A stretch of 64,000 bases of DNA from Solirubrobacterales bacterium. Lineage in GTDB: Bacteria; Actinomycetota; Thermoleophilia; Solirubrobacterales; 70-9. Shown in pieces: positions 1-64,000 of this stretch. Position numbers and translations under genes: made by a program. The notes under the pieces are model-generated. The model did no database searches. It saw nothing but the letters and a program-made list of their open reading frames with translations, and was not told the origin of the DNA. Positions within the stretch are counted from its first letter, which is position 1; each line of letters begins with the position of its first letter. The stretch lies in contig JAFKLL010000015.1 of the NCBI GenBank assembly GCA_017304845.1, positions 1 to 64,000 of the forward strand, in the 5' to 3' direction.

Positions 1-2
1 CC

Positions 3-1202
<1,200 letters not shown>

Positions 1203-1281
1203 AGCAGATTCCAAACGCCGCGAGCGCGCGTCCGGGGCGCCGTGGTGACCACAGACCCGGCATCATCCAGGGGAACCCGAT

Positions 1282-2145
1282 ATGAGAAGATTGACAGGAT
1301 TGCTCACCAGGGCAGCCTTCGCCCTCGGTCTGGCGGCCGCCGCCGCATCGATCGCCACGGCGCCGGCCCGCGCCGAGGACCCGTCCGTCTCGCTGATCCA
1401 GCTTCGCGCCTACATCATTGTTCCGGTCGGCCTCGACCAGGGCAAGTTCAAGGAAGCCGGCGTGGCGGTGGACCCCAAGATCGTCACCGACAATTTGCTC
1501 ATCAACGAGGCGATGTCGGCCAACACCTCGGAGGTCGGCATCACGGGCGCGACCTACCAGGCCCTCGCCGCGCCGGACCTTCCTTATTCGATCATCGCGG
1601 TGGCCGAGCAGTCGCCGGAGGCGGTCGGCGTGATGACCGCTGCCGATTCCGAGATCAAGTCGCTGGCCGATCTGAAAGGCAAGACAATCGCGGGCGGCGA
1701 CGGCGAGCCGATCGCCTATCTGCAGGAGGCGCTCGCCGATGTCGGCGTTCACAAGGGCGACTACAAATACGTCAAGATCGAAGCCAGCACCGGCGCAGCC
1801 GCGCTCGCCAGCAAGCAGATCGACGCCTGGGTCAGCTACAATCCTTTCATCGCCGCCAATGTCTCGAAGGGGCTGGCCAAGGTCATCTTCACGCCATCGA
1901 CCAAGTATTTCAACAACTTCGTCATCATCCTGGCGACCAAGAAGGCCATCGCCGAGAAGCCCGATGCCCTGGCCGCGTTCCTCAAGGGCTACGGCAAGTC
2001 GCTGGAATGGGTGCAGGCCAACAAGGACGCGGCCGTCCATGCCTATTCCAAGGCGACGGGGCTTGAGCCTGACGTCGCCGCGGCTACCTTCGCCAAGCGC
2101 AATCAGCAGTTCAAGTCGCCCGATGCCTCCGTCGTCGCCGACTTC
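1282..2145 (+). CDS. ABC transporter substrate-binding protein (NMT1/SsuA-like), 3' truncated
   Basis: Periplasmic binding protein of the NrtA/SsuA/THI5-like class (nitrate, sulfonate or pyrimidine-precursor type ligands). It has a clear signal peptide ending about ARA-ED near residue 31, then a mature domain with the segment ASTGAAALASKQIDAWVSYN typical of this family. About 288 genuine residues are present. After VVADF (about 2145) the frame stays open to 3300 but that part is only the antisense of sbcC, rich in Ser and Arg, so the gene is cut at the junction. No permease or ATPase gene accompanies it here. Confidence 0.85.
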
Positions 2146-2165
2146 AGCCGCGCCCCGGCGGCCGC
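2141..2165. other. Chimeric junction between two unlike genomes
   Basis: A plus-strand binding-protein gene and a minus-strand sbcC both lose their 3' ends within the same ~20 bases. Left of here the style is alphaproteobacterial, right of here actinobacterial. No insertion sequence, integrase, tRNA or direct repeat is visible at the point. An assembly chimera is the simplest explanation; the exact base cannot be fixed because the bases at the join fit both reading frames. Confidence 0.75.
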
Positions 2166-3656
2166 CGCCTCGGTGCCGGTCGCCTCCCGCTCGGCTCGCT
2201 TCTCGTCCTCGGCGGTGAACTGGAGCAGGTCCCCGTGGGCGGGGGAGGGGTGCTCGGTCGAGCCGCAGACCGCGCAGGGTTCGCCCTCCTTCAGGTTCAT
2301 CGCCAGCTCCGCCGCCATGCTCCGGTTGCGGGCTTCGCGGATCTCCAGCCACTTGCGCTTGGCCCCATCGGCCAGGCTCTCGGCACCGGCGAGGGCGGTG
2401 GCGGCCCGACCGACCGGGCTCTCGGGCCCGTCCTCGCCGAGCTGCTTCAGCTCGGCCTCCAGATGGGTCGTCCTCGCCGCCAGCCTGCGGCGATCGGGCA
2501 GGTCGTCCCGCTCGAAGTTGTGGATCGTGTTCAGCTCGTCGCGGAGCTCCTGCTCACGGGCGGCGCGATCCTCCGGCGCGGTGTCGCCGATCAGATGGTT
2601 CGTGCCGAGCTGGCCCTCCAGCCGATCGCGCTCGGCCGCCGCCCGGTCCGCCGCGCCGCGCTGCTGCTCGGCGGTGCGGACCAGGGCGAGCACGCCGGCC
2701 GCCTTCTCGGCCGCCTCGATCTCGAGGCCGATCTTGCGTCGCAGCTCGGACCGTTCCACCAACCCCGCCCGGCGGGCCTCGGCCTCGCCTCGGCGCCTCA
2801 CCAGCTCGACCCGATCGCGCAGCCGTCGCAGCTCGGTCGCCGCCGCGTCGGCCGCCGCGGTCGCGACCGCCAGGGCCTCGGCCCGCTCCGCGTGGATGGC
2901 TTCGAGGGTGAGACGGATCTGCTCGACCCAGGCCAGCGCCGGCCCCGCCTCGGCCAGGTTCGGCAGCGGGTCCTCCTCGCCCTCCGTCACGGCGGCGGCG
3001 ATCGGCCGGACCGCGACGAAGCAGTCCTCGATCTCGCGGGTCTTCGCCTCCCGCGCCTTGCGGTCGGCCTCGGCCCGATGCTTGAGCCACTGCTCGAGCC
3101 AGGCCAGGTCGGTGCCCGGGAAGAGACGCTCCAGCAGTTCCTGGCGCTCTCGCACGCTGGCCTTGAGGAAGCGGGCGAACTCGCCCTGGGGCAGCATCAC
3201 GACCTGGCTGAACTGGTCGGCGTTCATGCCGACCCGGTTCTCCAGCTCGACGTTGCCCTCCGACCAGTTCCCGGTCAGGCTCCGCCACTCCCCGGCCTGA
3301 TGGGCCTCGACCGTGAGGGCCTGCTTCTCGGTCGTCGTGCCTTCGCCCTTCGCCTTCGGCCGCTCGTGCTCCGGCACCCGGACGATCCGCAGCCGCTCGC
3401 CGCCCACCGTCGCCTCCAGCTCAACCCGGGGGGTGGTGGTCAGGTCCCGATGGTCGCTCACCACCTCGGCTCCCTTCGCCGCGCGGGGGACCTGGGCGAA
3501 CAGCGCGTACGAGATCGCGTCGAGGATGGTGGTCTTGCCGGACCCGGTCGGTCCGGTCAGCAGGTACACGCCGGCCTCGTCGAGCCGGTCGAAGTCGATC
3601 TCGACCCGGCCGGCGTAGGGGCCCATCGCGGTGATCTCGAGCCGGTGGAGCTTCAC
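2150..3656 (-). pseudogene. sbcC: Exonuclease subunit SbcC, N-terminal half only
   Basis: SbcC/Rad50-type SMC-like ATPase that partners SbcD to cleave hairpins and protein-blocked DNA ends. The N-terminus carries Walker A GPTGSGKT (residues 35-42), then a long charged coiled coil, then the zinc-hook CAVC (residues 461-464). The protein stops about 40 residues after the hook, so the returning coiled coil, signature motif and Walker B are all missing; complete homologues are roughly 1000 residues. It starts with GTG, overlapping the sbcD stop by four bases (GTGA), so the two are translationally coupled. The loss is caused by the junction near 2150, so the gene is probably intact in the real genome. 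Confidence 0.9.
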
Positions 3657-4801
3657 GAGACCGTCTCCTCGCCGGCCCGATGATCGAGCGCCTCACGGAT
3701 CAGGGCGTGCTCGGCCTCGTTCGGCGGGACTCCCTTCACCTCCTCGACGAAGCTCGCGACCAGGGCCGCGGGATCGGCCTCGGCGATCTCGGCCAGCTTC
3801 ACCGCCTCCTCCGGGTCGACCCCGGCGAGCGGCGCCTCGAAGCGCAGGTTGACCACGTTCTCGAAACGGCTGCGCAGGCGCTCCATCGGCTGGTCGGGCC
3901 TGGTCTCGTCCGTCAACGTCACCTCGAGCCAGTTCTCCCGGCTCGGATCGAATCGAGGGTCGGTCAGCAGCTCGTCGAGAGTTCCCCGCAGCCGTTCCAT
4001 CGTCACCGGCTGGGGTATCTCGATCGGGGTCTGGGTCAGCTCGCCCTCGGCGGTCAGCTCGAGCAGGGTCACCGACTTCGGCGCGCCGACCCCGACCTCC
4101 GAGTAGGAGAGGGGAATAGGCGAACCCGCGTAGCGGAGGTTCGGGCCGACCGACTGGGGACGGTGGAGATGGCCCAGGGCGACGTAGTCGAACCCGTCGA
4201 AGAGATCGGCGGTGACGTTCTCCGAACCGCCGACCTGGATGCTCCGCTCGGACTCGCTCTCGACCGCCCCGGCGACGAAGGCGTGGGCGATCGCGATCGA
4301 CCTCCCGCCGCCCCGCGCTTCAAGGTCCTCGTGGCAGCGGCGAACCGCTTCGCCCAACACGGCGGTGTGGGTCGAGGCGTCGAGGTCCAGCTCGCTGGCC
4401 ATGGTCACCGGGTCCAGGTACGGGATCGGGTAGACCGCGAGCGGGAAGTCCCGCTCGACCATCACCGGCGACCCCAGCCCCTCCAGGCCGGAGCGCAGAT
4501 GCAGGTTCGGCCGGAGCAGCGGCCCGTGGCTCATCCGCACCACCGAGTCGTGGTTGCCGGTGATCAGCACCACCTCGGCCAGGTCGGTGAGCCGGGCGAC
4601 CTGTCGGTTGAAGAGATCGATCGCGCCGACCGGCGGCAGCGCCCGGTCGTAGATGTCGCCGGCCATCAGGACCAGGTCGACCTCCCGGGCCTCGACCTGC
4701 TCGGCCAGCCACTCGAAGAAGGCGAGATGCGGCTCGGTCAGATCTCGGCCGTGGAACTCACGGCCGAGATGCCAGTCAGCGGTGTGGAGGATCCGGATCA
4801 C
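3653..4801 (-). CDS. sbcD: Exonuclease subunit SbcD (Mre11 family)
   Basis: Metallophosphoesterase nuclease subunit of the SbcCD complex, acting on double-strand ends and hairpins. The 382-aa protein shows the phosphoesterase motifs ADWHLG (D9, H11), MAGDIYD (D49) and ITGNHD (N83, H84, D85), plus the downstream YAGSPIPLSYSE segment usual for SbcD. GTG start. It lies three bases after arfB and overlaps sbcC by four bases, so the three are probably one operon. Length is normal for the family. Confidence 0.95.
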   Translation of the reverse strand: MIRILHTADWHLGREFHGRDLTEPHLAFFEWLAEQVEAREVDLVLMAGDIYDRALPPVGAIDLFNRQVARLTDLAEVVLITGNHDSVVRMSHGPLLRPNLHLRSGLEGLGSPVMVERDFPLAVYPIPYLDPVTMASELDLDASTHTAVLGEAVRRCHEDLEARGGGRSIAIAHAFVAGAVESESERSIQVGGSENVTADLFDGFDYVALGHLHRPQSVGPNLRYAGSPIPLSYSEVGVGAPKSVTLLELTAEGELTQTPIEIPQPVTMERLRGTLDELLTDPRFDPSRENWLEVTLTDETRPDQPMERLRSRFENVVNLRFEAPLAGVDPEEAVKLAEIAEADPAALVASFVEEVKGVPPNEAEHALIREALDHRAGEETVS

Positions 4802-4804
4802 GGA

Positions 4805-5218
4805 TCACTCATGGTCGCGCGGCGGTCGGCGGTTCCTTTTCGTCTCCGACCGATGCCGCTTCGATTCGAGCCTTTTCTGCTTCGAGGCTCGGGTCGGCTT
4901 GGTCGCCCGGCGGCGCCGGGGAACGATCAGGGCGGAGGCCAGCTTCGCCTCGAGCCGGTCCAGGGCCAGGTCCCGGTTGCGGGTCTGGGAGCGGGCATCC
5001 TGGCTGACCGCGGTGACGACCGGGCCGAGCTTGCGGGTGATCCGGGCCTTCTGGGTGTCGTTCAGGGCGAGGGAGGCCGAGACGTCGAAGACCGCCTCGA
5101 TCCGGGAGGCGGTCACGTTGGCGTGCTGGCCGCCGGGGCCGGAAGAACGGGAAGCCCGGAGGGTGATCTCGGAGACCGGGATGAAGGGGCCGCCGCGCGG
5201 CCGGATCCCCGGCTTCAT
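4805..5218 (-). CDS. arfB: Peptidyl-tRNA hydrolase ArfB-like (stalled-ribosome rescue)
   Basis: Small release-factor-domain protein (137 aa) expected to hydrolyse peptidyl-tRNA on ribosomes stalled without a stop codon. The GPGGQ catalytic loop is at residues 27-31 (GGQ 29-31), and the C-terminus is a long Arg/Lys-rich tail that in ArfB/YaeJ enters the empty mRNA channel. There is no stop-codon-recognition domain. Its start overlaps the stop of the upstream TauE-like gene by four bases and sbcD follows after three bases. Confidence 0.88.
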   Translation of the reverse strand: MKPGIRPRGGPFIPVSEITLRASRSSGPGGQHANVTASRIEAVFDVSASLALNDTQKARITRKLGPVVTAVSQDARSQTRNRDLALDRLEAKLASALIVPRRRRATKPTRASKQKRLESKRHRSETKRNRRPPRDHE

Positions 5219-5622
5219 GAGCCGTCGGCGGCGGCCTCGGGCGCCGCCTTGGGAGGCTCGTTCGTGAAGACCCGCTTGAGCAGGCGCCAGGCCATGTAGA
5301 GGGCGAGCAGCGCGAAGCCGAGCTTGAGCGCCCGCTCCGGCACCGCGTTGGCGATCAGGACCCCGGCCAGCACCCCGACCGGGGAGAGCAGCCCGATGAC
5401 CGCGGCGTCCTTCAGGTTCACGTTGCCGTACCCGACCTGCCGCCAGGTGCCGACCACGGAGACCAGCGCGATCATCAACAGCGAGGTCGACTCCGCCTCG
5501 ACCTGTCCCTTCGAGAGGACCGCGGTCATGGCGGGCACGAAGACGATGCCGCCACCGACCCCGATCAGCCCGGCCACGCAGCCGCCGACGAAACAGATCG
5601 CGCAGGCGAGGGCGATGTCCAT
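5215..5622 (-). CDS. Half-size TauE/SafE (TSUP) permease, second of a pair
   Basis: Membrane protein of 135 aa, one half of the usual two-repeat TauE/SafE anion exporter fold. It has the repeat hallmark GLIGVGGGIVFVPAM near its N-terminus, followed by about three more hydrophobic segments and a short Pro/Ala-rich cytoplasmic tail. The preceding half ends in TGATG, so its stop shares one base with this ATG. The two products probably assemble as a heterodimer equal to one ~255-aa transporter; compare the full-length single gene at 50509-51270. Substrate (sulfite, sulfoacetate or similar) is unknown. Confidence 0.85.
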   Translation of the reverse strand: MDIALACAICFVGGCVAGLIGVGGGIVFVPAMTAVLSKGQVEAESTSLLMIALVSVVGTWRQVGYGNVNLKDAAVIGLLSPVGVLAGVLIANAVPERALKLGFALLALYMAWRLLKRVFTNEPPKAAPEAAADGS

Positions 5623-5987
5623 CAGGTCACCACCATCTCGATCGCGACGCCGATCAGCAGCAGGGCGAAGATGAAGGAGACCGTCTTCTCCGGGATCCGT
5701 TGCTGGATCGCGGTCCCGGCCACCACCCCGAGGATGGCCGGCCCGACCAGGATCAGGCCGGTGCTCAGGTCGACGTTGCCGTAGAGGCCACCCTGCATTC
5801 CGGCCGCCAGGAGGGCGATCAGGATGATCGCGGCGAGGCTGGTTCCGGTCGCGAGACGCTCGCCGTATCCGTACAGCGCGATCAGCATCGGCACGATCAC
5901 GGTGCCGCCTCCGACGCCGAAAAGTCCGCTGAATGCGCCCGCGAGTGTGCCCACCGCGGCGAGCCCCCATATGCGCCGTGACTCCAT
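5622..5987 (-). CDS. Half-size TauE/SafE (TSUP) permease, first of a pair
   Basis: Membrane protein of 121 aa with the repeat hallmark GLFGVGGGTVIVPML and about four hydrophobic segments. It matches one half of a TauE/SafE transporter and is followed, with a one-base overlap, by a second half-size gene in the same family. It is the first gene of the run toward sbcC and is divergent from otsB, with only 17 bases between the two starts, so both promoters must overlap. Confidence 0.85.
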   Translation of the reverse strand: MESRRIWGLAAVGTLAGAFSGLFGVGGGTVIVPMLIALYGYGERLATGTSLAAIILIALLAAGMQGGLYGNVDLSTGLILVGPAILGVVAGTAIQQRIPEKTVSFIFALLLIGVAIEMVVT

Positions 5988-6004
5988 CCAGCGATACTAA
6001 GGGC

Positions 6005-6829
6005 ATGGCCGCCTCAGACTCTCCCCTGTCGGTACTGCTCGAAACCCCCTCGCGTTCCGCCTTGATGAGTGACGTCGACGGCACTCTCTGCCGGATCGTC
6101 GACCGTCCCGATCGGGCGAAGGTCCCGGCCCGAGCCCGGGAGAGCCTGGAGACCCTGGCCGACCACCTCGCCCTCGTCGCGTGCATCACCGGGCGTCCTT
6201 CGCCGGTCGCCCGGAAGATGGTCGGGGCGGAGAAGATCACCTACTTCGGCAACCACGGCCTGAGCTACATCAGGCCGGGCCAGGACCGTCCGACCGTGGT
6301 CATCGAGGGCGAGGAGGCCGAGCGCGCCCGGAACTTCATCCGCGACAACGACAACCCGTTCTGGGTCACGGCGAAGATCCGGATCGAGGACAAGGGCCCG
6401 ATCCAGGCCTTGCACTGGCGGGGCGCCGGGCATCGCACCGAGGAGATCGTCCGCGGGATCGCCGACCACGCCCAGTCGGCCGGCCTCGCCACCCACTGGG
6501 GCCGCAAGGTGCTGGAGCTCCGCCCGCCCGGCATGGAGGGCAAGGCCGGTGCGGTCGACGAGCTGCTCGACGGCACCGAGATCGACACCGTCGTCTTCGC
6601 CGGCGACGACCGGACCGATTACGAGGCGGCGGTCAGGCTGCGCAAGCTGGCGGAGGACGGTCGTCTCCGGAATCTGACCATCGTCGCGATCGACTCCGAC
6701 GAGGGGCCGCCCGAACTGGTCGAGATGGCCGATCTCGTGGTCGCCGAGCCGGAGGAGTGGATCGACCTGATCGAGGATCTCGCCCGGCGCGCCACCGAGT
6801 CCCCGGCCGGAGCGACACCGACGGAGTAG
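6005..6829 (+). CDS. otsB: Trehalose-6-phosphate phosphatase-like HAD hydrolase
   Basis: Predicted to dephosphorylate trehalose-6-phosphate. The 274-aa protein has the HAD nucleophile motif DVDGT (D23, D25) and the late acidic motif FAGDDRTDYEAA near residue 200, as in OtsB. I chose ATG 6005 because the catalytic motif then sits at the family's usual distance from the N-terminus; an upstream in-frame ATG at 5933 adds 24 residues that do not look like protein and would overlap the divergent TauE gene. No trehalose-6-phosphate synthase is in the window, so the substrate is inferred from family only. Confidence 0.88.
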   Translation: MAASDSPLSVLLETPSRSALMSDVDGTLCRIVDRPDRAKVPARARESLETLADHLALVACITGRPSPVARKMVGAEKITYFGNHGLSYIRPGQDRPTVVIEGEEAERARNFIRDNDNPFWVTAKIRIEDKGPIQALHWRGAGHRTEEIVRGIADHAQSAGLATHWGRKVLELRPPGMEGKAGAVDELLDGTEIDTVVFAGDDRTDYEAAVRLRKLAEDGRLRNLTIVAIDSDEGPPELVEMADLVVAEPEEWIDLIEDLARRATESPAGATPTE

Positions 6830-6832
6830 CCC

Positions 6833-7345
6833 TTGCCGTTCGCGGAGCTGCTCAGGGCAACCGTCTTCCTCACCGCCGGGGGCGCCACCGCGCTCGGCGC
6901 GATCGCCGTGATCGGGGTGGCCGACGCGGAGAACACGACGATCCTGATCGTCGGCGCCGCCTGGTGGCTGGTCGCCGCCTGGATCGGCATCAACCTCGGC
7001 GACGCCGAGCGTTCGGCCGAGAGCATGCGCGAGACCCTGGCCGCGGCCCGCACCGTGACCGTCACCTCGCCGGGGGTCTCGATGCCGTCCCCGGGTCGGG
7101 TCGCCTGGGGCCGGCTCTGGCCGATCCTCGCCGCGGTCGGGCTGGCCGGGGCGATCGGCGTGATCTTTCCCGAGGTGGCCGTGGTCGGCTGCGGCTACGC
7201 GCTGCTGGTCGCGCTCGCCTGGCGGAACCGCGAACCGGCCGTGCTGGCGATCGAGGGGCGAGACGGGGTCAGGTTCCTGGTCGAGTCCGCCTCGGCGCTG
7301 AAGCCGGTGAAGCTGGTCCGCACCCCCGGCTTCCGCGCCTTCTGA
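6833..7345 (+). CDS. Unrecognised membrane protein, 170 aa
   Basis: I do not recognise the family. The TTG start lies three bases after the otsB stop, suggesting cotranscription. Hydrophobic stretches are at about residues 8-30, 36-55 and 95-130 (the last probably two spans), giving about four membrane segments with a charged loop (AERSAESMRE) between the pairs. The C-terminal 40 residues are soluble and end in a basic, Phe-containing tail. No catalytic motif is visible. Confidence 0.7.
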   Translation: MPFAELLRATVFLTAGGATALGAIAVIGVADAENTTILIVGAAWWLVAAWIGINLGDAERSAESMRETLAAARTVTVTSPGVSMPSPGRVAWGRLWPILAAVGLAGAIGVIFPEVAVVGCGYALLVALAWRNREPAVLAIEGRDGVRFLVESASALKPVKLVRTPGFRAF

Positions 7346-7387
7346 GAAGCCCTTGGACCGGCGCGGCCCGGGGAGTAGGGTCGGAGC

Positions 7388-8305
7388 ATGGCTGACGGAT
7401 GGAGTTCGACCACGTACGAGGAGTGGCGCGAAACCTGCGACACCCTTCACGCCCACACCCAGTTCCTCGGCAAGCTCTGCGTGGCGCTGGCCCCGCCGGA
7501 GCCTCAGCTCCAGCACGCCGCCCTGCGGCAGACCGCCCGTGGCTGGGAGACCCTGCCGCTGCCGGCGCCGGATGGCTCCGGGGTCTTCGTCGCCGCTCTC
7601 GATCTGCGCACCCATCACCTCCTGATCGAGCACTCGGACGGCATGGGGGCCCAGATCGCGTTGGCCCCGAACCGCCCGGTCGGCGAGGTGGTGCGGGAGG
7701 CCCTGGCCGCGATCGGCGAGCTGGCCGGCCCGGTTCGGATCGACCCCACCCCGCAGGAGGTCGCCTGGACGGTGCCGCTGGATCAGGACGACGAGCATCG
7801 GATCTATGACCCGGAGCAGGTCAAGGCCTACTTCGCGAGCGCCACGGTCGCGGCGATGGCCCTGACCCGGTTCCGGGCCCCGTTCCGGGGCCGCTCGACT
7901 CCGGTCAACGCATGGTGGGGCTCATTCGACCTGGCCGTGAACCTGTTCTCGGGCCAGCCGGCCGCGCCGCCTTCGGATGACTTCATCATGCGCAACGCGA
8001 TGGACGCCCAGGAGGTCGCGGTGGGTTGGTGGCCCGGTGACGGCCGCTACTCGAAGCCGGCCTTCTACGCCTACGCGCACCCGCCCGAGGACGGCTTCGC
8101 CGGTCGCGAGCTGTCCGGTCCGGGCCGGTGGAGCGAGGAGCTGGGGGAGTACCTGCTCGATCACGACGCCGCCGCCGCGACCGAGGATCCGGAACGGACC
8201 GTGGTCGAGTTCTGCGGCGAGATCTTCGCCCACGCCTGCGAGGTCTGCGACTGGAACCCGAGGCTGGCCGCCAGCGCGACCGGCGACCCGCCGCCGGTCA
8301 GCTAG
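7388..8305 (+). CDS. DUF5996 family protein
   Basis: A 305-aa soluble protein of unknown function. It opens with EEWRETCDTLHAHTQFLGK and contains TARGWETLPLP, a WGSFDLAVNLFSGQPA segment and PAFYAYAHPPEDGF, the landmarks I associate with the DUF5996 family. No signal peptide or membrane span. It is convergent with polX, with only four bases between the stops. Its biochemical role is not known. Confidence 0.8.
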   Translation: MADGWSSTTYEEWRETCDTLHAHTQFLGKLCVALAPPEPQLQHAALRQTARGWETLPLPAPDGSGVFVAALDLRTHHLLIEHSDGMGAQIALAPNRPVGEVVREALAAIGELAGPVRIDPTPQEVAWTVPLDQDDEHRIYDPEQVKAYFASATVAAMALTRFRAPFRGRSTPVNAWWGSFDLAVNLFSGQPAAPPSDDFIMRNAMDAQEVAVGWWPGDGRYSKPAFYAYAHPPEDGFAGRELSGPGRWSEELGEYLLDHDAAAATEDPERTVVEFCGEIFAHACEVCDWNPRLAASATGDPPPVS

Positions 8306-8309
8306 TCGT

Positions 8310-10028
8310 CTATTTCCACCAGGAGCGGGTGTTCATCACCTGGTCCGCGGTGATCCAGGCGCGGCGGGCGGTGGCGATCCCGTACTCGATGAAGTCCAGC
8401 GTCTCCGGCCGGTGGGCGTCCGTGTTGATCACGATCCTCACCCCGGCCTCGGCCGCCATGCGGGCGTGGATCTCGTTCAGGTCGCGGCGACGGGGGTTCG
8501 AGTTGATCTCGATCATCGTGTCGTGCTCGATCGCGGCCGCGATCACCCGCTCGATGTTCAGCGGGTAGGGATCGCGCTGGTTGATGAGCCGGCCGGTGGG
8601 GTGGCCGATGCAGTCGACCAGCGGGTTCTCGATCGCCGCGATCATGCGGTCGGTGTTCTTCTTCTCGTCCTCGCTGAACGAGGTGTGGATCGAGGCGATC
8701 ACCCAGTCGAGGGCCTCGAGCAGGTCGTCCTCGTAGTCGACCGAGCCGTCGGGGTGGATGTTGACCTCGGAGCCGGAGAGCAGCCGGATCCCGTGCTTCT
8801 CGTGGTTGAACTCGCTGATCTCCTCGATCCGCTGCCAGAGACGGTCCGCCGCGACGTTGTTGCCGAAGCCGTGCGACTCGGAGTGGTCGGTGATGGCGAG
8901 GTACTCGTACCCGAGCGCCTCGGCCGCCGCGGCCATCTCCTCCAGCGTCGCCACCCCGTCGGACAGGGTCGTGTGGGAGTGGAGGTCGCCCTTGATCTGG
9001 CTCCGCTCGATCAGGTCCGGCAGCTCGCCCTTCGCCGCGGCGTCGAGCTCGCCCCGGTTCTCGCGCAGCTCCGGCGCGATGTACTGGTAGCCGAGCCGGG
9101 CGTAGACCTCCTGCTCGGTGCCGAAGGACTCGGTCTCTCCCGCTCCGCGAGAGGTGTCGTTGTCGTCCTTGATCCCGTTCTCGGAGACGTGGAGCCCCTG
9201 CGCCACCGCCCGCTCGCGCAGCTCGGCGTTGTGCGCGCCGGAGCCGCTGAAGTGCTGAAGCAGGTTGCCGAAGGCCTCGGGGGCGACGATCCGGAGGTCG
9301 ACGCCGATGCCCGAGTTGGTGGTCAGCTTGACGCCCTTGTCGCTCGGCTTGCCCGCTTCGGCGATCAGCTCATACGAGGCGGCCGCGGTCGCCAGTTCCT
9401 TCGGCGACGGCGAGGTGGCGATCAGGTCGACGTCCTTGCAGGTCTCGGTCCAGCGCCGGACCGAGCCGGCGATCTCGGCCTTGTCGCAGTTCGGGTCGGC
9501 CCGCAGCGCGGCCACCAGCTCCTCGGCGATCGGCCGGATCTCGTCGAGCCGCAGACGGGCGGGTCCTTCCGGCTCGGCCTCGAGCCGGTCCAGCCCGGCC
9601 AGGATCTTCTCCTCCACCTTCGGCCCCAGCCCCTTGAGCCCGCGGACCTTCTGGGCCTCGGCGGCGGCCCGCAGATCCTCGGGCCCGGTCACGTCCAGCT
9701 CGTCATGCAGACGCCGCACCGTCTTCGGTCCGAGCCCGGGGATCCGGCTGATCTCCAACAGCCCGACCGGGATCTTCTCCTTGAGCTTCGCGGCGGCCGG
9801 GATCTCGCCGGTCTCGACCAGGGCGACGATCTTCTCCTCCAACGTCTTGCCGACCCCGGGCAGTTCGGTGATGGTCCCGTTCTTGGCCATCTCCTCGACC
9901 GAGCGCCCTTCGCTCTTGATCGTCCGGGCCGAGTTCGTGTAGGCCAGGACCCGGTACTGATCGGCCCCGTCGAGCTGGTAGAGAACCGCCAGCTCCTCGA
10001 GCGCCTCGGCGATCTGCGCGTTGGTCAT
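8310..10028 (-). CDS. polX: DNA polymerase/3'-5' exonuclease PolX
   Basis: Family X repair polymerase with a C-terminal PHP exonuclease domain (572 aa), probably for gap filling in base-excision or end-joining repair. Helix-hairpin-helix motifs (LPGVGKTLEEKI, IPGLGPKTVRRLHDEL, LKGLGPKVEEKIL) occupy the first ~150 residues. The nucleotidyltransferase site is GSVRRWTETCKDVDL, with a third acidic residue in VDLRIVAP. The PHP domain begins at GDLHSHTTLSDG and includes ITDHSES. Full length for the bacterial PolX-PHP type. It is divergent from nothing and appears monocistronic. Confidence 0.95.
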   Translation of the reverse strand: MTNAQIAEALEELAVLYQLDGADQYRVLAYTNSARTIKSEGRSVEEMAKNGTITELPGVGKTLEEKIVALVETGEIPAAAKLKEKIPVGLLEISRIPGLGPKTVRRLHDELDVTGPEDLRAAAEAQKVRGLKGLGPKVEEKILAGLDRLEAEPEGPARLRLDEIRPIAEELVAALRADPNCDKAEIAGSVRRWTETCKDVDLIATSPSPKELATAAASYELIAEAGKPSDKGVKLTTNSGIGVDLRIVAPEAFGNLLQHFSGSGAHNAELRERAVAQGLHVSENGIKDDNDTSRGAGETESFGTEQEVYARLGYQYIAPELRENRGELDAAAKGELPDLIERSQIKGDLHSHTTLSDGVATLEEMAAAAEALGYEYLAITDHSESHGFGNNVAADRLWQRIEEISEFNHEKHGIRLLSGSEVNIHPDGSVDYEDDLLEALDWVIASIHTSFSEDEKKNTDRMIAAIENPLVDCIGHPTGRLINQRDPYPLNIERVIAAAIEHDTMIEINSNPRRRDLNEIHARMAAEAGVRIVINTDAHRPETLDFIEYGIATARRAWITADQVMNTRSWWK

Positions 10029-10049
10029 GCCCAGAAACTATCGCTCCTC

Positions 10050-10682
10050 TCAGCCGCTGAAACCGACCGGGGTGAGGCTGGTGCCCCGCCCCTCGAGCAC
10101 GCCGTCGATCAGCCCGTACTCGACCGCCTGCTCGGGCGTGAAGAACCGATCGCGGTCCATGTCCTCGTTGATCCGCTCCGGGCTCTGCCCGGTGTGCTGA
10201 GCGTAGAGCTGCTCGACCCGCCGGCGGGAGTCGAGGATCTCCCGGGCGTGGATCTCGATGTCGGTCGACTTGCCCTCGAAGCCGGCCGAGGGCTGGTGGG
10301 TGAGGATCCGCGAGTTCGACAGGGCGTAGCGCTTGCCCTCGGCGCCGCCGGTCAGGAGCAGGGAACCCATCGACATCGCGATCCCGAAGCAGATCGTCTG
10401 CACGTCCGGCTTGATGAATCGCATCGTGTCGTAGATCGCGAGGCCGGCGTAGACGGAGCCGCCGGGCGAGTTGATGTAGAGCGCGATGTCCTTCTCGGGA
10501 TCCTCGGATTCGAGGTGGAGCAGCTGGGCGACGATCAGGTTCGCGATCTGCTCCTCGACCTCCTGCCCGAGGAAGACGATCCGCTGGTCGAGCAGGCGGG
10601 AGTAGATGTCGAAGGCGCGTTCGCCGCGCGGGCCGGTTTCGATGACGGTCGGGACCAGGGCGGCTCTCGGGGTCGGTTCCAT
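10050..10682 (-). CDS. clpP: ATP-dependent Clp protease proteolytic subunit
   Basis: Serine peptidase of the Clp complex, 210 aa. The catalytic triad is visible: Ser104 in AMSMGSLL, His129 in ILTHQPS and Asp178 in [12 protein letters not shown] chose ATG 10682 because AAGGAG sits seven to nine bases upstream; an earlier in-frame ATG at 10706 lies inside an operator-like palindrome and lacks a binding site. No second clpP or clpX is adjacent. The upstream region holds two palindromes shared with the divergent SRPBCC-ArsR pair, so the ArsR protein may also touch this promoter. Confidence 0.93.
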
Positions 10683-10701
10683 CGAAGTCTCCTTTCGTAT
10701 A

Positions 10702-10719
10702 CGCAACCAGATAGTTGCG
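10702..10719. promoter_or_regulatory. ArsR-type operator, site 1 (CGCAAC-N6-GTTGCG)
   Basis: Perfect dyad with arms CGCAAC and GTTGCG separated by six bases. It lies just upstream of the clpP start and is repeated 37 bases away with the same arms. Assigned to the ArsR regulator encoded 0.4 kb downstream by proximity; inference. Confidence 0.6.
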
Positions 10720-10738
10720 CCTGGACCCGCTAAGATAG

Positions 10739-10756
10739 CGCAACCATTCAGTTGCG
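10739..10756. promoter_or_regulatory. ArsR-type operator, site 2 (CGCAAC-N6-GTTGCG)
   Basis: Second copy of the same dyad, centred 37 bases from site 1, and 15 bases upstream of the SRPBCC start codon. The central six bases differ (CATTCA against CAGATA) while the arms are identical, which points to selection on the arms. Confidence 0.65.
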
Positions 10757-10771
10757 TGAAAGGAGTGCGGG

Positions 10772-11137
10772 ATGGACGAGGTGACGAAAGAGGTCGAACT
10801 GGACAGCGAGCCCGAGCGGGCCTGGCGCGCGATCAGCGAGGAAGGCGAGCTCGCCGGCTGGCTCGGCGAGGAGGTCGAGGTCGACCTGGTCCCCGGCGGC
10901 GAGATCACGGTGACCGACGAAGGACGGGAACGGTCCGGGTTCGTGGAGACCGTCGAGGAAGGGCGCGGGATCGCGTTCTGGTGGTCCGAGCCGGGCGGCG
11001 AGAGCAGCCGGGTCGAGTTGGAGGTGATCGCCGATCCGGAACGTGACGGCTGCGTGGTCCGGGTCACCGAGTCCCGGCCGCTGCAGGGTCTCGAGCGCGA
11101 GCTCGCCGACCTGACCGCGTCGGCCGTGGCGGCTTGA
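10772..11137 (+). CDS. SRPBCC/AHSA1-like ligand-binding protein
   Basis: A 121-aa START-like (SRPBCC) fold protein: [20 protein letters not shown] is the typical first strand and helix, followed by [10 protein letters not shown] and the late [20 protein letters not shown] strand. A good AAAGGAG site precedes the ATG. It is coupled to an ArsR regulator through a four-base overlap, a very common pairing in actinobacteria. The ligand is unknown. Confidence 0.82.
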
Positions 11138-11451
11138 GCGCCGCTCGCACAGACCGGGTCTTCAGCGCCCTCGCCGATCCCAACCGGCGCCGCATCGTCG
11201 AGCACCTGGCCGGCGCCGGGCCGGCCACGGCGACCACGCTGGCCGCCCGGTTGGGGGTGAGCCGCCAGGGAGCGGCCAAGCACCTCTCCAGCCTGTCCGA
11301 GGCCGGCATCGTCTCCCCCTCCCGGCAGGGCAGAGAGGTCCTCTACGAGCTCCGCGACCAGGGATTGGCTCCCGGCGTGGACTGGCTCGGCCGGATCGAC
11401 GGCGAATGGGAGCGGCGGCTCGGCTCGCTCAAGCGGCATCTGGACGGGTAG
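11134..11451 (+). CDS. ArsR-family transcriptional regulator
   Basis: Winged-helix repressor of 105 aa. The recognition helix region is TTLAARLGVSRQGAAKHLSS and the wing is SPSRQGREVLYEL. There are no Cys residues that would suggest metal sensing, so it more likely senses a small molecule or its SRPBCC partner. TTG start overlapping the preceding stop (TTGA). Its probable targets are the two CGCAAC/GTTGCG dyads at 10702 and 10739. Confidence 0.9.
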   Translation: MSAARTDRVFSALADPNRRRIVEHLAGAGPATATTLAARLGVSRQGAAKHLSSLSEAGIVSPSRQGREVLYELRDQGLAPGVDWLGRIDGEWERRLGSLKRHLDG

Positions 11452-11477
11452 CGCGGCTCGGCGGATACGATCCGCCG

Positions 11478-12215
11478 ATGCCCGATCAGGAGAAACCGCC
11501 CCACCGCGGTTCGGCATGGGTGATCCTGCCGACCTACAACGAGGCCGGAAACATCGGCCCGATGGTCGAGGCGCTGGAACCGAAGCTGACCCGCGAGGAC
11601 GATCGGATCCTGATCGTCGACGACAGCTCCCCCGACGGGACCGGCCAGGTGGCCGATCGCATCGCGGCCGAGAACCCGCGGGTGCTGGTCCTCCACCGCC
11701 GAGTCAAGGAGGGCCTCGGGCCCGCCTATCTGGAGGGGTTCCGGACGGCTCTGGACGGAGGGGCCGACCTGATCGTCCAGATGGACGCCGACTTCTCGCA
11801 TGACCCGGCCTACCTGCCCCGCCTCCTGGCCGCCTCCGAGGTGGCCGACCTGGCGATCGGCTCGCGCTACGTGCCGGGCGGCGGCATCACCGAGTGGGGG
11901 CAGGTCCGCCGCTTCCTCAGCCGGGGCGGGAGCCTCTACTCGCGGGCCATCCTCCGGGTCCCCGTCCGCGACCTGACCGGAGGCTTCAAGTGCTTCCGCC
12001 GCGAGGTGCTCGACGCCATCGACCTGAGCGAGGTCGCCGCCTCGGGCTACTCGTTCCAGGTCGAGATGACCTGGCGGGTGGTGCGGGCCGGCTTCTCAGT
12101 CATGGAGGTCCCGATCACCTTCCGCGAGCGGCAGGAGGGCGACTCCAAGATGACCGCCGCGATCGTGGCGGAGGCGGCCTGGAGGGTCCCCGCGATGCGG
12201 ATCCGCGGCCGCTGA
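11478..12215 (+). CDS. Polyprenol-phosphate mannosyltransferase-like GT2 enzyme
   Basis: Family 2 glycosyltransferase, 245 aa, resembling dolichol/polyprenol monophosphomannose synthase without the C-terminal membrane domain. Motifs: VILPTYNEAGNI at the nucleotide-binding start, IVDDSSPDGTG, the metal-binding QMDADFSHDP and DLTGGFKCFRREVLD. It probably transfers mannose from GDP-mannose to a polyprenyl phosphate on the cytoplasmic membrane face. Start at ATG 11478 puts the first beta strand at residue 14. Confidence 0.85.
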   Translation: MPDQEKPPHRGSAWVILPTYNEAGNIGPMVEALEPKLTREDDRILIVDDSSPDGTGQVADRIAAENPRVLVLHRRVKEGLGPAYLEGFRTALDGGADLIVQMDADFSHDPAYLPRLLAASEVADLAIGSRYVPGGGITEWGQVRRFLSRGGSLYSRAILRVPVRDLTGGFKCFRREVLDAIDLSEVAASGYSFQVEMTWRVVRAGFSVMEVPITFRERQEGDSKMTAAIVAEAAWRVPAMRIRGR

Positions 12216-12247
12216 GCTCTCGCCTGCGTTAGGTTGGTCGCACCGGC

Positions 12248-12276
12248 TTGATCGAGGGCACTTCATTTTGTATAGT
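12248..12276 (+). promoter_or_regulatory. Sigma-70-type promoter of trxA
   Basis: TTGATC (12248-12253), exactly 17 bases, then TATAGT (12271-12276), 63 bases before the trxA ATG. This is the clearest consensus-like promoter in the window and stands out in an otherwise GC-rich context. Confidence 0.75.
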
Positions 12277-12339
12277 GGGTGTCGATCAAAGAATCGAAGG
12301 GCGGGACTGGACCCGCCGACCGACAACCAGGAGAGCGAA

Positions 12340-12663
12340 ATGGCACTTCCCGAAGTAACCGACGCGACGTTCAAGTCCGAGGCCCTCGAGGCCGAAGGTC
12401 ATGTGCTGGTCGATTTCTGGGCGCCCTGGTGCGGTCCGTGCCGCGTGGTCCATCCGGTGCTCGAGGAGATCAACGAGGAGCGTGACGACCTCAAGATCAT
12501 CAGCCTCAACATCGATGACAACCCCCAGACGGCGCAGCAGTACGGCGTCCTCTCGATCCCGACGATGATCCTGCTCAAGGACGGCGCCATGGTCAAGCAG
12601 TTGGTCGGCGCCCAGCCCAAGCGGAAGATCCTCGCGGAGCTCGAGCCGGCGCTGCAGGCTTAG
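12340..12663 (+). CDS. trxA: Thioredoxin
   Basis: Cytosolic disulfide reductase, 107 aa, full length. Active site WCGPC (Cys31, Cys34), cis-Pro74 in SIPTM, and a preceding LVDFWAPW strand. ATG 12340 is preceded by a GGAG binding site and places the fold at the normal register; an upstream in-frame ATG at 12268 would overlap the promoter. It heads a short run with a tautomerase and a cupin. Confidence 0.96.
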   Translation: MALPEVTDATFKSEALEAEGHVLVDFWAPWCGPCRVVHPVLEEINEERDDLKIISLNIDDNPQTAQQYGVLSIPTMILLKDGAMVKQLVGAQPKRKILAELEPALQA

Positions 12664-12666
12664 CGC

Positions 12667-12846
12667 ATGCCGTTCGTTCAGATCCACTGGTTCGAGGGCC
12701 GCTCCGACGAACAGAAGGCCGAGATCGCCAAGCGCATCGAAGAGGCGCTGGTCGAGGTCGCCGGGGCGGCGCCCGAGCACTGTTGGGTGAAGTTCGACGA
12801 CTCGAAGAAGTCGGACTTCATCATCCCCGAAGCCCGTCCCGAGTAG
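12667..12846 (+). CDS. 4-oxalocrotonate tautomerase-like small protein
   Basis: A 59-aa protein, MPFVQIHWFEGRSDEQKAEI at its start. Pro immediately follows Met, and in the 4-OT superfamily that Pro becomes the N-terminal general base after Met removal. The ~60-residue length and the first beta strand followed by a long helix fit the family. It begins three bases after the trxA stop, so it is in the same transcript. The substrate is unknown. Confidence 0.75.
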   Translation: MPFVQIHWFEGRSDEQKAEIAKRIEEALVEVAGAAPEHCWVKFDDSKKSDFIIPEARPE

Positions 12847-12857
12847 GCGGGCTTCGA

Positions 12858-13280
12858 TTGGCTTATCGCGCCCTCGGTTCGGGTGACGCCTTCTGGCGTC
12901 GCTCGAACCAGATGGGCGTGCTCAACACCGACCTGGGACGCCAGTTGGAGGCGACCCAACTCGGTGCCCGCCTCTGGCGGATCGAGCCGGGACAGGCCTC
13001 GACCCGTCACCGGCACCGGACCACCGAGGAGATCTACGTCCTGCTCGAGGGGACCGGCAAGCTGCGGGTCGGCGACGAGCTGCTGGTCCTCGGCCCGATG
13101 GACGCGGTCCTGGTCGAGCCGGGGACCGTGCGTCAACCGTTCAACGACACCGAGACCGACCAGCTCTGGCTGATCATGGGCGCTCCCGTCGAGCACGCCG
13201 ACACCACGGCGATGGACGAGGACCTGCTCGCCTGGATGTACCCCGACGGCCCGAAGGCGATGCCGCCCGAGCTCGGCTGA
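12858..13280 (+). CDS. Single-domain cupin protein
   Basis: Cupin beta-barrel of 140 aa. Motif 1 is visible as STRHRHRTTEEIYVLLEGTG, where two His and a Glu would bind metal, and the second half is marked by GTVRQPFND, in which the usual motif 2 His is replaced by Gln. Start is most likely TTG 12858, 11 bases after the tautomerase stop; earlier in-frame codons belong to the tautomerase gene. Function could be an isomerase, dioxygenase or simple binding protein. Confidence 0.78.
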   Translation: MAYRALGSGDAFWRRSNQMGVLNTDLGRQLEATQLGARLWRIEPGQASTRHRHRTTEEIYVLLEGTGKLRVGDELLVLGPMDAVLVEPGTVRQPFNDTETDQLWLIMGAPVEHADTTAMDEDLLAWMYPDGPKAMPPELG

Positions 13281-13292
13281 GCGCCGGCCCGC

Positions 13293-14732
13293 TCAGGACG
13301 GGGCCAGGTCGAGGAGCTCCGGCTTGGCGTTCGGCCCCTTCCCCAGCTGGAACCTGAGATTCCCGGCCAGAGGGAAGGTGCCGGCTGTCCGGACCACGCG
13401 TTCCTTCAGGTCGAAGAGCATGTAGGAGGCGTTGCAGCCGGCGACGTAGCGGAGCTTGGGCGCTCGCCAGCGCGACTTCGAGGTGATGGTCTCGCCTCTG
13501 GTCACGTCGAGTCCGGCGTAGAGCACATGCGTCCAGCGTTCCGGGTCGTGCAGCTCCTCGTGGAGCAGGGCCGCGAGAAGCGCCGGTCGCGCATCCTCCT
13601 CGGCCGAGGTGATCCGACTGGCGAAGGCGTCGAACGACGCGACCGCGATCCGGGCAGCCGCGACCAGCTCGTTCTTCGCCTTGGGCTGCTCGGGCGCGTC
13701 GCCCTCGCCCTCGTCCTCTCCTCCGCCGTCCGCCTGCGGGTCGGCCTCGGCGAGGGCCTGACGCAGCTCGGGCAGGATCGGCAGGCAGGGGTCCTTCTTG
13801 CTGGTCAGCGAGGAGAAGATCCCGTCCATCTTCCCCTGCAGCTCCTTCGCCGACAAGATCACGGTGGGCGGGTCCTGGTCGGGCGGCCCTCCGTTTGACC
13901 GTGCCTTCTCCTCGGCCTTCTTCGCCTCGAGGCGTGCTGCCAGGAGATCCACCTTGTTCCGGGCGGCCACGGCATCTCGATAGTTGCCCCAGAGCGTCGA
14001 GTCCCCGCTCAAGGTGGTGAACGACTCGACTCCGACCTGGTGCTTGCCGGCCTGGAGCTTCCCGGCCAGGGCGCTCAGGAGTGGTGTGGCCTCGACCGAG
14101 ACTTCCGCCTTGGCGATCGAGTACTCGGGGATGAAGAGGCCGGCGATGTCGGCGGCGGCGCCGACCAGGGACTTCGCCACGTTTGCACCTATAGCGACCT
14201 CACCAAGGCCCCCGGTCACGCCGTACGCCCTCATGCCGTGCGTCCTCACCTCGTCGGGCTCTCCGGCCCGCTCGCCGAGCTCCTCCTCGAGGGCGTCAGC
14301 GTATCCGTTCAGATACTCCGTCGCGAGGGGCAGGTCGGCGGAGAGGGACTTGTGGATCCAATCTCCGTCGGCGATCGATCGATCGTTGACGATCAGCACC
14401 TTGATCGGGCAGTCGACCGCCTTCGTCACGGCGCCGCTGACCATCTCCGCCGATCGCTCGACGAGGGAATGGGCCATCAGCTCCGCCACCAGTCCGACGC
14501 CCTCACCGACCGTGATCCCCTTGTCCAGCGGCGTCGCCTTCGCCTCGGGAAGCATGTCGAGCTGGGTCTTCTGGTTGGTCAGGCGAAGGCCCTCCAGCTC
14601 GACCTCCGTCTTCTTGGCCGTGGTCTCCGCGGCCGCGGCATCCGCCTTCGCCTTCTTCTCGGCGGCAGCGATCTCCGCTGCGGTCCGCTTGGGTGCCGGC
14701 TTCGTGGTCTTCTTGGCCTGCCTGTTGGCCAT
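13293..14732 (-). CDS. Unrecognised 479-aa protein with Lys/Ala-rich N-terminus
   Basis: I do not recognise this protein. ATG 14732 has a strong AAGGAG seven bases upstream. The first ~55 residues are Lys/Ala/Thr-rich and helical (histone-H1-like tail), then comes a folded region with IKVLIVNDRSIADGDWIHKS and YGVTGGLGEVAIGANVAKSL, an acidic low-complexity linker (GGGEDEGEGDAPEQ) near residue 350, and a C-terminal part with WTHVLYAGLDVTRGE and a final beta-rich stretch. No signal peptide or clear membrane span, though LVGAAADIAGLFIPEY is mildly hydrophobic. It stands alone between a convergent cupin gene and ileS. Confidence 0.75.
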   Translation of the reverse strand: MANRQAKKTTKPAPKRTAAEIAAAEKKAKADAAAAETTAKKTEVELEGLRLTNQKTQLDMLPEAKATPLDKGITVGEGVGLVAELMAHSLVERSAEMVSGAVTKAVDCPIKVLIVNDRSIADGDWIHKSLSADLPLATEYLNGYADALEEELGERAGEPDEVRTHGMRAYGVTGGLGEVAIGANVAKSLVGAAADIAGLFIPEYSIAKAEVSVEATPLLSALAGKLQAGKHQVGVESFTTLSGDSTLWGNYRDAVAARNKVDLLAARLEAKKAEEKARSNGGPPDQDPPTVILSAKELQGKMDGIFSSLTSKKDPCLPILPELRQALAEADPQADGGGEDEGEGDAPEQPKAKNELVAAARIAVASFDAFASRITSAEEDARPALLAALLHEELHDPERWTHVLYAGLDVTRGETITSKSRWRAPKLRYVAGCNASYMLFDLKERVVRTAGTFPLAGNLRFQLGKGPNAKPELLDLAPS

Positions 14733-14822
14733 CTCGGTCTCCTTACCGTCGGGTTCCCCGCCCAGAGCCATTATCGCCGCCGGCTCCAGGAAGTCAACCG
14801 GCCCGGCCGGTGGCGGCTCGGG

Positions 14823-17800
14823 TCAGTCGACGCGGGCGACCGAGATCGCGAGCTCGCGACCGTCGATCGTGACCTGCGGCGTGCCCGGGGCGGCGGCTTC
14901 GGCGGTGTCGCCGCCGAGCTCGATCGAGCGGGCCAGGACCTCGCCGGTCACGTAGCCCTCATGGGCAGCGGCGGCGTCGAGGAGCTCCTGGTCGCCGGCC
15001 AGCGAGAGGCTGATCCGGTCGGTGATGTCCAGGCCGGCGTCCTTGCGGGCGTTCTGCACCGCGTGGACGATCTCGCGGGCCAGGCCTTCGCGGATCAGAT
15101 CGTCGTCGAGCTCCAGAGCGAGGGCGACGGCGTGGCCGGACTCGGCCTCCACCTGGTAGCCCTCCAGCGGCTCCATGCTGAGCAGCAGGTCGTCGGCGGT
15201 CAGGGTGTGGTCCCTGCCGTCGATCGAGATCCCGATCTCGCCGCCCGCCTCGACGGTCTGGGCGACATGGGTCGGGTCGAGCCCGGCGACCGCGGCGGAG
15301 ACCTGCGGCATCGACTTCCCGAAGCGCGGGCCGAGCGTGCGGAAGTTCGGCTTGACCAGATAGCTGACCAGATCGGACTGATCTGTCACGAACTCGAGCT
15401 CCTTGACGTTCAGCTCGGACTTGATCAGGGCCGCCTGGGTCTCGATCGCCGCGCGCTCGGCGTCGGTGGCGACCACGACCGCGCGGGCCAGCGGCTGCCG
15501 CACCTTCGCCTTGGCCTGGGCCCGGGAGGCGCGGCCGAGCTCGACCGTCTGCCGGGTCGCGGCCATCGCGGCCTCGAGGGCCTCGTCACGCAGCGCCGGG
15601 GCGGCGGCCGGATAGTCGCGCAGGTGGACCGAGTCGGGCATCTCGCCGAACTCGCGATCGGCGCCGCCGACCAGGTTCGAGTGGATCTCCTCGGCGATGA
15701 ACGGGGTGAAGGGAGCGAGCAGGGTCGAGACCTCGACCAGGCAGTGCCGGAGCGTCGCGAAGGCGGCGGCGTCGCCCTCCCAGAAGCGGCGCCGGGAGAG
15801 GCGGACGTACCAGTTGGAGAGCTCCTCGACATAGGCGGCGATCGCGCGGCCGGCGCCGGTGCAGTCGAACTCGTCCATCTTCGCGGTCACCTCTTCGACC
15901 GTCGCCTGCAGGCGGGAGACCGCCCAGCGATCGAGGTCGGTCGGCTCGGCGGCCGGGTCGGCGGGGGCGGAGGCGTCGATGCCCTCGGCGTTCGCGTAGA
16001 GGATCCAGAACGAGTACGTGTTCCAGAGGGTCAGGAGGAACGAACGATGGGCGTCCGAGATCGCGTCCATCGAGAAGCGGTAGCCGGCCCAGGGCTGCTG
16101 GGCGGTGAACAGGTACCAGCGGAAGGCGTCGGCGCCGAACTCGCCCAGCACCTCCCAGGGGGAGACGACGTTGCCCTTCGACTTCGACATCTTCTGGCCC
16201 TCGCCGTCGAGGATCAGGCCGAGGCAGACCACGTTCTCGTAGCTGGGCCGGTCGAAGAGCATCGTCGACTCGGCGAGCAGGGTGTAGAACCAACCGCGGG
16301 TCTGGTCGATCGCCTCGCAGATGAAGTCGGCCGGGAAGCGCTGCTCGAACTCTTCCTTCCCCTCGAACGGGTAGTGGAACTGGGCGAACGGCATCGCGCC
16401 CGAGTCGTACCAGGTGTCGATCACGCTGACCACGCGCTTCATCGTCCCCTTGCCGCACTCGCAATCCCAGGTCACGTCGTCGATGTAGGGGCGGTGCAGA
16501 TCCTCGGGAACGGAGCCGGCCTTCTCTTCCAGCTCGGCGATCGAGCCGGCGCAGAAGGTCCCGTCGCAGCCGGAGTCGGAGCACTCCCAGATCGGGAGCG
16601 GCGTGCCCCAGTAGCGATCGCGCGAGAGCGCCCAGTCGACGTTGTTCTCGAGCCAGCGGCCGAAGCGGCCGTCCTTGATGTGCTCGGGATGCCAGCCGAT
16701 GCCCTGGTTTCCGGCCAGCATCTCGTCGCGGGCCTCGGAGGTCTTGACGTACCAGCTCGCCTTGGCGTAGTAGAGCAGCGGGGTGCCGCAGCGCCAGCAA
16801 TGCGGGTAGGAGTGCTCGTAGTCGTTGGCCCGGAAGAGGCGGCCCTCGGCCCGTAGATGCTCGATCAGGCGGGCGGTGACGTCCTCGTCCTTGACGAACT
16901 CGCCGGCGAACCCGGTGACCCGCTCGTCGAAGCGACCGTCGAGGCCGACCGGGTTGAAGAGGGTCCCCTCGGGACCGCGGCTGCTCGGGTCGTAGAGGCC
17001 GTCGGCGATCGCCGCCCGGTAATCGTCCTCGCCGAAGGCCGGGGCGATGTGGACCAGGCCGGTGCCGTCGTCGGTGGTGACGAAGTCGCCCGCGATCACG
17101 CGGAACACGCCCGAGTTCTCGGCCATGCCGGGGAAGGGCGCCGCGTACTCGCGGCCGATCAGGTCGGTGGCCGGGAAGAGGCGGGTCGGCTCGACCCCCT
17201 CGCCGAGGACCTTCTCGACCAGCGGCTCGGCCAGGATCACCCGCTCGCCCTCGAACTCGACCTCGGCGTAGGTCACGTCCGCGTTGACCGCGACCGCGTA
17301 GTTGCCCGGCAGGGTCCAGGGGGTGGTGGTCCAGACCAGCATCGAGGCGTCCTCGTCGGCCAGCCGGAAGCGCACGAAGACGGAGGGGTCGATCACGTCC
17401 TTGTAGCCCTGCGCGACCTCATGCGAGGAGAGGGTGGTGCCGCAGCGGGGGCAGTAGGGCGAGACGCGGTGCCCCTCGTAGAGGCGGTCGCTCTCGTAGA
17501 ACTCCTTCAGGGACCACCAGACGGACTCGATGTAGCTGTTGTCCATCGTGACGTAGGGGTCGTCGAGGTCGATCCAGAAGCCGATCCGCTCGGTCAGCCG
17601 GTTCCACTCCTCGACGTAGGTGAAGACCGACTCGCGGCAGAGCCGGTTGAACTCCTCGATCCCGTACTCCTCGATCTCCTGCTTGGAGGAGATGCCGAGC
17701 TGCTTCTCGACCTCGAGCTCGACCGGCAGCCCGTGGCAGTCCCAGCCCGCCTTGCGGGGCACGCGGTAGCCGCGCATCGCCCGGTAGCGGGGGTAGATGT

Positions 17801-18002
17801 CCTTGAAGACCCGGCTCAGGACGTGATGCGAGCCGGGGCGCCCGTTGGCGGTCGGGGGGCCCTCGTAGAAGCTCCACACCTCGGCGCCCTCACGCTGCTC
17901 GAGGGAACGCTCGAAGACCCGACCGTCCCTCCAGCCGGCGGCGATCCGCTCCTCCATATCGGGGAAGGACTGCTTGGGGTCAACCGGGCGAAAAGACGAC
18001 AT
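14823..18002 (-). CDS. ileS: Isoleucyl-tRNA synthetase
   Basis: Class I synthetase of 1059 aa charging tRNA-Ile. The HIGH-type motif appears as GRPGSHHVL (residues 55-62) and KMSKS is at about residue 605. Cys pairs consistent with zinc sites occur (CPRCGTT, CWRCGTP, CECGKG). The HHV form of the first motif and the length fit the eukaryote-like IleRS type found in many actinobacteria, which is often insensitive to mupirocin; that last point is family knowledge, not visible here. The C-terminal anticodon-binding and extension domains are complete. Confidence 0.96.
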   Translation of the reverse strand: MSSFRPVDPKQSFPDMEERIAAGWRDGRVFERSLEQREGAEVWSFYEGPPTANGRPGSHHVLSRVFKDIYPRYRAMRGYRVPRKAGWDCHGLPVELEVEKQLGISSKQEIEEYGIEEFNRLCRESVFTYVEEWNRLTERIGFWIDLDDPYVTMDNSYIESVWWSLKEFYESDRLYEGHRVSPYCPRCGTTLSSHEVAQGYKDVIDPSVFVRFRLADEDASMLVWTTTPWTLPGNYAVAVNADVTYAEVEFEGERVILAEPLVEKVLGEGVEPTRLFPATDLIGREYAAPFPGMAENSGVFRVIAGDFVTTDDGTGLVHIAPAFGEDDYRAAIADGLYDPSSRGPEGTLFNPVGLDGRFDERVTGFAGEFVKDEDVTARLIEHLRAEGRLFRANDYEHSYPHCWRCGTPLLYYAKASWYVKTSEARDEMLAGNQGIGWHPEHIKDGRFGRWLENNVDWALSRDRYWGTPLPIWECSDSGCDGTFCAGSIAELEEKAGSVPEDLHRPYIDDVTWDCECGKGTMKRVVSVIDTWYDSGAMPFAQFHYPFEGKEEFEQRFPADFICEAIDQTRGWFYTLLAESTMLFDRPSYENVVCLGLILDGEGQKMSKSKGNVVSPWEVLGEFGADAFRWYLFTAQQPWAGYRFSMDAISDAHRSFLLTLWNTYSFWILYANAEGIDASAPADPAAEPTDLDRWAVSRLQATVEEVTAKMDEFDCTGAGRAIAAYVEELSNWYVRLSRRRFWEGDAAAFATLRHCLVEVSTLLAPFTPFIAEEIHSNLVGGADREFGEMPDSVHLRDYPAAAPALRDEALEAAMAATRQTVELGRASRAQAKAKVRQPLARAVVVATDAERAAIETQAALIKSELNVKELEFVTDQSDLVSYLVKPNFRTLGPRFGKSMPQVSAAVAGLDPTHVAQTVEAGGEIGISIDGRDHTLTADDLLLSMEPLEGYQVEAESGHAVALALELDDDLIREGLAREIVHAVQNARKDAGLDITDRISLSLAGDQELLDAAAAHEGYVTGEVLARSIELGGDTAEAAAPGTPQVTIDGRELAISVARVD

Positions 18003-18034
18003 GAGCAGGGGAGTTTATGAATTAGGGTTCAGCG

Positions 18035-19771
18035 ATGGAATCTCTGGACCTGAGGGGCAAAGTCGTTCTGATCACCGGCGGTGCTCGAGGGATCGGTTTC
18101 GAGACCGCGCGGCTGGCGATCGAGCGGGGCGCGAGCGTCGCCCTGATCGATCTCGACCGGGAGGTCGTGGAGGAGTCCGCGGTCGCGCTGGGCGGCCGGG
18201 CGATCGGGCTCGCGGCCGACGTGACCGACCTCGGGCAGATGCAGGACGCGGTCGCCAGGGCGGTCGAGCAGCTGGGCCGGGTCGACGTCGTGATCGCCAA
18301 CGCCGGCATCACCCCGCCGAAGACCACCTCCCGGGCGATCGACCCCGTGGTCTGGGAGAAGGTCGTCGAGGTCAACACGGTCGGCGTCTACAACACGGTC
18401 CGGGCCGGTATCGAGCAGGTCATCGCGAACCGCGGGCACATCGCCCTGATCGCCTCCGTCTACGCCCATGTCAACGGCGTCCTCAACACCTCCTACGCGG
18501 TCTCGAAGGCCGGCGTCGAGGCGATGGGGCGGGCGCTTCGCAGCGAGCTCGAGCCGCATGGCGCCAGCGCCTCGGTCGCCTACTTCGGGTACGTCGAGAC
18601 CGACCTGATCGGCCAGGTCTTCGACAACGAGCTGGCCGACCGCTTCCGTGAGGAGATCGCCCCCTCGTTCCTGACCAAGAAGATGCCGGTCGGCCAGGCC
18701 GCGGCCGCCCTGATCGAGGGCATCGCCCGCCGCGAACCCCGGATCATCGAGCCGGCCGCCTGGCGGGCGCCGCTCTACCTGCGCGGACAGGTCGGCCCCG
18801 CCAACGACCGGCAACTCGAACGGAACCCAAAGGTCGGCGACTTCATCCGCGAGTTCGAGGCCCGCGACCTCGGTGCGGCGGCCTCGCCGCTCCACCCGCC
18901 GGTCCGTTCCGGGCAGCGCTACAGCCTCGCCGGCAAGGTCGTCCTGGTCACCGGGGCGGCGAAGGGGATCGGCTTCGAGGCGGCCCGGCAGGCCCACGGC
19001 CGCGGGGCTTCCGTCGCCCTGCTCGACCTGGACCGGGAGGAGGCCGAGGCGTCCGCGGCCCGGATCGGCCCCCGCGCCGCCGGGTTCCAGGCCGACGTGA
19101 CCAGCACCGAGCAGCTCGAGGCCGCCTTCGCCGCGACCCGCGAGCGGTTCGGCCGGATCGACGTCGTCGTCGCCAACGCCGGGATCGGGCCGGCGCGGAT
19201 CTCGCCGATCCGCAGCCAGGAACCGGCCGAGTGGCGCCGCGTCTACGAGGTCGATCTGTTCGGGGTCTGGCGCACCGTGCGAGCCGGGATCGAGGACGTG
19301 GTCGCGAACGGGGGTCAGTTCGTCCTGGTCTCATCCTCCTACGCCTTCATGAACGGGCTGATGAACTCCGCCTACGCCACGGCCAAGGCGGGAGTGGAAG
19401 CGCTGGGCCGCGGCCTGCGGGCCGAGCTGGCCCCGGTCGGGGCCAGCGCCACCGTCGCCTACTTCGGATGGATCGACACCGATCTCGTGACCGGGGCCTT
19501 CGAGGACCCGCTGGTCGATCGTCTGCGCCATGACTCGATGCCGGCCTGGATGACCCGCCGGATCCCCGCCAGCCGGGCCGGCGAGGTGATCGTGGGCGCC
19601 CTGGAACGCCGCTCGGCCCGCGCCATCGCCCCCGCCGAGTGGAAGGGGATGTTCTACGGCCGCGGGCTGCTCGGGCCGCTGATCGACAGGCGAATGGACG
19701 AGGACCAGGCCATCGCCCAGGTGGTGCCGGAGGCGGAGGCCCGTCAGACCGACGGGCCTCCGGCCGGCTAG
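18035..19771 (+). CDS. Tandem-fused short-chain dehydrogenase/reductase
   Basis: A 578-aa protein made of two complete SDR domains in one frame. Domain 1 (about 1-285) has TGGARGIG (14-21), NAGI and the SYAVSK Tyr/Lys pair near residue 154. Domain 2 (about 295-560) has TGAAKGIG near 306, NAGI and SAYATAK near 446. The two halves are plainly homologous (compare YFGYVETDLI and YFGWIDTDLV), so this arose by internal duplication. Both catalytic sites look intact. Substrate unknown. It is divergent from ileS by 32 bases. Confidence 0.9.
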   Translation: MESLDLRGKVVLITGGARGIGFETARLAIERGASVALIDLDREVVEESAVALGGRAIGLAADVTDLGQMQDAVARAVEQLGRVDVVIANAGITPPKTTSRAIDPVVWEKVVEVNTVGVYNTVRAGIEQVIANRGHIALIASVYAHVNGVLNTSYAVSKAGVEAMGRALRSELEPHGASASVAYFGYVETDLIGQVFDNELADRFREEIAPSFLTKKMPVGQAAAALIEGIARREPRIIEPAAWRAPLYLRGQVGPANDRQLERNPKVGDFIREFEARDLGAAASPLHPPVRSGQRYSLAGKVVLVTGAAKGIGFEAARQAHGRGASVALLDLDREEAEASAARIGPRAAGFQADVTSTEQLEAAFAATRERFGRIDVVVANAGIGPARISPIRSQEPAEWRRVYEVDLFGVWRTVRAGIEDVVANGGQFVLVSSSYAFMNGLMNSAYATAKAGVEALGRGLRAELAPVGASATVAYFGWIDTDLVTGAFEDPLVDRLRHDSMPAWMTRRIPASRAGEVIVGALERRSARAIAPAEWKGMFYGRGLLGPLIDRRMDEDQAIAQVVPEAEARQTDGPPAG

Positions 19772-19784
19772 CCGCCGAGGCGGC

Positions 19785-21299
19785 CTACAGGTGGTTGGTC
19801 TTGCCGCAGAGAAGGCCGCCGCGGGCCTTCTTCTTGACGCATGACGGCTTGACCTGGAGCGTCGCGCGAGCCACGCGCTTGCCGGACTTCGCGGTGATCA
19901 CCGCCCGGCGCTTGGCCTTCCTGGTGGCCCGGACCTTGACGGTCTTCTTGGTGACGGCTCCCTTGAGCGAGACGACCACGGACCTGGGCACCTTCACCTG
20001 ACGGTTGCTGGACCGCAGGTTGATCTTGAACCGGCCTGGGCCCATGCCCAGCTTGGCTCGCACCGTGAGCTTGAGGCGCATGACCTTGCCGGCCTTGACC
20101 TTCCCCTTCTTCGGGCTGAGCGTGAGCTTCGTGATCACGGTCGCCGGGTCGACGATCACGATCGGCTCGCAGTTCGGCGGGGTCCCCTCGGTGCCCTCCG
20201 GGCACTTCGGGATGTCGACGCAATGATCGGGCGCGATCCCGGTCTGGCCCTCCGGGCAGACCTGCCCGGGGCAGCGAGGCGAGCCGTCCGGCTTCGCGAT
20301 CCCGGCGGTGCAGAGGTAGGCGGCCAGCGTGGTCGGCGAGGGCGTGTTGTACGAGTCGGTGCCTTCCTCGATCAGCTTCGCGTAGAACTCGGGGGTGTCC
20401 TGGGCCGGGTCGTGATCCGAGCCCCAGACGTAGATCTTGTAGCCGTCGTGGTCGGCCCAGGGCCTCAACAGGGGCACCAGGCGAATCCACGGGCCGCCGG
20501 AGCCGAACTGGTAGTAGTCCGGCGGTTCCAGGGCCACCGGAGTCGGCTCGATCGGAAAACCGTTCAGGTAGCCGGCGGTGCCGTTGAGGCTGCCGCCGTA
20601 CGACTTGTGCTCCGGACGGGCGGCGTGCATCGCGTCCAGCATCTCCTGGCCGAAGGAGTTGATGATCACGTTCTCGTCGTGGCCGGGGTGGCTGGCGAGG
20701 ATGCCCGCCATGGTCTCGGCGGTGTCCTCGATGTCGACCCCGGAGACCTGCTTCAACTCGATGTTGATCGGCGTGTCCGGGAAGGCGTCGAGCACCTCGG
20801 CGAAGGTCGGGATCTTGAAGTCGGTGGCCTTGAACCCGGTGGGCGGCTCCTGGCCCCCGGTGGCGACGCCGCGCCAGGGAGTCGTCGCCGAGCCGTCGCG
20901 GGGGCTCCACTTGTAGGCGAAGTCCAGGGTCTTCAATTCCTCGAGAGTGAGGTCGTTGATGTCGTGGCGGCCGCCGAACATGTCGTCGGTCAGGTTCGAG
21001 TTCTTGCGGGCGTCGAGATCGTGGGTGAGGACGATCTGCCCGTCGGCGGTGACGTAGGCGTCCATGTCGATCATGTCCGCGCCGGCCGCCATCGCCGACT
21101 TGTAGGCGAAGAGGGTGTTCGGCGGGAAGTCCCACTCACCGCCCTGATGGGCCATGAGGATGAACCCCTTGTCCTGCCAGTAGTCGGTCGGCGGCGGGAT
21201 CGGCGCACGATCGCTCGGCGAGGCGGCGCTCGCGGCCGAAGCGGCCAGCCCGAGACCGAGCAGCGCGTAGGTCATTGCCAGAACGAGTCTTCTCAACAT
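19785..21299 (-). CDS. Secreted glycerophosphodiester phosphodiesterase-like protein with Ig-like tail
   Basis: A 504-aa exported protein (signal peptide to about residue 26). The GDPD core follows: LMAHQGGEWDFPPNTLFAY, then GADMIDMDAYVTADGQIVLTHD. Compared with the family consensus, HRG is HQG, ENT is PNT, and the E-x-D pair is D-x-D, so activity may be altered or restricted to a subfamily. A Cys-containing linker and a basic beta-rich C-terminal domain (KINLRSSNRQVKVPRSVVV) follow, resembling tails on other secreted proteins here. Convergent with the SDR gene; 13 bases with a GC hairpin lie between the stops. Confidence 0.8.
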   Translation of the reverse strand: MLRRLVLAMTYALLGLGLAASAASAASPSDRAPIPPPTDYWQDKGFILMAHQGGEWDFPPNTLFAYKSAMAAGADMIDMDAYVTADGQIVLTHDLDARKNSNLTDDMFGGRHDINDLTLEELKTLDFAYKWSPRDGSATTPWRGVATGGQEPPTGFKATDFKIPTFAEVLDAFPDTPINIELKQVSGVDIEDTAETMAGILASHPGHDENVIINSFGQEMLDAMHAARPEHKSYGGSLNGTAGYLNGFPIEPTPVALEPPDYYQFGSGGPWIRLVPLLRPWADHDGYKIYVWGSDHDPAQDTPEFYAKLIEEGTDSYNTPSPTTLAAYLCTAGIAKPDGSPRCPGQVCPEGQTGIAPDHCVDIPKCPEGTEGTPPNCEPIVIVDPATVITKLTLSPKKGKVKAGKVMRLKLTVRAKLGMGPGRFKINLRSSNRQVKVPRSVVVSLKGAVTKKTVKVRATRKAKRRAVITAKSGKRVARATLQVKPSCVKKKARGGLLCGKTNHL

Positions 21300-21377
21300 T
21301 CTCTTCCCCTGTCGTGTTTGCTCCCTGAGCCTGGGAGTGTACGCACTGTTCGGGGAGCCCTTGTGAAGGGAGTGCGA

Positions 21378-24299
21378 CTAGGGACGGGTCGCTTCTTCGA
21401 GCAGGTAGACGAAGGAGCCGTAGGGCTCCCCGGTCGCCCGCTCCAGGCCGACCTCGCAGGTGCGGTTCGAGGAGACGTACTTCGAGGTCGGCTCGGCCTT
21501 CACCTCGGCGGCTTCCTGGGCCGTCGCGCTCTCGGTCAGCTCCGGATGCAGCAGCCCGCGGTCGCCGGCGAAGCCGCAGCAGGTCGCGGTGTCCGGGACC
21601 TCGACCCGCTCGGCCACCTGGCCGGCGATCCGCACCAGCGAACGCTCCAGGCCCAGGTGCCGGCCGGAGCAGGTCGGGTGGACCGTCACCGAGTCGACCT
21701 TGCGGGTCACTTCGAGGTCGGGCAGCAGATGGTCCTCGGCCCACTGGACCGAGTCGAGGATGGTCAGCTCGGCGTGCCGGGCCGCGTTCTCCTCGGTCAG
21801 CACGCCCTCGCCGAAGTCGGTCAGGCCGTGGCCGCAGGAGGAGGCGTCGATCACCAGGGGCAGGGTGCCGCCGCCGGTCCAACGCCAGATCCGCTCGACC
21901 GTCTGGTTCGCCTTGAAGGCGTGGGCGTCCTTGAAGCCCTTCGAGCTCCACGGCACCGAACAGCAGGTCCCGGCGATGTCCGGCGGGATCCAGACCGGCT
22001 TGCCGGCGCGGGCGGAGACCGCCACCATCGCCTCCGGCAGCGACATGCCCGGGTCGTCCTTCGAACGGCCGAACATGCGGTTGATGCAGGCCGGCATGTA
22101 GACGGCGGCCGCGTTCTTGGAGGTGGTCCGCGGCAGGGCGGGTGAGGCGGCCGGCGGCATGTCCTCGCCCCACTCCGGGACCAGGTCGGCGCTGATCGCC
22201 TTCCGGGCGGCCCGGGTCAGGCCTCGCATCGCCCCGTCCGAGGTCACCTTCGAGACGGCGCTGCCGAACTTGAGCCCGGCCCGCGACAGCTTCTCGATCC
22301 GGTCCCAGCGACGGGCCGCCCGGAGCGCCATGCGCTCGGCGGCGGGCGTGTGCTGCTGCTGGCGGAAGCCCTTGATGAACTTGCCGGTGTCGATCCCGAC
22401 CGGGCAGGCCAGCAGGCAGGAGCCGTCGGCGGCGCAGGTCTCGATCGCCTCGTACTCGAACTCGTCGAGCAGGGCCCGGCGGACCGGGGTGTCCTCGCCC
22501 TGGCGGGCGATCTCGCGGCGCAGCACGATTCGCTGGCGCGGGGTGGTGGTGAGGTTGCGGCTCGGGCAGACCGGCTCGCAGAAGCCGCACTCGACGCAGG
22601 CGTTCGCCTCCTCCTCGACCTGCGGCGTGGTCTTCAGGTTCTGGAGATGCGCCTTCGCGTCCCGGGTCAGGATCGCCCCCGGGTTCAGCGCGTTCTCCGG
22701 GTCGGCCAGCTCCTTGACCCGCCACATCAGGTCGACCGCCGGGCGTCCCCATTCCTTCTCGACGTACGGGGCCATGTTGATGCCGGTCCCGTGCTCGGCC
22801 TTCAGCGAGCCGTCGTACTTCTCGCAGATCACCTCGACCAGGGCGTCCATGAAGGTCTCGTAGCGCTCCGTGTCCTCCGGCTTCGAGAAGTCCGGGGTGA
22901 GCATGAAGTGCAGGTTGCCGGCCGAGGCGTGGCCGGCGACCCCGGCCAGGAAGCCGTGCTCGGCCAGCATCTGGCGCAGCTCGACCGCGCCCTCGGCGAT
23001 CCGGGCGGGCGGCACGCAGACGTCCTCGATGATCAGGGCGGTGCCGGGCAGGCGCATCTTGCCGATCAGGCCGTGGAGGCCCTCGCGGACCTTCCAGTTG
23101 ATCTCGATCGCCTCCTCGTCCCGGCCGAACTCGGCCGGCAGGATCAGCTTCTCGGCGTCGACGATCTCGAGGGCCTTCGCCTCCTGCGCGTCGAGGCTGG
23201 CCTCGTCCGGGCCGCCGAACTCGACCAGCAGAGCGGCCGACTCGGGATCGAGCTCCTTGAAGTACTCGGGGGCGCCGGGCATGTTCCAGCCGGCGGTGAT
23301 CAGGGCCGGGGCGACCATCAACTCGACCGCGGTGGCGCCGGCCGCGACCAGTTCCGGGACCGGCTCGACCGCGGTCTGGATGTCGGGGAAGTGGAGCCAG
23401 GCCGTGGTCGTCACCCGGGGAAGCTCGACCGTGTCGAAGGTGACCGAGGCGACGAAGGCAAGCGTGCCCTCGGAGCCGATGATCAGCCGACGGAAGATCT
23501 CCAGCGGCGTCTCCCCGTCGAGGAAGGCGCAGAGCCGGTAGCCGGTGGTGTTCTTGATCTCGAACTTCTGCCGGATCCGGGCGGTGAATGCCTCGTCGGC
23601 GAGGATCTCCTCGCGGATCTTCATCAGGCCCTCGGCCAGCTCGGGTTCGGCCGCGGCGAAGGCCTCCTCGGCCCCGTCCGCCTCGGTGTCGATCTTGGTG
23701 CCGGAAGGCAGGACGAAGGTCATGCCGATCACCGTCGAGTAGGAGTCGTAGGTGACGCCGCAGCGCATCCCGCCGGAATTGTTGTTGACCACGCCGCCGA
23801 CCGTGGCGATGTCGGTCGAGGCCGGGTCCGGGCCGAGCTTGCGGCCGTACGGGGCGAGGACCTTGTTGGCGTGGCCGAGGATGGTGCCCGGCTTGACCCG
23901 CGCCTTCATGCCGTCCTCCAGCACCTCGACCCCGGTGAAGTGCTTGCGCACGTCGACCAGGATGCCCTCGGTCTGGCCCTGCCCGTTCAGGCTGGTCCCG
24001 CCCGAGCGGAAGGTGACCGGGATGCCCTCCTCACGGCCGAACCGCAGCACCTTCGCCACATCGTCCGCGTCATGGGCCATGACCACGGCGCGGGGCAGCA
24101 TCCGGTACGGGCTCGCGTCGGAGGCGTAGCGGACCAGGTCGGTCGCCCGGGCGAGGAGCTTCTCCTCGCCGAGCAGGCCGACCAGCTTCGAGCGGAGCGG
24201 CTCCGGCGTGCCGCCCGCGACCCAGTCGGGAGCCCGGTCGCCTGCCGGCTCACTCGACTCCGGGGTGATCTTCAGGACATCCGGTTCGAGCAGTGGCAT
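21378..24299 (-). CDS. FAD-linked oxidase with Fe-S and CCG domains (D-lactate dehydrogenase-like)
   Basis: A 973-aa flavoprotein of the Dld/YdiJ/GlcD-GlcF fusion type, expected to oxidise a 2-hydroxy acid and pass electrons through Fe-S clusters. The FAD-binding part shows VTFRSGGTSLNGQGQ and ATVGGVVNNNSGGMRCG. Two ferredoxin-like clusters follow (CVECGFCEPVC and CAADGSCLLACPVG), then a C-terminal heterodisulfide-reductase-like region with GTCCSVPWSSKG and ATCCGFAGD. A GGAAGGAG site precedes the ATG. It lies 31 bases downstream of a benzoylformate-decarboxylase-like gene, so the natural substrate may be an aromatic or branched hydroxy acid; that is inference. Confidence 0.88.
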   Translation of the reverse strand: MPLLEPDVLKITPESSEPAGDRAPDWVAGGTPEPLRSKLVGLLGEEKLLARATDLVRYASDASPYRMLPRAVVMAHDADDVAKVLRFGREEGIPVTFRSGGTSLNGQGQTEGILVDVRKHFTGVEVLEDGMKARVKPGTILGHANKVLAPYGRKLGPDPASTDIATVGGVVNNNSGGMRCGVTYDSYSTVIGMTFVLPSGTKIDTEADGAEEAFAAAEPELAEGLMKIREEILADEAFTARIRQKFEIKNTTGYRLCAFLDGETPLEIFRRLIIGSEGTLAFVASVTFDTVELPRVTTTAWLHFPDIQTAVEPVPELVAAGATAVELMVAPALITAGWNMPGAPEYFKELDPESAALLVEFGGPDEASLDAQEAKALEIVDAEKLILPAEFGRDEEAIEINWKVREGLHGLIGKMRLPGTALIIEDVCVPPARIAEGAVELRQMLAEHGFLAGVAGHASAGNLHFMLTPDFSKPEDTERYETFMDALVEVICEKYDGSLKAEHGTGINMAPYVEKEWGRPAVDLMWRVKELADPENALNPGAILTRDAKAHLQNLKTTPQVEEEANACVECGFCEPVCPSRNLTTTPRQRIVLRREIARQGEDTPVRRALLDEFEYEAIETCAADGSCLLACPVGIDTGKFIKGFRQQQHTPAAERMALRAARRWDRIEKLSRAGLKFGSAVSKVTSDGAMRGLTRAARKAISADLVPEWGEDMPPAASPALPRTTSKNAAAVYMPACINRMFGRSKDDPGMSLPEAMVAVSARAGKPVWIPPDIAGTCCSVPWSSKGFKDAHAFKANQTVERIWRWTGGGTLPLVIDASSCGHGLTDFGEGVLTEENAARHAELTILDSVQWAEDHLLPDLEVTRKVDSVTVHPTCSGRHLGLERSLVRIAGQVAERVEVPDTATCCGFAGDRGLLHPELTESATAQEAAEVKAEPTSKYVSSNRTCEVGLERATGEPYGSFVYLLEEATRP

Positions 24300-24330
24300 C
24301 GGGGCTCCTTCCTCGGGGGTTTCCGTCTAC

Positions 24331-25926
24331 CTAGAAGAGTGCCATGCCGGACTGGACCGGGACCTCGACCAGGCGCGGCTTCGCGGCGGCGATCGCCTCG
24401 CGCAGGGCGGCCTCGACGTCGGCGGGCTCCTTGACGACGGTGCTCTCGATGCCGTATCCGGCGGCGATCTTCGAGGTCTCCAGGGCGGGCAGATCGAGAC
24501 CCGGGGAGCCGCTGACCTGCTCGACCTCGGCGAACCACTTGAGGATCCCGTACTCCTCGTTGCGGAGGACCAGGAAGGTCACCGGGATGTCGTAGGCGGC
24601 GGCGGTCCAGAAGGCGGTGACCGCGTACTGGACGGAGCCCTCGCCGAGCACGCAGACGACCGGGCGGTCCTCGGCGTACTGGATGCCGACCGCGGCCGAG
24701 AGGCCGAAGCCGAGCCCGCCGCCGGCGCCGAAGAAGTAGCTGTTCGGCTTCGAGATCCGCAGCTGGTTGCGCAGCGCCATGGTGCTGGTCGGGGCCTCGA
24801 GCACGATCACGGCCTCGTCCGGGATCACCTGCTTGAGGGTGTTCATCACGACCGAGGCGTTGAGCGGGTCGGTCTCCTCCATCCGGACCGGGCCGGGCCA
24901 GGGCTCGACCGCCGGGCGGTCGGTTCCGTCCAGCGCGGCGTTCAGAGCGGCCATCGCGAGCTTGACGTCGGAGACGATGGCGCTGCCCATCGGGGCGCGC
25001 GCCGCCTCGTCCGGATCCGAGGTGATCTGGACCAGCGAGCTGTTCTCGCCCAGCAGCGGGCCGGGCAGGTACGGGTAGTACGGGAAGACGGAGGAGCCGA
25101 CGACCAGGATCAGGTCGTGGTCCTTCAGGGTCTCGCCGACCGGCTGGATCGCCGGGGGCAGGACGCCGCGCCAGTGCGGGTGGCCCTCGGGGAAGCCGAG
25201 ACGGCCGCCGCCGGTCGCGGGGGAGGCCCAGACCGGGAGGTTCTGATCCTCGGCCAGGGCGATCGCCTCGTCCCAGGCGTCGGCGGAGTCGATGTCGGGG
25301 CCGGCGACCAGGACCGGGTTCTTGGCGGCCTCGAGCTTCGCGGCGAGATCGCCGATCGCGGCCGGGTCGGCGCCGGTGCGGCCGGCGACCGCGCGCTCGA
25401 TCACGTGCTTGGCCTCGGTCGCGTCCATCTCGACGTCCCAGTCGTCCATCGGGATCGAGACCATGACCGGGCCCATCGGCGGGATCGAGGCGAGGTGGAT
25501 CGCGTGGGCCAGGGCCAGCGGCACGTCCTCGGCCCGGGCCGGCTCGTAGGAGTACTTGACGAACGGGTCGGGCACCCGGATCGAGTCGCGGTTGGTCAGG
25601 TTGGCCTGCATCGTGACCTGGGCCCGGACCTGCTGGCCCACCGTGACCACCACCGGCGAGTGGTTGGCCTGCGCGTTGAACAGCGCGCCGACCGCATTGC
25701 CGAGGCCGGGAGCGGTGTGGAGGTTGACCAGGGTGGGCTTGCGGGTGACCTGGGCATGCCCGTCAGCCATGCCCACCACAGCCGCCTCCTGGAGACCGAG
25801 CACGTAGTCGAAATCATCGGGGTAGTCGGCGAGCATCGGCAGCTCGGTCGACCCCGGGTTGCCGAAGATCGTGGTCATCCCCAGCTTGCGGAACAGGTCG
25901 AAGGTGACTTCGCGCACGGTAGGCAT
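24331..25926 (-). CDS. ThDP-dependent 2-oxoacid decarboxylase, benzoylformate decarboxylase-like
   Basis: A 531-aa thiamine-diphosphate enzyme. The N-terminus IFGNPGSTELPMLADYPDDF and LGLQEAAVVGMADGHAQ are characteristic of benzoylformate decarboxylase, with the ThDP-activating Glu in LQEAAV. The cofactor/Mg motif reads LGEGS rather than the usual GDGS, followed about 25 residues later by RNEEYG. GEGS keeps an acidic ligand but is unusual. Cotranscribed with the FAD-linked oxidase downstream; together they could convert a 2-hydroxy acid to an aldehyde by oxidation then decarboxylation. Confidence 0.8.
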   Translation of the reverse strand: MPTVREVTFDLFRKLGMTTIFGNPGSTELPMLADYPDDFDYVLGLQEAAVVGMADGHAQVTRKPTLVNLHTAPGLGNAVGALFNAQANHSPVVVTVGQQVRAQVTMQANLTNRDSIRVPDPFVKYSYEPARAEDVPLALAHAIHLASIPPMGPVMVSIPMDDWDVEMDATEAKHVIERAVAGRTGADPAAIGDLAAKLEAAKNPVLVAGPDIDSADAWDEAIALAEDQNLPVWASPATGGGRLGFPEGHPHWRGVLPPAIQPVGETLKDHDLILVVGSSVFPYYPYLPGPLLGENSSLVQITSDPDEAARAPMGSAIVSDVKLAMAALNAALDGTDRPAVEPWPGPVRMEETDPLNASVVMNTLKQVIPDEAVIVLEAPTSTMALRNQLRISKPNSYFFGAGGGLGFGLSAAVGIQYAEDRPVVCVLGEGSVQYAVTAFWTAAAYDIPVTFLVLRNEEYGILKWFAEVEQVSGSPGLDLPALETSKIAAGYGIESTVVKEPADVEAALREAIAAAKPRLVEVPVQSGMALF

Positions 25927-25986
25927 GGCGGGAGCCTATACGTGAACGGGTGAGTACGGGATTGCCCGGCCTGTCAGGATTCAGGC

Positions 25987-26484
25987 GTGCGCAGATCAGT
26001 TGCTTTGGCCCTAGTCGTTCCCGCCCTCCTCCTGCCCCTCGCGGGGTGCAGCGACGGGCGCAAGATCCCGACCCCGCCGGTCTGCCTGACCGCGCCCGGT
26101 GACTGGCTCACCGCGCTGGACGCGGCGCCGGACCAGGTCGCGATCGACGACAACACGCTGATCAGCTCCTGCCTCCCGAAGGATCAGGTGCCCGCCCAGC
26201 AGGAGGAGGTCGGCCGCACCGCGGTCGAGGTCGCGACCCAGCTCGCCGCCTTCTACAAGACGAGCGGCGGCGGACAGAAGCCCCTGCCGAGCGTCGAGAA
26301 GGCCGCGCTCATGGCCGGCTACCTGGTCGGTGCCCTCGAGAAGGGCGCGGCCGAGACCCAGGGCATCCACTCCACCCTCGTCAACCGGGTCGAGGCGGCC
26401 GCCACCAACGGCCTCGACCGGGCCGGCAGGCAGGTCCAGGCGGCCTACGACAAGGGCCGTGAGGCCGGTCTCGAATCCGGCTGA
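25987..26484 (+). CDS. Putative lipoprotein, 165 aa
   Basis: Exported lipoprotein: GTG start, basic n-region (RRS), hydrophobic core and a lipobox LLPLAGC with the lipidated Cys at residue 21. The mature part is soluble, with two further Cys (CLTAP and SSCLP) and a helical Ala-rich C-terminal half. I do not recognise the family. It is 44 bases upstream of fumC on the same strand. Confidence 0.75.
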   Translation: MRRSVALALVVPALLLPLAGCSDGRKIPTPPVCLTAPGDWLTALDAAPDQVAIDDNTLISSCLPKDQVPAQQEEVGRTAVEVATQLAAFYKTSGGGQKPLPSVEKAALMAGYLVGALEKGAAETQGIHSTLVNRVEAAATNGLDRAGRQVQAAYDKGREAGLESG

Positions 26485-26528
26485 AAGACTGTGGGCACCA
26501 GCAGACCCGAGTCCGAAAGGCATCCGAA

Positions 26529-27842
26529 GTGAGCGAGCAACTCTGGGGTGGGGAGACCACCAAGGCGATTGACAACTTCCCCGTCTCCGGCGAGACGATC
26601 CCGCCCTCGCTGGTCAAGTGGCTGGGGCTGATCAAGGCCAACGCGGCCCGGGCCAACGCCGAGCTCGGCCTGCTCGACGCCGACATCGCCGAACGGATCG
26701 CCGCGGCCGGCGAGGCCGTCGCCTCCGGCAAGTACGACGACCAGTTCCCGATCGACATCTTCCAGACCGGGTCCGGCACCTCGTCGAACATGAACTCGAA
26801 CGAGGTGATCGCGAACCTGGCCGGCGAGGACGTCCACCGCAACGACCACGTCAACATGGGGCAGTCCTCGAACGACGTCTTCCCCTCCGCGGTCCACCTG
26901 GCCGCGCTCGACCAGGTCACCAACGACCTCCTGCCCGCGATGGGGAACCTCGCGAACGCGCTCGACGCCAAGGCCGAGGAGTTCAAGGACGTGGTCAAGT
27001 CCGGCCGCACCCACCTCATGGACGCCGTGCCGGTCACCCTCGGCCAGGAGTTCGGCGGCTACGCCTCCCAGGTCCGTCACGGCATCGACCGCGTCACCGC
27101 CACCCTGGAGCGGGTCGGTCAGATCCCGCTCGGCGGCACCGCCACCGGAACCGGCCTCAACACCCATCCGGAGTTCTCGGAGAGGGTGCGGGTCAAGTTG
27201 GAAGCGGCGAGCGGCCTCACGATCTCGGCCCCGCACGATCGCTTCGAGGCCCAGGCCAACCGGGACGCCCTGGTCGAGCTCTCCGGCGCCCTCAAGGTCT
27301 ACGCGGTCTCGCTCAACAAGATCGCCAACGACCTCGCGCTGATGGGCTCCGGCCCCCGGGCCGGCCTGGCCGAGCTCTACCTGCCGGAGCTCCAGAAGGG
27401 CTCCTCGATCATGCCCGGCAAGGTCAACCCGGTCATCCCCGAGGTCGTGATCCAGGTCGCCGCCCAGGTGGTCGGCAACGACATGGCGATCACCATGGGT
27501 GGCTCCCAGGGTCAGTTCGAGCTGAACGTCCGGGTGCCGCTGATCGCCCGCAACCTGCTCGGCTCGATCAAGATCCTGGCCAGCGCCAGCCGTCTGCTCG
27601 ACGAGAAGTGCGTCGCCGGCATCGAGGCGAACGGGCCCCAGAACGAGAAGCACGCCGAGGCCACCCTGGCCACGGCGACCGCGCTCAACCCGTTCATCGG
27701 CTACGACAAGGCCAGCGAGATCGTCAAGGAAGCCGCCGCCTCAGGCCGGATGCTCCGCGAAGTGGCGATCGAGCTGGGAGTAGAGGAAGCCATCCTCGAC
27801 GAAGCGCTCGACCACCACAAAATGGCCAACCCCCACCTCTGA
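26529..27842 (+). CDS. fumC: Fumarate hydratase class II
   Basis: Interconverts fumarate and malate in the TCA cycle. The 437-aa protein carries the fumarase/aspartase signature GSSIMPGKVNP, plus QTGSGTSSNMNSNEV and SGRTHLMDAVPVTLGQE substrate-site segments. Iron-free class II type. GTG start at 26529 preceded by GAAAGG. Slightly short compared with ~460-residue homologues because of a compact N-terminus. A strong hairpin follows the stop. Confidence 0.93.
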   Translation: MSEQLWGGETTKAIDNFPVSGETIPPSLVKWLGLIKANAARANAELGLLDADIAERIAAAGEAVASGKYDDQFPIDIFQTGSGTSSNMNSNEVIANLAGEDVHRNDHVNMGQSSNDVFPSAVHLAALDQVTNDLLPAMGNLANALDAKAEEFKDVVKSGRTHLMDAVPVTLGQEFGGYASQVRHGIDRVTATLERVGQIPLGGTATGTGLNTHPEFSERVRVKLEAASGLTISAPHDRFEAQANRDALVELSGALKVYAVSLNKIANDLALMGSGPRAGLAELYLPELQKGSSIMPGKVNPVIPEVVIQVAAQVVGNDMAITMGGSQGQFELNVRVPLIARNLLGSIKILASASRLLDEKCVAGIEANGPQNEKHAEATLATATALNPFIGYDKASEIVKEAAASGRMLREVAIELGVEEAILDEALDHHKMANPHL

Positions 27843-27853
27843 GAAATCACAGC

Positions 27854-27904
27854 CCGCGAGATGCAGATCCGCGCCACATGGCGCACCCGATCTGCATCTC
27901 GCGG
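27854..27904. repeat. Nested palindromic element, copy 1
   Basis: Outer arms of 16 bases (CCGCGAGATGCAGATC at 27854-27869, its exact complement at 27889-27904) enclose a second small hairpin GCGCCA-CA-TGGCGC and the tail ACCC. A near copy is at 43795-43845 with the same loop. It sits between the convergent fumC and phosphoesterase genes and may act as a bidirectional terminator or be a REP-like mobile repeat. Confidence 0.85.
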
Positions 27905-27921
27905 CCTGTAGGGGTCGCGGC

Positions 27922-30186
27922 TTAGCGGCGCTTTCGCTTCTTCGAGATCACCTTGACGTTGGCGACGGCCTTCTTGCCGGCTGCCCTGGCGATGATCCTG
28001 GCCTTGCCTCGGGCGTTGCGCAGGGCGCGGACCGGGACGCGGACGACCGCCGTGCGGCCGGGCTGGATCTTTGCGATCACGACCTGACGGCGGATCTTCA
28101 CGCGCCGGTTCGATGACTTCAGCACCACCTTGACGCGCTTCGCGTCCGCGGTGGCGGTGACCAGGTTGGTGACCTTGACCGCGAGCTTGAACTTGCGGCC
28201 GGCCTTGAGGCGGCGGTGCTTCGGCGCCAGGGCGACCGCGCCGACCCGGGCCTGGGGCTTGCGGGGATCCTTGATCAGCAGCTCGACGTTGCGATCCTCG
28301 GGACTGCCCTCGCCGCACTTCGAGCTACCGCAGGCCTCGGCTCCGTCCTGCGGGTCGTTGTAGCCGAGGGTGCGCGAGATCGAGGCGAGCTGCTCGTCGC
28401 TCATGTTCGCGGCCGAGGTGCCGGAGGTCGGGGCCTCGGCGCCGGCCGCCTGGTCGATCACGGTGCCGAAGATCGAGAGGTTCCCGTCCCGGTTGTCGAA
28501 GACCTCGACCAGACGGTTCTGCTTCGGCCAGTCGGCCAGGGCGGAGGTGCGGATGCCCCAGAAGCCACCCTTGCCGTCGACCCCGGGGTACGGGGTGATG
28601 TTGTTGACGTGGCTGTGGCCGGCCACCCAGGCGACCGCGTTCGGGTACTGGTGCATCAGCGCGACAACGTCGTCCTTCAGGTGGATCGGCGTCGACGTGC
28701 GCGGGTCGCCGTCGCAGCCCGGCACCACGGCCGGATCGACGTTCTGGCAGCTCGGAGCGTTCTCGTCGGGCACGTCGGCGGTCAGGCTCTCGACCGAGTG
28801 GTGCGAGAAGACGATCGCGATCTCGTTGTTCTTGGTCGCCCGCTGGAGCTGGCTCTCGAACCACTTGAACTGCGGGTCGTCGAGGTTGCCCTTGTCAGAG
28901 GTGAGGATCTTGCCGCCCTCGGAGGCGGTGTCCAGGGTGATGAACCTGACCCCGGGCCGCGGGCTGAACGAGTAGTAGCCGGCGTAGCCGTTCGAGGCGT
29001 CGCGGATCGACTTGTCGACCAGGTTGAAGCCGTGGCCCTTCGGGTCGTTGCCGTCCCGGAAGATGTCCATGTACTCCTTCTTCGAGACCAGGTGGCGCTT
29101 CGGGTCCGGCGGGACCTCCATGAAGTAGTCCGGGTTCGACTGCCGCAGGGCGAGCAGGTCCTGGACCGAGAAGTCGGCGCTGAGGACGAAGCCGAGCAGC
29201 GGGCTCGTGTCGCGACCGCTGTTGGCCGGGTCGTCGTTGACGGGCTTGAGGCAGCCGGTCGCGATCTGCTCGAAGATCTCGCTGGCGTAGCCGTTGCCCT
29301 GGACCAGGGTGTCGTGGTTGCCGAAGGCCATGTACGACGGGACCTTCAGGCCGACCGCCTTGAACGGCTTCTGGGCGCGGTCCAGCAGGCCCGGGTAGGT
29401 CGGGAAGGCCGCGTTCGGGTTGTTGAAGTTCGGGTTCGGGGGGTTGGGGGCCGGGTTCGGGTCGTCCGGGTCGTAGAAGTAGCCCATGGTCGGGGCCGGG
29501 AAGTCGTCCCGGTCCTGGACCCCGGTGTAGAGCGACGGGTTCGACGCGTCCTTGATGTTCATCCCGGCCGGGCAGAGCACGTTCTTGCCGACGTACTGGG
29601 CCGGATCGACCCCGGAGCCCGGGTTGACCTGCTTGCCCTCGACCAGCTGGCGGTTCCAGAGGGTCTCGTTGTACTGGTTGTTGTCGGAGATGTCGCCGGT
29701 GTTGATGACGAAGTCCATCTTCGGCTTGGCGTTGCCGCGGGCGAGGTGCGGGGGCCGGGTGGAGAAGGCGTTGAACTGCCGGATCATCTGGTTCTCCTCC
29801 TGCGGGTTCAGCGCCTCGGCCGGGCGGAAGGAGGCGTTGAACGGGGCGCCCTGCGGGTCGAGGAACTCGACCCGGAGCGGGCTCTCCTCGTCGGCCAGCT
29901 GGAAGTCGGTGAGCTGACCGAAGTAGGTGAGCGAGGTGCGGCGCTTCTCACGGCCGGCGACCGCCTGGCCGAGCGCCGCCCCGTCCTCGGAGCCGTCGCG
30001 GACGACGTAGCCCTCGCCGGGCCCGGTGGTGAGGAAGTTGAAGCCGGAGGAGGAGTCGGGCACGATCCGCTGCTTGGTCGTGCTCACGCCGAGGTTGTCG
30101 CCGGTGGCGGCCTGGGCGACCGCGACGGCGGTCAGCGCGACGGCGGCGGTCAGCGCAACGGCAACTTTGGTCCTGAACCGATTCAT
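27922..30186 (-). CDS. Secreted metallophosphoesterase (TIGR03767-like) with Ig-like tail
   Basis: A 754-aa exported protein (signal peptide ending near AQA, residue 26). The calcineurin-like core is marked by LTYFGQLTDFQLADEESPLR, VINTGDISDNNQYNE, MAFGNHDTL, VFSHHSVESL and VAGHSHVNNI, giving the full set of metal-binding Asp/Asn/His residues. I associate the LTDFQLADEESP form with the actinobacterial TIGR03767 family. A basic beta-rich C-terminal domain follows (VVLKSSNRRVKIRRQVVIAK) and ends RKRR. A strong AAAGGAG precedes the ATG. Substrate unknown; possibly phosphate scavenging. Confidence 0.82.
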   Translation of the reverse strand: MNRFRTKVAVALTAAVALTAVAVAQAATGDNLGVSTTKQRIVPDSSSGFNFLTTGPGEGYVVRDGSEDGAALGQAVAGREKRRTSLTYFGQLTDFQLADEESPLRVEFLDPQGAPFNASFRPAEALNPQEENQMIRQFNAFSTRPPHLARGNAKPKMDFVINTGDISDNNQYNETLWNRQLVEGKQVNPGSGVDPAQYVGKNVLCPAGMNIKDASNPSLYTGVQDRDDFPAPTMGYFYDPDDPNPAPNPPNPNFNNPNAAFPTYPGLLDRAQKPFKAVGLKVPSYMAFGNHDTLVQGNGYASEIFEQIATGCLKPVNDDPANSGRDTSPLLGFVLSADFSVQDLLALRQSNPDYFMEVPPDPKRHLVSKKEYMDIFRDGNDPKGHGFNLVDKSIRDASNGYAGYYSFSPRPGVRFITLDTASEGGKILTSDKGNLDDPQFKWFESQLQRATKNNEIAIVFSHHSVESLTADVPDENAPSCQNVDPAVVPGCDGDPRTSTPIHLKDDVVALMHQYPNAVAWVAGHSHVNNITPYPGVDGKGGFWGIRTSALADWPKQNRLVEVFDNRDGNLSIFGTVIDQAAGAEAPTSGTSAANMSDEQLASISRTLGYNDPQDGAEACGSSKCGEGSPEDRNVELLIKDPRKPQARVGAVALAPKHRRLKAGRKFKLAVKVTNLVTATADAKRVKVVLKSSNRRVKIRRQVVIAKIQPGRTAVVRVPVRALRNARGKARIIARAAGKKAVANVKVISKKRKRR

Positions 30187-30349
30187 CGAATCTCCTTTTG
30201 GCCGGTCACGAGAGCCGGCTCGGCTGTGGCAGCGGTCCCGGTCTCCTCCGGGCCCGGACGGGATGAGGCAACGTTATCGCCATGTAAAGGAACCGGCAAA
30301 GGCCATCGATGTTGCGGTGGCGGGCGGGCAGGCATGACCGGGCCGGGGC

Positions 30350-30468
30350 GTCGGTCGCTGGTACGCTTGCCGCGAACGCCACGCGGGGAACACCGGTGAG
30401 AGTCCGGGGCTGACGCGCAACGGTAAGGAGGCACAGACCTTCAAGCCCGAGTACCGCAGGCGATCGCA
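30350..30468 (+). promoter_or_regulatory. Cobalamin riboswitch 1
   Basis: Conserved adenosylcobalamin-aptamer blocks occur in order: GGGGAACACCGGTGAGAGTC (30385), GCTGACGCGCAACGGTAAG (30409) and the B12 box AAGCCCGAGTACCGCAGG (30443). CGGTCG (30352) can pair with CGATCG (30461) to close P1. It lies in the 395-base gap between the divergent phosphoesterase and the DUF4430 protein gene at 30582; no other gene is visible in that gap, and I could not identify the promoter with confidence. No clear terminator hairpin follows, so control of translation is more likely than of transcription. Confidence 0.9.
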
Positions 30469-30581
30469 GTTGATTCGTACAGCCTCGCGAACGGGCAGTC
30501 GGCCATCACCTCTCCAGCAGGGACGGTCCGCTCCGATCGGGGCGCCAACCCACGGTAGTGAGACGCGAAGGAGTCTTGGTG

Positions 30582-32486
30582 ATGCAGCGATTTTTGACGG
30601 GTGTCCTAGCGGTTGCACTCGGTTTGATGGTGGCCTCGGCGCCCGCCCGGGCCGAAGTGAGCCCGACCGAGGCGGCCCAGGCCGCGGCCAACGGAGCAGC
30701 CTGGTTCGAAGCCACCCAGAACGAGTCCGGGGCGCTCGCGGCCGGTCTCGGCGGCGGTGACCGCTTCGGCGAGTGGTCGTTGACCGCGTTGGCGGCAGGG
30801 GGCGTGAACGCCGCGGATTCGCGGACCTCGCTTCTTTCCTCTTCGGCCCAGGACTACTACGACGAGTGGTGGAGCGTGCGCGGCCCGGGGACGGTCTCCT
30901 GCCCGGCCGGCGAGGACAACCCCGAGGTCTGCGCCGAGCAGCCGGACGGGCTCCCGACCGACTCGGCCCGCACCGTGCTCAGCGCCTTGGCCGGCGGCCT
31001 CCAGCCCTCGCGGATCGCGGTCGACCGTGACTACGTCTCCCGGCTCGCCTTCTGGTGGAGCGGTGACCAGATCGGCTACCGCGACCTGCTGAACGACGAC
31101 ATCTTCGGGATCATCGCCCTCGCCCATTCCGGGGCTCCGGTCGAGCTGCTCCAGACCCTCGCCCTGAAGGTCCGCGCTCAGCAGCTGGCCGACGGCGGCT
31201 GGCACTGGCGCGCGACCGACGGCGACGAGACGCTGCCGCCCACGGTCGCCTCGGACACCGACATGACCGCCGCCGCGATCGGCGCGCTCTGCGCCGCCGG
31301 CGCCGAGCCGGCGAGCGACGAGCAGATCCAGCGGGGCCTCGGCCTGATCGCCTCCCGCCAGTCGGCGGCCCAGGGCGGCTTCAGCACCAGCGCCAGCCCG
31401 ACCGGGACGAACACCAACACCACCGCCTGGGTGGCGAGCGCCTTCAACCTCTGCGGCATCGACCCCCAGAGCGAGCGCTGGACCACGGAGCAGGGCAAGA
31501 CCCCGCTCGACTTCCTGGTCGCGATGCAGAACGCGAACGGATCGTTCCGCTACATGCCGGCCAACCCGTCCGGGTCGGCCAATCTGATGGCCTCCTACCA
31601 GGCCGTCTCGCCGCTCGGCGGCAACGACTGGACCGGCGACGCCCCCACCCGCGACGACTCGGGTGACCCGGCGGTCAAGCCGGCGCCGTACGTCGCGGAC
31701 GGCACCGTCGTCCCGCTCACCCTGATCGTGGACCACGGCGAAGCGACCCCGCTCGAGGACCGCAGCCGCATGTGCCGTGTCGAGGTCGCCGAGGGCTCGG
31801 ACCTGCGTCAGGCACTGGCCGAGGCGGAGGTCGATTCGGCCCCCGGCAACTGCGTCGAGGGCGTCGAGACCACTGACGACGGGGGAGACGTGACGGTCGA
31901 CTCGCTCAACGGCGGCTCCGACGGTTGGAGCGTCGAGGTCGACGGCCGGGGCGAGGAGGGTTCCTACGGCGGGACGCTGGGCCTCGGCGACATGGTCGTG
32001 CTCCGTTACAAGGGCAGCACGACGCTCGCCCCGCCCGCCGTCAAGCCGGTCCCGCAGATCGGCGACGAGGCGGACCCCACCGACCCGACCGACCCCACGG
32101 ACCCGACCGACCCCACCGATCCGGAGGTCACCTACGCCCGGGCCAAGGTGGTCGGCAAGCCGACCCTGAAACGAGGCCGGGTGCGGGCCCGCGTGGCCTG
32201 TCCCGGCGGCGCCGCCCCGGCCGGCTGCACGGTCATGGCGACCTTCGCGGTGAGGGTGCCGGCGAAGAAGCGGTTCGCCGCCTTCGGGGCCACCGCCGCC
32301 GAGATCCCCGCCGGCCGGGCACGTCTGCTCCGGGTCAAGGCGGGCAAGCGGGTCCGGGCGGTCCTCAGGAAGACCGCTCGCCGTGGCGCCAAGGGTCGTG
32401 CGTTCGTCCGCGTGACCGTCGGGACGCGTTCCCCCGACGGTGTCGTGCGATACGCCCGCGGCCGGGGCCTGATCCGCGGCCACTGA
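30582..32486 (+). CDS. Secreted intrinsic-factor-like protein: alpha/alpha toroid plus DUF4430 domain
   Basis: A 634-aa exported protein under a cobalamin riboswitch. After a signal peptide (residues 1-24), residues ~30-360 contain prenyltransferase-like repeats (GGWHWRATD, QGGFSTSAS, NANGSFRYMP). Residues ~378-476 match a DUF4430/transcobalamin C-like beta domain, ending with GLGDMVVLRYKG. A TDP repeat linker (about 497-514) and a basic Ig-like tail follow. Alpha-then-beta order is that of animal intrinsic factor and transcobalamin, whose two domains clamp cobalamin. Start ATG 30582 has AAGGAG eight bases upstream. No anchor is visible, so it is probably soluble or wall-associated. A terpenoid-cyclase-like enzyme is the alternative, but the riboswitch argues for cobalamin binding. 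Confidence 0.8.
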   Translation: MQRFLTGVLAVALGLMVASAPARAEVSPTEAAQAAANGAAWFEATQNESGALAAGLGGGDRFGEWSLTALAAGGVNAADSRTSLLSSSAQDYYDEWWSVRGPGTVSCPAGEDNPEVCAEQPDGLPTDSARTVLSALAGGLQPSRIAVDRDYVSRLAFWWSGDQIGYRDLLNDDIFGIIALAHSGAPVELLQTLALKVRAQQLADGGWHWRATDGDETLPPTVASDTDMTAAAIGALCAAGAEPASDEQIQRGLGLIASRQSAAQGGFSTSASPTGTNTNTTAWVASAFNLCGIDPQSERWTTEQGKTPLDFLVAMQNANGSFRYMPANPSGSANLMASYQAVSPLGGNDWTGDAPTRDDSGDPAVKPAPYVADGTVVPLTLIVDHGEATPLEDRSRMCRVEVAEGSDLRQALAEAEVDSAPGNCVEGVETTDDGGDVTVDSLNGGSDGWSVEVDGRGEEGSYGGTLGLGDMVVLRYKGSTTLAPPAVKPVPQIGDEADPTDPTDPTDPTDPTDPEVTYARAKVVGKPTLKRGRVRARVACPGGAAPAGCTVMATFAVRVPAKKRFAAFGATAAEIPAGRARLLRVKAGKRVRAVLRKTARRGAKGRAFVRVTVGTRSPDGVVRYARGRGLIRGH

Positions 32487-34318
32487 TTCGGGCCGCGGCG
32501 AAAACCTGGCTCGCGGCGACGCTGGCCGCCCTCGTCGTGACGGGGGCGGCCGCGTCGGCGGCCCAGGCGACCGAGGTCTCGGTCCGGGTCGAGGGGGCCT
32601 CCTCGACGCTGCTCGAGACCGAGGTGGATACGACGGTCCACCGGGTGGACGGAGGCGACGGCTCTGGCGCCCACGACTGCCGGGGGCCGATCGGCGAGGC
32701 CGCCGGACCGACCGTCACCGGCGCGCTCGACGACGCGCTGAGAGCGGCCGGCAAGACCTGGAAGGGCCAGTGGAGCAGCAGCTCCGGAGACTTCCTGATC
32801 GACCGGGTCGCCGGCGAGTCCGCGACCAACGTCGGTCCCTGGACCATCCTGCTGAACGGAGTCCCGACCCCGGTCGGCGGCTGCTCGATGAAGGTCGTCG
32901 ACGGCGACCGGATCCTGTTCGCCCGAGACGTCGTGTTCCAGACCAAGACGCTTCGACTGACCGGCCCGGACCGGGTCGAGCCGGGGCAGGCCCTGGTCCT
33001 CACGGTCGAGGACGAACGCGACGGCGGCGCGCCGGTGAGCGGGGCCGAGATCGCGACCACGGGTCGCGCCGAGACGACCGGAGGCGACGGCCGGGCGACC
33101 TTCACCCTCGAAGAGCCGGGCCGCCACGTCTTCAAGGCCACCCACCCGGACGGCATCCGGTCCAACTCGCTCGAGGTCTGCGTCGGCGTCTCGGGCTGCG
33201 ATGGAAACGAAGGTCCCCCGGCCCGCATCCTCAAGTTCGCGGACGACTCCCGCTTCATGCGGGGCGCGGCTCCTCGGGTTCTGCGAGGGCGCTCGCGCGG
33301 GAGCTCGGTGCGAGTCGTGATCCGCAACGGGCGGGGGCGGGTGCTGGCCCGCGAAATCGCGGTGACCGACGGCCTCTGGGAGACCAGGATCGGCACCCTG
33401 CGGCCGGGTCGCTACCGCCTGCTCGCCTGGGCGATCGGGATCCCCGGCCAGACCTGGCGCACCGGCGTCAACCGGATCGGGCTGAGCGTGTCCGGGCGGC
33501 GACTGACCCGGGCCCGGATGGTCGGCCGGGCGATCCGCTTCCTCGACCGTCGGGCAGGCAGCGGGGAGGTGCGCGGCTCCGGCCTGCTGGCGGCCTGGTC
33601 CGGCCTTGCGCTCGGGGTCCGCGACCGCGGCTCGGCCGGGCGGGTCCTGCGCGCCCTGACCAGGCCGAACCCGCGCAGGTCGAGCGACGGCGAGCTGGCC
33701 CGGGACCTGGCCGCGATCATGCGGATCCGCAAGGGACGCTCCAGGGTGCCGGGCCTGGCCCGGCGTCTGCCGGCGATGAGGCGGGAGCTGGCCGGCCGGC
33801 AGGCCGAGGACGGCTCCTTCGGGCAGGACGTCAACCTCACGGCGATGTCGATCCTCGCCCTCCCGAACAGCTACGCGGCGACGCGCGCGGCCGCCTGGCT
33901 CGGCGAGGTCCAGGGGAGCGACGGCGGCTTCGGGATCTCTCCCGGCGGGTCGCCGGACATCGATACGACGGGGCTCGCCGCCTGGGCGCTGGCCTCCCAG
34001 GGGTACCGCGAGGAGGTCGCCTCGGCGGCGGCGTTCGTCCGTTCCGGTCAGAACCCCGACGGCGGATTCCCGGCGGTGGCCGGAGGCGCCTCCAACGCCC
34101 AGAGCACCGGCCTCGGCCTGCTCGCCATCCACCTCGCCGGAGGATCCCGCCTCGGCCCGAAGACCGAGGACGGGATCAGCCCGACCCACTACCTCGCGAC
34201 CCTCCAGCGCCGGGCGGGGTCGATCGACTACACGCCCGGGCTGAGGACGACCCCGGTCTGGGTCACCTCGCAGGCCGTCCTGGGCCTGACCGCCCGTTCG
34301 CTGCTGGTCAGCGGCTGA
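32486..34318 (+). CDS. Secreted DUF4430 protein with Ig-like domain and C-terminal alpha/alpha repeats
   Basis: About 610 aa. Order: signal peptide ending AAQA, DUF4430-type domain (VSVRVEGASSTLL to GGCSMKVVDGDRILF), an Ig-like domain (GDGRATFTLEEPGRHVFKA), a basic linker, then prenyltransferase-like repeats (DGGFGISPGGSPDIDTTGLA, NPDGGFPAVAGGASNAQSTG). The domain order is the reverse of the preceding protein. No ATG, GTG or TTG exists upstream of the signal peptide in this frame; CTG 32483 or ATT 32486, overlapping the preceding TGA, must be the start if no frameshift is present. Same riboswitch-controlled transcript as the gene before it. Convergent overlap of 11 bases with pabBC. Confidence 0.75.
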   Translation: MRAAAKTWLAATLAALVVTGAAASAAQATEVSVRVEGASSTLLETEVDTTVHRVDGGDGSGAHDCRGPIGEAAGPTVTGALDDALRAAGKTWKGQWSSSSGDFLIDRVAGESATNVGPWTILLNGVPTPVGGCSMKVVDGDRILFARDVVFQTKTLRLTGPDRVEPGQALVLTVEDERDGGAPVSGAEIATTGRAETTGGDGRATFTLEEPGRHVFKATHPDGIRSNSLEVCVGVSGCDGNEGPPARILKFADDSRFMRGAAPRVLRGRSRGSSVRVVIRNGRGRVLAREIAVTDGLWETRIGTLRPGRYRLLAWAIGIPGQTWRTGVNRIGLSVSGRRLTRARMVGRAIRFLDRRAGSGEVRGSGLLAAWSGLALGVRDRGSAGRVLRALTRPNPRRSSDGELARDLAAIMRIRKGRSRVPGLARRLPAMRRELAGRQAEDGSFGQDVNLTAMSILALPNSYAATRAAAWLGEVQGSDGGFGISPGGSPDIDTTGLAAWALASQGYREEVASAAAFVRSGQNPDGGFPAVAGGASNAQSTGLGLLAIHLAGGSRLGPKTEDGISPTHYLATLQRRAGSIDYTPGLRTTPVWVTSQAVLGLTARSLLVSG

Positions 34319-36326
34319 GCCGGGCCGGCAGGAGCCCGCGCAGCGAGTTGACGAGGAACGCCTCGCCGGAGGCCCGGAGCTCGTCCAGGGTGACCGTCCG
34401 CTCGGTCACGTCCCTGCCCTCGTGGCCGAGCTCGATCAGCCTTTGCCGCCCGACGCCGGGGAGGATGCGGCCGTCGGCGGGCGGGGTGGTCAGCCCTCCG
34501 TCGGCGTCGGTGACGAGCACGTTCGCCCAGGCGGCCTCGAGCAGATTCCCATCCAGGTCGACCAGGAGCGGGACCGCGGGCGAGACCGCCTCGGCAAGGG
34601 CGTCGAGCAGGCGGCGGTCCCGCCACTTGTGAGGGCCGAGACCGCCCGGCAGGGTGACCGGGGCGAGCATCACCGGCTCGGGCAGGTCGACGTGCGGCGT
34701 GAAGGTCGTCTCGATCTCGCGGCCGGGAACGAAGTCGATCCGGAGGCGCAGGTCGCCCCGCGTCGCGCCCGCCTCGGTCGCGATCCGTTCGGCGAGATCG
34801 CCCGGGATCTCCTCTCCGTAGAGCTCCGCGACGCTGGCTCGGAGGCGGGTCAGGTGATCTTCGAGATGGACCGGGACCCCATCCGAGACCCGGGTCGTCT
34901 CGAAGACGCCCGCGGCTGGATCCGGTCGGCCGACGGGCCTCGGGCCGAGGCGTAGAACCGGAGGCTCCTCACCGACCGGGCTCTCCGCCTCCCGTGAGGC
35001 CCCGATCGAATCGAGCAGCGGCTGCGCCTTCGTCGACGCCTCGGCGGCCTCTTCGCCCGGATCGGAATCGGCGACGATCCCACCGCCGGCATCGAGCCAG
35101 ATCCGCTCACCGCGGATCTCGAAGGTCCGGATCGCGACGTTGAGCTCCAGCCCGGCGAAGGGCGAGGAGAAGCCGATCGCCCCCGTGAAGACCTGGCGGG
35201 CGCTCGATTCCAGCTCGGCGATCGCCTCGATCGCAGCCAGCTTCGGCGCTCCGGTGACCGAGCCCGGCGGGAAGGTGCCGGCGAGCAGGGCGGCGTCGTC
35301 GACCTCCGGCCTCAGCACGCCCTCCACCTCGGAGACCAGATGCCACACCCCGGGATGGGCCCGCGGCTCGGCCAGCGCGGTGACCTTGACGCTGCCGGGC
35401 AGGCAGACCCGGCCCAGATCGTTGCGGACCAGATCGACGATCATCGTGTTCTCCGCCCGGTCCTTCCGCGAGCGGGCGAGCTCGTCGCGCGTGGCGGCGG
35501 CCGCTTCGGGGTCGGGGACGCGCGGCCGGGTGCCCTTGATCGGGGCGCTGCGGACCCGGTCCCGCCGCCGTTCCAGGAACAGCTCCGGGGACAGGCTGGC
35601 GATCGCGGACCGACCGTCCGCGAGGTACGCGGCCCGGTCCGGGGTGAGCTCCCCGGCCGCCCGTGTGAAGAGGTCGATCGGGTCTCCCCGGAGGGTCGAA
35701 CGCAGTCGCAGCGCGATGTTCGCCTGGTACAGGTCCCCTTCCGCGATGCGTTCACGGCAGGCCTGAACCGCCCGGGTGTGACCCTGCGGCGAGGGATCGG
35801 AACGCCAGGGGCCGGTCGTGAACTCGCCCGGCGCCGCAGGCCCGTCGAGCAGCCGTGCGCGCAGGGTCTCCAGCCGCTCCCGGAGGATCTGCTCGCGTTC
35901 GCCGGTCCAGATCGCCTCGAACCACCACTGGCCTTCGGCATCGAGGCGCAGCAGATGGTCGTAGCGGGCGAGCGAGAACCTCGGGAGGCGCTCACGCGAG
36001 GGAGGCGACATCGTCGGCGTCTCGCCCGGGACCCCTAGCTCGAAGCCGAGATAGCCGAACCATCCCCCGCCGACGAAATGATCGGCCGGACCGTCGGCTT
36101 CGTCCCGCTCGGCGAGCAGGGCGAATGGATCCTCCGTCTCGGCGGCCACCCGGACCGGCTCCGAGCCGACCAGGGCGCCACCGCCGGCCCACTCGCCGAC
36201 CATCGCGAACGGACGGGCATCGCCACGAACCAGCTGGGCTTCGTGGCCGGGGGGGACGGCCCCCTCCAGGGCGACGCGCACGGGGCGGCATCGCCCGTCC
36301 GATCCGGAGGGGGCCGTGAATGTCAA
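34308..36326 (-). CDS. pabBC: Fused aminodeoxychorismate synthase I and 4-amino-4-deoxychorismate lyase (PabB-PabC)
   Basis: Bifunctional 672-aa enzyme for p-aminobenzoate, the folate precursor. Residues ~1-440 are the chorismate-binding PabB part with SAPIKGTRPR, ENTMIVDLVRNDLGRV and FPPGSVTGAPK. Residues ~460-672 are a class IV PLP aminotransferase/lyase with GPHKWRDRRLLDA (cofactor Lys) and VDLDGNLLEAAWANVLV. It begins 10 bases after the DUF4430 gene at 36337-37605, so both should be under cobalamin riboswitch 2. No pabA is adjacent. Cobalamin control of a folate-branch gene is unusual. Confidence 0.9.
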   Translation of the reverse strand: MTFTAPSGSDGRCRPVRVALEGAVPPGHEAQLVRGDARPFAMVGEWAGGGALVGSEPVRVAAETEDPFALLAERDEADGPADHFVGGGWFGYLGFELGVPGETPTMSPPSRERLPRFSLARYDHLLRLDAEGQWWFEAIWTGEREQILRERLETLRARLLDGPAAPGEFTTGPWRSDPSPQGHTRAVQACRERIAEGDLYQANIALRLRSTLRGDPIDLFTRAAGELTPDRAAYLADGRSAIASLSPELFLERRRDRVRSAPIKGTRPRVPDPEAAAATRDELARSRKDRAENTMIVDLVRNDLGRVCLPGSVKVTALAEPRAHPGVWHLVSEVEGVLRPEVDDAALLAGTFPPGSVTGAPKLAAIEAIAELESSARQVFTGAIGFSSPFAGLELNVAIRTFEIRGERIWLDAGGGIVADSDPGEEAAEASTKAQPLLDSIGASREAESPVGEEPPVLRLGPRPVGRPDPAAGVFETTRVSDGVPVHLEDHLTRLRASVAELYGEEIPGDLAERIATEAGATRGDLRLRIDFVPGREIETTFTPHVDLPEPVMLAPVTLPGGLGPHKWRDRRLLDALAEAVSPAVPLLVDLDGNLLEAAWANVLVTDADGGLTTPPADGRILPGVGRQRLIELGHEGRDVTERTVTLDELRASGEAFLVNSLRGLLPARLSR

Positions 36327-36336
36327 TGGCGCCCCG

Positions 36337-37605
36337 TCAGCGACGCATGATCCGGAACGGCCTGGCCTTGGTCTGGCCCTTCAGCCCAGCGGCGCCGAGG
36401 CCGACGCGGAGCACGGTCCTTCCTCGTCCCGCCTTCGACCGGACCTTCGCGAAGAGCTGGAGCTTTCTGGTCGAGCCGGCGGGCAGAGTGCCGATCGCCC
36501 GGCAGGCTCCGGTCCTGACCCGCCTGTCGCCGCGCAGGCACAGCCTGACCCGGGTGGCGGGGGCATCGCCGGCGTTCTTCACGGCCACGGCGATCTTGAC
36601 CCGGCGACCCGGCTTGACCGCTCGCGGGGAGACGTTGAACCGGACCAGCCTCAGATCCGCCTTCCCTTCGGGCTGTACCGGGCACAGTGAGGGATCGGTC
36701 TCGCAGGTCGGTTCGGGCTCCGGGGGACACAGCGAGGGATCAGTCTCACAGGTCGGTTCCGGTTCGGGAACCTCGACCGCGGGGTCTTCGCCGACCCGGG
36801 CCGGGATCCGGCTCGGGGCCGCGCCGGTGCATCCGTCGCCGGCGACCCGCTCGACGCAGACGTCGATCGAGTTCGAGGCGACCGCGTCGTCGACCCCGGA
36901 GCTGCCGGGATCGCGGGCCTTGAGCCGCTTCCAGCCCGGCTCGTTGAAGGTCACGCCGGCCACGCCGTTGGCATCGGAGTCGCCGGGAACGACGACCTCG
37001 GCCGGGTAGGGCACGGCGGCGGCGTTCAGGCCGCCCACGGTGGCTCCTTCGTAGCTCGGGCCGGTGTCGCTGGACACCGTGACCGAGACGGGCTCGCCGA
37101 CGATCGCGGTCTCAGGCCCTTCCAGGTGGAGCATGGGACGGCCGCTGAAGGCGTCGTAGACCCAGAGGATCTCGTCGCCGTCGACGATCCGGAACTGGCA
37201 GCCGCCGACCGGGGTGTACTCGTCGTTGACCAGGATGCCCCACCACCAGCCATTGCCGTTGTCCTCGGCGTCAGGGCCCCATCGGGTCAGGAAGTAGTCG
37301 TCGTAGGTCGTGTACCACTGGCCGTCGAAATCCTGGCCGATGATCTCCATCGCGTCGGCCGTCGCGGCGGTCGGGACGGGGCCCGGTTCCGGGTTGGCGT
37401 CCAGATTGGTGCCGTCGCAGGTTCTGGGCTCGGTGTCGGAGGCGGACTGGAGCTGCCGCCCGTCGGTGTGGACGACCCGGTCGAAGATCGTCGAGGTGGC
37501 ACCCTCGACGCGGACCGAGACGTCGACCGGCTCCGCGGCGGATGACTGGACGCCGACCGCCAGGACGGATGCGACGGCAAGCAGGACTGCAAGGACTCTT
37601 CTCAT
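36337..37605 (-). CDS. Secreted DUF4430 protein with Ig-like and CARDB-like domains
   Basis: A 422-aa exported protein directly downstream of cobalamin riboswitch 2. Signal peptide to about residue 24, then a DUF4430-type domain (VSVRVEGATSTIFDR to GGCQFRIVDGDEILWVY), closely similar to the N-terminus of the protein at 32486. An Ig-like domain follows (GVAGVTFNEPGWKRLKA), a duplicated Cys-containing linker (EPEPTCETDPSLCP twice) and a basic CARDB-like domain. It has no alpha/alpha repeats. I chose the second of two close ATGs (37605) because AAAGGGG is then seven bases upstream; ATG 37611 would leave only two. Probably a cobalamin- or corrinoid-binding surface protein. Confidence 0.78.
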   Translation of the reverse strand: MRRVLAVLLAVASVLAVGVQSSAAEPVDVSVRVEGATSTIFDRVVHTDGRQLQSASDTEPRTCDGTNLDANPEPGPVPTAATADAMEIIGQDFDGQWYTTYDDYFLTRWGPDAEDNGNGWWWGILVNDEYTPVGGCQFRIVDGDEILWVYDAFSGRPMLHLEGPETAIVGEPVSVTVSSDTGPSYEGATVGGLNAAAVPYPAEVVVPGDSDANGVAGVTFNEPGWKRLKARDPGSSGVDDAVASNSIDVCVERVAGDGCTGAAPSRIPARVGEDPAVEVPEPEPTCETDPSLCPPEPEPTCETDPSLCPVQPEGKADLRLVRFNVSPRAVKPGRRVKIAVAVKNAGDAPATRVRLCLRGDRRVRTGACRAIGTLPAGSTRKLQLFAKVRSKAGRGRTVLRVGLGAAGLKGQTKARPFRIMRR

Positions 37606-37642
37606 TCTCATTACCCCTTTCCACGAGGGCTCGAATTGGCGG

Positions 37643-37790
37643 GTGCTGTCGGTGTCCTGACTTACGAGCGATCCCGTCGCGCCTTCCCGGATTGACTCCA
37701 GTGGCTTGCTTCGCGCTAGCGGCGGGCGTCCTCGATCACAGTGGCGGGTCCGTGCCGGCTTCTCACCGGCTTCCACGCACAGCAACCTCT
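37643..37790 (-). promoter_or_regulatory. Cobalamin riboswitch 2
   Basis: On the minus strand: GGAAGCCGGTGAGAAGCCGG, then CACGGACCCGCCACTGTGA (near 37735-37755), AAGCCACTGG and the box GTAAGTCAGGACACCGACAG (near 37646-37665). GGTTGCTGT at the 5' end can pair with ACAGCACC at the 3' end to form P1. These are textbook aptamer blocks. The start codon of the DUF4430 gene is only about 40 bases downstream, leaving room for translational but hardly for a terminator-type platform. Confidence 0.93.
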
Positions 37791-37879
37791 ATGTACGCCG
37801 CAACCGTACAGGTTCCGGTCGCCTCTCCGGAGTCCAGGACTCTCTCCGCAAATAGCGCGATCGCGGCCGGTTGGCGTCC

Positions 37880-38020
37880 GGGGCGAGTCCTACAGTCGTC
37901 GCTACCCGGAATACCGGGTGACGTGAAAGCCAGCGAAGTCCGGTGAGATCCCGGCGCTGTCCCGCAACGGTAAAGCCCCTCGCGAGGGGATGAGCCCGGT
38001 CGCCTGCTCCACGTCGTTGG
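37880..38020 (+). promoter_or_regulatory. Cobalamin riboswitch 3
   Basis: Plus-strand aptamer blocks: AGTCCGGTGAGATCCCGGCG (near 37937), CTGTCCCGCAACGGTAAAGC (near 37957), a CCCCTCGCGAGGGG hairpin, and the B12 box GAGCCCGGTCGCCTGC (near 37992). It is divergent from riboswitch 2; the 497-base gap 37606-38102 holds these two elements, their promoters (not identified) and the nrdB leader, and no gene. Confidence 0.92.
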
Positions 38021-38075
38021 CCAGTCCTCGGAAGAAGGACGATCCAATCTGCGCGCACGCGTCGAGCAGGGGTCC

Positions 38076-38100
38076 CTTCCTCCGATGAACCCGGAGGAAG
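38076..38100 (+). promoter_or_regulatory. Shine-Dalgarno-sequestering hairpin of nrdB
   Basis: Perfect 9-base stem: CTTCCTCCG (38076-38084) and CGGAGGAAG (38092-38100), loop ATGAACC. The right arm contains GGAGG (38093-38097), five bases before TTG 38103. The stem would block ribosome binding and is the likely expression platform of riboswitch 3. An in-frame ATG lies in the loop but has no binding site of its own. Confidence 0.75.
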
Positions 38101-38102
38101 CT

Positions 38103-39188
38103 TTGAAGAAGACATACGAGATCGGATCCCGGACCTTCGTCCTCGATCAGGCCAAGGCCGAGCAGGCCCTGGCCGCCAAGCGGGTCATCGGTGGTCGCGA
38201 GACCATGACCTTCAACCTGCTGCCGCTCCGCTACGACTGGGCGTACGAGCTGTACCGGACGATGAAGGCGAACCACTGGGAGCCCGAGGACGTGCCGATG
38301 CAGAAGGACGTCGAGCAGTGGCGCGGCGCCGACGCGCTGACCGAGATCGACCGCTGGATCATCCGCATGGGGATCGGCTACTTCTCGGCCGCCGAGGGGA
38401 TCGTGGGCGACAACATCATCCACGTGGTCCGCGAGCTGATGACCGCCTCGGAGCTGAAGCTGGTCCTCGGCCGGCACGCCCACGAGGAGAACATCCACGC
38501 CGACTCGCTGCTCTACATGATCTCCTCGCTCGGGATCGACCCGCACGAGTGCGAGGCGATGTTCGACGACGTCGCCACGATCAACGCCAAGAACGAGTTC
38601 GTGACCAACGTCTCCCGGGAGCTGCGGCGCGATCTCGACATGACCGTGCTCGAGGACCAGCGCCTGCTGGCCAAGAACATCTTCGTGTTCGGCCAGTGCA
38701 TGGAGGGCACCCAGTTCTACGGCCTGTTCGGCATGATCCTCTCGCTCTACCGCCAGGGCAAGCTGACCGGGATCGGCACCATGTTCCGCTACACGCTGCG
38801 GGACGAGTCGAACCACATCGAGCTGTTCCGCAAGCTGCTGCTCGAGCTCTTCCGCGAGAACCCGGAGGTCGCCTCCCCCGAGTTCAAGGAGGAGCTGCGC
38901 GAGCTGATGCGGGAGGCGGTCACCCTCGAGAAGGACTTCATCGCCGACTGCCTGCCGGTCAGCGGGGTCGGGCTCTCCGAGGAGGAGTTCAGCGCCTACA
39001 TCGACTTCATCGCCGACCGCCGGCTGGTCGGGGTCGGGCTCGATCCCCTGAACGAGAGCCTCGAGAACCCGTTGCCCTGGCTGGCCGAGCTGATGGATGT
39101 GCGCAAGGAGCAGAACTTCTTCGAGGGCCGGGTCACCGAGTACCAGAAGGCCTCATCGCTGGCGGCGGTGAGCGACGACGAGCTTTGA
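38103..39188 (+). CDS. nrdB: Class I ribonucleotide reductase small subunit, radical Tyr replaced by Leu
   Basis: R2 subunit (361 aa) that supplies the oxidant for deoxyribonucleotide synthesis. Metal ligands by ungapped alignment with the E. coli spacing: Glu98 (AAEGIVGDN, replacing Asp84), Glu129 and His132 (EENIH), and a later ESNH pair. The Tyr122 position is Leu136 (codon 38508), and Glu for Asp84 is also a subclass Ic trait, so a Tyr-free Mn/Fe or similar cofactor is likely. TTG 38103 is preferred because GGAGG is five bases upstream; ATG 38085 is the alternative. Controlled by riboswitch 3 and followed by nrdA. Confidence 0.93.
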   Translation: MKKTYEIGSRTFVLDQAKAEQALAAKRVIGGRETMTFNLLPLRYDWAYELYRTMKANHWEPEDVPMQKDVEQWRGADALTEIDRWIIRMGIGYFSAAEGIVGDNIIHVVRELMTASELKLVLGRHAHEENIHADSLLYMISSLGIDPHECEAMFDDVATINAKNEFVTNVSRELRRDLDMTVLEDQRLLAKNIFVFGQCMEGTQFYGLFGMILSLYRQGKLTGIGTMFRYTLRDESNHIELFRKLLLELFRENPEVASPEFKEELRELMREAVTLEKDFIADCLPVSGVGLSEEEFSAYIDFIADRRLVGVGLDPLNESLENPLPWLAELMDVRKEQNFFEGRVTEYQKASSLAAVSDDEL

Positions 39189-39216
39189 GCGAAGAGACGA
39201 GAGAGAAGGACTGAAG

Positions 39217-42200
39217 ATGCTGATCGAATTCGACGAGATCCTCCACGATCTGGAACTGAAGCGGGCGGCCTCGCTGCCGACCGCCGAGCTGCCGCTGGCC
39301 GGCGTGACCGAGGCCCTGGCCGGCCTCGAGGCGGGGGCGAGCGGCCTGACCGTGGCCCGGCCCGAGGGCGAGCGGCCCTTCGAGGCCGCCGACGCCGGGT
39401 CGCTCGCCGCGGCGGCGCTCGGCACGGTCGCCTCCGCCCGGGGCGAGGAGGCGGACCTGCCGGCCGCGCGCGAGCTGATCCGCCGCACGACCAGCCGGGT
39501 CGTCGAGCAGCTCGACCGGCTCGGGGCCGGCGCCACGGTGACCGAGTCGGATCTCTCCTCGCTGGTCGAGGCGGCGCTGATCGCCGAGGGCGAGTACGAG
39601 GTGGCGAAGGCGCTGGTGATCCGTCGCACGACCCGCAGCGCGGCCGCCGCCAAGAAGGGAGCCGAGATCCGGCTGATCCGCCGGTCCGGCCAGGTCGTCC
39701 CCTGGAACGAAGAGAAGATCGAGATCGCGGTCCGCAAGGCCTTCCTCTCACTCCAGCGCGACCCGGAGCCTTCGGTCGCTCTGGCCGCCAGGGTGACCGA
39801 ACGGGCCAAGGGCCTCGGCGTCGCCTACGTGCCGATCGAGACCGTCCAGGACTTCGTGCAGGAAGAGCTGGTCCTGGCCGGGCACATGCGGGTCGCCGAG
39901 CGCTACATCGTCTACCGGGCCGAGCGCGGCCTGATCCGGGCCAGAGACAGGGCCGAGGGCGACGCTCCCGCGACCCCGGTCCCGATCGCGGTCACCGAGG
40001 CGGACGGCACGACCTCGGTCTGGGACGGCGAGGACCTGCGTCCCCGGATCGCCTTCGCTTCGATCGGCCTGGACCTGCCGCATGACCGGCAGCGGATCGA
40101 GGCCGAGCTTCGCCGCGGCGTCCAACCGGGCGTCAGCCGGGCCGAGCTCTCGAAGCTGATCGTCCTCAACGCCAAGGCCCTGGTCGAACGGGACTCGGAC
40201 TACTCCCGCTTCGCCGGCCGGATCCTGCTCAGCTACGTCTACGAGGAGACGCTCGACTGGAGCATCACCCGGGACGGCATCGGCCATCTCCGCGAGGCCC
40301 ATCAGAAGGCCCTGCGCCCGATGCTCGAGCATGGCGCGTCGATCAAGCGGATCGATCCGAAGCTGCTCGAGTACGACCTCGACCGGCTCGCCGCCGCGCT
40401 CGACCCGAGCGCCGATCTCGACTTCGATTTCCTCGGCCTGCAGACCCTCTACGACCGCTACCTGATCGTCGACAAGACCGGCAGGCGGGACCGTCGGATC
40501 GAGGCCCCGCAGCTGTTCTGGATGCGGGTCGCGATGGGCGTCTGCCTGCCGGAGGAAGGCGACCGCGAAGAGCGGGCGCTCGACCTCTACTCGGTCTACA
40601 AGGACCGCCGCTTCTGCTCCTCGACGCCGACCCTGTTCAACGCCGGCACCCTCCACTCGCAGCTCTCCAGTTGCTACCTCTACGTGGTCGACGACACGCT
40701 CAGCTCGATCATGCAGCGCGGCATCGCCGAGAACGCGATGTGCTCGAAGTGGGCCGGCGGGCTCGGGGGCTCCTGGACCAAGGTGCGCGGCACCGGCTCC
40801 CACATCGAGTCGACCAACGGCGAGAGCCAGGGGCTCGTCCCGTTCCTCAAGCTCCACAACGACCAGCTGGTCGCGGTGAACCAGGGCGGCAAGCGGGCCG
40901 GCTCCGGCTGCGCCTACCTGGAGACCTGGCACAACGACATCGGCGACTTCCTGGAGCTGCGGCGGAACACCGGCGACGACCGCCGCCGCACCCATGACAT
41001 GAACACCGCCAACTGGATCCCCGATCTCTTCATGAAGCGGGTCGAGGCGCGCGGCCACTGGACCCTGTTCCGCAGCTCGCAGGTGCCGGACCTCCACGAG
41101 ATCTACGGCAGGGAGTTCGAGCGTCGCTACGAGGAGTACGAGGCGAGGGCCGAGGCCGGCGAGATCTACGGTCAGCGGGTCCCGGCGATCGAGCTCTGGA
41201 AGCAGATGCTGAAGGTGCTGTTCGAGACCGGGCATCCGTGGATGACCTTCAAGGACGCCTGCAACGTGCGCAGCCCGCAGGATCACGCGGGGGTGATCCA
41301 CAGCTCGAACCTCTGTACCGAGATCACCCTCAACACCGGGCCGGACGAGACCGCCGTCTGCAACCTCGGGTCGGTGGTGATCGACCGCCACCTCACCCCG
41401 GAGGGCGAGATCGACCACGAGAAGCTGGAGGAGACGATCCGGATCGCGGTCCGGGCGCTCGACAACGTGATCGACGTGAACTTCTACCCGACCGAGGCGG
41501 CGAAGACCGCGAACTCGCGGCATCGCCCGGTCGGCCTCGGCGTGATGGGCCTGCAGTACGCCCTGTACGAGAAGGGGGTCGAGTTCGGCTCCGACGAGGC
41601 GGTCGATTTCAACGACGAGATGATGGAGGCGATCGCCTTCCACGCCTACTCGGCCTCGAGCGATCTCGCCGCGGAGCGGGGCGCCTACCAGAGCTACGAG
41701 GGCTCGAAGTGGAGTCGTGGCCTGCTGCCGCAGGACACGATCGACCTGCTCGAGGAGGAGCGGGGAGAGCCGATCGAGGTGCCGCGCGGCGGCCGTCTCG
41801 ACTGGGGCCCGGTGCGGGAGAAGATCGCGGCTCAGGGCATGCGGAACTCGAACGTGATCGCGATCGCCCCGACCGCGACGATCGCCAACATCATGGGCAC
41901 CTCGCCCTGCATCGAGCCGATCTACAAGAACCTGTTCGCCAAGTCGAATCTCTCCGGCGACTTCACGATCCTCAACCCGTACCTGGTCAAGGATCTGAAG
42001 GAGGCCGGCCTCTGGAACGAAGAACTGGCCGGCGAGCTCAAGTACTTCGACGGCGACCTGACCGAGATCGAGGTGGTGCCGGAGGAGATCCGACGGCGCT
42101 ACCGGACCGCCTTCCAGATTCCCTACGAGTACCTGATCGACGCGGCTGCGCGACGGCAGAAGTGGATCGACCAGTCGCAGTCGGTCAACCTCTTCCTGCC

Positions 42201-42438
42201 CGAACCGGACCTGAAGGCCCTCAGCCACATGTACCGGCGCGCCTGGCACGCGGGCCTCAAGACCACCTACTACCTGCGTACCCTGGGCGCCTCGACGATC
42301 GAGAAGTCGACCGTCAGCAAGTCGGCGGCCAAGCCCGAGCCGGAGGCGGCGATGGGAGACACCGCCCTCAGCCCCGAGCAGATGGCCTGCTCGATCGAGG
42401 CCGCCCGCAACGGGGAGGAGTGCGAGGCCTGCCAGTGA
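39217..42438 (+). CDS. nrdA: Class I ribonucleotide reductase large subunit
   Basis: Catalytic R1 subunit, 1073 aa. A full ATP-cone is at about residues 150-240 (LIRRSGQVVPWNEEKIEIAV). Before it, residues ~90-140 (RRTTSRVVEQLDRLGAG to EGEYEVAKALVIRR) look like a decayed first cone. Active-site elements: SSCYLY near residue 484, NLCTEI (Asn, thiyl Cys, Glu) near 696, AVCNLGS near 709, and a C-terminal redox pair CEACQ. Length is larger than the ~760-aa E. coli type and similar to multi-cone R1 proteins. It starts 28 bases after nrdB with an AAGGA-like site. Confidence 0.95.
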   Translation: MLIEFDEILHDLELKRAASLPTAELPLAGVTEALAGLEAGASGLTVARPEGERPFEAADAGSLAAAALGTVASARGEEADLPAARELIRRTTSRVVEQLDRLGAGATVTESDLSSLVEAALIAEGEYEVAKALVIRRTTRSAAAAKKGAEIRLIRRSGQVVPWNEEKIEIAVRKAFLSLQRDPEPSVALAARVTERAKGLGVAYVPIETVQDFVQEELVLAGHMRVAERYIVYRAERGLIRARDRAEGDAPATPVPIAVTEADGTTSVWDGEDLRPRIAFASIGLDLPHDRQRIEAELRRGVQPGVSRAELSKLIVLNAKALVERDSDYSRFAGRILLSYVYEETLDWSITRDGIGHLREAHQKALRPMLEHGASIKRIDPKLLEYDLDRLAAALDPSADLDFDFLGLQTLYDRYLIVDKTGRRDRRIEAPQLFWMRVAMGVCLPEEGDREERALDLYSVYKDRRFCSSTPTLFNAGTLHSQLSSCYLYVVDDTLSSIMQRGIAENAMCSKWAGGLGGSWTKVRGTGSHIESTNGESQGLVPFLKLHNDQLVAVNQGGKRAGSGCAYLETWHNDIGDFLELRRNTGDDRRRTHDMNTANWIPDLFMKRVEARGHWTLFRSSQVPDLHEIYGREFERRYEEYEARAEAGEIYGQRVPAIELWKQMLKVLFETGHPWMTFKDACNVRSPQDHAGVIHSSNLCTEITLNTGPDETAVCNLGSVVIDRHLTPEGEIDHEKLEETIRIAVRALDNVIDVNFYPTEAAKTANSRHRPVGLGVMGLQYALYEKGVEFGSDEAVDFNDEMMEAIAFHAYSASSDLAAERGAYQSYEGSKWSRGLLPQDTIDLLEEERGEPIEVPRGGRLDWGPVREKIAAQGMRNSNVIAIAPTATIANIMGTSPCIEPIYKNLFAKSNLSGDFTILNPYLVKDLKEAGLWNEELAGELKYFDGDLTEIEVVPEEIRRRYRTAFQIPYEYLIDAAARRQKWIDQSQSVNLFLPEPDLKALSHMYRRAWHAGLKTTYYLRTLGASTIEKSTVSKSAAKPEPEAAMGDTALSPEQMACSIEAARNGEECEACQ

Positions 42439-42452
42439 GGCAGAATGCCGGC

Positions 42453-43301
42453 ATGGACGAGCAAGCCGATCTGGATCCTTCCGGGCCCGACTGGAGCGTC
42501 AGCGCCGGGAAGGCCTGGGTCGAGGTCCAGGATCTGACCGACAGTGTCTACGCCCCCGTGGAGCGGTTGCTGACCGACGAGGTCGGGGACGGCCCGGGCA
42601 GGCGGGTTCTCGATGTCGGCTGTGGCACCGGGGCCACCACGGTCGCGATCGCCCGACGGCTTGGAGCGGATGCCCGGTGCACCGGGATCGACGTGTCAGA
42701 GCCGATGGTCGAAGCCGCTCAGGAGCGGGCGAGAACGGCGGGCGTCGAAGCCGACTTCCTGCTCGCGGACGCCCAGACCCACGACTTCGGCGAAGGCGTC
42801 TTCGATCAGGTGGTCTCGCGCTGGGGGCTCATGTTCTTCGCCGATCCGGTCGCGGCTTTCTCGAACCTGCGGAGGGCTGCCGCAGGGGGTCGCCTCAGGG
42901 CGATCAGCTGGCGCAGCCACACGGAGAACCCGTTCATGACCGTCGCCGAGAGCGCGGCGGCTCCGCTCCTTCCGGGGTTCGAGCCCCGCCGATCCGACGA
43001 TGCCCCCGGGCAGTTCGGCCTCGCCGACGAAGCGGCCACGGCCGAGATCCTGCGGGACGCCGGTTGGGAAGACGTCACCCTCAGGCCGGTCGACGTGACC
43101 TGTTCCTTTCCGGAAGCCGAGCTGGTCCGGTACTTCCTGGGCCTCGGGCCGCTGGCCCGGCACCTCGACGGTCTTTCGCCGGCCGAGGTGCCGGATGAGC
43201 TGGTCGGAACCGTCCGCCGGGCCTTCGATCCCTACCTGGCGGACGGCCAGGTCAGCTTCGACGCCGCCTGCTGGATGATCGGCGCGAGCTCGCCGGCCTA
43301 G
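42453..43301 (+). CDS. SAM-dependent methyltransferase
   Basis: Class I methyltransferase of 282 aa. Motif I is VLDVGCGTGATTVAIA, followed by GIDVSEPMVEAAQERA, LLADAQTHDF and the post-motif SRWGLMFFADPVAAFSNLRR. Resembles UbiE/MenG-like and generic type 11 methyltransferases; acceptor unknown. Begins 14 bases after nrdA, so it may be in the same transcript, though nothing else ties it to nucleotide metabolism. Convergent overlap of four bases with the next gene. Confidence 0.87.
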   Translation: MDEQADLDPSGPDWSVSAGKAWVEVQDLTDSVYAPVERLLTDEVGDGPGRRVLDVGCGTGATTVAIARRLGADARCTGIDVSEPMVEAAQERARTAGVEADFLLADAQTHDFGEGVFDQVVSRWGLMFFADPVAAFSNLRRAAAGGRLRAISWRSHTENPFMTVAESAAAPLLPGFEPRRSDDAPGQFGLADEAATAEILRDAGWEDVTLRPVDVTCSFPEAELVRYFLGLGPLARHLDGLSPAEVPDELVGTVRRAFDPYLADGQVSFDAACWMIGASSPA

Positions 43302-43777
43302 CGCCGGCCAACCCGCTTCCAGGCGTCCGCGCCCGGCGTCGGCCGGGTCACCCAGATCGAGTCCGCCGCCTCGAAGTCCCCGGCCGTGACGGTGATGGTC
43401 GTCTTGCCGCGGGCCTTCCGTCCCGGGGTGACGCCGATCCGGCCGGTCCGCGCTACCGAGTGAGGCGCGATCTTCTGGAAGGTGATGCGCTGAGCCGTCG
43501 TCACCCGCCAGTTCGACGAACGGACTCGCAGGACCACGTTCTCGATCTCGGAATCCGTGTCGTTGCGGACCTTGATCCGCATGTAGGCGACGCCGGTGGC
43601 CGGCACCTGCTGCTTGGGGATGTCCAGGGACAGCCCGGTGATGTCCGCGGCGCCCCACTCGATGCCCGCGTCGGAAGCGGTGGCGTGGCCCGGGGCGGAC
43701 GCTTCGGCGAGGCCCGGGGCGGCAAGGATTCCGAGGGCGGCCAGGACGGCGGTGACTTGGTACCTGAGTCGATTCAC
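43298..43777 (-). CDS. Small secreted Ig-like protein, 159 aa
   Basis: GTG start, signal peptide ending near AEA (residue 26), then a single beta-sandwich-like domain: AYMRIKVRNDTDSEIENVV, VRSSNWRVTTAQRITFQ, GKTTITVTAGDF. It has the same R-x-SSN-x-x-V pattern as the C-terminal tails of the GDPD-like and metallophosphoesterase proteins, here as a free-standing domain. Function unknown; a binding or wall-association module is plausible. Confidence 0.75.
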   Translation of the reverse strand: MNRLRYQVTAVLAALGILAAPGLAEASAPGHATASDAGIEWGAADITGLSLDIPKQQVPATGVAYMRIKVRNDTDSEIENVVLRVRSSNWRVTTAQRITFQKIAPHSVARTGRIGVTPGRKARGKTTITVTAGDFEAADSIWVTRPTPGADAWKRVGRR

Positions 43778-43794
43778 GCAGCGGAATCCACGAA

Positions 43795-43845
43795 CCGCGA
43801 GATGCAGAAAGAGGCCACATGGCGCACCCTTTCTGCATCTCGCGG
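43795..43845. repeat. Nested palindromic element, copy 2
   Basis: Outer arms of 17 bases (CCGCGAGATGCAGAAAG at 43795-43811, complement at 43829-43845), with inner hairpin GCCA-CA-TGGC and the same GCCACATGGCGCACCC core as the copy at 27854. Arm ends differ from copy 1 (AAAG instead of ATC) but pairing is retained on both sides. It lies 13 bases beyond the stop of the aldehyde dehydrogenase at 43858, on whose transcript it could terminate. Confidence 0.85.
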
Positions 43846-43857
43846 GCTGGGGCTTGG

Positions 43858-45279
43858 TCAGCCCTGGAGGGTGATGAAGCGTTCTTCGGTCATCTCGATG
43901 ATCGAGAAGGCCGGGCCCTCACGGGTGTTGCCGGAGTCCTTGACGCCGCCGTAGGGCTGCTGGTCGGCGCGGAAGGTCGGCACCTCGTTGATCAGGACGC
44001 CGCCGAACTCCAAGGTGTTCGCCGCGAGCAGGCCCTTGCCCATGTCGCGGGTGAAGACGCCGGCCTGCAGGCCGAACTTGGAGTCGTTGGCCCGGGCCAG
44101 GGCCTCCTCGAAATCGCTGAAGCGGTCGACCGTGGCGACCGGACCGAAGATCTCCTCGCACCAGACCTTCGCCTCGCGGGAGGGATTCTCGATCAGGGTC
44201 GGGGCCAGGCAGCGGTCCTCGTCGACCAGCTCGCCGCCGGTCAGGACCTTCGCCCCGCCGGCCACGGCCTCGTCGATCCACTCCTTGACCCGGTCGCGGT
44301 CGCCGCGGGTGATCAGCGGGCCGACGTCGGTGTCGTCCTCGGCCGGGTTGCCGACCTTGAGCTTCTCGACGTTGGCGACCAGCCGCTCGATGAACTTGTC
44401 GGCGACCGCCTCATGCACCAGGATCCGCTGGATCGAGATGCAGCTCTGGCCGGCATGCGAGAAGGCGTGGATCTGGGCCTTGTCGGCCGCGGTCTCCCAG
44501 TCGCCGTCCTCGTTGACGATCAGCGGGGCGTTCGAGCCCAGCTCGAGGCCGACCCGCTTGTGCGGCACCTTGCTGCGGATGCCCCAGCCGACCGGGGCGG
44601 ACCCGGTGAAGGAGATCGCCGCGGTCAGGGGATGCTCGACCAGCGCGTTGCCGACCGACTGGCCGCCGCCCGGGACGACGCTGAGCCAGCCGTCGGGCAG
44701 GCCGGCGTCGATCAGGATCTGGGCCAGCTTGATCGAGGAGATCGGGGTCTGGCCGGCCGGCTTCAAGACCACGGCGTTGCCCGCCGCGATCGCCGGGCCG
44801 AGCTTGTGGCAGACCAGGTTGAGCGGGAAGTTGAAGGGGCTGATCGCTCCGACCACGCCGAGCGGCACGCGGAGCATCACGCCGAGCTTGCCGGTGCCCG
44901 CCTCGGAGGCCGCCATCGGCACCGTGCCCCCGGTCAGCTTGCGGGCCTCGACCGCGGAGAAGGTCATCGTGTCGGCGGCGCGTCCGGCCTCGGCCCGCGC
45001 CGTCTTGATCGGCTTGCCGGCCTCGGCCGAGATCGTCTGGGCGAGATCCTCCTGGCGTTCCCGGATCAGGTGGGCGGCGCGGTCGAGGATCTCGGCCCGC
45101 TCGTACTGCGGGATCGGGGAGCCGGTGAACACGGCGTGAGCGGCGGTCACCGCCTTGTCGACGGTTTCCTCGTCGCCCTGGGCCACCCGCGCGATCAGAC
45201 TTTCGTCCCAGGGACTGCGCACTTCGTCCCAGTCGCCGGTTTCGACCCATTCACCTGCCAAGAGCAACTTGTGGTCCAA
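43858..45279 (-). CDS. Aldehyde dehydrogenase family protein
   Basis: NAD(P)-dependent aldehyde dehydrogenase of 473 aa. Visible: GAISPFNFPLNLVCHKLGPA, the base Glu in GLELGSNAP, the nucleophile Cys in AGQSCISIQR and EEIFGPVATV. LELGSN replaces the usual LELGGK, as in some succinate-semialdehyde or lactaldehyde-type enzymes and in CoA-independent sulfoacetaldehyde relatives; substrate uncertain. TTG 45279 is preferred because GAGGAG is close upstream; an in-frame TTG at 45321 would add 14 unlikely residues. Confidence 0.88.
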   Translation of the reverse strand: MDHKLLLAGEWVETGDWDEVRSPWDESLIARVAQGDEETVDKAVTAAHAVFTGSPIPQYERAEILDRAAHLIRERQEDLAQTISAEAGKPIKTARAEAGRAADTMTFSAVEARKLTGGTVPMAASEAGTGKLGVMLRVPLGVVGAISPFNFPLNLVCHKLGPAIAAGNAVVLKPAGQTPISSIKLAQILIDAGLPDGWLSVVPGGGQSVGNALVEHPLTAAISFTGSAPVGWGIRSKVPHKRVGLELGSNAPLIVNEDGDWETAADKAQIHAFSHAGQSCISIQRILVHEAVADKFIERLVANVEKLKVGNPAEDDTDVGPLITRGDRDRVKEWIDEAVAGGAKVLTGGELVDEDRCLAPTLIENPSREAKVWCEEIFGPVATVDRFSDFEEALARANDSKFGLQAGVFTRDMGKGLLAANTLEFGGVLINEVPTFRADQQPYGGVKDSGNTREGPAFSIIEMTEERFITLQG

Positions 45280-45383
45280 CTTCTTCTCCTCGTCTCTGGG
45301 GCTGGTCCGTCCCCGGGTCAAGACTCCTCACAAAGATAATGCCAGGCCGCTACCTTCTCTCCCTCAGACTGTTGGTTCGAAAC

Positions 45384-46505
45384 ATGACTTTCCGCGCCCG
45401 TTCCCCCCACATCGCGCTTCTCTTCCTGCTCGCCGCCCTGGTGGCGCTGCCCCTGCTCGCGCCGACCCGCTCCGAGGCCGCGACCTGGACCGTGAGGGGC
45501 GGGGGCTTCGGACACGGCATCGGGATGAGCGCCTACGGCGCCTACGGGATGGCGCTCGACGGCTACAAGTACAAGCGGATCGTCGGCCACTACTACCGGG
45601 GCATCGAGGTCAGCAAGCTGAAGGCGAAGCGGAAGATCCGGGTCCTGCTCGACGTCGACTCCTCGCCGCGGTTCAAGGGAGTCCAGCGGGCCTGCGGCAA
45701 GAAGCTGCTCCAGCGCAACACCTACGGCGCCAAGGTCGGCCGGGGCGGGGTCGTCCTGACCCGGGCCAACGGCCGGGCCCTGGCGAAATGCGGCCGCCGG
45801 CTCCAGACCGAGTCGGACGGCAACGTCGTCTTCAAGGGCCTGGGCCAGTACCGGGGCGGGGTCGAGATCGTCCAGTCGGGCGGCAGCCTCAACGTGGTCA
45901 ACGCGGTCCCCGTCAACGCCTACTGCAAGGGCGTCCTGGCCAAGGAGATGATCCCCTCCTGGCCGATCGAGTCGCTCAAGGCCTTCGCGCTCGCGGTCCG
46001 TTCGATCGGCCTCTCGTCGAAGGGCTCCGGCGACGGCTTCGACGTCTATCCGGACACCCGCAGCCAGGTCTACGGTGGGATCGCCGCCGAGTACCCGGAG
46101 ACCAACCGGGCCTGCTCGCAGACCACCAGCCGGATCCTCACCTACAAGGGCAAGGTGGCGATGGCCCTCTTCTCCGCCTCCTCCGGCGGCCACACCGAGA
46201 ACGTCGAGAACGTCTGGTTCGGCGAACCGATCCCCTACCTCAAGGGCGTCCGCGACCCCTGGGACAAGGTCTCCCCGTACCACCGCTGGACCTACAACTA
46301 CTCGCCGTCGCGCATGAACTCGCTGCTCGGCAGCTACGTCAGCGGCCGGCTCAAGAAGGTGCAGATCACCCGGTACGGGGTCTCGAAGCGAGTGATCTGG
46401 GCGAGGCTCTACGGCACCCGGGGAACGACCAAGATCCGGGGCGACTCCCTCCAGTACGCCCTCGGCCTGCCGGACCGTTTCATCCTCTCGATAGCCCGTC
46501 GCTAG
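45384..46505 (+). CDS. Secreted SpoIID/LytB-domain protein
   Basis: A 373-aa exported protein with an N-terminal hydrophobic signal ending about SEA and a SpoIID-like domain: GGGFGHGIGMSAYGAYGMA, VPVNAYCKGVLAKEMIPSW, RSQVYGG and SASSGGHTENVENVWFG. SpoIID proteins act on peptidoglycan as lytic transglycosylases or amidase enhancers; here a role in wall turnover is inferred, since this organism type is not known to sporulate. The start is uncertain: ATG 45384 gives the best signal peptide, ATG 45339 is also in frame. Confidence 0.85.
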   Translation: MTFRARSPHIALLFLLAALVALPLLAPTRSEAATWTVRGGGFGHGIGMSAYGAYGMALDGYKYKRIVGHYYRGIEVSKLKAKRKIRVLLDVDSSPRFKGVQRACGKKLLQRNTYGAKVGRGGVVLTRANGRALAKCGRRLQTESDGNVVFKGLGQYRGGVEIVQSGGSLNVVNAVPVNAYCKGVLAKEMIPSWPIESLKAFALAVRSIGLSSKGSGDGFDVYPDTRSQVYGGIAAEYPETNRACSQTTSRILTYKGKVAMALFSASSGGHTENVENVWFGEPIPYLKGVRDPWDKVSPYHRWTYNYSPSRMNSLLGSYVSGRLKKVQITRYGVSKRVIWARLYGTRGTTKIRGDSLQYALGLPDRFILSIARR

Positions 46506-46578
46506 CCACCCGGTCGCTAGTTCCCGCCACGTTTGCACGAATAACCGCCACAGGGTGGCGAAGGCCGGCCCTAGAGGC

Positions 46579-47106
46579 TCAGAAGTCGTACGGGGCGTTC
46601 GGGTCTTCGGTCTTCGGCAGCGGGATGAGCGCTCCGACGGCGGTGCCGAGGACGGCTCCGGCGGCGACGTCGCTCGGGTAGTGCATGCCGAGGTAGGGCC
46701 GGGTCACCGCCATCACCGCGGCGGCGCCGAACAGGGCCAGTTTCAGCTCCGGGGCGAACCGGCTCATCGCCGTGGCCGCCGCGAACGAGGCGGTGGCGTG
46801 GGCGGAGGGAAAGGAGAGCGACGAAGGGGCGCCGCCAAGCGGGGGCAGGCCCTCCAGGTTCGGCCGCTCGCGCCTGACGATCAGCTTGATCCCGAAGTTG
46901 AACCCGATCGCGAGCGGGCCGAGTAGCGCGGTCGCCAGCCACTGCCGGCGGCGCTTCCGGTCCAGAGCGGCCCCGGCCAGGCCGATACCGAACCAGAGGT
47001 AGCCGTTCTCGCCGGTCTTGGAGATGCTCATCGCCGCCTTCTCGATCGCCGGCGCGTGGCCGCGCGTGCGCATGAGACGCAGCAGTTTCAGATCCGCCTG
47101 TTTCAT
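46579..47106 (-). CDS. PAP2-family membrane phosphatase
   Basis: A 175-aa membrane phosphatase of the PAP2/undecaprenyl-diphosphatase type. The three signature pieces are KLIVRRERP, PSAHATAS and TRPYLGMHYPSD, which include the catalytic His residues. Several hydrophobic spans (ATALLGPLAIGFNFG, LALFGAAAVMAV, AAGAVLGTAVGALI). Start at ATG 47106 yields MKQADLKLL. It likely dephosphorylates a lipid phosphate at the outer membrane face. A short CGCCAC/GTGGCG hairpin lies between its stop and the SpoIID-like gene. Confidence 0.88.
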   Translation of the reverse strand: MKQADLKLLRLMRTRGHAPAIEKAAMSISKTGENGYLWFGIGLAGAALDRKRRRQWLATALLGPLAIGFNFGIKLIVRRERPNLEGLPPLGGAPSSLSFPSAHATASFAAATAMSRFAPELKLALFGAAAVMAVTRPYLGMHYPSDVAAGAVLGTAVGALIPLPKTEDPNAPYDF

Positions 47107-47145
47107 CGCAGCGCAGGATACGGCCCCATCGGAGATGATCGCGGC

Positions 47146-48228
47146 GTGCGTCCCGAACCGAAGACCGAGGCCGAGTTCGAGCGGGAGTTCCGCCGGGCCG
47201 GGCTGCCTCTCCTGACCGAGGACTACTCCGCCTCGGAGGACATCTTCAACCGGGCCGTGCCGCTGCTCGGCCTGGTCCTGGTCGGCGAGGTCCTGGGACC
47301 GCTCAACAAGAGCTTCTCGACTCTCGGCAACATCGCCGCCGTGGTGGCCGCGATGGGGCTGATGCTGGTCGCGCTCGGGCTGATGAACCGCTTCCGAGGC
47401 CGACCCTTCTTTTCGCTGCCCCGCCGGGTCGGCCGGCCCGAGCTGGCCGCCTTCGTGATCGTGCCGGCCCTCCTGCCCGGGATCATCTCCGGCCACTGGG
47501 GCATCGCCGCCTCCACCGCGCTCTTCAATCTCGGCCTGTTGGTCCTGATCCTCGGGGTGGTCGGCTTCGGCGTGATCTCGATCGTCGGCTGGGCGCTGTC
47601 CCGGCTGCTCGACGAGCTCTCCCGCTCGCTCGGCCTGCTGGTCAAGGCGGTGCCGCTGCTGATGATCTTCTCGCTGATCCTCTTCCTCACCCCGGAGCTC
47701 TGGCAGGTCTTCAGCCAGCTCCCGGACGCCTCGCTCTTCCTGCTCATCGGGCTGTTCATGCTGCTCGGCTCGTCGTTCCTGATCGCCAGGATCCCGAACG
47801 AGGTCGCCGACCTAGAGAAGGAGGCCGGGGCCGGGGGGCCACCGCTCAAGCCGCGTCAGCGCTTCAACGTCGGCCTGGTCCTCTTCGTCAGCCAGTCACT
47901 CCAGGTGCTGCTGGTCGCGCTCGCGGTCGCCGTCTTCTTCGTGATCTTCGGCCTGCTCACGATCGACGCCGACACGATCACCAACTGGACCACTCACCCG
48001 GCCGACGTCCTGTTCCAGTTCCGCCTGGCCGGGCGGGAGGCCCAGATGACCCGCGAGCTGCTCAAGGTGGCCGGCGCGATCGCTTCGTTCACCGGCCTCT
48101 ACTTCGCGATCTCGATGCTGACCGACGACCTCTACCGGCGGGAGTTCCTCAGCCGGATCACCGACGAGATGAAGCAGACGTTCGTCCGCCGGGTCGCGTA
48201 CCTGAAGCTGTTGGGGAAGACCGGCTAG
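47146..48228 (+). CDS. Unrecognised polytopic membrane protein
   Basis: A 360-aa protein from GTG 47146. After a charged N-terminus (EPKTEAEFEREF) there are about eight hydrophobic stretches, including AVVAAMGLMLVALGLMN, LVLILGVVGFGVISIVGWAL, AVPLLMIFSLILFL and LVALAVAVFFVIFGLLTI. A charged cytoplasmic loop (IPNEVADLEKEAGAGG) splits the fifth and sixth spans, and the C-terminus is basic and soluble. No transport or enzyme motif recognised. It is divergent from the PAP2 gene, 39 bases apart. Confidence 0.75.
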   Translation: MRPEPKTEAEFEREFRRAGLPLLTEDYSASEDIFNRAVPLLGLVLVGEVLGPLNKSFSTLGNIAAVVAAMGLMLVALGLMNRFRGRPFFSLPRRVGRPELAAFVIVPALLPGIISGHWGIAASTALFNLGLLVLILGVVGFGVISIVGWALSRLLDELSRSLGLLVKAVPLLMIFSLILFLTPELWQVFSQLPDASLFLLIGLFMLLGSSFLIARIPNEVADLEKEAGAGGPPLKPRQRFNVGLVLFVSQSLQVLLVALAVAVFFVIFGLLTIDADTITNWTTHPADVLFQFRLAGREAQMTRELLKVAGAIASFTGLYFAISMLTDDLYRREFLSRITDEMKQTFVRRVAYLKLLGKTG

Positions 48229-48440
48229 AAGCCGATGGTCTTCGCGCCGGAGGAGATCCGGACGAAGATGACCTTGCCGAGATCGATCAGGAGGCTGCCC
48301 TCGTCGGTCTCGATCTCGTGGGGGCTGTCGCCCGATCCGAGCGCCTTCCGCAGCGCCTTCACCTGGTCGGCGTCGAGGCGGACGGGGATGACCTGCCCCC
48401 CGTCGAAGCCGATCTCGACCTGAGTCTTCTCGCTCGCCAT
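48225..48440 (-). CDS. DUF3107-like small protein
   Basis: A 71-aa protein of about three beta strands and one helix (QVEIGFDGG, VIPVRLDADQVKALRKAL, SLLIDLGKVIFVRI). Size and pattern resemble the actinobacterial DUF3107 family; I am not certain of the match. Its ATG shares one base with the stop of methylmalonyl-CoA epimerase (TGATG), so the two are coupled. Convergent overlap of four bases with the membrane protein gene. Confidence 0.65.
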   Translation of the reverse strand: MASEKTQVEIGFDGGQVIPVRLDADQVKALRKALGSGDSPHEIETDEGSLLIDLGKVIFVRISSGAKTIGF

Positions 48441-48850
48441 CAGTGATCCTCGGCGGGCTGGACGATCTCGGTCAGGACCGAGCCGGTCGCGGCCGGGTGG
48501 AGGAAGGCGACCCGGCTCTGGCGGATGCCGGTCCGCGCTTCCCGGTCGATCAGCTTGGTGCCGCTCTCCTGGAGCTGCGCGAGGACGGCGTCGATGTCAT
48601 CCACCGCGTAGGCGACGTGGTGCAGGCCGGGGCCCTTCTTGGCGATGAACTTGCCGACCGGCGTGTCCGGGCCGAGCGGCGCGAGCAGCTCGACATGGCC
48701 GTCACCTACATCGAGCAGGACCGCCTCGACTCCCTGGGATTCGACGGTTTCGCGGTGTACGAGATCCATCTCGAAGTTCCGCTCATAAAGCTTGATGGCG
48801 GCGTCGAGATCCTCCACGGCGACACCGATGTGATCTATGCGAGTGAACAT
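48440..48850 (-). CDS. mce: Methylmalonyl-CoA epimerase
   Basis: A 136-aa vicinal-oxygen-chelate enzyme that racemises methylmalonyl-CoA for the cobalamin-dependent mutase. Two beta-alpha-beta-beta-beta modules: FTRIDHIGVAVEDLDAAIKL and GLHHVAYAVDDIDAVLAQL, with metal-ligand His in each, and Glu in TEIVQP near the end. No mutase gene is in the window, but its presence implies one, and so a cellular demand for B12 beyond nucleotide reduction. Confidence 0.9.
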   Translation of the reverse strand: MFTRIDHIGVAVEDLDAAIKLYERNFEMDLVHRETVESQGVEAVLLDVGDGHVELLAPLGPDTPVGKFIAKKGPGLHHVAYAVDDIDAVLAQLQESGTKLIDREARTGIRQSRVAFLHPAATGSVLTEIVQPAEDH

Positions 48851-48917
48851 GAGGCGGTAAGCCTAGCGGTGCGTCTATGCTGGCCGTCCGCAGCGAAGCC
48901 TCGAGGGAGAAAGTCGA

Positions 48918-49244
48918 ATGCAGGTCGGTCCGGACACCGAGCAGACCAAGTACCGAAGGGAACTGAGCCTCTACAGGTGGCACCGGGCCGTTTCGATCCT
49001 TCTGACGGGGGTTGCTGGCGGGTTGGCTTGGTTCCTCGCGCCGGCGGAAAGCACCGGCCTCTGGGAGATGGTCCGCCACCTGATGGTCGTCGGAGCATTG
49101 CTCTTCATGTTCGAGTGGCTGGTTGCGCTCATGTTCCAGCGCAAGTCCAGGCCGTGGCGTCTCAGCCGTCATCCCGACGACAGGAAGCCGCGGCCGCCCG
49201 CTCAGGAGGCGGTGCCGAGCAGCCGCGGCGGGAGCCAGGTGTAG
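48918..49244 (+). CDS. Small membrane protein, 108 aa
   Basis: Unrecognised. A GAGGGAG site precedes the ATG by about nine bases. Two hydrophobic spans (AVSILLTGVAGGLAWFLA and LMVVGALLFMFEWLVALMF) are separated by a short loop, followed by a basic, Pro-rich tail. The last 43 bases overlap the end of the convergent peptidase gene, so the true C-terminus is under dual constraint. Confidence 0.6.
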   Translation: MQVGPDTEQTKYRRELSLYRWHRAVSILLTGVAGGLAWFLAPAESTGLWEMVRHLMVVGALLFMFEWLVALMFQRKSRPWRLSRHPDDRKPRPPAQEAVPSSRGGSQV

Positions 49245-50491
49245 AGGTTCTCCATCAGCTCCACGTCCTCGACGGTGATCCGCTCGTCCGGGCCGTGGAC
49301 CAGGGGCTTGGTCTCCGCCAGGGTCATGAGCTGGGGCGCGAACCCGTAGACGGTCGCGCCGAAGGCCTTGCGGAACCAGTGGCTGTCGGAGAAGCCCGGC
49401 ATCACCTGGGGCAGCACCTCGGCGCCCGGCTCGATCATCTCGACCCACTCCTCGATCGCCTCGGCCAGCGGTCCGCCGTAGTCGGAGCGGTTGCCGACCA
49501 CCGGGTCGTTGAACTCGATCCGCCAGTCGCCCTCGCCGAGCACGCCGTTGATCCGTTCGAGTGCCTCCTCGCCGGTCATCCCGGGCGGCGTGCGGCAATC
49601 GATCACCAGCTCGGCCCGGGAGGGGATCACGTTCTCGCGGGACGAGGCCTTCGCCATGGTCGGCGCGATCGTCACCCCCAGCATCGGGTCGGTCAGCAGC
49701 TTCGCGACCAGCGGGTCGATCGCCTCGACCTCGGCCAGGGCCGCCTCTAGGTCGTCCGGGGCGTGGCCGAGCAGCCGTTCGAGGAAGAGATCGGTGTCCG
49801 CGGTCGACTCGTGCGGCGGCTGGCGGTGGGCATTGGCCAGGGCCGGGGCGAGCTTCAGGAGGGCGTTGTCGCCGACCCGGGGGATCGAGCCGTGCCCGGC
49901 CGTCCCCTCCGCCACCACGGTGAAGCGGAAGGTCCCCTTCTCGCCGACCGAGAGGGTGAAGAGGCGGCGATCCTGGAAGTTCAGGACCTCGCCGGCGCCC
50001 TCGTTCACCACCCAGTCGCAGCGGACCTCGTCGGGATGCTCCTCGCAGAGCCACTTGGCGCCGAAGTGGGCGCCCGTCTCCTCGTCGGCGGCCACCACCA
50101 GGAGCAGATCTCCCCGGGCGGGGCGCCAGCCGGACTCGGCCAGGTTCACGCAGGCGGCCGTCTCGGTCGCGACCTGGTCCTTCATGTCGAGCGCGCCGCG
50201 CCCCCAGATCATGCCGTCGGCCAGCTCGCCGCCCCAGGGGTCACGGGTCCATTCCGACGGATCGGCCGGGACCGTGTCGACGTGGCTGATCAGGGCGAGG
50301 TTCGGGCCCGGCTCGGCCCCTCTCAGGCGGGCGACCAGGTTGGGGCGCTCCGGCACCTTGGCCAGGAACTTGCACTCCCAGCCGGCCGGGTCGAGCAGCG
50401 CCCGCAGATGCTCCAGAGCCGGCCCCTCGTTGCCCGGCGGGTTGACCGTGTTGAAGCGGATCAGTTCCTGCAGCAGGTCGGCGGCTCTCAT
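49202..50491 (-). CDS. M20-family metallopeptidase/deacylase
   Basis: A 429-aa zinc hydrolase of the M20/M25/M40 group (ArgE/DapE/CPG2-like). Zinc and catalytic residues are visible in LISHVDTVPAD (His, Asp), GRGALDMKDQVA (bridging Asp) and VVAADEETGAHFG (Glu base and Glu ligand), with the dimerisation-domain His in AGHGSIPRVGDNA. Substrate could be an N-acyl amino acid or dipeptide. ATG 50491 gives MRAADLLQELIRFNTVNPP, the usual N-terminus. Confidence 0.9.
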   Translation of the reverse strand: MRAADLLQELIRFNTVNPPGNEGPALEHLRALLDPAGWECKFLAKVPERPNLVARLRGAEPGPNLALISHVDTVPADPSEWTRDPWGGELADGMIWGRGALDMKDQVATETAACVNLAESGWRPARGDLLLVVAADEETGAHFGAKWLCEEHPDEVRCDWVVNEGAGEVLNFQDRRLFTLSVGEKGTFRFTVVAEGTAGHGSIPRVGDNALLKLAPALANAHRQPPHESTADTDLFLERLLGHAPDDLEAALAEVEAIDPLVAKLLTDPMLGVTIAPTMAKASSRENVIPSRAELVIDCRTPPGMTGEEALERINGVLGEGDWRIEFNDPVVGNRSDYGGPLAEAIEEWVEMIEPGAEVLPQVMPGFSDSHWFRKAFGATVYGFAPQLMTLAETKPLVHGPDERITVEDVELMENLYTWLPPRLLGTAS

Positions 50492-50508
50492 CGCCGCAGT
50501 ATCCCGGT

Positions 50509-51270
50509 TCAGACGACTGCCTGGACCGCCATGGTCAGGCCGGTCAGGAGGAGGACTGCGGCCATCGCCTTGACCAGGGTCGACTCCGGCAGACGGCCGG
50601 TGAAGCGCGAGCCGAAGGCGGCACCGGGAATCGCCGCGGCGGCGCCGAGCAGGAAGATGTCCCAGTCGATCCCGCCGGGCAGATGGCCGACCAGGCCGCC
50701 GATCCCCACGACCACGCCCACGGCCGAGTTCGTGCCGACCGCCTTCTGCGGCGACATGCCCATGTACTTGAGCATCGCCGGCAGCCGCAGGGAACCGAGG
50801 ATCAACCCGACGAAGCCGCCCAGGAGGCCGACCCCGAAGCCGATCAGCACGGCCTCGGTGAAGAGCCGCCGGAGATCCGGCCGCTCCCCGCTGACCGCAC
50901 CCGAGGGCCGGCGGTACCGCCAGACCTCGACCGACCCGTAGAGCACGACCAGGGCGATCGCGCCGAGGAGGATCCGCTCCGGCAGCAGGCCGGACAGCAG
51001 GCCGCCGGCGACCGCCCCGAGGAAGGAGCTGGGGGCCATCCAGAGGAAGAGCCGCGGGTCGAGCCGTCCGTTCCTGATGTGGACGACGGTCGCGGTCAGC
51101 GCCGCCGCGCCCGAGATCGCGACGTTGGCCCCGGCCGCGGCGGCGGCCGAGGTCCCGAGCCAGACCACCACCGGCAGACGCAGGTTGCCGAGCACGAGAC
51201 CGACCATGCCACCGGCGAAAGAGACGGTGAAGGACCAGAACAGGAGGATGGCGATGTCGACCGGACCCAC
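50509..51270 (-). CDS. TauE/SafE (TSUP) permease, full length
   Basis: A 253-aa membrane protein with both repeats in one chain: GMVGLVLGNLRLPVVV near the N-terminus and GFVGLILGSLRLPAML after residue 150, with a basic cytoplasmic linker between (RRPSGAVSGERPDLRR). Probably an anion or organosulfonate exporter. It contrasts with the split pair at 5215-5987. It lies 17 bases upstream of the peptidase on the same strand and is divergent from rarA. Confidence 0.87.
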   Translation of the reverse strand: MGPVDIAILLFWSFTVSFAGGMVGLVLGNLRLPVVVWLGTSAAAAAGANVAISGAAALTATVVHIRNGRLDPRLFLWMAPSSFLGAVAGGLLSGLLPERILLGAIALVVLYGSVEVWRYRRPSGAVSGERPDLRRLFTEAVLIGFGVGLLGGFVGLILGSLRLPAMLKYMGMSPQKAVGTNSAVGVVVGIGGLVGHLPGGIDWDIFLLGAAAAIPGAAFGSRFTGRLPESTLVKAMAAVLLLTGLTMAVQAVV

Positions 51271-51292
51271 GAGCGGGGAATAGTCTCACGCC

Positions 51293-52645
51293 GTGGCCGA
51301 CCAACTGTTTGATTCTGGTGAAGTCGATCCCGGCGGCTCCGGCCTGGAGCAGGCCGGTCCGGACGCGCCGCTGGCGGCGAGGATGCGCCCGGCGTCGCTG
51401 GACGAGGTGGTCGGGCAGGAGCACATCCTGGCCCCGGGGACCGCTCTGCGAGGCGCGGTCGAGGCGGGTCGGCCGCACAGCGCGATCCTCTACGGACCGC
51501 CAGGGTCGGGCAAGACGACCCTGGCCCGGATCATCGCCGCGATGTCCGACGGGGCCTTCGAGGAGGAGTCGGCGGTCAACGCCGGGCGGGCCGAGATCCG
51601 CGCCGTGATCCAGCGGGCCGAGGACCGGCGCCGGCACGGTCGCCGCACGGTGCTCTTCCTCGACGAGATCCACCGCTTCAACAAGGCTCAGCAGGACGCG
51701 CTGCTGCCGGCGGTCGAGAGCGGCGTGCTCACCTTGATCGGCGCGACCACCGAGAACCCGTACTTCGAGGTCAACTCGGCCCTGATCTCCCGCAGCCAGA
51801 TCTACGAGTTGCAGCCGCTCGGGGCGCCGGAGATCCTCATCCTGATCGAACGGGCCCTGGCCGATTCCGAGCGCGGCGTGGCCGGGCAGGTGGAGGTCGA
51901 GCCGGAGGCGCTGCAGCTGCTGGCCGACCGGGTCTCGGGCGACGCCCGCGCCGCGCTCTCGGCGCTCGAGCGCCTCGCGGCGGCCGGGGGCGAGGCCGGG
52001 ATCCCCGAGGTGGAGGACGCGCTGCAGGCCCAGGCGATCGCCTACGACAAGGGCGGCGACCACCACTACGACTACATCTCGGCCTGGATCAAGGCGACCC
52101 GTGGCTCCGACCCCGATGCCTCGCTCTACTACCTGGCGGTGATGATCGAGGGCGGCGAGGATCCCCGCTTCATCGCGAGGCGGATGGTGATCCTGGCCTC
52201 GGAGGACATCAGCAACGCCGATCCCCAGGCGCTGGTCGTGGCCAATGCGGCGGCGGCGGCCGTGGACCGGGTCGGGATGCCGGAGGCGGCGATCAACCTG
52301 GCGCAGGCGGCGACCTACCTGGCCCTGGCCCCGAAGTCGAACGCCTCCTACATGGCGCTCAACGCCGCCCGCGAGGAGGTGCGCCGGAACGGCCCGAAGC
52401 TGCCGCCCGATCACCTCAGGGACAGCCACTACGCCGGCGCCAAGCAGCTGGGTCGGGGCAAGGGCTACGTCTACCCGCATGACGTCGACGGCGGCGTGTC
52501 CGAGCAGTCGCTGATGCCGGAGGGCCTCGAGGAGAAGCGCTTCTACGAACCGACCCGTTACGGGTTCGAAGCGGAGCTGGCCCGTCGCCGGGACGCGGCC
52601 GCCAAGATCCGCGGCCGGGGGCAGGACCCCGGCAGTCACGACTGA
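51293..52645 (+). CDS. rarA: Replication-associated recombination protein RarA (MgsA)
   Basis: AAA+ ATPase of 450 aa acting at stalled forks with the sliding clamp and SSB. Walker A GPPGSGKTTLA, Walker B TVLFLDEIHRF, sensor segment TLIGATTENPYFEVN, and the C-terminal tetramerisation region with RRMVILASEDISNADPQAL. GTG start 51293, 22 bases from the divergent permease start. A 12-base-stem terminator lies about 120 bases downstream. Confidence 0.95.
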   Translation: MADQLFDSGEVDPGGSGLEQAGPDAPLAARMRPASLDEVVGQEHILAPGTALRGAVEAGRPHSAILYGPPGSGKTTLARIIAAMSDGAFEEESAVNAGRAEIRAVIQRAEDRRRHGRRTVLFLDEIHRFNKAQQDALLPAVESGVLTLIGATTENPYFEVNSALISRSQIYELQPLGAPEILILIERALADSERGVAGQVEVEPEALQLLADRVSGDARAALSALERLAAAGGEAGIPEVEDALQAQAIAYDKGGDHHYDYISAWIKATRGSDPDASLYYLAVMIEGGEDPRFIARRMVILASEDISNADPQALVVANAAAAAVDRVGMPEAAINLAQAATYLALAPKSNASYMALNAAREEVRRNGPKLPPDHLRDSHYAGAKQLGRGKGYVYPHDVDGGVSEQSLMPEGLEEKRFYEPTRYGFEAELARRRDAAAKIRGRGQDPGSHD

Positions 52646-52765
52646 AGGCCAGCAACCAAGCCGAAAACGCTTAGAGAACCTTTAGTCGTCGTCCACAACT
52701 TCTTGAGTCTGGACGGGTTTCATAGATCGGACCCAACTTGAGCATGACGCCAGGTGGGTGCTGTG

Positions 52766-52812
52766 TCGGCCGGAGACTCGGACTGGGGGTCTCCGGCCGA
52801 GTTGTTTTCGGG
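52766..52812 (+). terminator. Rho-independent terminator downstream of rarA
   Basis: Stem TCGGCCGGAGAC (52766-52777) with its exact complement GTCTCCGGCCGA (52789-52800), 11-base loop, then GTTGTTTTC. It falls in the 216-base gap 52646-52861 between rarA and the next aldehyde dehydrogenase; nothing else is recognisable there. Confidence 0.8.
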
Positions 52813-52861
52813 GAGCCCCTCGGCGGCAATCCTTCGTCGATTCCCGCGTACACTTCGGTTC

Positions 52862-54469
52862 ATGGCTACCGAAACCGTCGCCGAATCCGAGTCCGCGACC
52901 ACCCCCGCCCTCGAGTCGTTCAATCCCGCGACCGGAGAGCTGGTCGGCACCGTCGAGACGATCACGCCCGATCAGGTCCAGGGTGTCGTCGACGAGGTCG
53001 CCCGGATCCAGCCGGCCTGGGCGGAGCTCTCTCCGTCGGACCGCGCCAACTACCTGAAGCGCGCCGCGACGGTCCTGCTCGACCGTCTCGACGAGATCGC
53101 CGCGCTGCTCTCCCAGGAGCAGGGCAAGCCGATCTCCGAGTGCTACACGATGGAGCTGATCCCCTCGATCGACGCGCTGCGCTGGTGCGCCAAGGAGGGG
53201 CCCGGCATCCTCAAGGCCGAGAAGATCTCCTACCCGCAGCCCTTCTTCAAGACCAAGCGGTCCAAGTTCAAGTTCCAGCCGATCGGCGTGGTCGGCGTGA
53301 TCGCCCCCTGGAACTACCCGTGGACGATCCCGATGCAGGAGATCGCGATCGCCCTGATGTGCGGCAACGGCGTCGTGCTGAAGCCGGCCAGCCTCACCCC
53401 GCTCCTCGGCGAGGCGATCCAGAGCGTCTTCGAGGACGCCGGCCTGCCCAAGGGCCTGGTCCGCAACGTCCACGGCGGCGGCCGGATCGGCGACGCCCTG
53501 ACCAAGTCCACCGCCGGCAAGATCTTCTTCACCGGCTCGGTCCCGGTCGGCTACAAGGTCGGCGAGGAGTGCGCCAAGCTGATGAAGGGCTGCGTGCTCG
53601 AGCTGGGCGGCAAGGACCCGATGATCGTGCTCGAGGACGCCAACATCGACTTCGCCATCTCCGGCGCGGTCTGGGGCGGCTTCGCCAACGCCGGCCAGAC
53701 CTGCGCCGGGATCGAGCGGGCCTACGTGCGCCGTGAGGTGTCCGACAAGTTCATCGAGGGCGTGGTCGCCGGGGCGAGCGCGCTCAAGGTCGGCGACCCC
53801 TCCGAGGTCGATACCGAGATCGGCCCGATGGTGTCCAAGGACCAGTACGACCTGGTCCGGGAGCTGGTCGACGACGCGGTCGCCAGCGGCGCGACCCTGC
53901 GCTGCGGCGGCCCGGTCGACGTCGAGGGCTTTCCCGAGGGCAACTTCATCGCCCCCGTCGTGCTGACCGACGTCACCCACGACATGCGGATCATGAACGA
54001 GGAGATCTTCGGCCCGGTGTTGCCGATCATGACCGTCGACTCCGACCAGGAGGCGCTCGACCTCGCCAACGACTCCGAGTTCGGCCTCGGCTCCTCGGTC
54101 TGGACCAAGGACCGTCAGCGCGGCGAGCGGATCGCCGACAAGATCGACGCCGGCATGGTCTGGATCAACGACCACATGTTCACCCACGGCGCCTGCCAGT
54201 GCACCTGGGGCGGGGTCAAGGATTCCGGCCTCGGCCACTCCCACTCGAAGTTCGGCTTCTACGAGTGCGTCGAGATCAAGCTGGTCACCTACGAGCCCGG
54301 CCTGACCCGGAACTTCTGGTGGCACCCGTACGACGAGACCCTCGCCAAGGCGATGAAGTCCTCGGCCAACCTGCTCTACGGCAAGGGCGGCCAGCGGATC
54401 GAGGCGCTCAAGTCGGGCGCCGGCCCGCTGCTGCAAGTCGGCAAGCGGATCACCAAGCGCGGCTCCTGA
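52862..54469 (+). CDS. Aldehyde dehydrogenase (succinate-semialdehyde-dehydrogenase-like)
   Basis: A 535-aa enzyme with a C-terminal extension beyond the usual ~480. Motifs: APWNYPWTIPMQEIAIALM, general base in LELGGKDP, nucleophile in AGQTCAGIER and EEIFGPVLPI. The last ~60 residues (EPGLTRNFWWHPYDETLAKA onward) are an added tail. Start at ATG 52862 just ahead of the acidic N-terminus MATETVAESES; an open frame back to 52754 runs through the terminator and is not real. A large hairpin follows the stop. Confidence 0.9.
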   Translation: MATETVAESESATTPALESFNPATGELVGTVETITPDQVQGVVDEVARIQPAWAELSPSDRANYLKRAATVLLDRLDEIAALLSQEQGKPISECYTMELIPSIDALRWCAKEGPGILKAEKISYPQPFFKTKRSKFKFQPIGVVGVIAPWNYPWTIPMQEIAIALMCGNGVVLKPASLTPLLGEAIQSVFEDAGLPKGLVRNVHGGGRIGDALTKSTAGKIFFTGSVPVGYKVGEECAKLMKGCVLELGGKDPMIVLEDANIDFAISGAVWGGFANAGQTCAGIERAYVRREVSDKFIEGVVAGASALKVGDPSEVDTEIGPMVSKDQYDLVRELVDDAVASGATLRCGGPVDVEGFPEGNFIAPVVLTDVTHDMRIMNEEIFGPVLPIMTVDSDQEALDLANDSEFGLGSSVWTKDRQRGERIADKIDAGMVWINDHMFTHGACQCTWGGVKDSGLGHSHSKFGFYECVEIKLVTYEPGLTRNFWWHPYDETLAKAMKSSANLLYGKGGQRIEALKSGAGPLLQVGKRITKRGS

Positions 54470-54936
54470 TTCAGCGTCGAAAGAAACGACGATTTCCCCC
54501 GGCATTCGGGGTAAATCGTCGTTTCTTCCTGCTCGGGGTGGTTTCCGTGCTGGCCGTTGCCGGATGCGGGTCGGGTGACGGCTCGGACGGTGAGACCGGC
54601 CCCGTGAAGGAACCGGCGCCGGCCGTGCCGAAAGCCGCCGCGCCGAAGCTCCCGCCTTCGCATTGCCCGGCCGACTCGTCGAACTGCACCGTGGCCAGCG
54701 GTCGGGTGATCTACGTCGAGAAGGTCGATCCCGACGGTGATGGGGACGCCCACTTCGTCACCGCCTCCAAGCAGGGCGTGACCCTGCCCGGGATCACGAT
54801 CTTCGACGTCCGGGCCGATCTCCGTCCCGACCCTTTGCCCGGGGTCGGCGACCTGGTCGGCGGCGCCGGCCCGGTCTATCCCGGCCACGCCGGTCAGAAG
54901 CAGATCCAGGTCGAGGAGTTCCACGTAGCCCCGTAG
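54469..54936 (+). CDS. Tat-type lipoprotein with uncertain start
   Basis: The mature part is clear: lipobox LAVAGC, a Gly/Asp-rich linker, then a small domain with two Cys (SHCPADSSNC) and VEKVDPDGDGDAHFVTASKQ. The export signal NRRFFLLGVVSVLAVAGC fits a twin-arginine lipoprotein signal, but no ATG, GTG or TTG precedes the Arg pair in frame. Candidates are ATT 54469 or CTG 54466, overlapping the preceding TGA, or GTG 54538, which would remove the Arg pair. Codons 54481-54527 also form a long hairpin. The coding call is good, the start is not. Confidence 0.6.
   Translation: MQRRKKRRFPPAFGVNRRFFLLGVVSVLAVAGCGSGDGSDGETGPVKEPAPAVPKAAAPKLPPSHCPADSSNCTVASGRVIYVEKVDPDGDGDAHFVTASKQGVTLPGITIFDVRADLRPDPLPGVGDLVGGAGPVYPGHAGQKQIQVEEFHVAP
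54481..54527. terminator. Long perfect hairpin after the aldehyde dehydrogenase
   Basis: Fifteen-base arms (AAGAAACGACGATTT at 54481-54495, complement at 54513-54527) continue, past one mismatch, into CCCCG/CGGGG with a five-base loop. It begins 12 bases after the stop and its right arm is followed by TCCTGC, so it can act as a terminator. It also lies inside the apparent signal-peptide codons of the lipoprotein gene. Confidence 0.7.
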
Positions 54937-54953
54937 ATGGGACACTGCCTCGG

Positions 54954-55628
54954 ATGTCTGACGGGTCTGAGAACGCGATTCGGCTGAGTGGGCTCGGTCG
55001 GGACTACGGCGACCGGCCGGCGCTGACCGGGGTCGATCTCGAGCTGCCCGCCGACGCCTCGCTGGCCGTGCTGGGGCCGAACGGCTCCGGCAAGAGCACC
55101 CTGCTCCGGATCCTGGCGACCCTGCTCCGGCCCAGCCGCGGCGAGGTCTCGGTGCTCGGGACCGAGCTTCCGAAGGACGCCTGGAAGCTGCGCGGGCGGA
55201 TCGGCTACCTCGGTCATCAGCCGATGCTCTACGAGGACCTGAGCGGCCGGGAGAACCTCGAGTTCCAGGCCCGCATGTACGGGATCCCCGCGGCCGAGGC
55301 CAAGGCCCGGATCGACGCCGACCTCGAAGTGGTCGGCATGGGCCGTCGGGCCGGCGACCGGGTCAGCGACTACTCGGCCGGCATGAAGCAGCGCATCGCG
55401 ATCTGCCGGGCGGTCCTCCATCGGCCGCGGCTGCTGCTGCTCGACGAGCCCGACTCGAACCTCGACCCGGAAGGCCGGGAGGCGGCCCGGTCGCTGATCG
55501 GGCATCCCTGCGACCTCGGCTGGGAGTCCGACGGGCCGGTCACCAGGGTGGTCGTCTCGCATGACCCGCAGGGCGCCCGGGCGGAGGCCGACCAGGTGCT
55601 GGAGCTCCGGATCGGAGCGGCCGCGTGA
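54954..55628 (+). CDS. ccmA: Haem exporter ATP-binding protein CcmA
   Basis: ABC ATPase (224 aa) of the cytochrome c maturation haem-handling complex. Walker A GPNGSGKSTLL, Q-loop in GYLGHQPMLYEDL, signature DYSAGMKQRIAICRA, Walker B LLLLDEPDSNLD and switch His in VVSHD. First gene of a run ccmA-ccmB-ccmC-ccmD-like-hemA-hemC-cobA/hemD. GTG of ccmB overlaps its stop. Confidence 0.9.
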   Translation: MSDGSENAIRLSGLGRDYGDRPALTGVDLELPADASLAVLGPNGSGKSTLLRILATLLRPSRGEVSVLGTELPKDAWKLRGRIGYLGHQPMLYEDLSGRENLEFQARMYGIPAAEAKARIDADLEVVGMGRRAGDRVSDYSAGMKQRIAICRAVLHRPRLLLLDEPDSNLDPEGREAARSLIGHPCDLGWESDGPVTRVVVSHDPQGARAEADQVLELRIGAAA

Positions 55629-56305
55629 CCCCCTCGCGCCAGGCCTTCATGGCCGTGGTCGGCAAGGACCTGCGGATCGAGCTGCGGACGATGCGCTCGC
55701 TCCCGGCCATGGTCCTGTTCGCGGTGACCACCTTCATCATCTTCCGCTTCGGCCTCGACCGGACCGCGCTCTCGGGCAGCCTGGCCTCGGGCGTGGTCTG
55801 GACCACCCTGCTGTTCGCAGCGGTGCTGGGGATCAACCGGATCTTCCTGGCCGAACGGGAGGAGGGCGGCTTCGACGCGTTCCGGCTGGCCCCGGTCGAC
55901 CGGGCGGTGCTCTTCGCGGCGAAGGCGGCGGTCCTCTTCCTCTACCTGGCGGTGCTGGAGTTGATCGTGATCCCGGTCTTCGCCGTGTTCTTCCTCCAGG
56001 AGTGGTCGGGTCTCCTGCCGCTCATCGTGATCCTCATGGCGACCAATCTCGGCTTCGCCGCGCTGGGCACCTTGATCTCCTCGATGGCGGTCAATTCCCG
56101 GGCCCGGGACCTCCTCGTTCCGCTGCTGCTGCTTCCCCTGGTCGTGCCTTTGATGATCGCCGCGACCTCCGCCACCGCGCCGCTGCTGGACGTCGGCGGC
56201 CCGAGCTACGACAAGTTCGGGACTTGGCTGCTCGTGCTCGGTCTATACGATGGGATCTTCTGCCTCGTCGGATATGCCGTTTTCGACTTCCTCCTCGAGG
56301 ACTGA
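55625..56305 (+). CDS. ccmB: Haem exporter membrane protein CcmB
   Basis: A 226-aa permease with about six hydrophobic spans (AMVLFAVTTFIIFRFG, GVVWTTLLFAAVLGINRIFL, AKAAVLFLYLAVLELIVIPV, LLVPLLLLPLVVPLMIAA). The AEREEGGFDAFRLAPVDRA loop after the second span is typical of CcmB. Partner of CcmA, coupled through a GTGA overlap. Confidence 0.92.
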   Translation: MTPSRQAFMAVVGKDLRIELRTMRSLPAMVLFAVTTFIIFRFGLDRTALSGSLASGVVWTTLLFAAVLGINRIFLAEREEGGFDAFRLAPVDRAVLFAAKAAVLFLYLAVLELIVIPVFAVFFLQEWSGLLPLIVILMATNLGFAALGTLISSMAVNSRARDLLVPLLLLPLVVPLMIAATSATAPLLDVGGPSYDKFGTWLLVLGLYDGIFCLVGYAVFDFLLED

Positions 56306-56329
56306 GACGGCACCGGGCGGAATCCGAAA

Positions 56330-57082
56330 ATGTCGGGACGTGGTCTCAAACAACTTTCGATCCTCACGGCGCTCGTCCTGATCGCCGGCTTCGCGCTGGT
56401 CTTCTTCTGGGTGCCGATGGACGCCGACCAGGGCTTCAAGCAGAAGATCTTCTACCTGCATGTGCCGCTGGCGATCGTCGCGCTCTGCGGGTTCATCGCC
56501 GGCGGGGTCGAGGGCTTCCGCCACCTGCGCTCCGGCGACCGGCGGCATGACGCGAACTCCTATGTCTTCATCCACCTCTCGGTGGTCTTCGGGGTCGCCA
56601 CGCTGATCACCGGCTGCCTCTGGGCCAAGGCCTCCTGGGGTCACTTCTGGGTCTGGGACGAGCCGACCCTGGTCAGCTTCCTGATCGTCTTCCTCCTCTA
56701 CTGCACGTACTACCCGTTCCGGTACGCGATCGAGGACCGTGACCGCCAGGCTCGCTACGCCTCGGTCTTCGCGATCATGGCCGGCGCCTTCGTGCCCCTC
56801 AACTTCATGGCCGTACGCATGGCCGAGAGTCTGATCCACCCGCGCGTCTTCGCGACCAGCGGCGGCGGGCTCCCCGGCTCGATGATGTTCACCTTCCTGG
56901 TCTGCCTGGTCGGCGTCGCCCTGCTCTGGGTGACCCTGGTCAAGCTCGAGCTGCTCGGCAAGCAGACCTCGGGCCAGGTCTCGAAGCTGCGGCGCGCGCT
57001 CGAAGCTCAGGGCTTCGGCGGTGGAGAAGAGACGTCCGGAACGGTCGGGCGGCGGATCGCACCAAACCTGGAGGCTCAGTAG
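56330..57082 (+). CDS. ccmC: Cytochrome c assembly protein CcmC
   Basis: Haem-handling membrane protein, 250 aa, about six spans. The periplasmic tryptophan-rich motif WGHFWVWDEP is present, with His in FYLHVP and in SLIHPRV as likely axial ligands. The C-terminal ~50 residues are a soluble extension. No ccmE is in the run. Confidence 0.92.
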   Translation: MSGRGLKQLSILTALVLIAGFALVFFWVPMDADQGFKQKIFYLHVPLAIVALCGFIAGGVEGFRHLRSGDRRHDANSYVFIHLSVVFGVATLITGCLWAKASWGHFWVWDEPTLVSFLIVFLLYCTYYPFRYAIEDRDRQARYASVFAIMAGAFVPLNFMAVRMAESLIHPRVFATSGGGLPGSMMFTFLVCLVGVALLWVTLVKLELLGKQTSGQVSKLRRALEAQGFGGGEETSGTVGRRIAPNLEAQ

Positions 57083-57298
57083 ATGTTTGACGCAGTACCC
57101 AACGACTCGACCGGCTACGTCGTCGCCGCCTACATGGTCTTCCTGATCCTGCTGCTGGTCTACCTGGGGATCCTCGGGGCCAAGTTCCAGCGGATCAGCC
57201 GCGACATCGCGGAGCTGACCGAAGAGGTCGAGGCCGGGCAGACGCCCGCCGCCCCGGCCGCCACCGAGACCGGCGCCAAAGAGCCGTCCGGTGTCTGA
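57083..57298 (+). CDS. CcmD-like small membrane protein
   Basis: A 71-aa protein starting immediately after the ccmC stop. One membrane span (YVVAAYMVFLILLLVYLGIL), then a cytoplasmic helix (KFQRISRDIAELTEEVE) and a Pro/Ala tail. Position and topology match CcmD, which links CcmC to the haem chaperone; sequence in this family is too poorly conserved for certainty. Overlaps hemA by eight bases. Confidence 0.75.
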   Translation: MFDAVPNDSTGYVVAAYMVFLILLLVYLGILGAKFQRISRDIAELTEEVEAGQTPAAPAATETGAKEPSGV

Positions 57299-58616
57299 GC
57301 TCCTAGCACTCGGCCTCTCCCACAAGACCGCCCCGCTGGGGCTCCGCGAACGGCTGGCCCTGCCGGAAGGGCGCGCCGCCGGCCTGATGGCCGACCTGAC
57401 CGGGTCGGGCGCGGCGATCGAGGCGACCGTCGTCTCGACCTGCAACCGGACCGAGGTCTACCTGGTCGCGGTCGACCCGGTGGTGGCGGAATCCGACGTG
57501 CTCTCCGCGCTCGCCTCGCAGGCCGACATCCGCCCGACCGAGCTGGTCGGGCACCTCTACGCGCTGCGTGGCCCCGACGCGGCCCGCCACCTCTTCCAGG
57601 TGACCGCGGGGCTCGACTCGATGATCCTCGGCGAGGCCGAGATCCAGGGTCAGGTCAAGCGGGCCCACGAGCTGTCCCTGGTCGAAGGCGCCTCCGGGCC
57701 GATCCTGGGTCGTCTCTTCCGGGGAGCGATCGCCGCCGGGGGCCGGGCCCGCAACGAGACCGGGATCAGCGAGAAGGGCGTCTCGGTCGCCTCGGTCGCG
57801 GTCACCGAGGCCCGCCGCGCGGTCGGTGACCTTGCCAACCGCCAGGCGCTGGTGGTCGGGGCCGGCGACACCGCCGAGCTGGTCGCCCGGGCGCTGAACA
57901 GCCGCGGCACCGAGTCGGTCTTCATCGCCAACCGTCACTTCGACCGGGCCCAGGGCCTGGCCCAGCGCTTCGGCGGCGAGGCGGCCCGGGTGGCCGACCT
58001 GCCCCAGCGGTTGACCGCACCGGACATCGTCATCTCGGCCACCAACTCGCCCCACCACCTGATCGACCGCGAGCTGCTCGAGCCGGTCATGGAAGCCCGT
58101 GACGGGAAGCCGCTGTTCCTGGTCGACCTCGCCGTCCCCCGGGACATCGATCCCGAGGTCCGGGACCTGCCCGGCGTCACGGTCACCGACATCGACGACC
58201 TGCAGGTCGTGGTCGAGCGCAACGCGGCGGGTCGCGCCGCCGAGGCGCGGAAGGCCGAGCGGATCATCACCGCCGAGCTCGACCTGTTCGAGTCCTGGCT
58301 CGACTCGCTAGAGGTGCTGCCGGCCGTGGTCGCGCTCCGTGAGCGCGCCGACGAGATCGTGCGGAGGGTGCTGGCAGAGAACGAGAACCGTTGGACCGGG
58401 CTGGGCGACGCCGACCGGGAACGGGTCGAGGCGGTCGCCCGGGCGGTCGCGCAGCGCCTGCTCCACGAGCCGACCATCAGGTTGAAGGAGCTGGCCGGGA
58501 CCGAGCCCGCGTACGAGGTCGTCAACACGGTGCGGGAGCTGTTCGGGCTGGATGTCGAGACCGACCCGGGCGGCGGCTCCGAGGCGACGGTCACCCCGAT
58601 CCGCCGCGACGTTTGA
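57291..58616 (+). CDS. hemA: Glutamyl-tRNA reductase
   Basis: First committed enzyme of C5-pathway tetrapyrrole synthesis, 441 aa. Catalytic Cys51 in STCNRTE, GLDSMILGEAEIQGQVK substrate segment, NADPH domain with LVVGAGDTAELVARAL and ISATNSPH, and a C-terminal dimerisation helix. GTG start overlaps the ccmD-like gene. No regulatory leader is visible; it appears embedded in the ccm transcript. Confidence 0.95.
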   Translation: MSELLALGLSHKTAPLGLRERLALPEGRAAGLMADLTGSGAAIEATVVSTCNRTEVYLVAVDPVVAESDVLSALASQADIRPTELVGHLYALRGPDAARHLFQVTAGLDSMILGEAEIQGQVKRAHELSLVEGASGPILGRLFRGAIAAGGRARNETGISEKGVSVASVAVTEARRAVGDLANRQALVVGAGDTAELVARALNSRGTESVFIANRHFDRAQGLAQRFGGEAARVADLPQRLTAPDIVISATNSPHHLIDRELLEPVMEARDGKPLFLVDLAVPRDIDPEVRDLPGVTVTDIDDLQVVVERNAAGRAAEARKAERIITAELDLFESWLDSLEVLPAVVALRERADEIVRRVLAENENRWTGLGDADRERVEAVARAVAQRLLHEPTIRLKELAGTEPAYEVVNTVRELFGLDVETDPGGGSEATVTPIRRDV

Positions 58617-59491
58617 GCCCCGCCCTGCGGATCGCCACCCGGCCCAGCCCCCTGGCGCTGGCCCAGACCCGCCTCGTGGCGGATCTCCTGGCCGCCGACA
58701 CCGCGCTGGTCGAGGTCGCCAACCAGACCGGCCCCGGTGACAAGGAGCGCTTCGTGCGAGGGGTCGAGCAGGCGGTGCTCTCGGGCGGCGCCGAGCTCGG
58801 GGTCCACTCCGCCAAGGACCTGCCGGGCGAGATGGAGGGCGGGCTCGTGATCGCGGCCGTGCCACCCCGGGCGGACGTCAGAGACGCCTGGATCGGACCG
58901 GGCGGCTCGCTGGAGGAGATCCCCGAGGGGGCGCGGGTGGGGACGTCGAGCCTGCGCCGACGGGCCCAGCTGCTGGCGCTCCGGCCGGACCTGGTGCCGG
59001 TGCCGATGAACGGCAACGTCGACACCCGCATCGCGAAGCTCCGGGCCGGCGAGTGCGACGGTCTCGTCCTCGCGATGGCCGGGCTCGAACGACTCGGTCG
59101 GGCCGACGAGGCGAGCTTCGCCTTCGACCCGGATCGGATGACCCCGGCCGCCGGCCAGGGCGCGCTGGTCGTGCAGGGGAGGACCAACGGGCCCGGCCTC
59201 GAGGAGGCCGGGGCGATCGGCGACGAGGACTCCGAACGCGCCCTGACCGCCGAGCGGGCCGCCGTGGTCGCGATCGGGGCGGACTGCGACAGCTCGGTCG
59301 GGTTCCACGCCCGCCTGCTCGAGGGTCAACTGACGATCGACGGGTTCGCCGGCCTTGCCGACGGCTCGGCCTGGCTCCGCGACCGGGTCGAGGGCGATCC
59401 GTCCCGGCCCGCCGAGCTGGGCCGCGAGCTGGCCGGGAGGATGCTCGCGGCGGGGGCGGACGCCCTGCTCGCGGGTACGCTGGACGCGTGA
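58613..59491 (+). CDS. hemC: Porphobilinogen deaminase (hydroxymethylbilane synthase)
   Basis: A 292-aa enzyme, a little short for the family. Starts TTG overlapping the hemA stop (TTGA): LRIATRPSPLALAQT. Active-site HSAKDLPGEM, SSLRRRAQLLALRPD and GNVDTR are present, and the dipyrromethane-cofactor Cys225 is in GADCDSSVGFHARL. The region between the first strand and HSAKD is about 15 residues shorter than usual. Confidence 0.93.
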   Translation: MSPALRIATRPSPLALAQTRLVADLLAADTALVEVANQTGPGDKERFVRGVEQAVLSGGAELGVHSAKDLPGEMEGGLVIAAVPPRADVRDAWIGPGGSLEEIPEGARVGTSSLRRRAQLLALRPDLVPVPMNGNVDTRIAKLRAGECDGLVLAMAGLERLGRADEASFAFDPDRMTPAAGQGALVVQGRTNGPGLEEAGAIGDEDSERALTAERAAVVAIGADCDSSVGFHARLLEGQLTIDGFAGLADGSAWLRDRVEGDPSRPAELGRELAGRMLAAGADALLAGTLDA

Positions 59492-61020
59492 GCGACGCTG
59501 ATCCAGACGCGGCGGCCAGGCCTGTCCCGGTCGCCCTGGTCGGGGCCGGACCGGGCGATGCCGGGCTGATGACCCGTCGTTCGCTGGAGCTGATCGCGGC
59601 GGCCGACGTCATCTACTACGACCGTCTGATCCCGCCCGATGCGCTGGAGGGCGCTCGGCCCGAGGCGGACCTGGTCTACGTCGGCAAGGAGCCGGGCCGA
59701 CCCGGGCTCGGCCAGGCGGAGATCAACCGGAGGCTGGTCGAGAGCGGCCGGGCCGGGCTCCGAACCGTCCGCCTCAAGGGCGGCGATCCCTTCCTCTTCG
59801 GCCGTGGCGCCGAGGAGGCGGAGGCGCTGCGGGAGGCCGGCCTGGAGTTCGAGGTGGTTCCGGGGGTCACCGCCGGGGTCGCGGCCAGCGCCTACGCCGG
59901 CATCCCGGTGACCCATCGCGATCAGTCCGCCGCCGTGACCTTCGCCACCGGCCACGAGGACCCGGAGCAGCCGGAGCTGAAGCTCGACCTGGAACGGCTC
60001 GCGCGGACCCCGGGCACGATCGTCTTCTACATGGGGCTGGGCAAGCTGGGCGCGAACGCCGAGGCGCTGGTCCGCGGCGGCCGGCCCTCGACCGAGCCGG
60101 TGGCCGTGATCGAGCGCGGCACCACGCCCGAGCAGCGGGTCGTCACCGGCACGATCGAGACCATCGCCGACCGGGTCTCCGAGGCCGGGCTGCGTCCGCC
60201 TGCCCTGGTGGTGGTCGGCGAGGTCGTCTCGGCCCGCGATCGCCTGGCCTGGTTCGAGCGGCGCCCGCTCTTCGGCCGCTCCGTGGTCGTGACCCGGGCC
60301 CGCGACCGGGCGTCGGTGCTGGCCGGCAAGCTGCGCGAGGTGGGTGCCGAGGCGATCGAGCTGCCGGTCTCGCGGACCGAGCTGATCGAGGCCGAGGACG
60401 CCCGGGTGGACGGTCCCCTGGAGAGGTTCGCCGCCGAGGGATTCGACCTGGTCTGCTTCACCAGCCCGACCGGGGTCTCGGCCTTCTTCGGCCTGCTCGA
60501 GGGGAGGGGGCTCGACTCGCGGAGCTTCGCCGGCGCGGAGATCGCCGCGATCGGGCCATCGACCGCCCGCGCCCTCTCGGCCCGTGGCCTCCGCGCCGAT
60601 CACCTGCCGGAGCGTTTCGTGGCCGAAGGCATGATCAAGGCCCTGGAGAGCGTGCCGATGGAGGGGCGGAAGGTGCTGATGGCGCGGGCCGAGGAGGGCC
60701 GCGACCTGTTGCCCGACACCCTGGCGGGGCGGGGCGCCGAGGTGACCGTGATGCCGGTCTACCGGACGGTGCCCGAGCCACTCTCGGATCGGGATCTGAC
60801 GCGTGCCTCGGAGGCCGACTTCGTGACCTTCACCTCGGCCTCCTCGGTCCACAACTTCGTGGCCGCCGGAGCCGACCCGGCTCGGTTCGGTCCGGAGGTC
60901 GCGACCATCGGCCCGGTGACCAGCGCCGCCGCCCGCGAGGCCGGCTTCACGGTGCGGGTCGAGGCGGAGCGCCACGACCTGGACGGACTCGTCGAGTCGA
61001 TCCAGGCCGTGGGCTCCTGA
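59488..61020 (+). CDS. cobA/hemD: Fused uroporphyrinogen-III C-methyltransferase and uroporphyrinogen-III synthase
   Basis: A 510-aa bifunctional protein. Residues ~10-255 are the SUMT/CobA part: VALVGAGPGDAGLMTRRSLE, YDRLIPPD, VRLKGGDPFLFGRG and PGVTAGVAASAYAGIPVTHR. Residues ~260-510 are HemD (RSVVVTRARDRASVLAGKL, CFTSPTGVSAFFGLL, FTSASSVHNFV). HemD makes the macrocycle for all tetrapyrroles; CobA diverts it to precorrin-2 for sirohaem or cobalamin. GTG overlaps the hemC stop (GTGA). Confidence 0.94.
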   Translation: MSDADPDAAARPVPVALVGAGPGDAGLMTRRSLELIAAADVIYYDRLIPPDALEGARPEADLVYVGKEPGRPGLGQAEINRRLVESGRAGLRTVRLKGGDPFLFGRGAEEAEALREAGLEFEVVPGVTAGVAASAYAGIPVTHRDQSAAVTFATGHEDPEQPELKLDLERLARTPGTIVFYMGLGKLGANAEALVRGGRPSTEPVAVIERGTTPEQRVVTGTIETIADRVSEAGLRPPALVVVGEVVSARDRLAWFERRPLFGRSVVVTRARDRASVLAGKLREVGAEAIELPVSRTELIEAEDARVDGPLERFAAEGFDLVCFTSPTGVSAFFGLLEGRGLDSRSFAGAEIAAIGPSTARALSARGLRADHLPERFVAEGMIKALESVPMEGRKVLMARAEEGRDLLPDTLAGRGAEVTVMPVYRTVPEPLSDRDLTRASEADFVTFTSASSVHNFVAAGADPARFGPEVATIGPVTSAAAREAGFTVRVEAERHDLDGLVESIQAVGS

Positions 61021-61026
61021 GCGGGC

Positions 61027-61494
61027 TCAGCCGCCGGCGGTGTACTTCGCCCGCTTCAGGGTCAGCTGCGCCGAGCAGCCGCCCTGCCGGGCCTTGATCG
61101 TGAAGGCGGCCTTGTTGGCGTTCACGAGCCGGCCGCTGATCGAGGTCTTCAGCTTCGGGTAGGAGGTCTGCTTCGTGCCCTTGAAGGAGAAGCGGTTGGT
61201 CCGCTTGGGGGCGACCGGGCGCTTCGGCGCGAAGTAGACGCCGGCCACGCCGTCCGAGTCGTAGAGGCCCTCGGGGATGCAGGTCTTGCCGTTCTTCAGC
61301 TTGAACTTGAGGGTCGCGCTGACGCCGGTGATCTTGCCCTTCTCGGTGATGATGTAGCCGCTCTGCTTGCCGAGCGCCTGGTAGTAGGCGCCGTCCTTCG
61401 GCTTGACCTTGGCGGCGGCGGGGCTGGCCACGCCCACCGCGAGGGCGAGTCCGAGCGCGAGGATGGCGAGGCGGGTGAATCGGGATCGGTTCAT
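61027..61494 (-). CDS. Small secreted protein, paralogue of the next gene
   Basis: A 155-aa exported protein (signal to about AAA, residue 28). The mature part is basic and beta-rich: GKITGVSATLKFKLKNGKTC, a middle segment, then ISGRLVNANKAAFTIKARQG and GCSAQLTLKRAKY. Two Cys probably form a disulfide. Shares the pattern I-[ST]-G-R-(x)5-K-A-x-F-T-[IV]-K and the closing AKY with the gene at 61586. Function unknown. Confidence 0.75.
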   Translation of the reverse strand: MNRSRFTRLAILALGLALAVGVASPAAAKVKPKDGAYYQALGKQSGYIITEKGKITGVSATLKFKLKNGKTCIPEGLYDSDGVAGVYFAPKRPVAPKRTNRFSFKGTKQTSYPKLKTSISGRLVNANKAAFTIKARQGGCSAQLTLKRAKYTAGG

Positions 61495-61585
61495 GGTGCT
61501 CCTGGGTTCGTTGCGGGAAACCGGCCGATTATCTGCCGCCCCGCCTCACCGCCACAAGGCTCACTTTGGGGTATGCGGCTCCGGA

Positions 61586-62083
61586 TCAGTGGGCGAACGG
61601 GCCCGCCTTCAGGTACTTCGCGACTTTGACGACCAGCTTCGCCTTGCAGCTCCCTTCGCTGACCTTGACCGTGAAGGTGGCCTTCCGCGCGGTGATGAAG
61701 CGGCCCGTGATCGTGCCGGTCGCCTTGGTCATCTCGGTGGTCGTCTTGTTCAGCGGCACGGTGAAGCTGTTGTTGGCCTTGGGGGTGACCGCGTGTTTCA
61801 GGGTCACGGGAATGAACACCTGATACTTCGGAGGCAGGGCGGCCACGCCCCAGGGCGAGCAGATCTCGCCGCCGCTCTTGAAGGCGAGCTTGAGGTCGGC
61901 GCTCAGGATCTTGCCGTTCTTGGTGTCGACGTAGGCCCGCTGCCCGTCGCCGAACTGCTTGCCGTAGTCGCCGGTCAGGGGTTTGATCCGTTTCGTCTTC
62001 GCGGTCGCCGGGACGGCCGAGAGGCCCAGGGCCCCGATCAACAGGAGCAGTACGGCGATGCCAGGCCGGTTTGGTTTGCGCAT
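61586..62083 (-). CDS. Small secreted protein, paralogue of the previous gene
   Basis: A 165-aa exported protein with a strong GAGGAGG ribosome binding site, signal peptide to about TAK (residue 29) and the same mature layout as its neighbour: GKILSADLKLAFKSGGEIC, then ITGRFITARKATFTVKVSEG and SCKAKLVVKVAKY. Two conserved Cys. Upstream (62084-62184) is a comparatively AT-rich stretch that probably holds its promoter. Function unknown. Confidence 0.75.
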   Translation of the reverse strand: MRKPNRPGIAVLLLLIGALGLSAVPATAKTKRIKPLTGDYGKQFGDGQRAYVDTKNGKILSADLKLAFKSGGEICSPWGVAALPPKYQVFIPVTLKHAVTPKANNSFTVPLNKTTTEMTKATGTITGRFITARKATFTVKVSEGSCKAKLVVKVAKYLKAGPFAH

Positions 62084-62184
62084 GGGAACCTCCTCGATTC
62101 GCGAATGGGCCTTCGTTTTGATTATCGACCTATATGCATAAGAAATGCAAGCGCGTCCGGCGGGCGTGGAAATAGAATCCGTCC

Positions 62185-63132
62185 ATGGGATCGACCCTCA
62201 CTCCGGTCAGGGCAGTGGCCTTGGCGATGGGCCTCGCGTTGGCCTGTCTCGCCTTCGCCTCGGACGCGACCGCCGGGATCGGCTGCCGCTACGTGGCCGC
62301 CGGCCCCGCCGGCCCGGCCGGCAACCGGCTCGAGATCCGGGTCAACCGCTTCGAAGAGGTGGTCGCGCTCTCGCCCGGCGCCGGCACCAGGATCGACGTC
62401 GCCGACGATCAGCGCATGAACCCGCTGAAGTGCGTCGGAGGGCGACCGACCATGGTCAATCTCGACCGGATCGTGTTCCGGGCCGACCGTCGCGCGACCG
62501 GCTCCACCCTCTACGTCGACCGGGCGCCCGAGTTCGGTCCCGGCGCCACCCCGGCCGATGCGGGAGGCAAGGGGATCAGCTTCTCCGCCCGTGGCCCGTC
62601 GCTCAGCTTCGGGATCGGCGGCACCGACGGCGACGACCTGATCAAGATGGGGATGGACGGCCGGGCCGCGGCTCTCGACTTCTTTCCCGACAACTTCCCG
62701 GATGGTGCTCCCGGCGACCAGATCGACGCCCGGATCCGGGCCAGGTTCGTCAACATCCTGGTCAAGGCCGGACCGGGCAACGACATGGTCGCCGGCAGCC
62801 AGATCGACTACTCGTTGACCAGCTTCGACGGGCCGCTCACGGTCCCGACCTCGGTCTATGGCGAGGGCGGGACGGACGCCCTGTTCGGGGGCCGCAGCAT
62901 GGACTACCTCGACGGCGGGCCCGGCCCGGACATGCTGATCGGGGCGGCCGGCGCCGACCAGCTCTACGGGGGCGGTGGGCTCGACAGCTTTTTCGGCGGG
63001 CCCGGCCCGGACGAGATCGATGCTCTCGACCACCGGGGCGGCGAGCAGATCGCCTGCGGCCGCGGCCGGGACCTGGCCCACATGGACCTGAAGGACCTGG
63101 ATCGGGACTGTGAGTCCTTCCGATTCCCGTAG
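62185..63132 (+). CDS. Secreted protein with RTX-like Gly/Asp repeats
   Basis: A 315-aa exported protein (signal to about ATA, residue 30). Residues ~215-285 contain nonapeptide-like repeats (GEGGTDALFGG, LDGGPGPDMLIGA, LYGGGGLDSFFGG, GPGPDEIDALD) that in RTX proteins bind calcium in a beta roll. Only about four repeats are present and no type I secretion signal is visible, so export is by the N-terminal signal. The N-terminal half is a beta-rich domain I do not recognise. Confidence 0.75.
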   Translation: MGSTLTPVRAVALAMGLALACLAFASDATAGIGCRYVAAGPAGPAGNRLEIRVNRFEEVVALSPGAGTRIDVADDQRMNPLKCVGGRPTMVNLDRIVFRADRRATGSTLYVDRAPEFGPGATPADAGGKGISFSARGPSLSFGIGGTDGDDLIKMGMDGRAAALDFFPDNFPDGAPGDQIDARIRARFVNILVKAGPGNDMVAGSQIDYSLTSFDGPLTVPTSVYGEGGTDALFGGRSMDYLDGGPGPDMLIGAAGADQLYGGGGLDSFFGGPGPDEIDALDHRGGEQIACGRGRDLAHMDLKDLDRDCESFRFP

Positions 63133-63940
63133 CCCCGGGTTGGTCACCTTCCTGACCGACTTCGGCTACGGCGACGAGTACGCCGGGGTCTGCCGGCTGG
63201 TCATGACCACCGCCGACCCGCCGGCGCGGGTGGTCGACATCACCCACGGCATCCCGCCCGGAGACGTGCGTCGCGGTGCCCTGGCCCTGGCCGCCGCCGT
63301 GCGGTTCTCGCCTCGGGCCGTTCACCTGGCCGTGGTCGACCCGGGGGTCGGCACCAACCGCCGCGCGATCGTCCTGCAGGCGGGCGGCCACCACCTGGTC
63401 GGCCCCGAGAACGTCCTGCTGATGCCGGCGTCCGAGGCGCTGGGCGGGGTCGAGGCCGCCTTCGACATCTCCGACACCCCGCTTCGGGTCGGGGACAGCG
63501 ACACCTTCCACGGCCGGGACGTCTTCTCCCCGGTCGCGGCGGCGCTGGCCGGCGGCGCCGCAGCCGGCGAGGTCGGCGCCCCGGTCGGCTTCTCCGACCT
63601 GACCCAGCTCGACCTGCCTCGCCCCGAGATCACGCCGGAGGCCCTGACCGGCCACGTGCTCTTCCTCGACCAGTACGGCAACGCCTCGCTCGACCTCTAC
63701 TCCGAGGCCCTGCGCCGTACGTTCCTGACCGAAAGCGTCGCCGTCTGGATGGAGACACCCCGTCAGAAGATGATGATCCCCTTCGGCCGCACCTTCGGCG
63801 ACGTCGCCACCGGGGAGCCGGTGCTCTTCCTCGACTCGTCCGGCCATCTGGCGATCGCGGTCAACCGCGGCAGCGCCGCCAGCCGCTTCGGCCTTGTCCC
63901 GGACGACGTGGTGAGGATCACGCCGGCCGCCTCGGCCTGA
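63110..63940 (+). CDS. SAM hydroxide adenosyltransferase / SAM hydrolase (DUF62)
   Basis: A 276-aa protein of the DUF62 family, which converts S-adenosylmethionine to adenosine and methionine. LVTFLTDFGYGDEYAGVCR, VVDPGVGTNRRAIV, DTFHGRDVFSPVAA and DQYGNASLDL are the family landmarks, covering the Asp, Arg and His catalytic set. GTG 63110 overlaps the end of the RTX-like gene by 23 bases. Confidence 0.87.
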   Translation: MSPSDSRSPGLVTFLTDFGYGDEYAGVCRLVMTTADPPARVVDITHGIPPGDVRRGALALAAAVRFSPRAVHLAVVDPGVGTNRRAIVLQAGGHHLVGPENVLLMPASEALGGVEAAFDISDTPLRVGDSDTFHGRDVFSPVAAALAGGAAAGEVGAPVGFSDLTQLDLPRPEITPEALTGHVLFLDQYGNASLDLYSEALRRTFLTESVAVWMETPRQKMMIPFGRTFGDVATGEPVLFLDSSGHLAIAVNRGSAASRFGLVPDDVVRITPAASA

Positions 63941-64000
63941 CTACCCGCCCTTGAGCACGATGGCGAGAACGGTCGCCAGCAGGGTGCCGGAGAGGCCGAA
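63941..64000 (-). CDS. C-terminal end of an unidentified membrane protein
   Basis: The last 19 codons of a minus-strand gene, ending FGLSGTLLATVLAIVLKGG. Hydrophobic with a basic end, as in the last span of NCS2-type or similar permeases. Too little remains to name it. Confidence 0.5.
   Translation of the reverse strand, partial: FGLSGTLLATVLAIVLKGG

What the first reader, a model, noticed from the sequence alone, without database searches (positions are those of the whole stretch)
30350..37790. B12-riboswitch-controlled bacterial proteins built like intrinsic factor/transcobalamin
Seen: two cobalamin riboswitches, each followed directly by secreted proteins carrying DUF4430-type domains; the first protein places an alpha/alpha-toroid with prenyltransferase-like repeats before the DUF4430 domain. 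Known: animal intrinsic factor and transcobalamin are an alpha6/alpha6 toroid followed by a beta domain, with cobalamin clamped between; DUF4430 is the transcobalamin-C-like family. Inference: this actinobacterium secretes corrinoid-binding proteins when B12 is scarce. No uptake transporter is in the window, so the partner is elsewhere.
Basis: partly seen in the sequence, partly recalled or inferred. Interest (0 to 1): 0.92.

Follow-up and report, generated by a model that had tools for sequence, protein, structure and literature searches.

The report
Bacterial B12-scavenging proteins resembling intrinsic factor
A soil-type actinobacterium and its relatives carry vitamin-B12-regulated genes for secreted proteins with the same two-part design as the B12 carriers of the animal gut and blood, tied to a known type of B12 membrane importer, so the idea that bacteria catch B12 in an intrinsic-factor-like way can now be tested directly.

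Summary
Two RF00174 cobalamin riboswitches (30342-30475 +; 37630-37799 -) directly precede secreted-protein genes. A third, missed and sub-threshold (37876-38025 +), precedes nrdBA. P0001 models as an alpha/alpha toroid plus C-terminal beta domain; its 14 best PDB fold matches are all transcobalamin, intrinsic factor or haptocorrin. P0002 has DUF4430-like then toroid domains; P0003 has DUF4430-like then Ig-like domains.

The missing transporter is elsewhere in the genome (contig C51): riboswitch, two DUF4430 proteins, EcfT, EcfAA, and an S-component fused to a toroid. That S-component matches only CbrT of the cobalamin transporter ECF-CbrT (PDB 6FNP, E 1.6e-15). In 61 relatives, 71 of 79 DUF4430 hits lie 0.3-3.6 kb downstream of a cobalamin riboswitch. 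All six P0001 homologues found in the same order sit behind one.

Best reading: B12-repressed extracytoplasmic corrinoid-capture parts of a CbrT-type ECF system. Not shown: corrinoid binding, and the clamp. The P0001 model does not superpose as a rigid body on holo-transcobalamin (rmsd about 20 A), and the P0003 DUF4430 model is poor. [quoted passage not shown] is already an annotation term, so this is a new variant of a known kind.

The parts
30342..30475 (+). cobalamin riboswitch 1 (RF00174), upstream of P0001/P0002
   Evidence: cmscan 32.7 bits; same position occupied by 64-86 bit riboswitches before six homologues
30582..32486 (+). P0001, secreted protein: signal peptide, alpha/alpha toroid, DUF4430-like beta domain, Pro/Thr linker, basic C-terminal domain
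30654..31646 (+). P0001 toroid (residues 25-355)
   Evidence: AF2 model, VIA Z about 22 to squalene-hopene cyclase over model residues 1-331
31692..32018 (+). P0001 beta domain (residues 371-479), beta-beta-alpha-beta5
   Evidence: DSSP of model; Foldseek alignments to TC/IF/HC of about 490 columns span both domains
32483..34318 (+). P0002, secreted protein with DUF4430-like domain, Ig-like domain and C-terminal toroid; start codon CTG or ATT overlapping the P0001 stop
32570..32947 (+). P0002 DUF4430-like domain
   Evidence: Pfam 14.6 bits, below cut-off; 37% identical to the P0003 domain; hhalign of the joint profile to the DUF4430 lipoprotein family E 8.7e-6
33770..34315 (+). P0002 toroid
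   Evidence: Pfam SQHop_cyclase_N 1.1e-4, Prenyltrans 7e-4; matches toroids of S-component fusions in many relatives
37614..37629 (-). CCCTCGTGGAAAGGGG hairpin over the Shine-Dalgarno sequence of P0003 (probable expression platform)
   Evidence: hairpin present with varied sequence after the aptamer in five homologous loci
37630..37799 (-). cobalamin riboswitch 2 (RF00174), upstream of P0003
   Evidence: cmscan 71.7 bits
36337..37611 (-). P0003, secreted protein: DUF4430-like domain, Ig-like domain, Pro-rich linker, CARDB-like domain
37876..38025 (+). cobalamin riboswitch 3 (sub-threshold), upstream of nrdBA
   Evidence: 29.1 bits, genome E 1.4e-5; equivalent element before nrdBA in L063 and L068
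38085..39188 (+). nrdB, class I ribonucleotide reductase small chain
   Evidence: Pfam Ribonuc_red_sm 4e-65
39217..42438 (+). nrdA, ribonucleotide reductase large chain
   Evidence: ORF; adjacent to nrdB; TIGR02504 below cut-off

Best explanation
The three proteins are B12-repressed, extracytoplasmic corrinoid-capture components that work with a CbrT-type ECF cobalamin importer encoded elsewhere in the genome (contig C51). When B12 is plentiful the riboswitches close, probably by masking the ribosome-binding site. When it is scarce the genes open, together with the B12-independent enzyme genes nrdBA (and metE in Conexibacter). A DUF4430 beta domain and an alpha/alpha toroid, on one chain (P0001, P0002) or on separate chains (P0003 plus an anchored toroid), hold the corrinoid between them as transcobalamin and intrinsic factor do. 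They pass it to the S-component, which in this genome is itself fused to a toroid. Shown: riboswitches, gene linkage, domain make-up, CbrT relationship of the S-component, fold match of P0001 to TC/IF. Inferred: corrinoid binding, sandwiching, hand-over, direction of regulation.
For: Riboswitches. 71 of 79 DUF4430 hits in 61 relatives lie 0.27-3.6 kb downstream of a cobalamin riboswitch on the same strand (about 0.1 expected by chance). Six of six P0001 homologues from the same order, and the P0003 homologues beside them, follow divergent riboswitches. C51 operon: riboswitch, DUF4430, DUF4430 lipoprotein, EcfT, EcfAA, S-component-toroid. S-components of three distant lineages match only PDB 6fnp_A, E 1.6e-15, 1.2e-21, 8e-15; 6FNP is ECF-CbrT (PMC5997447). 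Fusion links: S+toroid fused here, separate in Patulibacter and deeper lineages; DUF4430+toroid fused in P0002, separate elsewhere. Foldseek of P0001: top 14 PDB hits are TC/IF/HC. DUF4430 is the C-terminal domain of TCN proteins (PMC4350170). CbiC absent from all 13 genomes of the genus searched, a marker of no corrin-ring synthesis, while B12-binding-domain enzymes are present. Island neighbours metE and nrdBA behind cobalamin riboswitches.
Against: No binding data. The P0001 model does not superpose rigidly on holo-TC/IF (TM 0.3-0.45, rmsd about 20 A). The DUF4430 part of the P0003 model has pLDDT about 50 and Foldseek gives only Ig-type matches. Pfam DUF4430 below cut-off in P0002/P0003, none in P0001; P0001 beta domain versus the DUF4430 family is weak by sequence (E 0.0037, prob 9). 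By sequence the toroid is closest to terpene cyclases. In the phylum sample 13 of 29 genomes with DUF4430 showed no riboswitch nearby (the riboswitch list was cut, so the linked number is a lower bound). The genome is a 75% complete MAG.
Confidence: 0.75

Rival explanations
1. The proteins are B12-regulated but bind something other than a corrinoid, for example a B12 precursor such as dimethylbenzimidazole, cobalt, or a nutrient needed when B12-dependent enzymes stop; the toroid is just a binding scaffold.
For: Riboswitches also control genes that do not handle corrinoids (nrdBA, metE). An HtaA-type protein stands behind another cobalamin riboswitch in this genome.
Against: The S-component next to them matches only CbrT, which transports cobalamin and cobinamide (PMC5997447). 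The fold match is to proven B12 carriers.
Confidence: 0.13
2. The toroid proteins are class II terpene cyclase or prenyltransferase-like enzymes.
For: Sequence matches to squalene-hopene cyclase and VIA Z about 22 to it.
Against: The cyclase DxDD acid motif is absent: P0001 has DTDMT and its five named homologues DID(M/S)T. Export signal, fusion to or adjacency with ECF parts and a beta domain do not suit a cyclase. With the beta domain included, TC/IF/HC outrank cyclases.
Confidence: 0.04
3. They are cell-surface or adhesion proteins whose riboswitch control is incidental.
For: Ig-like, CARDB-like and basic C-terminal domains are common in surface proteins; DUF4430 occurs in 1500-1900 aa surface proteins without a detected riboswitch in some relatives.
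Against: In L091, even without a riboswitch, the large DUF4430 protein lies next to a DUF4430 lipoprotein, EcfA and a CbrT-like S gene. Riboswitch linkage is far above chance.
Confidence: 0.06

Closest known systems
Animal transcobalamin / intrinsic factor / haptocorrin (alpha6/alpha6 toroid + beta domain)
   Same: Same two folds in the same order in P0001; secreted; best PDB fold matches
   Different: No detectable sequence match; predicted domain orientation differs; P0002 has the reverse order and P0003 lacks the toroid; here tied to an ECF importer, not endocytosis
ECF-CbrT cobalamin transporter of Lactobacillus delbrueckii (PDB 6FNP)
   Same: Homologous S-component with EcfT and EcfA; cobalamin context
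   Different: Dedicated EcfT and double EcfA in one operon, S-component fused to a toroid, DUF4430 proteins and cobalamin riboswitch; satellite loci with P0001-P0003
'Additional lipoprotein component of putative cobalamin ECF transporter' (annotation term, L. rhamnosus K8Q211) and DUF4430 protein LGG_02295 beside rtpR (PMC9963975)
   Same: Predicted link of an extra lipoprotein to cobalamin ECF transport, and of a DUF4430 gene to a ribonucleotide reductase gene
   Different: No toroid or intrinsic-factor-like architecture is described there; function untested
NF053823 SCO2321 family membrane protein
   Same: Toroid parts of P0001, P0002 and the S-toroid fusion match it
   Different: All below its cut-off of 300 bits; the family has no stated function

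Membership tests
Transcobalamin/intrinsic factor-type B12 carrier | alpha/alpha toroid followed by beta domain on one secreted chain | tested here: met
   P0001 only: AF2 pLDDT 81.6, pTM 0.86; Foldseek top hits TC/IF/HC over about 490 columns. Not P0002 (reverse order) or P0003 (no toroid)
Transcobalamin/intrinsic factor-type B12 carrier | clamp geometry between the two domains | tested here: inconclusive
   Rigid TM 0.3-0.45, rmsd about 20 A; apo single-chain model from a 6-row alignment
Transcobalamin/intrinsic factor-type B12 carrier | sequence homology to TC/IF | tested here: not met
   Profiles A3, A8, A9 find no TC/IF chain up to E 10
Transcobalamin/intrinsic factor-type B12 carrier | high-affinity cobalamin binding | not testable with these tools
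   needs purified protein
DUF4430 (PF14478) | score above the Pfam cut-off of 23.8 bits | tested here: not met
   P0003 17.8, P0002 14.6, P0001 no hit; the C51 proteins 27 and 33.5 are over it
CbrT-type cobalamin ECF transporter (C51 operon) | S-component homologous to CbrT | tested here: met
   Only PDB hit with a significant E-value is 6fnp_A, E 1.6e-15
CbrT-type cobalamin ECF transporter (C51 operon) | EcfT and EcfA energizing module | tested here: met
   CbiQ/EcfT 33.9 bits over cut-off; double ABC ATPase, best NCBIfam match ECF_ATPase
CbrT-type cobalamin ECF transporter (C51 operon) | cobalamin transport | not testable with these tools
   needs uptake assay
Cobalamin riboswitch RF00174 | score above the Rfam gathering score of 31.5 | tested here: met
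   71.7 and 32.7 bits; the nrdB element, 29.1, is not over it
Class II terpene cyclase | DxDD catalytic motif | tested here: not met
   DxDM/S in P0001 and homologues

The most novel reading that the evidence does not exclude
Bacteria use an intrinsic-factor-like sandwich (toroid + DUF4430 beta domain), split or fused, as the capture device of a CbrT-type ECF transporter, with a toroid docked on the S-component itself, and animal intrinsic factor and transcobalamin derive from, or converged on, this bacterial module.
Probability: 0.4. Interest if true: 0.92.

Novelty: new variant of a known kind. Interest (0 to 1): 0.8.

Why it matters
ECF transporters are known with membrane-embedded S-components as their binding proteins; here exported capture proteins, and an S-component fused to a toroid, appear to be added. 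If the proteins bind corrinoids, bacteria have a B12 carrier built like intrinsic factor, which bears on where the animal B12 carriers came from and on how B12-auxotrophic bacteria compete for cobamides. DUF4430, toroid (SCO2321-type) and CbrT-like genes occur together in several lineages of the phylum, so one set of binding assays would give a function to several uncharacterised families.

Tried and rejected
Sequence profiles of the P0001 beta domain, the P0003-type domain and the DUF4430 lipoproteins against PDB sequences: no TC/IF match. Foldseek and VIA on the P0003 model: only its Ig domain was tested; the DUF4430 part was too uncertain. VIA on P0001 listed only toroid matches, TC/IF not among its 50 rows; it covers one domain, so this says nothing against TC. 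First related-loci query too diverse. NrdJ search found only nrdA itself, so no B12-dependent RNR is seen in the 75% complete MAG. FecCD (BtuC-type) permease not found in this MAG, but most congeners have one, so BtuCDF as a second route is not excluded. Literature: no paper in the held library describes bacterial DUF4430/toroid proteins as B12 binders; subscription papers are not held.
Full report
OBSERVATION. cmscan gives two RF00174 cobalamin riboswitches, 37630-37799 - (71.7 bits) and 30342-30475 + (32.7 bits, just over the cut-off). A whole-genome search adds three more: C51:21368 (95.5 bits), C14:115009 (72.9) and a sub-threshold one at window 37876-38025 + (29.1 bits), 59 bases before nrdB. 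P0001 (30582-32486 +) and P0002 (32483-34318 +) follow riboswitch 1; P0003 (36337-37611 -) follows riboswitch 2. All three start with Sec-type signal peptides by eye. P0002 lacks an ATG/GTG/TTG start in place; CTG or ATT overlaps the P0001 stop.

DOMAINS. Pfam finds DUF4430 below cut-off in P0002 and P0003, toroid families below cut-off in P0002, and only a marginal toroid hit in P0001. The P0003/P0002 domain family matches the clear DUF4430 lipoprotein family at hhalign E 8.7e-6, prob 83. For P0001, AlphaFold2 on residues 25-490 with five homologues gives pLDDT 81.6 and pTM 0.86: helices to model residue 321, then beta-beta-alpha-beta5. Foldseek against the PDB ranks 14 transcobalamin, intrinsic factor and haptocorrin chains first (E 2.7e-6 to 1e-4; most alignments about 490 columns, so both domains), before terpene cyclases and prenyltransferases (from 1.7e-4). 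Rigid superposition is poor (TM 0.28-0.45, rmsd about 20 A): the folds and their order agree, the predicted orientation does not. The P0003 model is confident only in its Ig domain.

THE MISSING TRANSPORTER. Contig C51 has riboswitch, secreted DUF4430 protein, DUF4430 lipoprotein, EcfT, double EcfA, and an S-component fused to a toroid with a C-terminal membrane anchor. The S-component matches one PDB sequence significantly, 6fnp_A, at E 1.6e-15. S-components from Patulibacter and a distant lineage do the same (1.2e-21, 8e-15). 6FNP is ECF-CbrT, shown to transport cobalamin and cobinamide (PMC5997447).

CONSERVATION. In 61 relatives 71 of 79 DUF4430 hits lie 273-3636 bases downstream of a cobalamin riboswitch on the same strand; about 0.1 is expected by chance. 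The six P0001 homologues of the same order all lie behind a riboswitch that is back to back with a second one. In the named loci (Conexibacter arvalis, Conexibacter sp. CPCC 206217, Patulibacter minatonensis, Patulibacter sp., P. medicamentivorans) the second riboswitch drives a P0003 homologue. An anchored toroid lies beside it, and in two Patulibacter loci ECF genes follow. Deep-branching relatives have riboswitch, beta-propeller protein, DUF4430 lipoprotein, EcfT, EcfA, CbrT-like S, separate toroid. The parts are thus fused in some genomes and separate in others: S+toroid, DUF4430+toroid.

REGULON AND PHYSIOLOGY. nrdBA lies behind a cobalamin riboswitch also in G010 and G037; Conexibacter has riboswitch-metE near the P0001/P0003 genes and nrdA beside metE in one locus. 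CbiC, a corrin-ring synthesis marker, is absent from all 13 genomes of the genus searched; of five order relatives that have it, three lack DUF4430. The genome has three B12-binding-domain proteins. The genus therefore looks like a cobamide user that must import (inference; the window genome is incomplete). After the P3 aptamers a CCCTC...AGGGG-type hairpin covers the Shine-Dalgarno sequence in the window and five homologues, which suggests translational control (inference).

MECHANISM. Scarce B12 opens the riboswitches; exported DUF4430 and toroid domains capture a corrinoid, probably between them as in TC/IF; it passes to a CbrT-type S-component, which carries or neighbours a toroid. The riboswitches, gene linkage, CbrT relationship and the P0001 fold are shown by computation; binding, sandwich and hand-over are inferred. 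The cyclase rival is weakened by loss of the DxDD motif.

NOVELTY. An 'additional lipoprotein component of putative cobalamin ECF transporter' already exists as an annotation term, and a DUF4430 gene beside rtpR has been noted (PMC9963975). DUF4430 is known as the C-terminal domain of TCN proteins (PMC4350170). No held paper joins these into a bacterial intrinsic-factor-like B12 system. Hence: new variant of a known kind, strongly testable. The window organism is unusual in its genus: it has five riboswitch hits where searched congeners have none to two, and extra P0001-P0003 loci shared with the Conexibacter/Patulibacter family of the order.

Noticed in passing
window 37876-38025 + and 38085-42438 +: Sub-threshold cobalamin riboswitch before nrdBA, back to back with riboswitch 2; the same arrangement precedes nrdBA in two other genomes (L063, L068). 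No separate NrdJ was found in this incomplete genome.
   Followed up: partly
L010 (G000:C14) 6737-15199 -: Another strong cobalamin riboswitch (72.9 bits) before a 1354-aa secreted Fn3 protein, a small secreted protein and a protein with two HtaA (haem-binding family) domains, 235 bits; hints at HtaA-type corrinoid binding.
   Followed up: partly
L044 5149-7317 -, L045 5121-7199 -: In Conexibacter the gene after the P0001 homologue encodes a secreted RCC1-type beta-propeller with collagen-like repeats.
   Followed up: partly
L086 1448-3991 +: First gene behind the riboswitch in a deep-branching lineage is a secreted PQQ-type beta-propeller protein, before the DUF4430 lipoprotein and ECF genes.
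   Followed up: partly
L091 3836-12428 +: Lineage without a detected riboswitch nearby: 1537-aa surface protein with DUF4430 repeats next to a DUF4430 lipoprotein, an ABC ATPase and a CbrT-like S-component.
   Followed up: partly
window 32483-32488 +: P0002 has no usual start codon; CTG/ATT overlaps the TGA of P0001 in another frame: unusual initiation, coupling, or an assembly error.
   Followed up: no
window 32150-32483 +, G000:C5:36156-36527: Basic, Arg/Lys-rich C-terminal domain of P0001 recurs in another protein of the genome; perhaps a cell-wall retention domain.
   Followed up: no
L045 12527-14599 -: In Conexibacter sp. CPCC 206217 the stand-alone anchored toroid gene has its own cobalamin riboswitch (78.4 bits).
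   Followed up: yes
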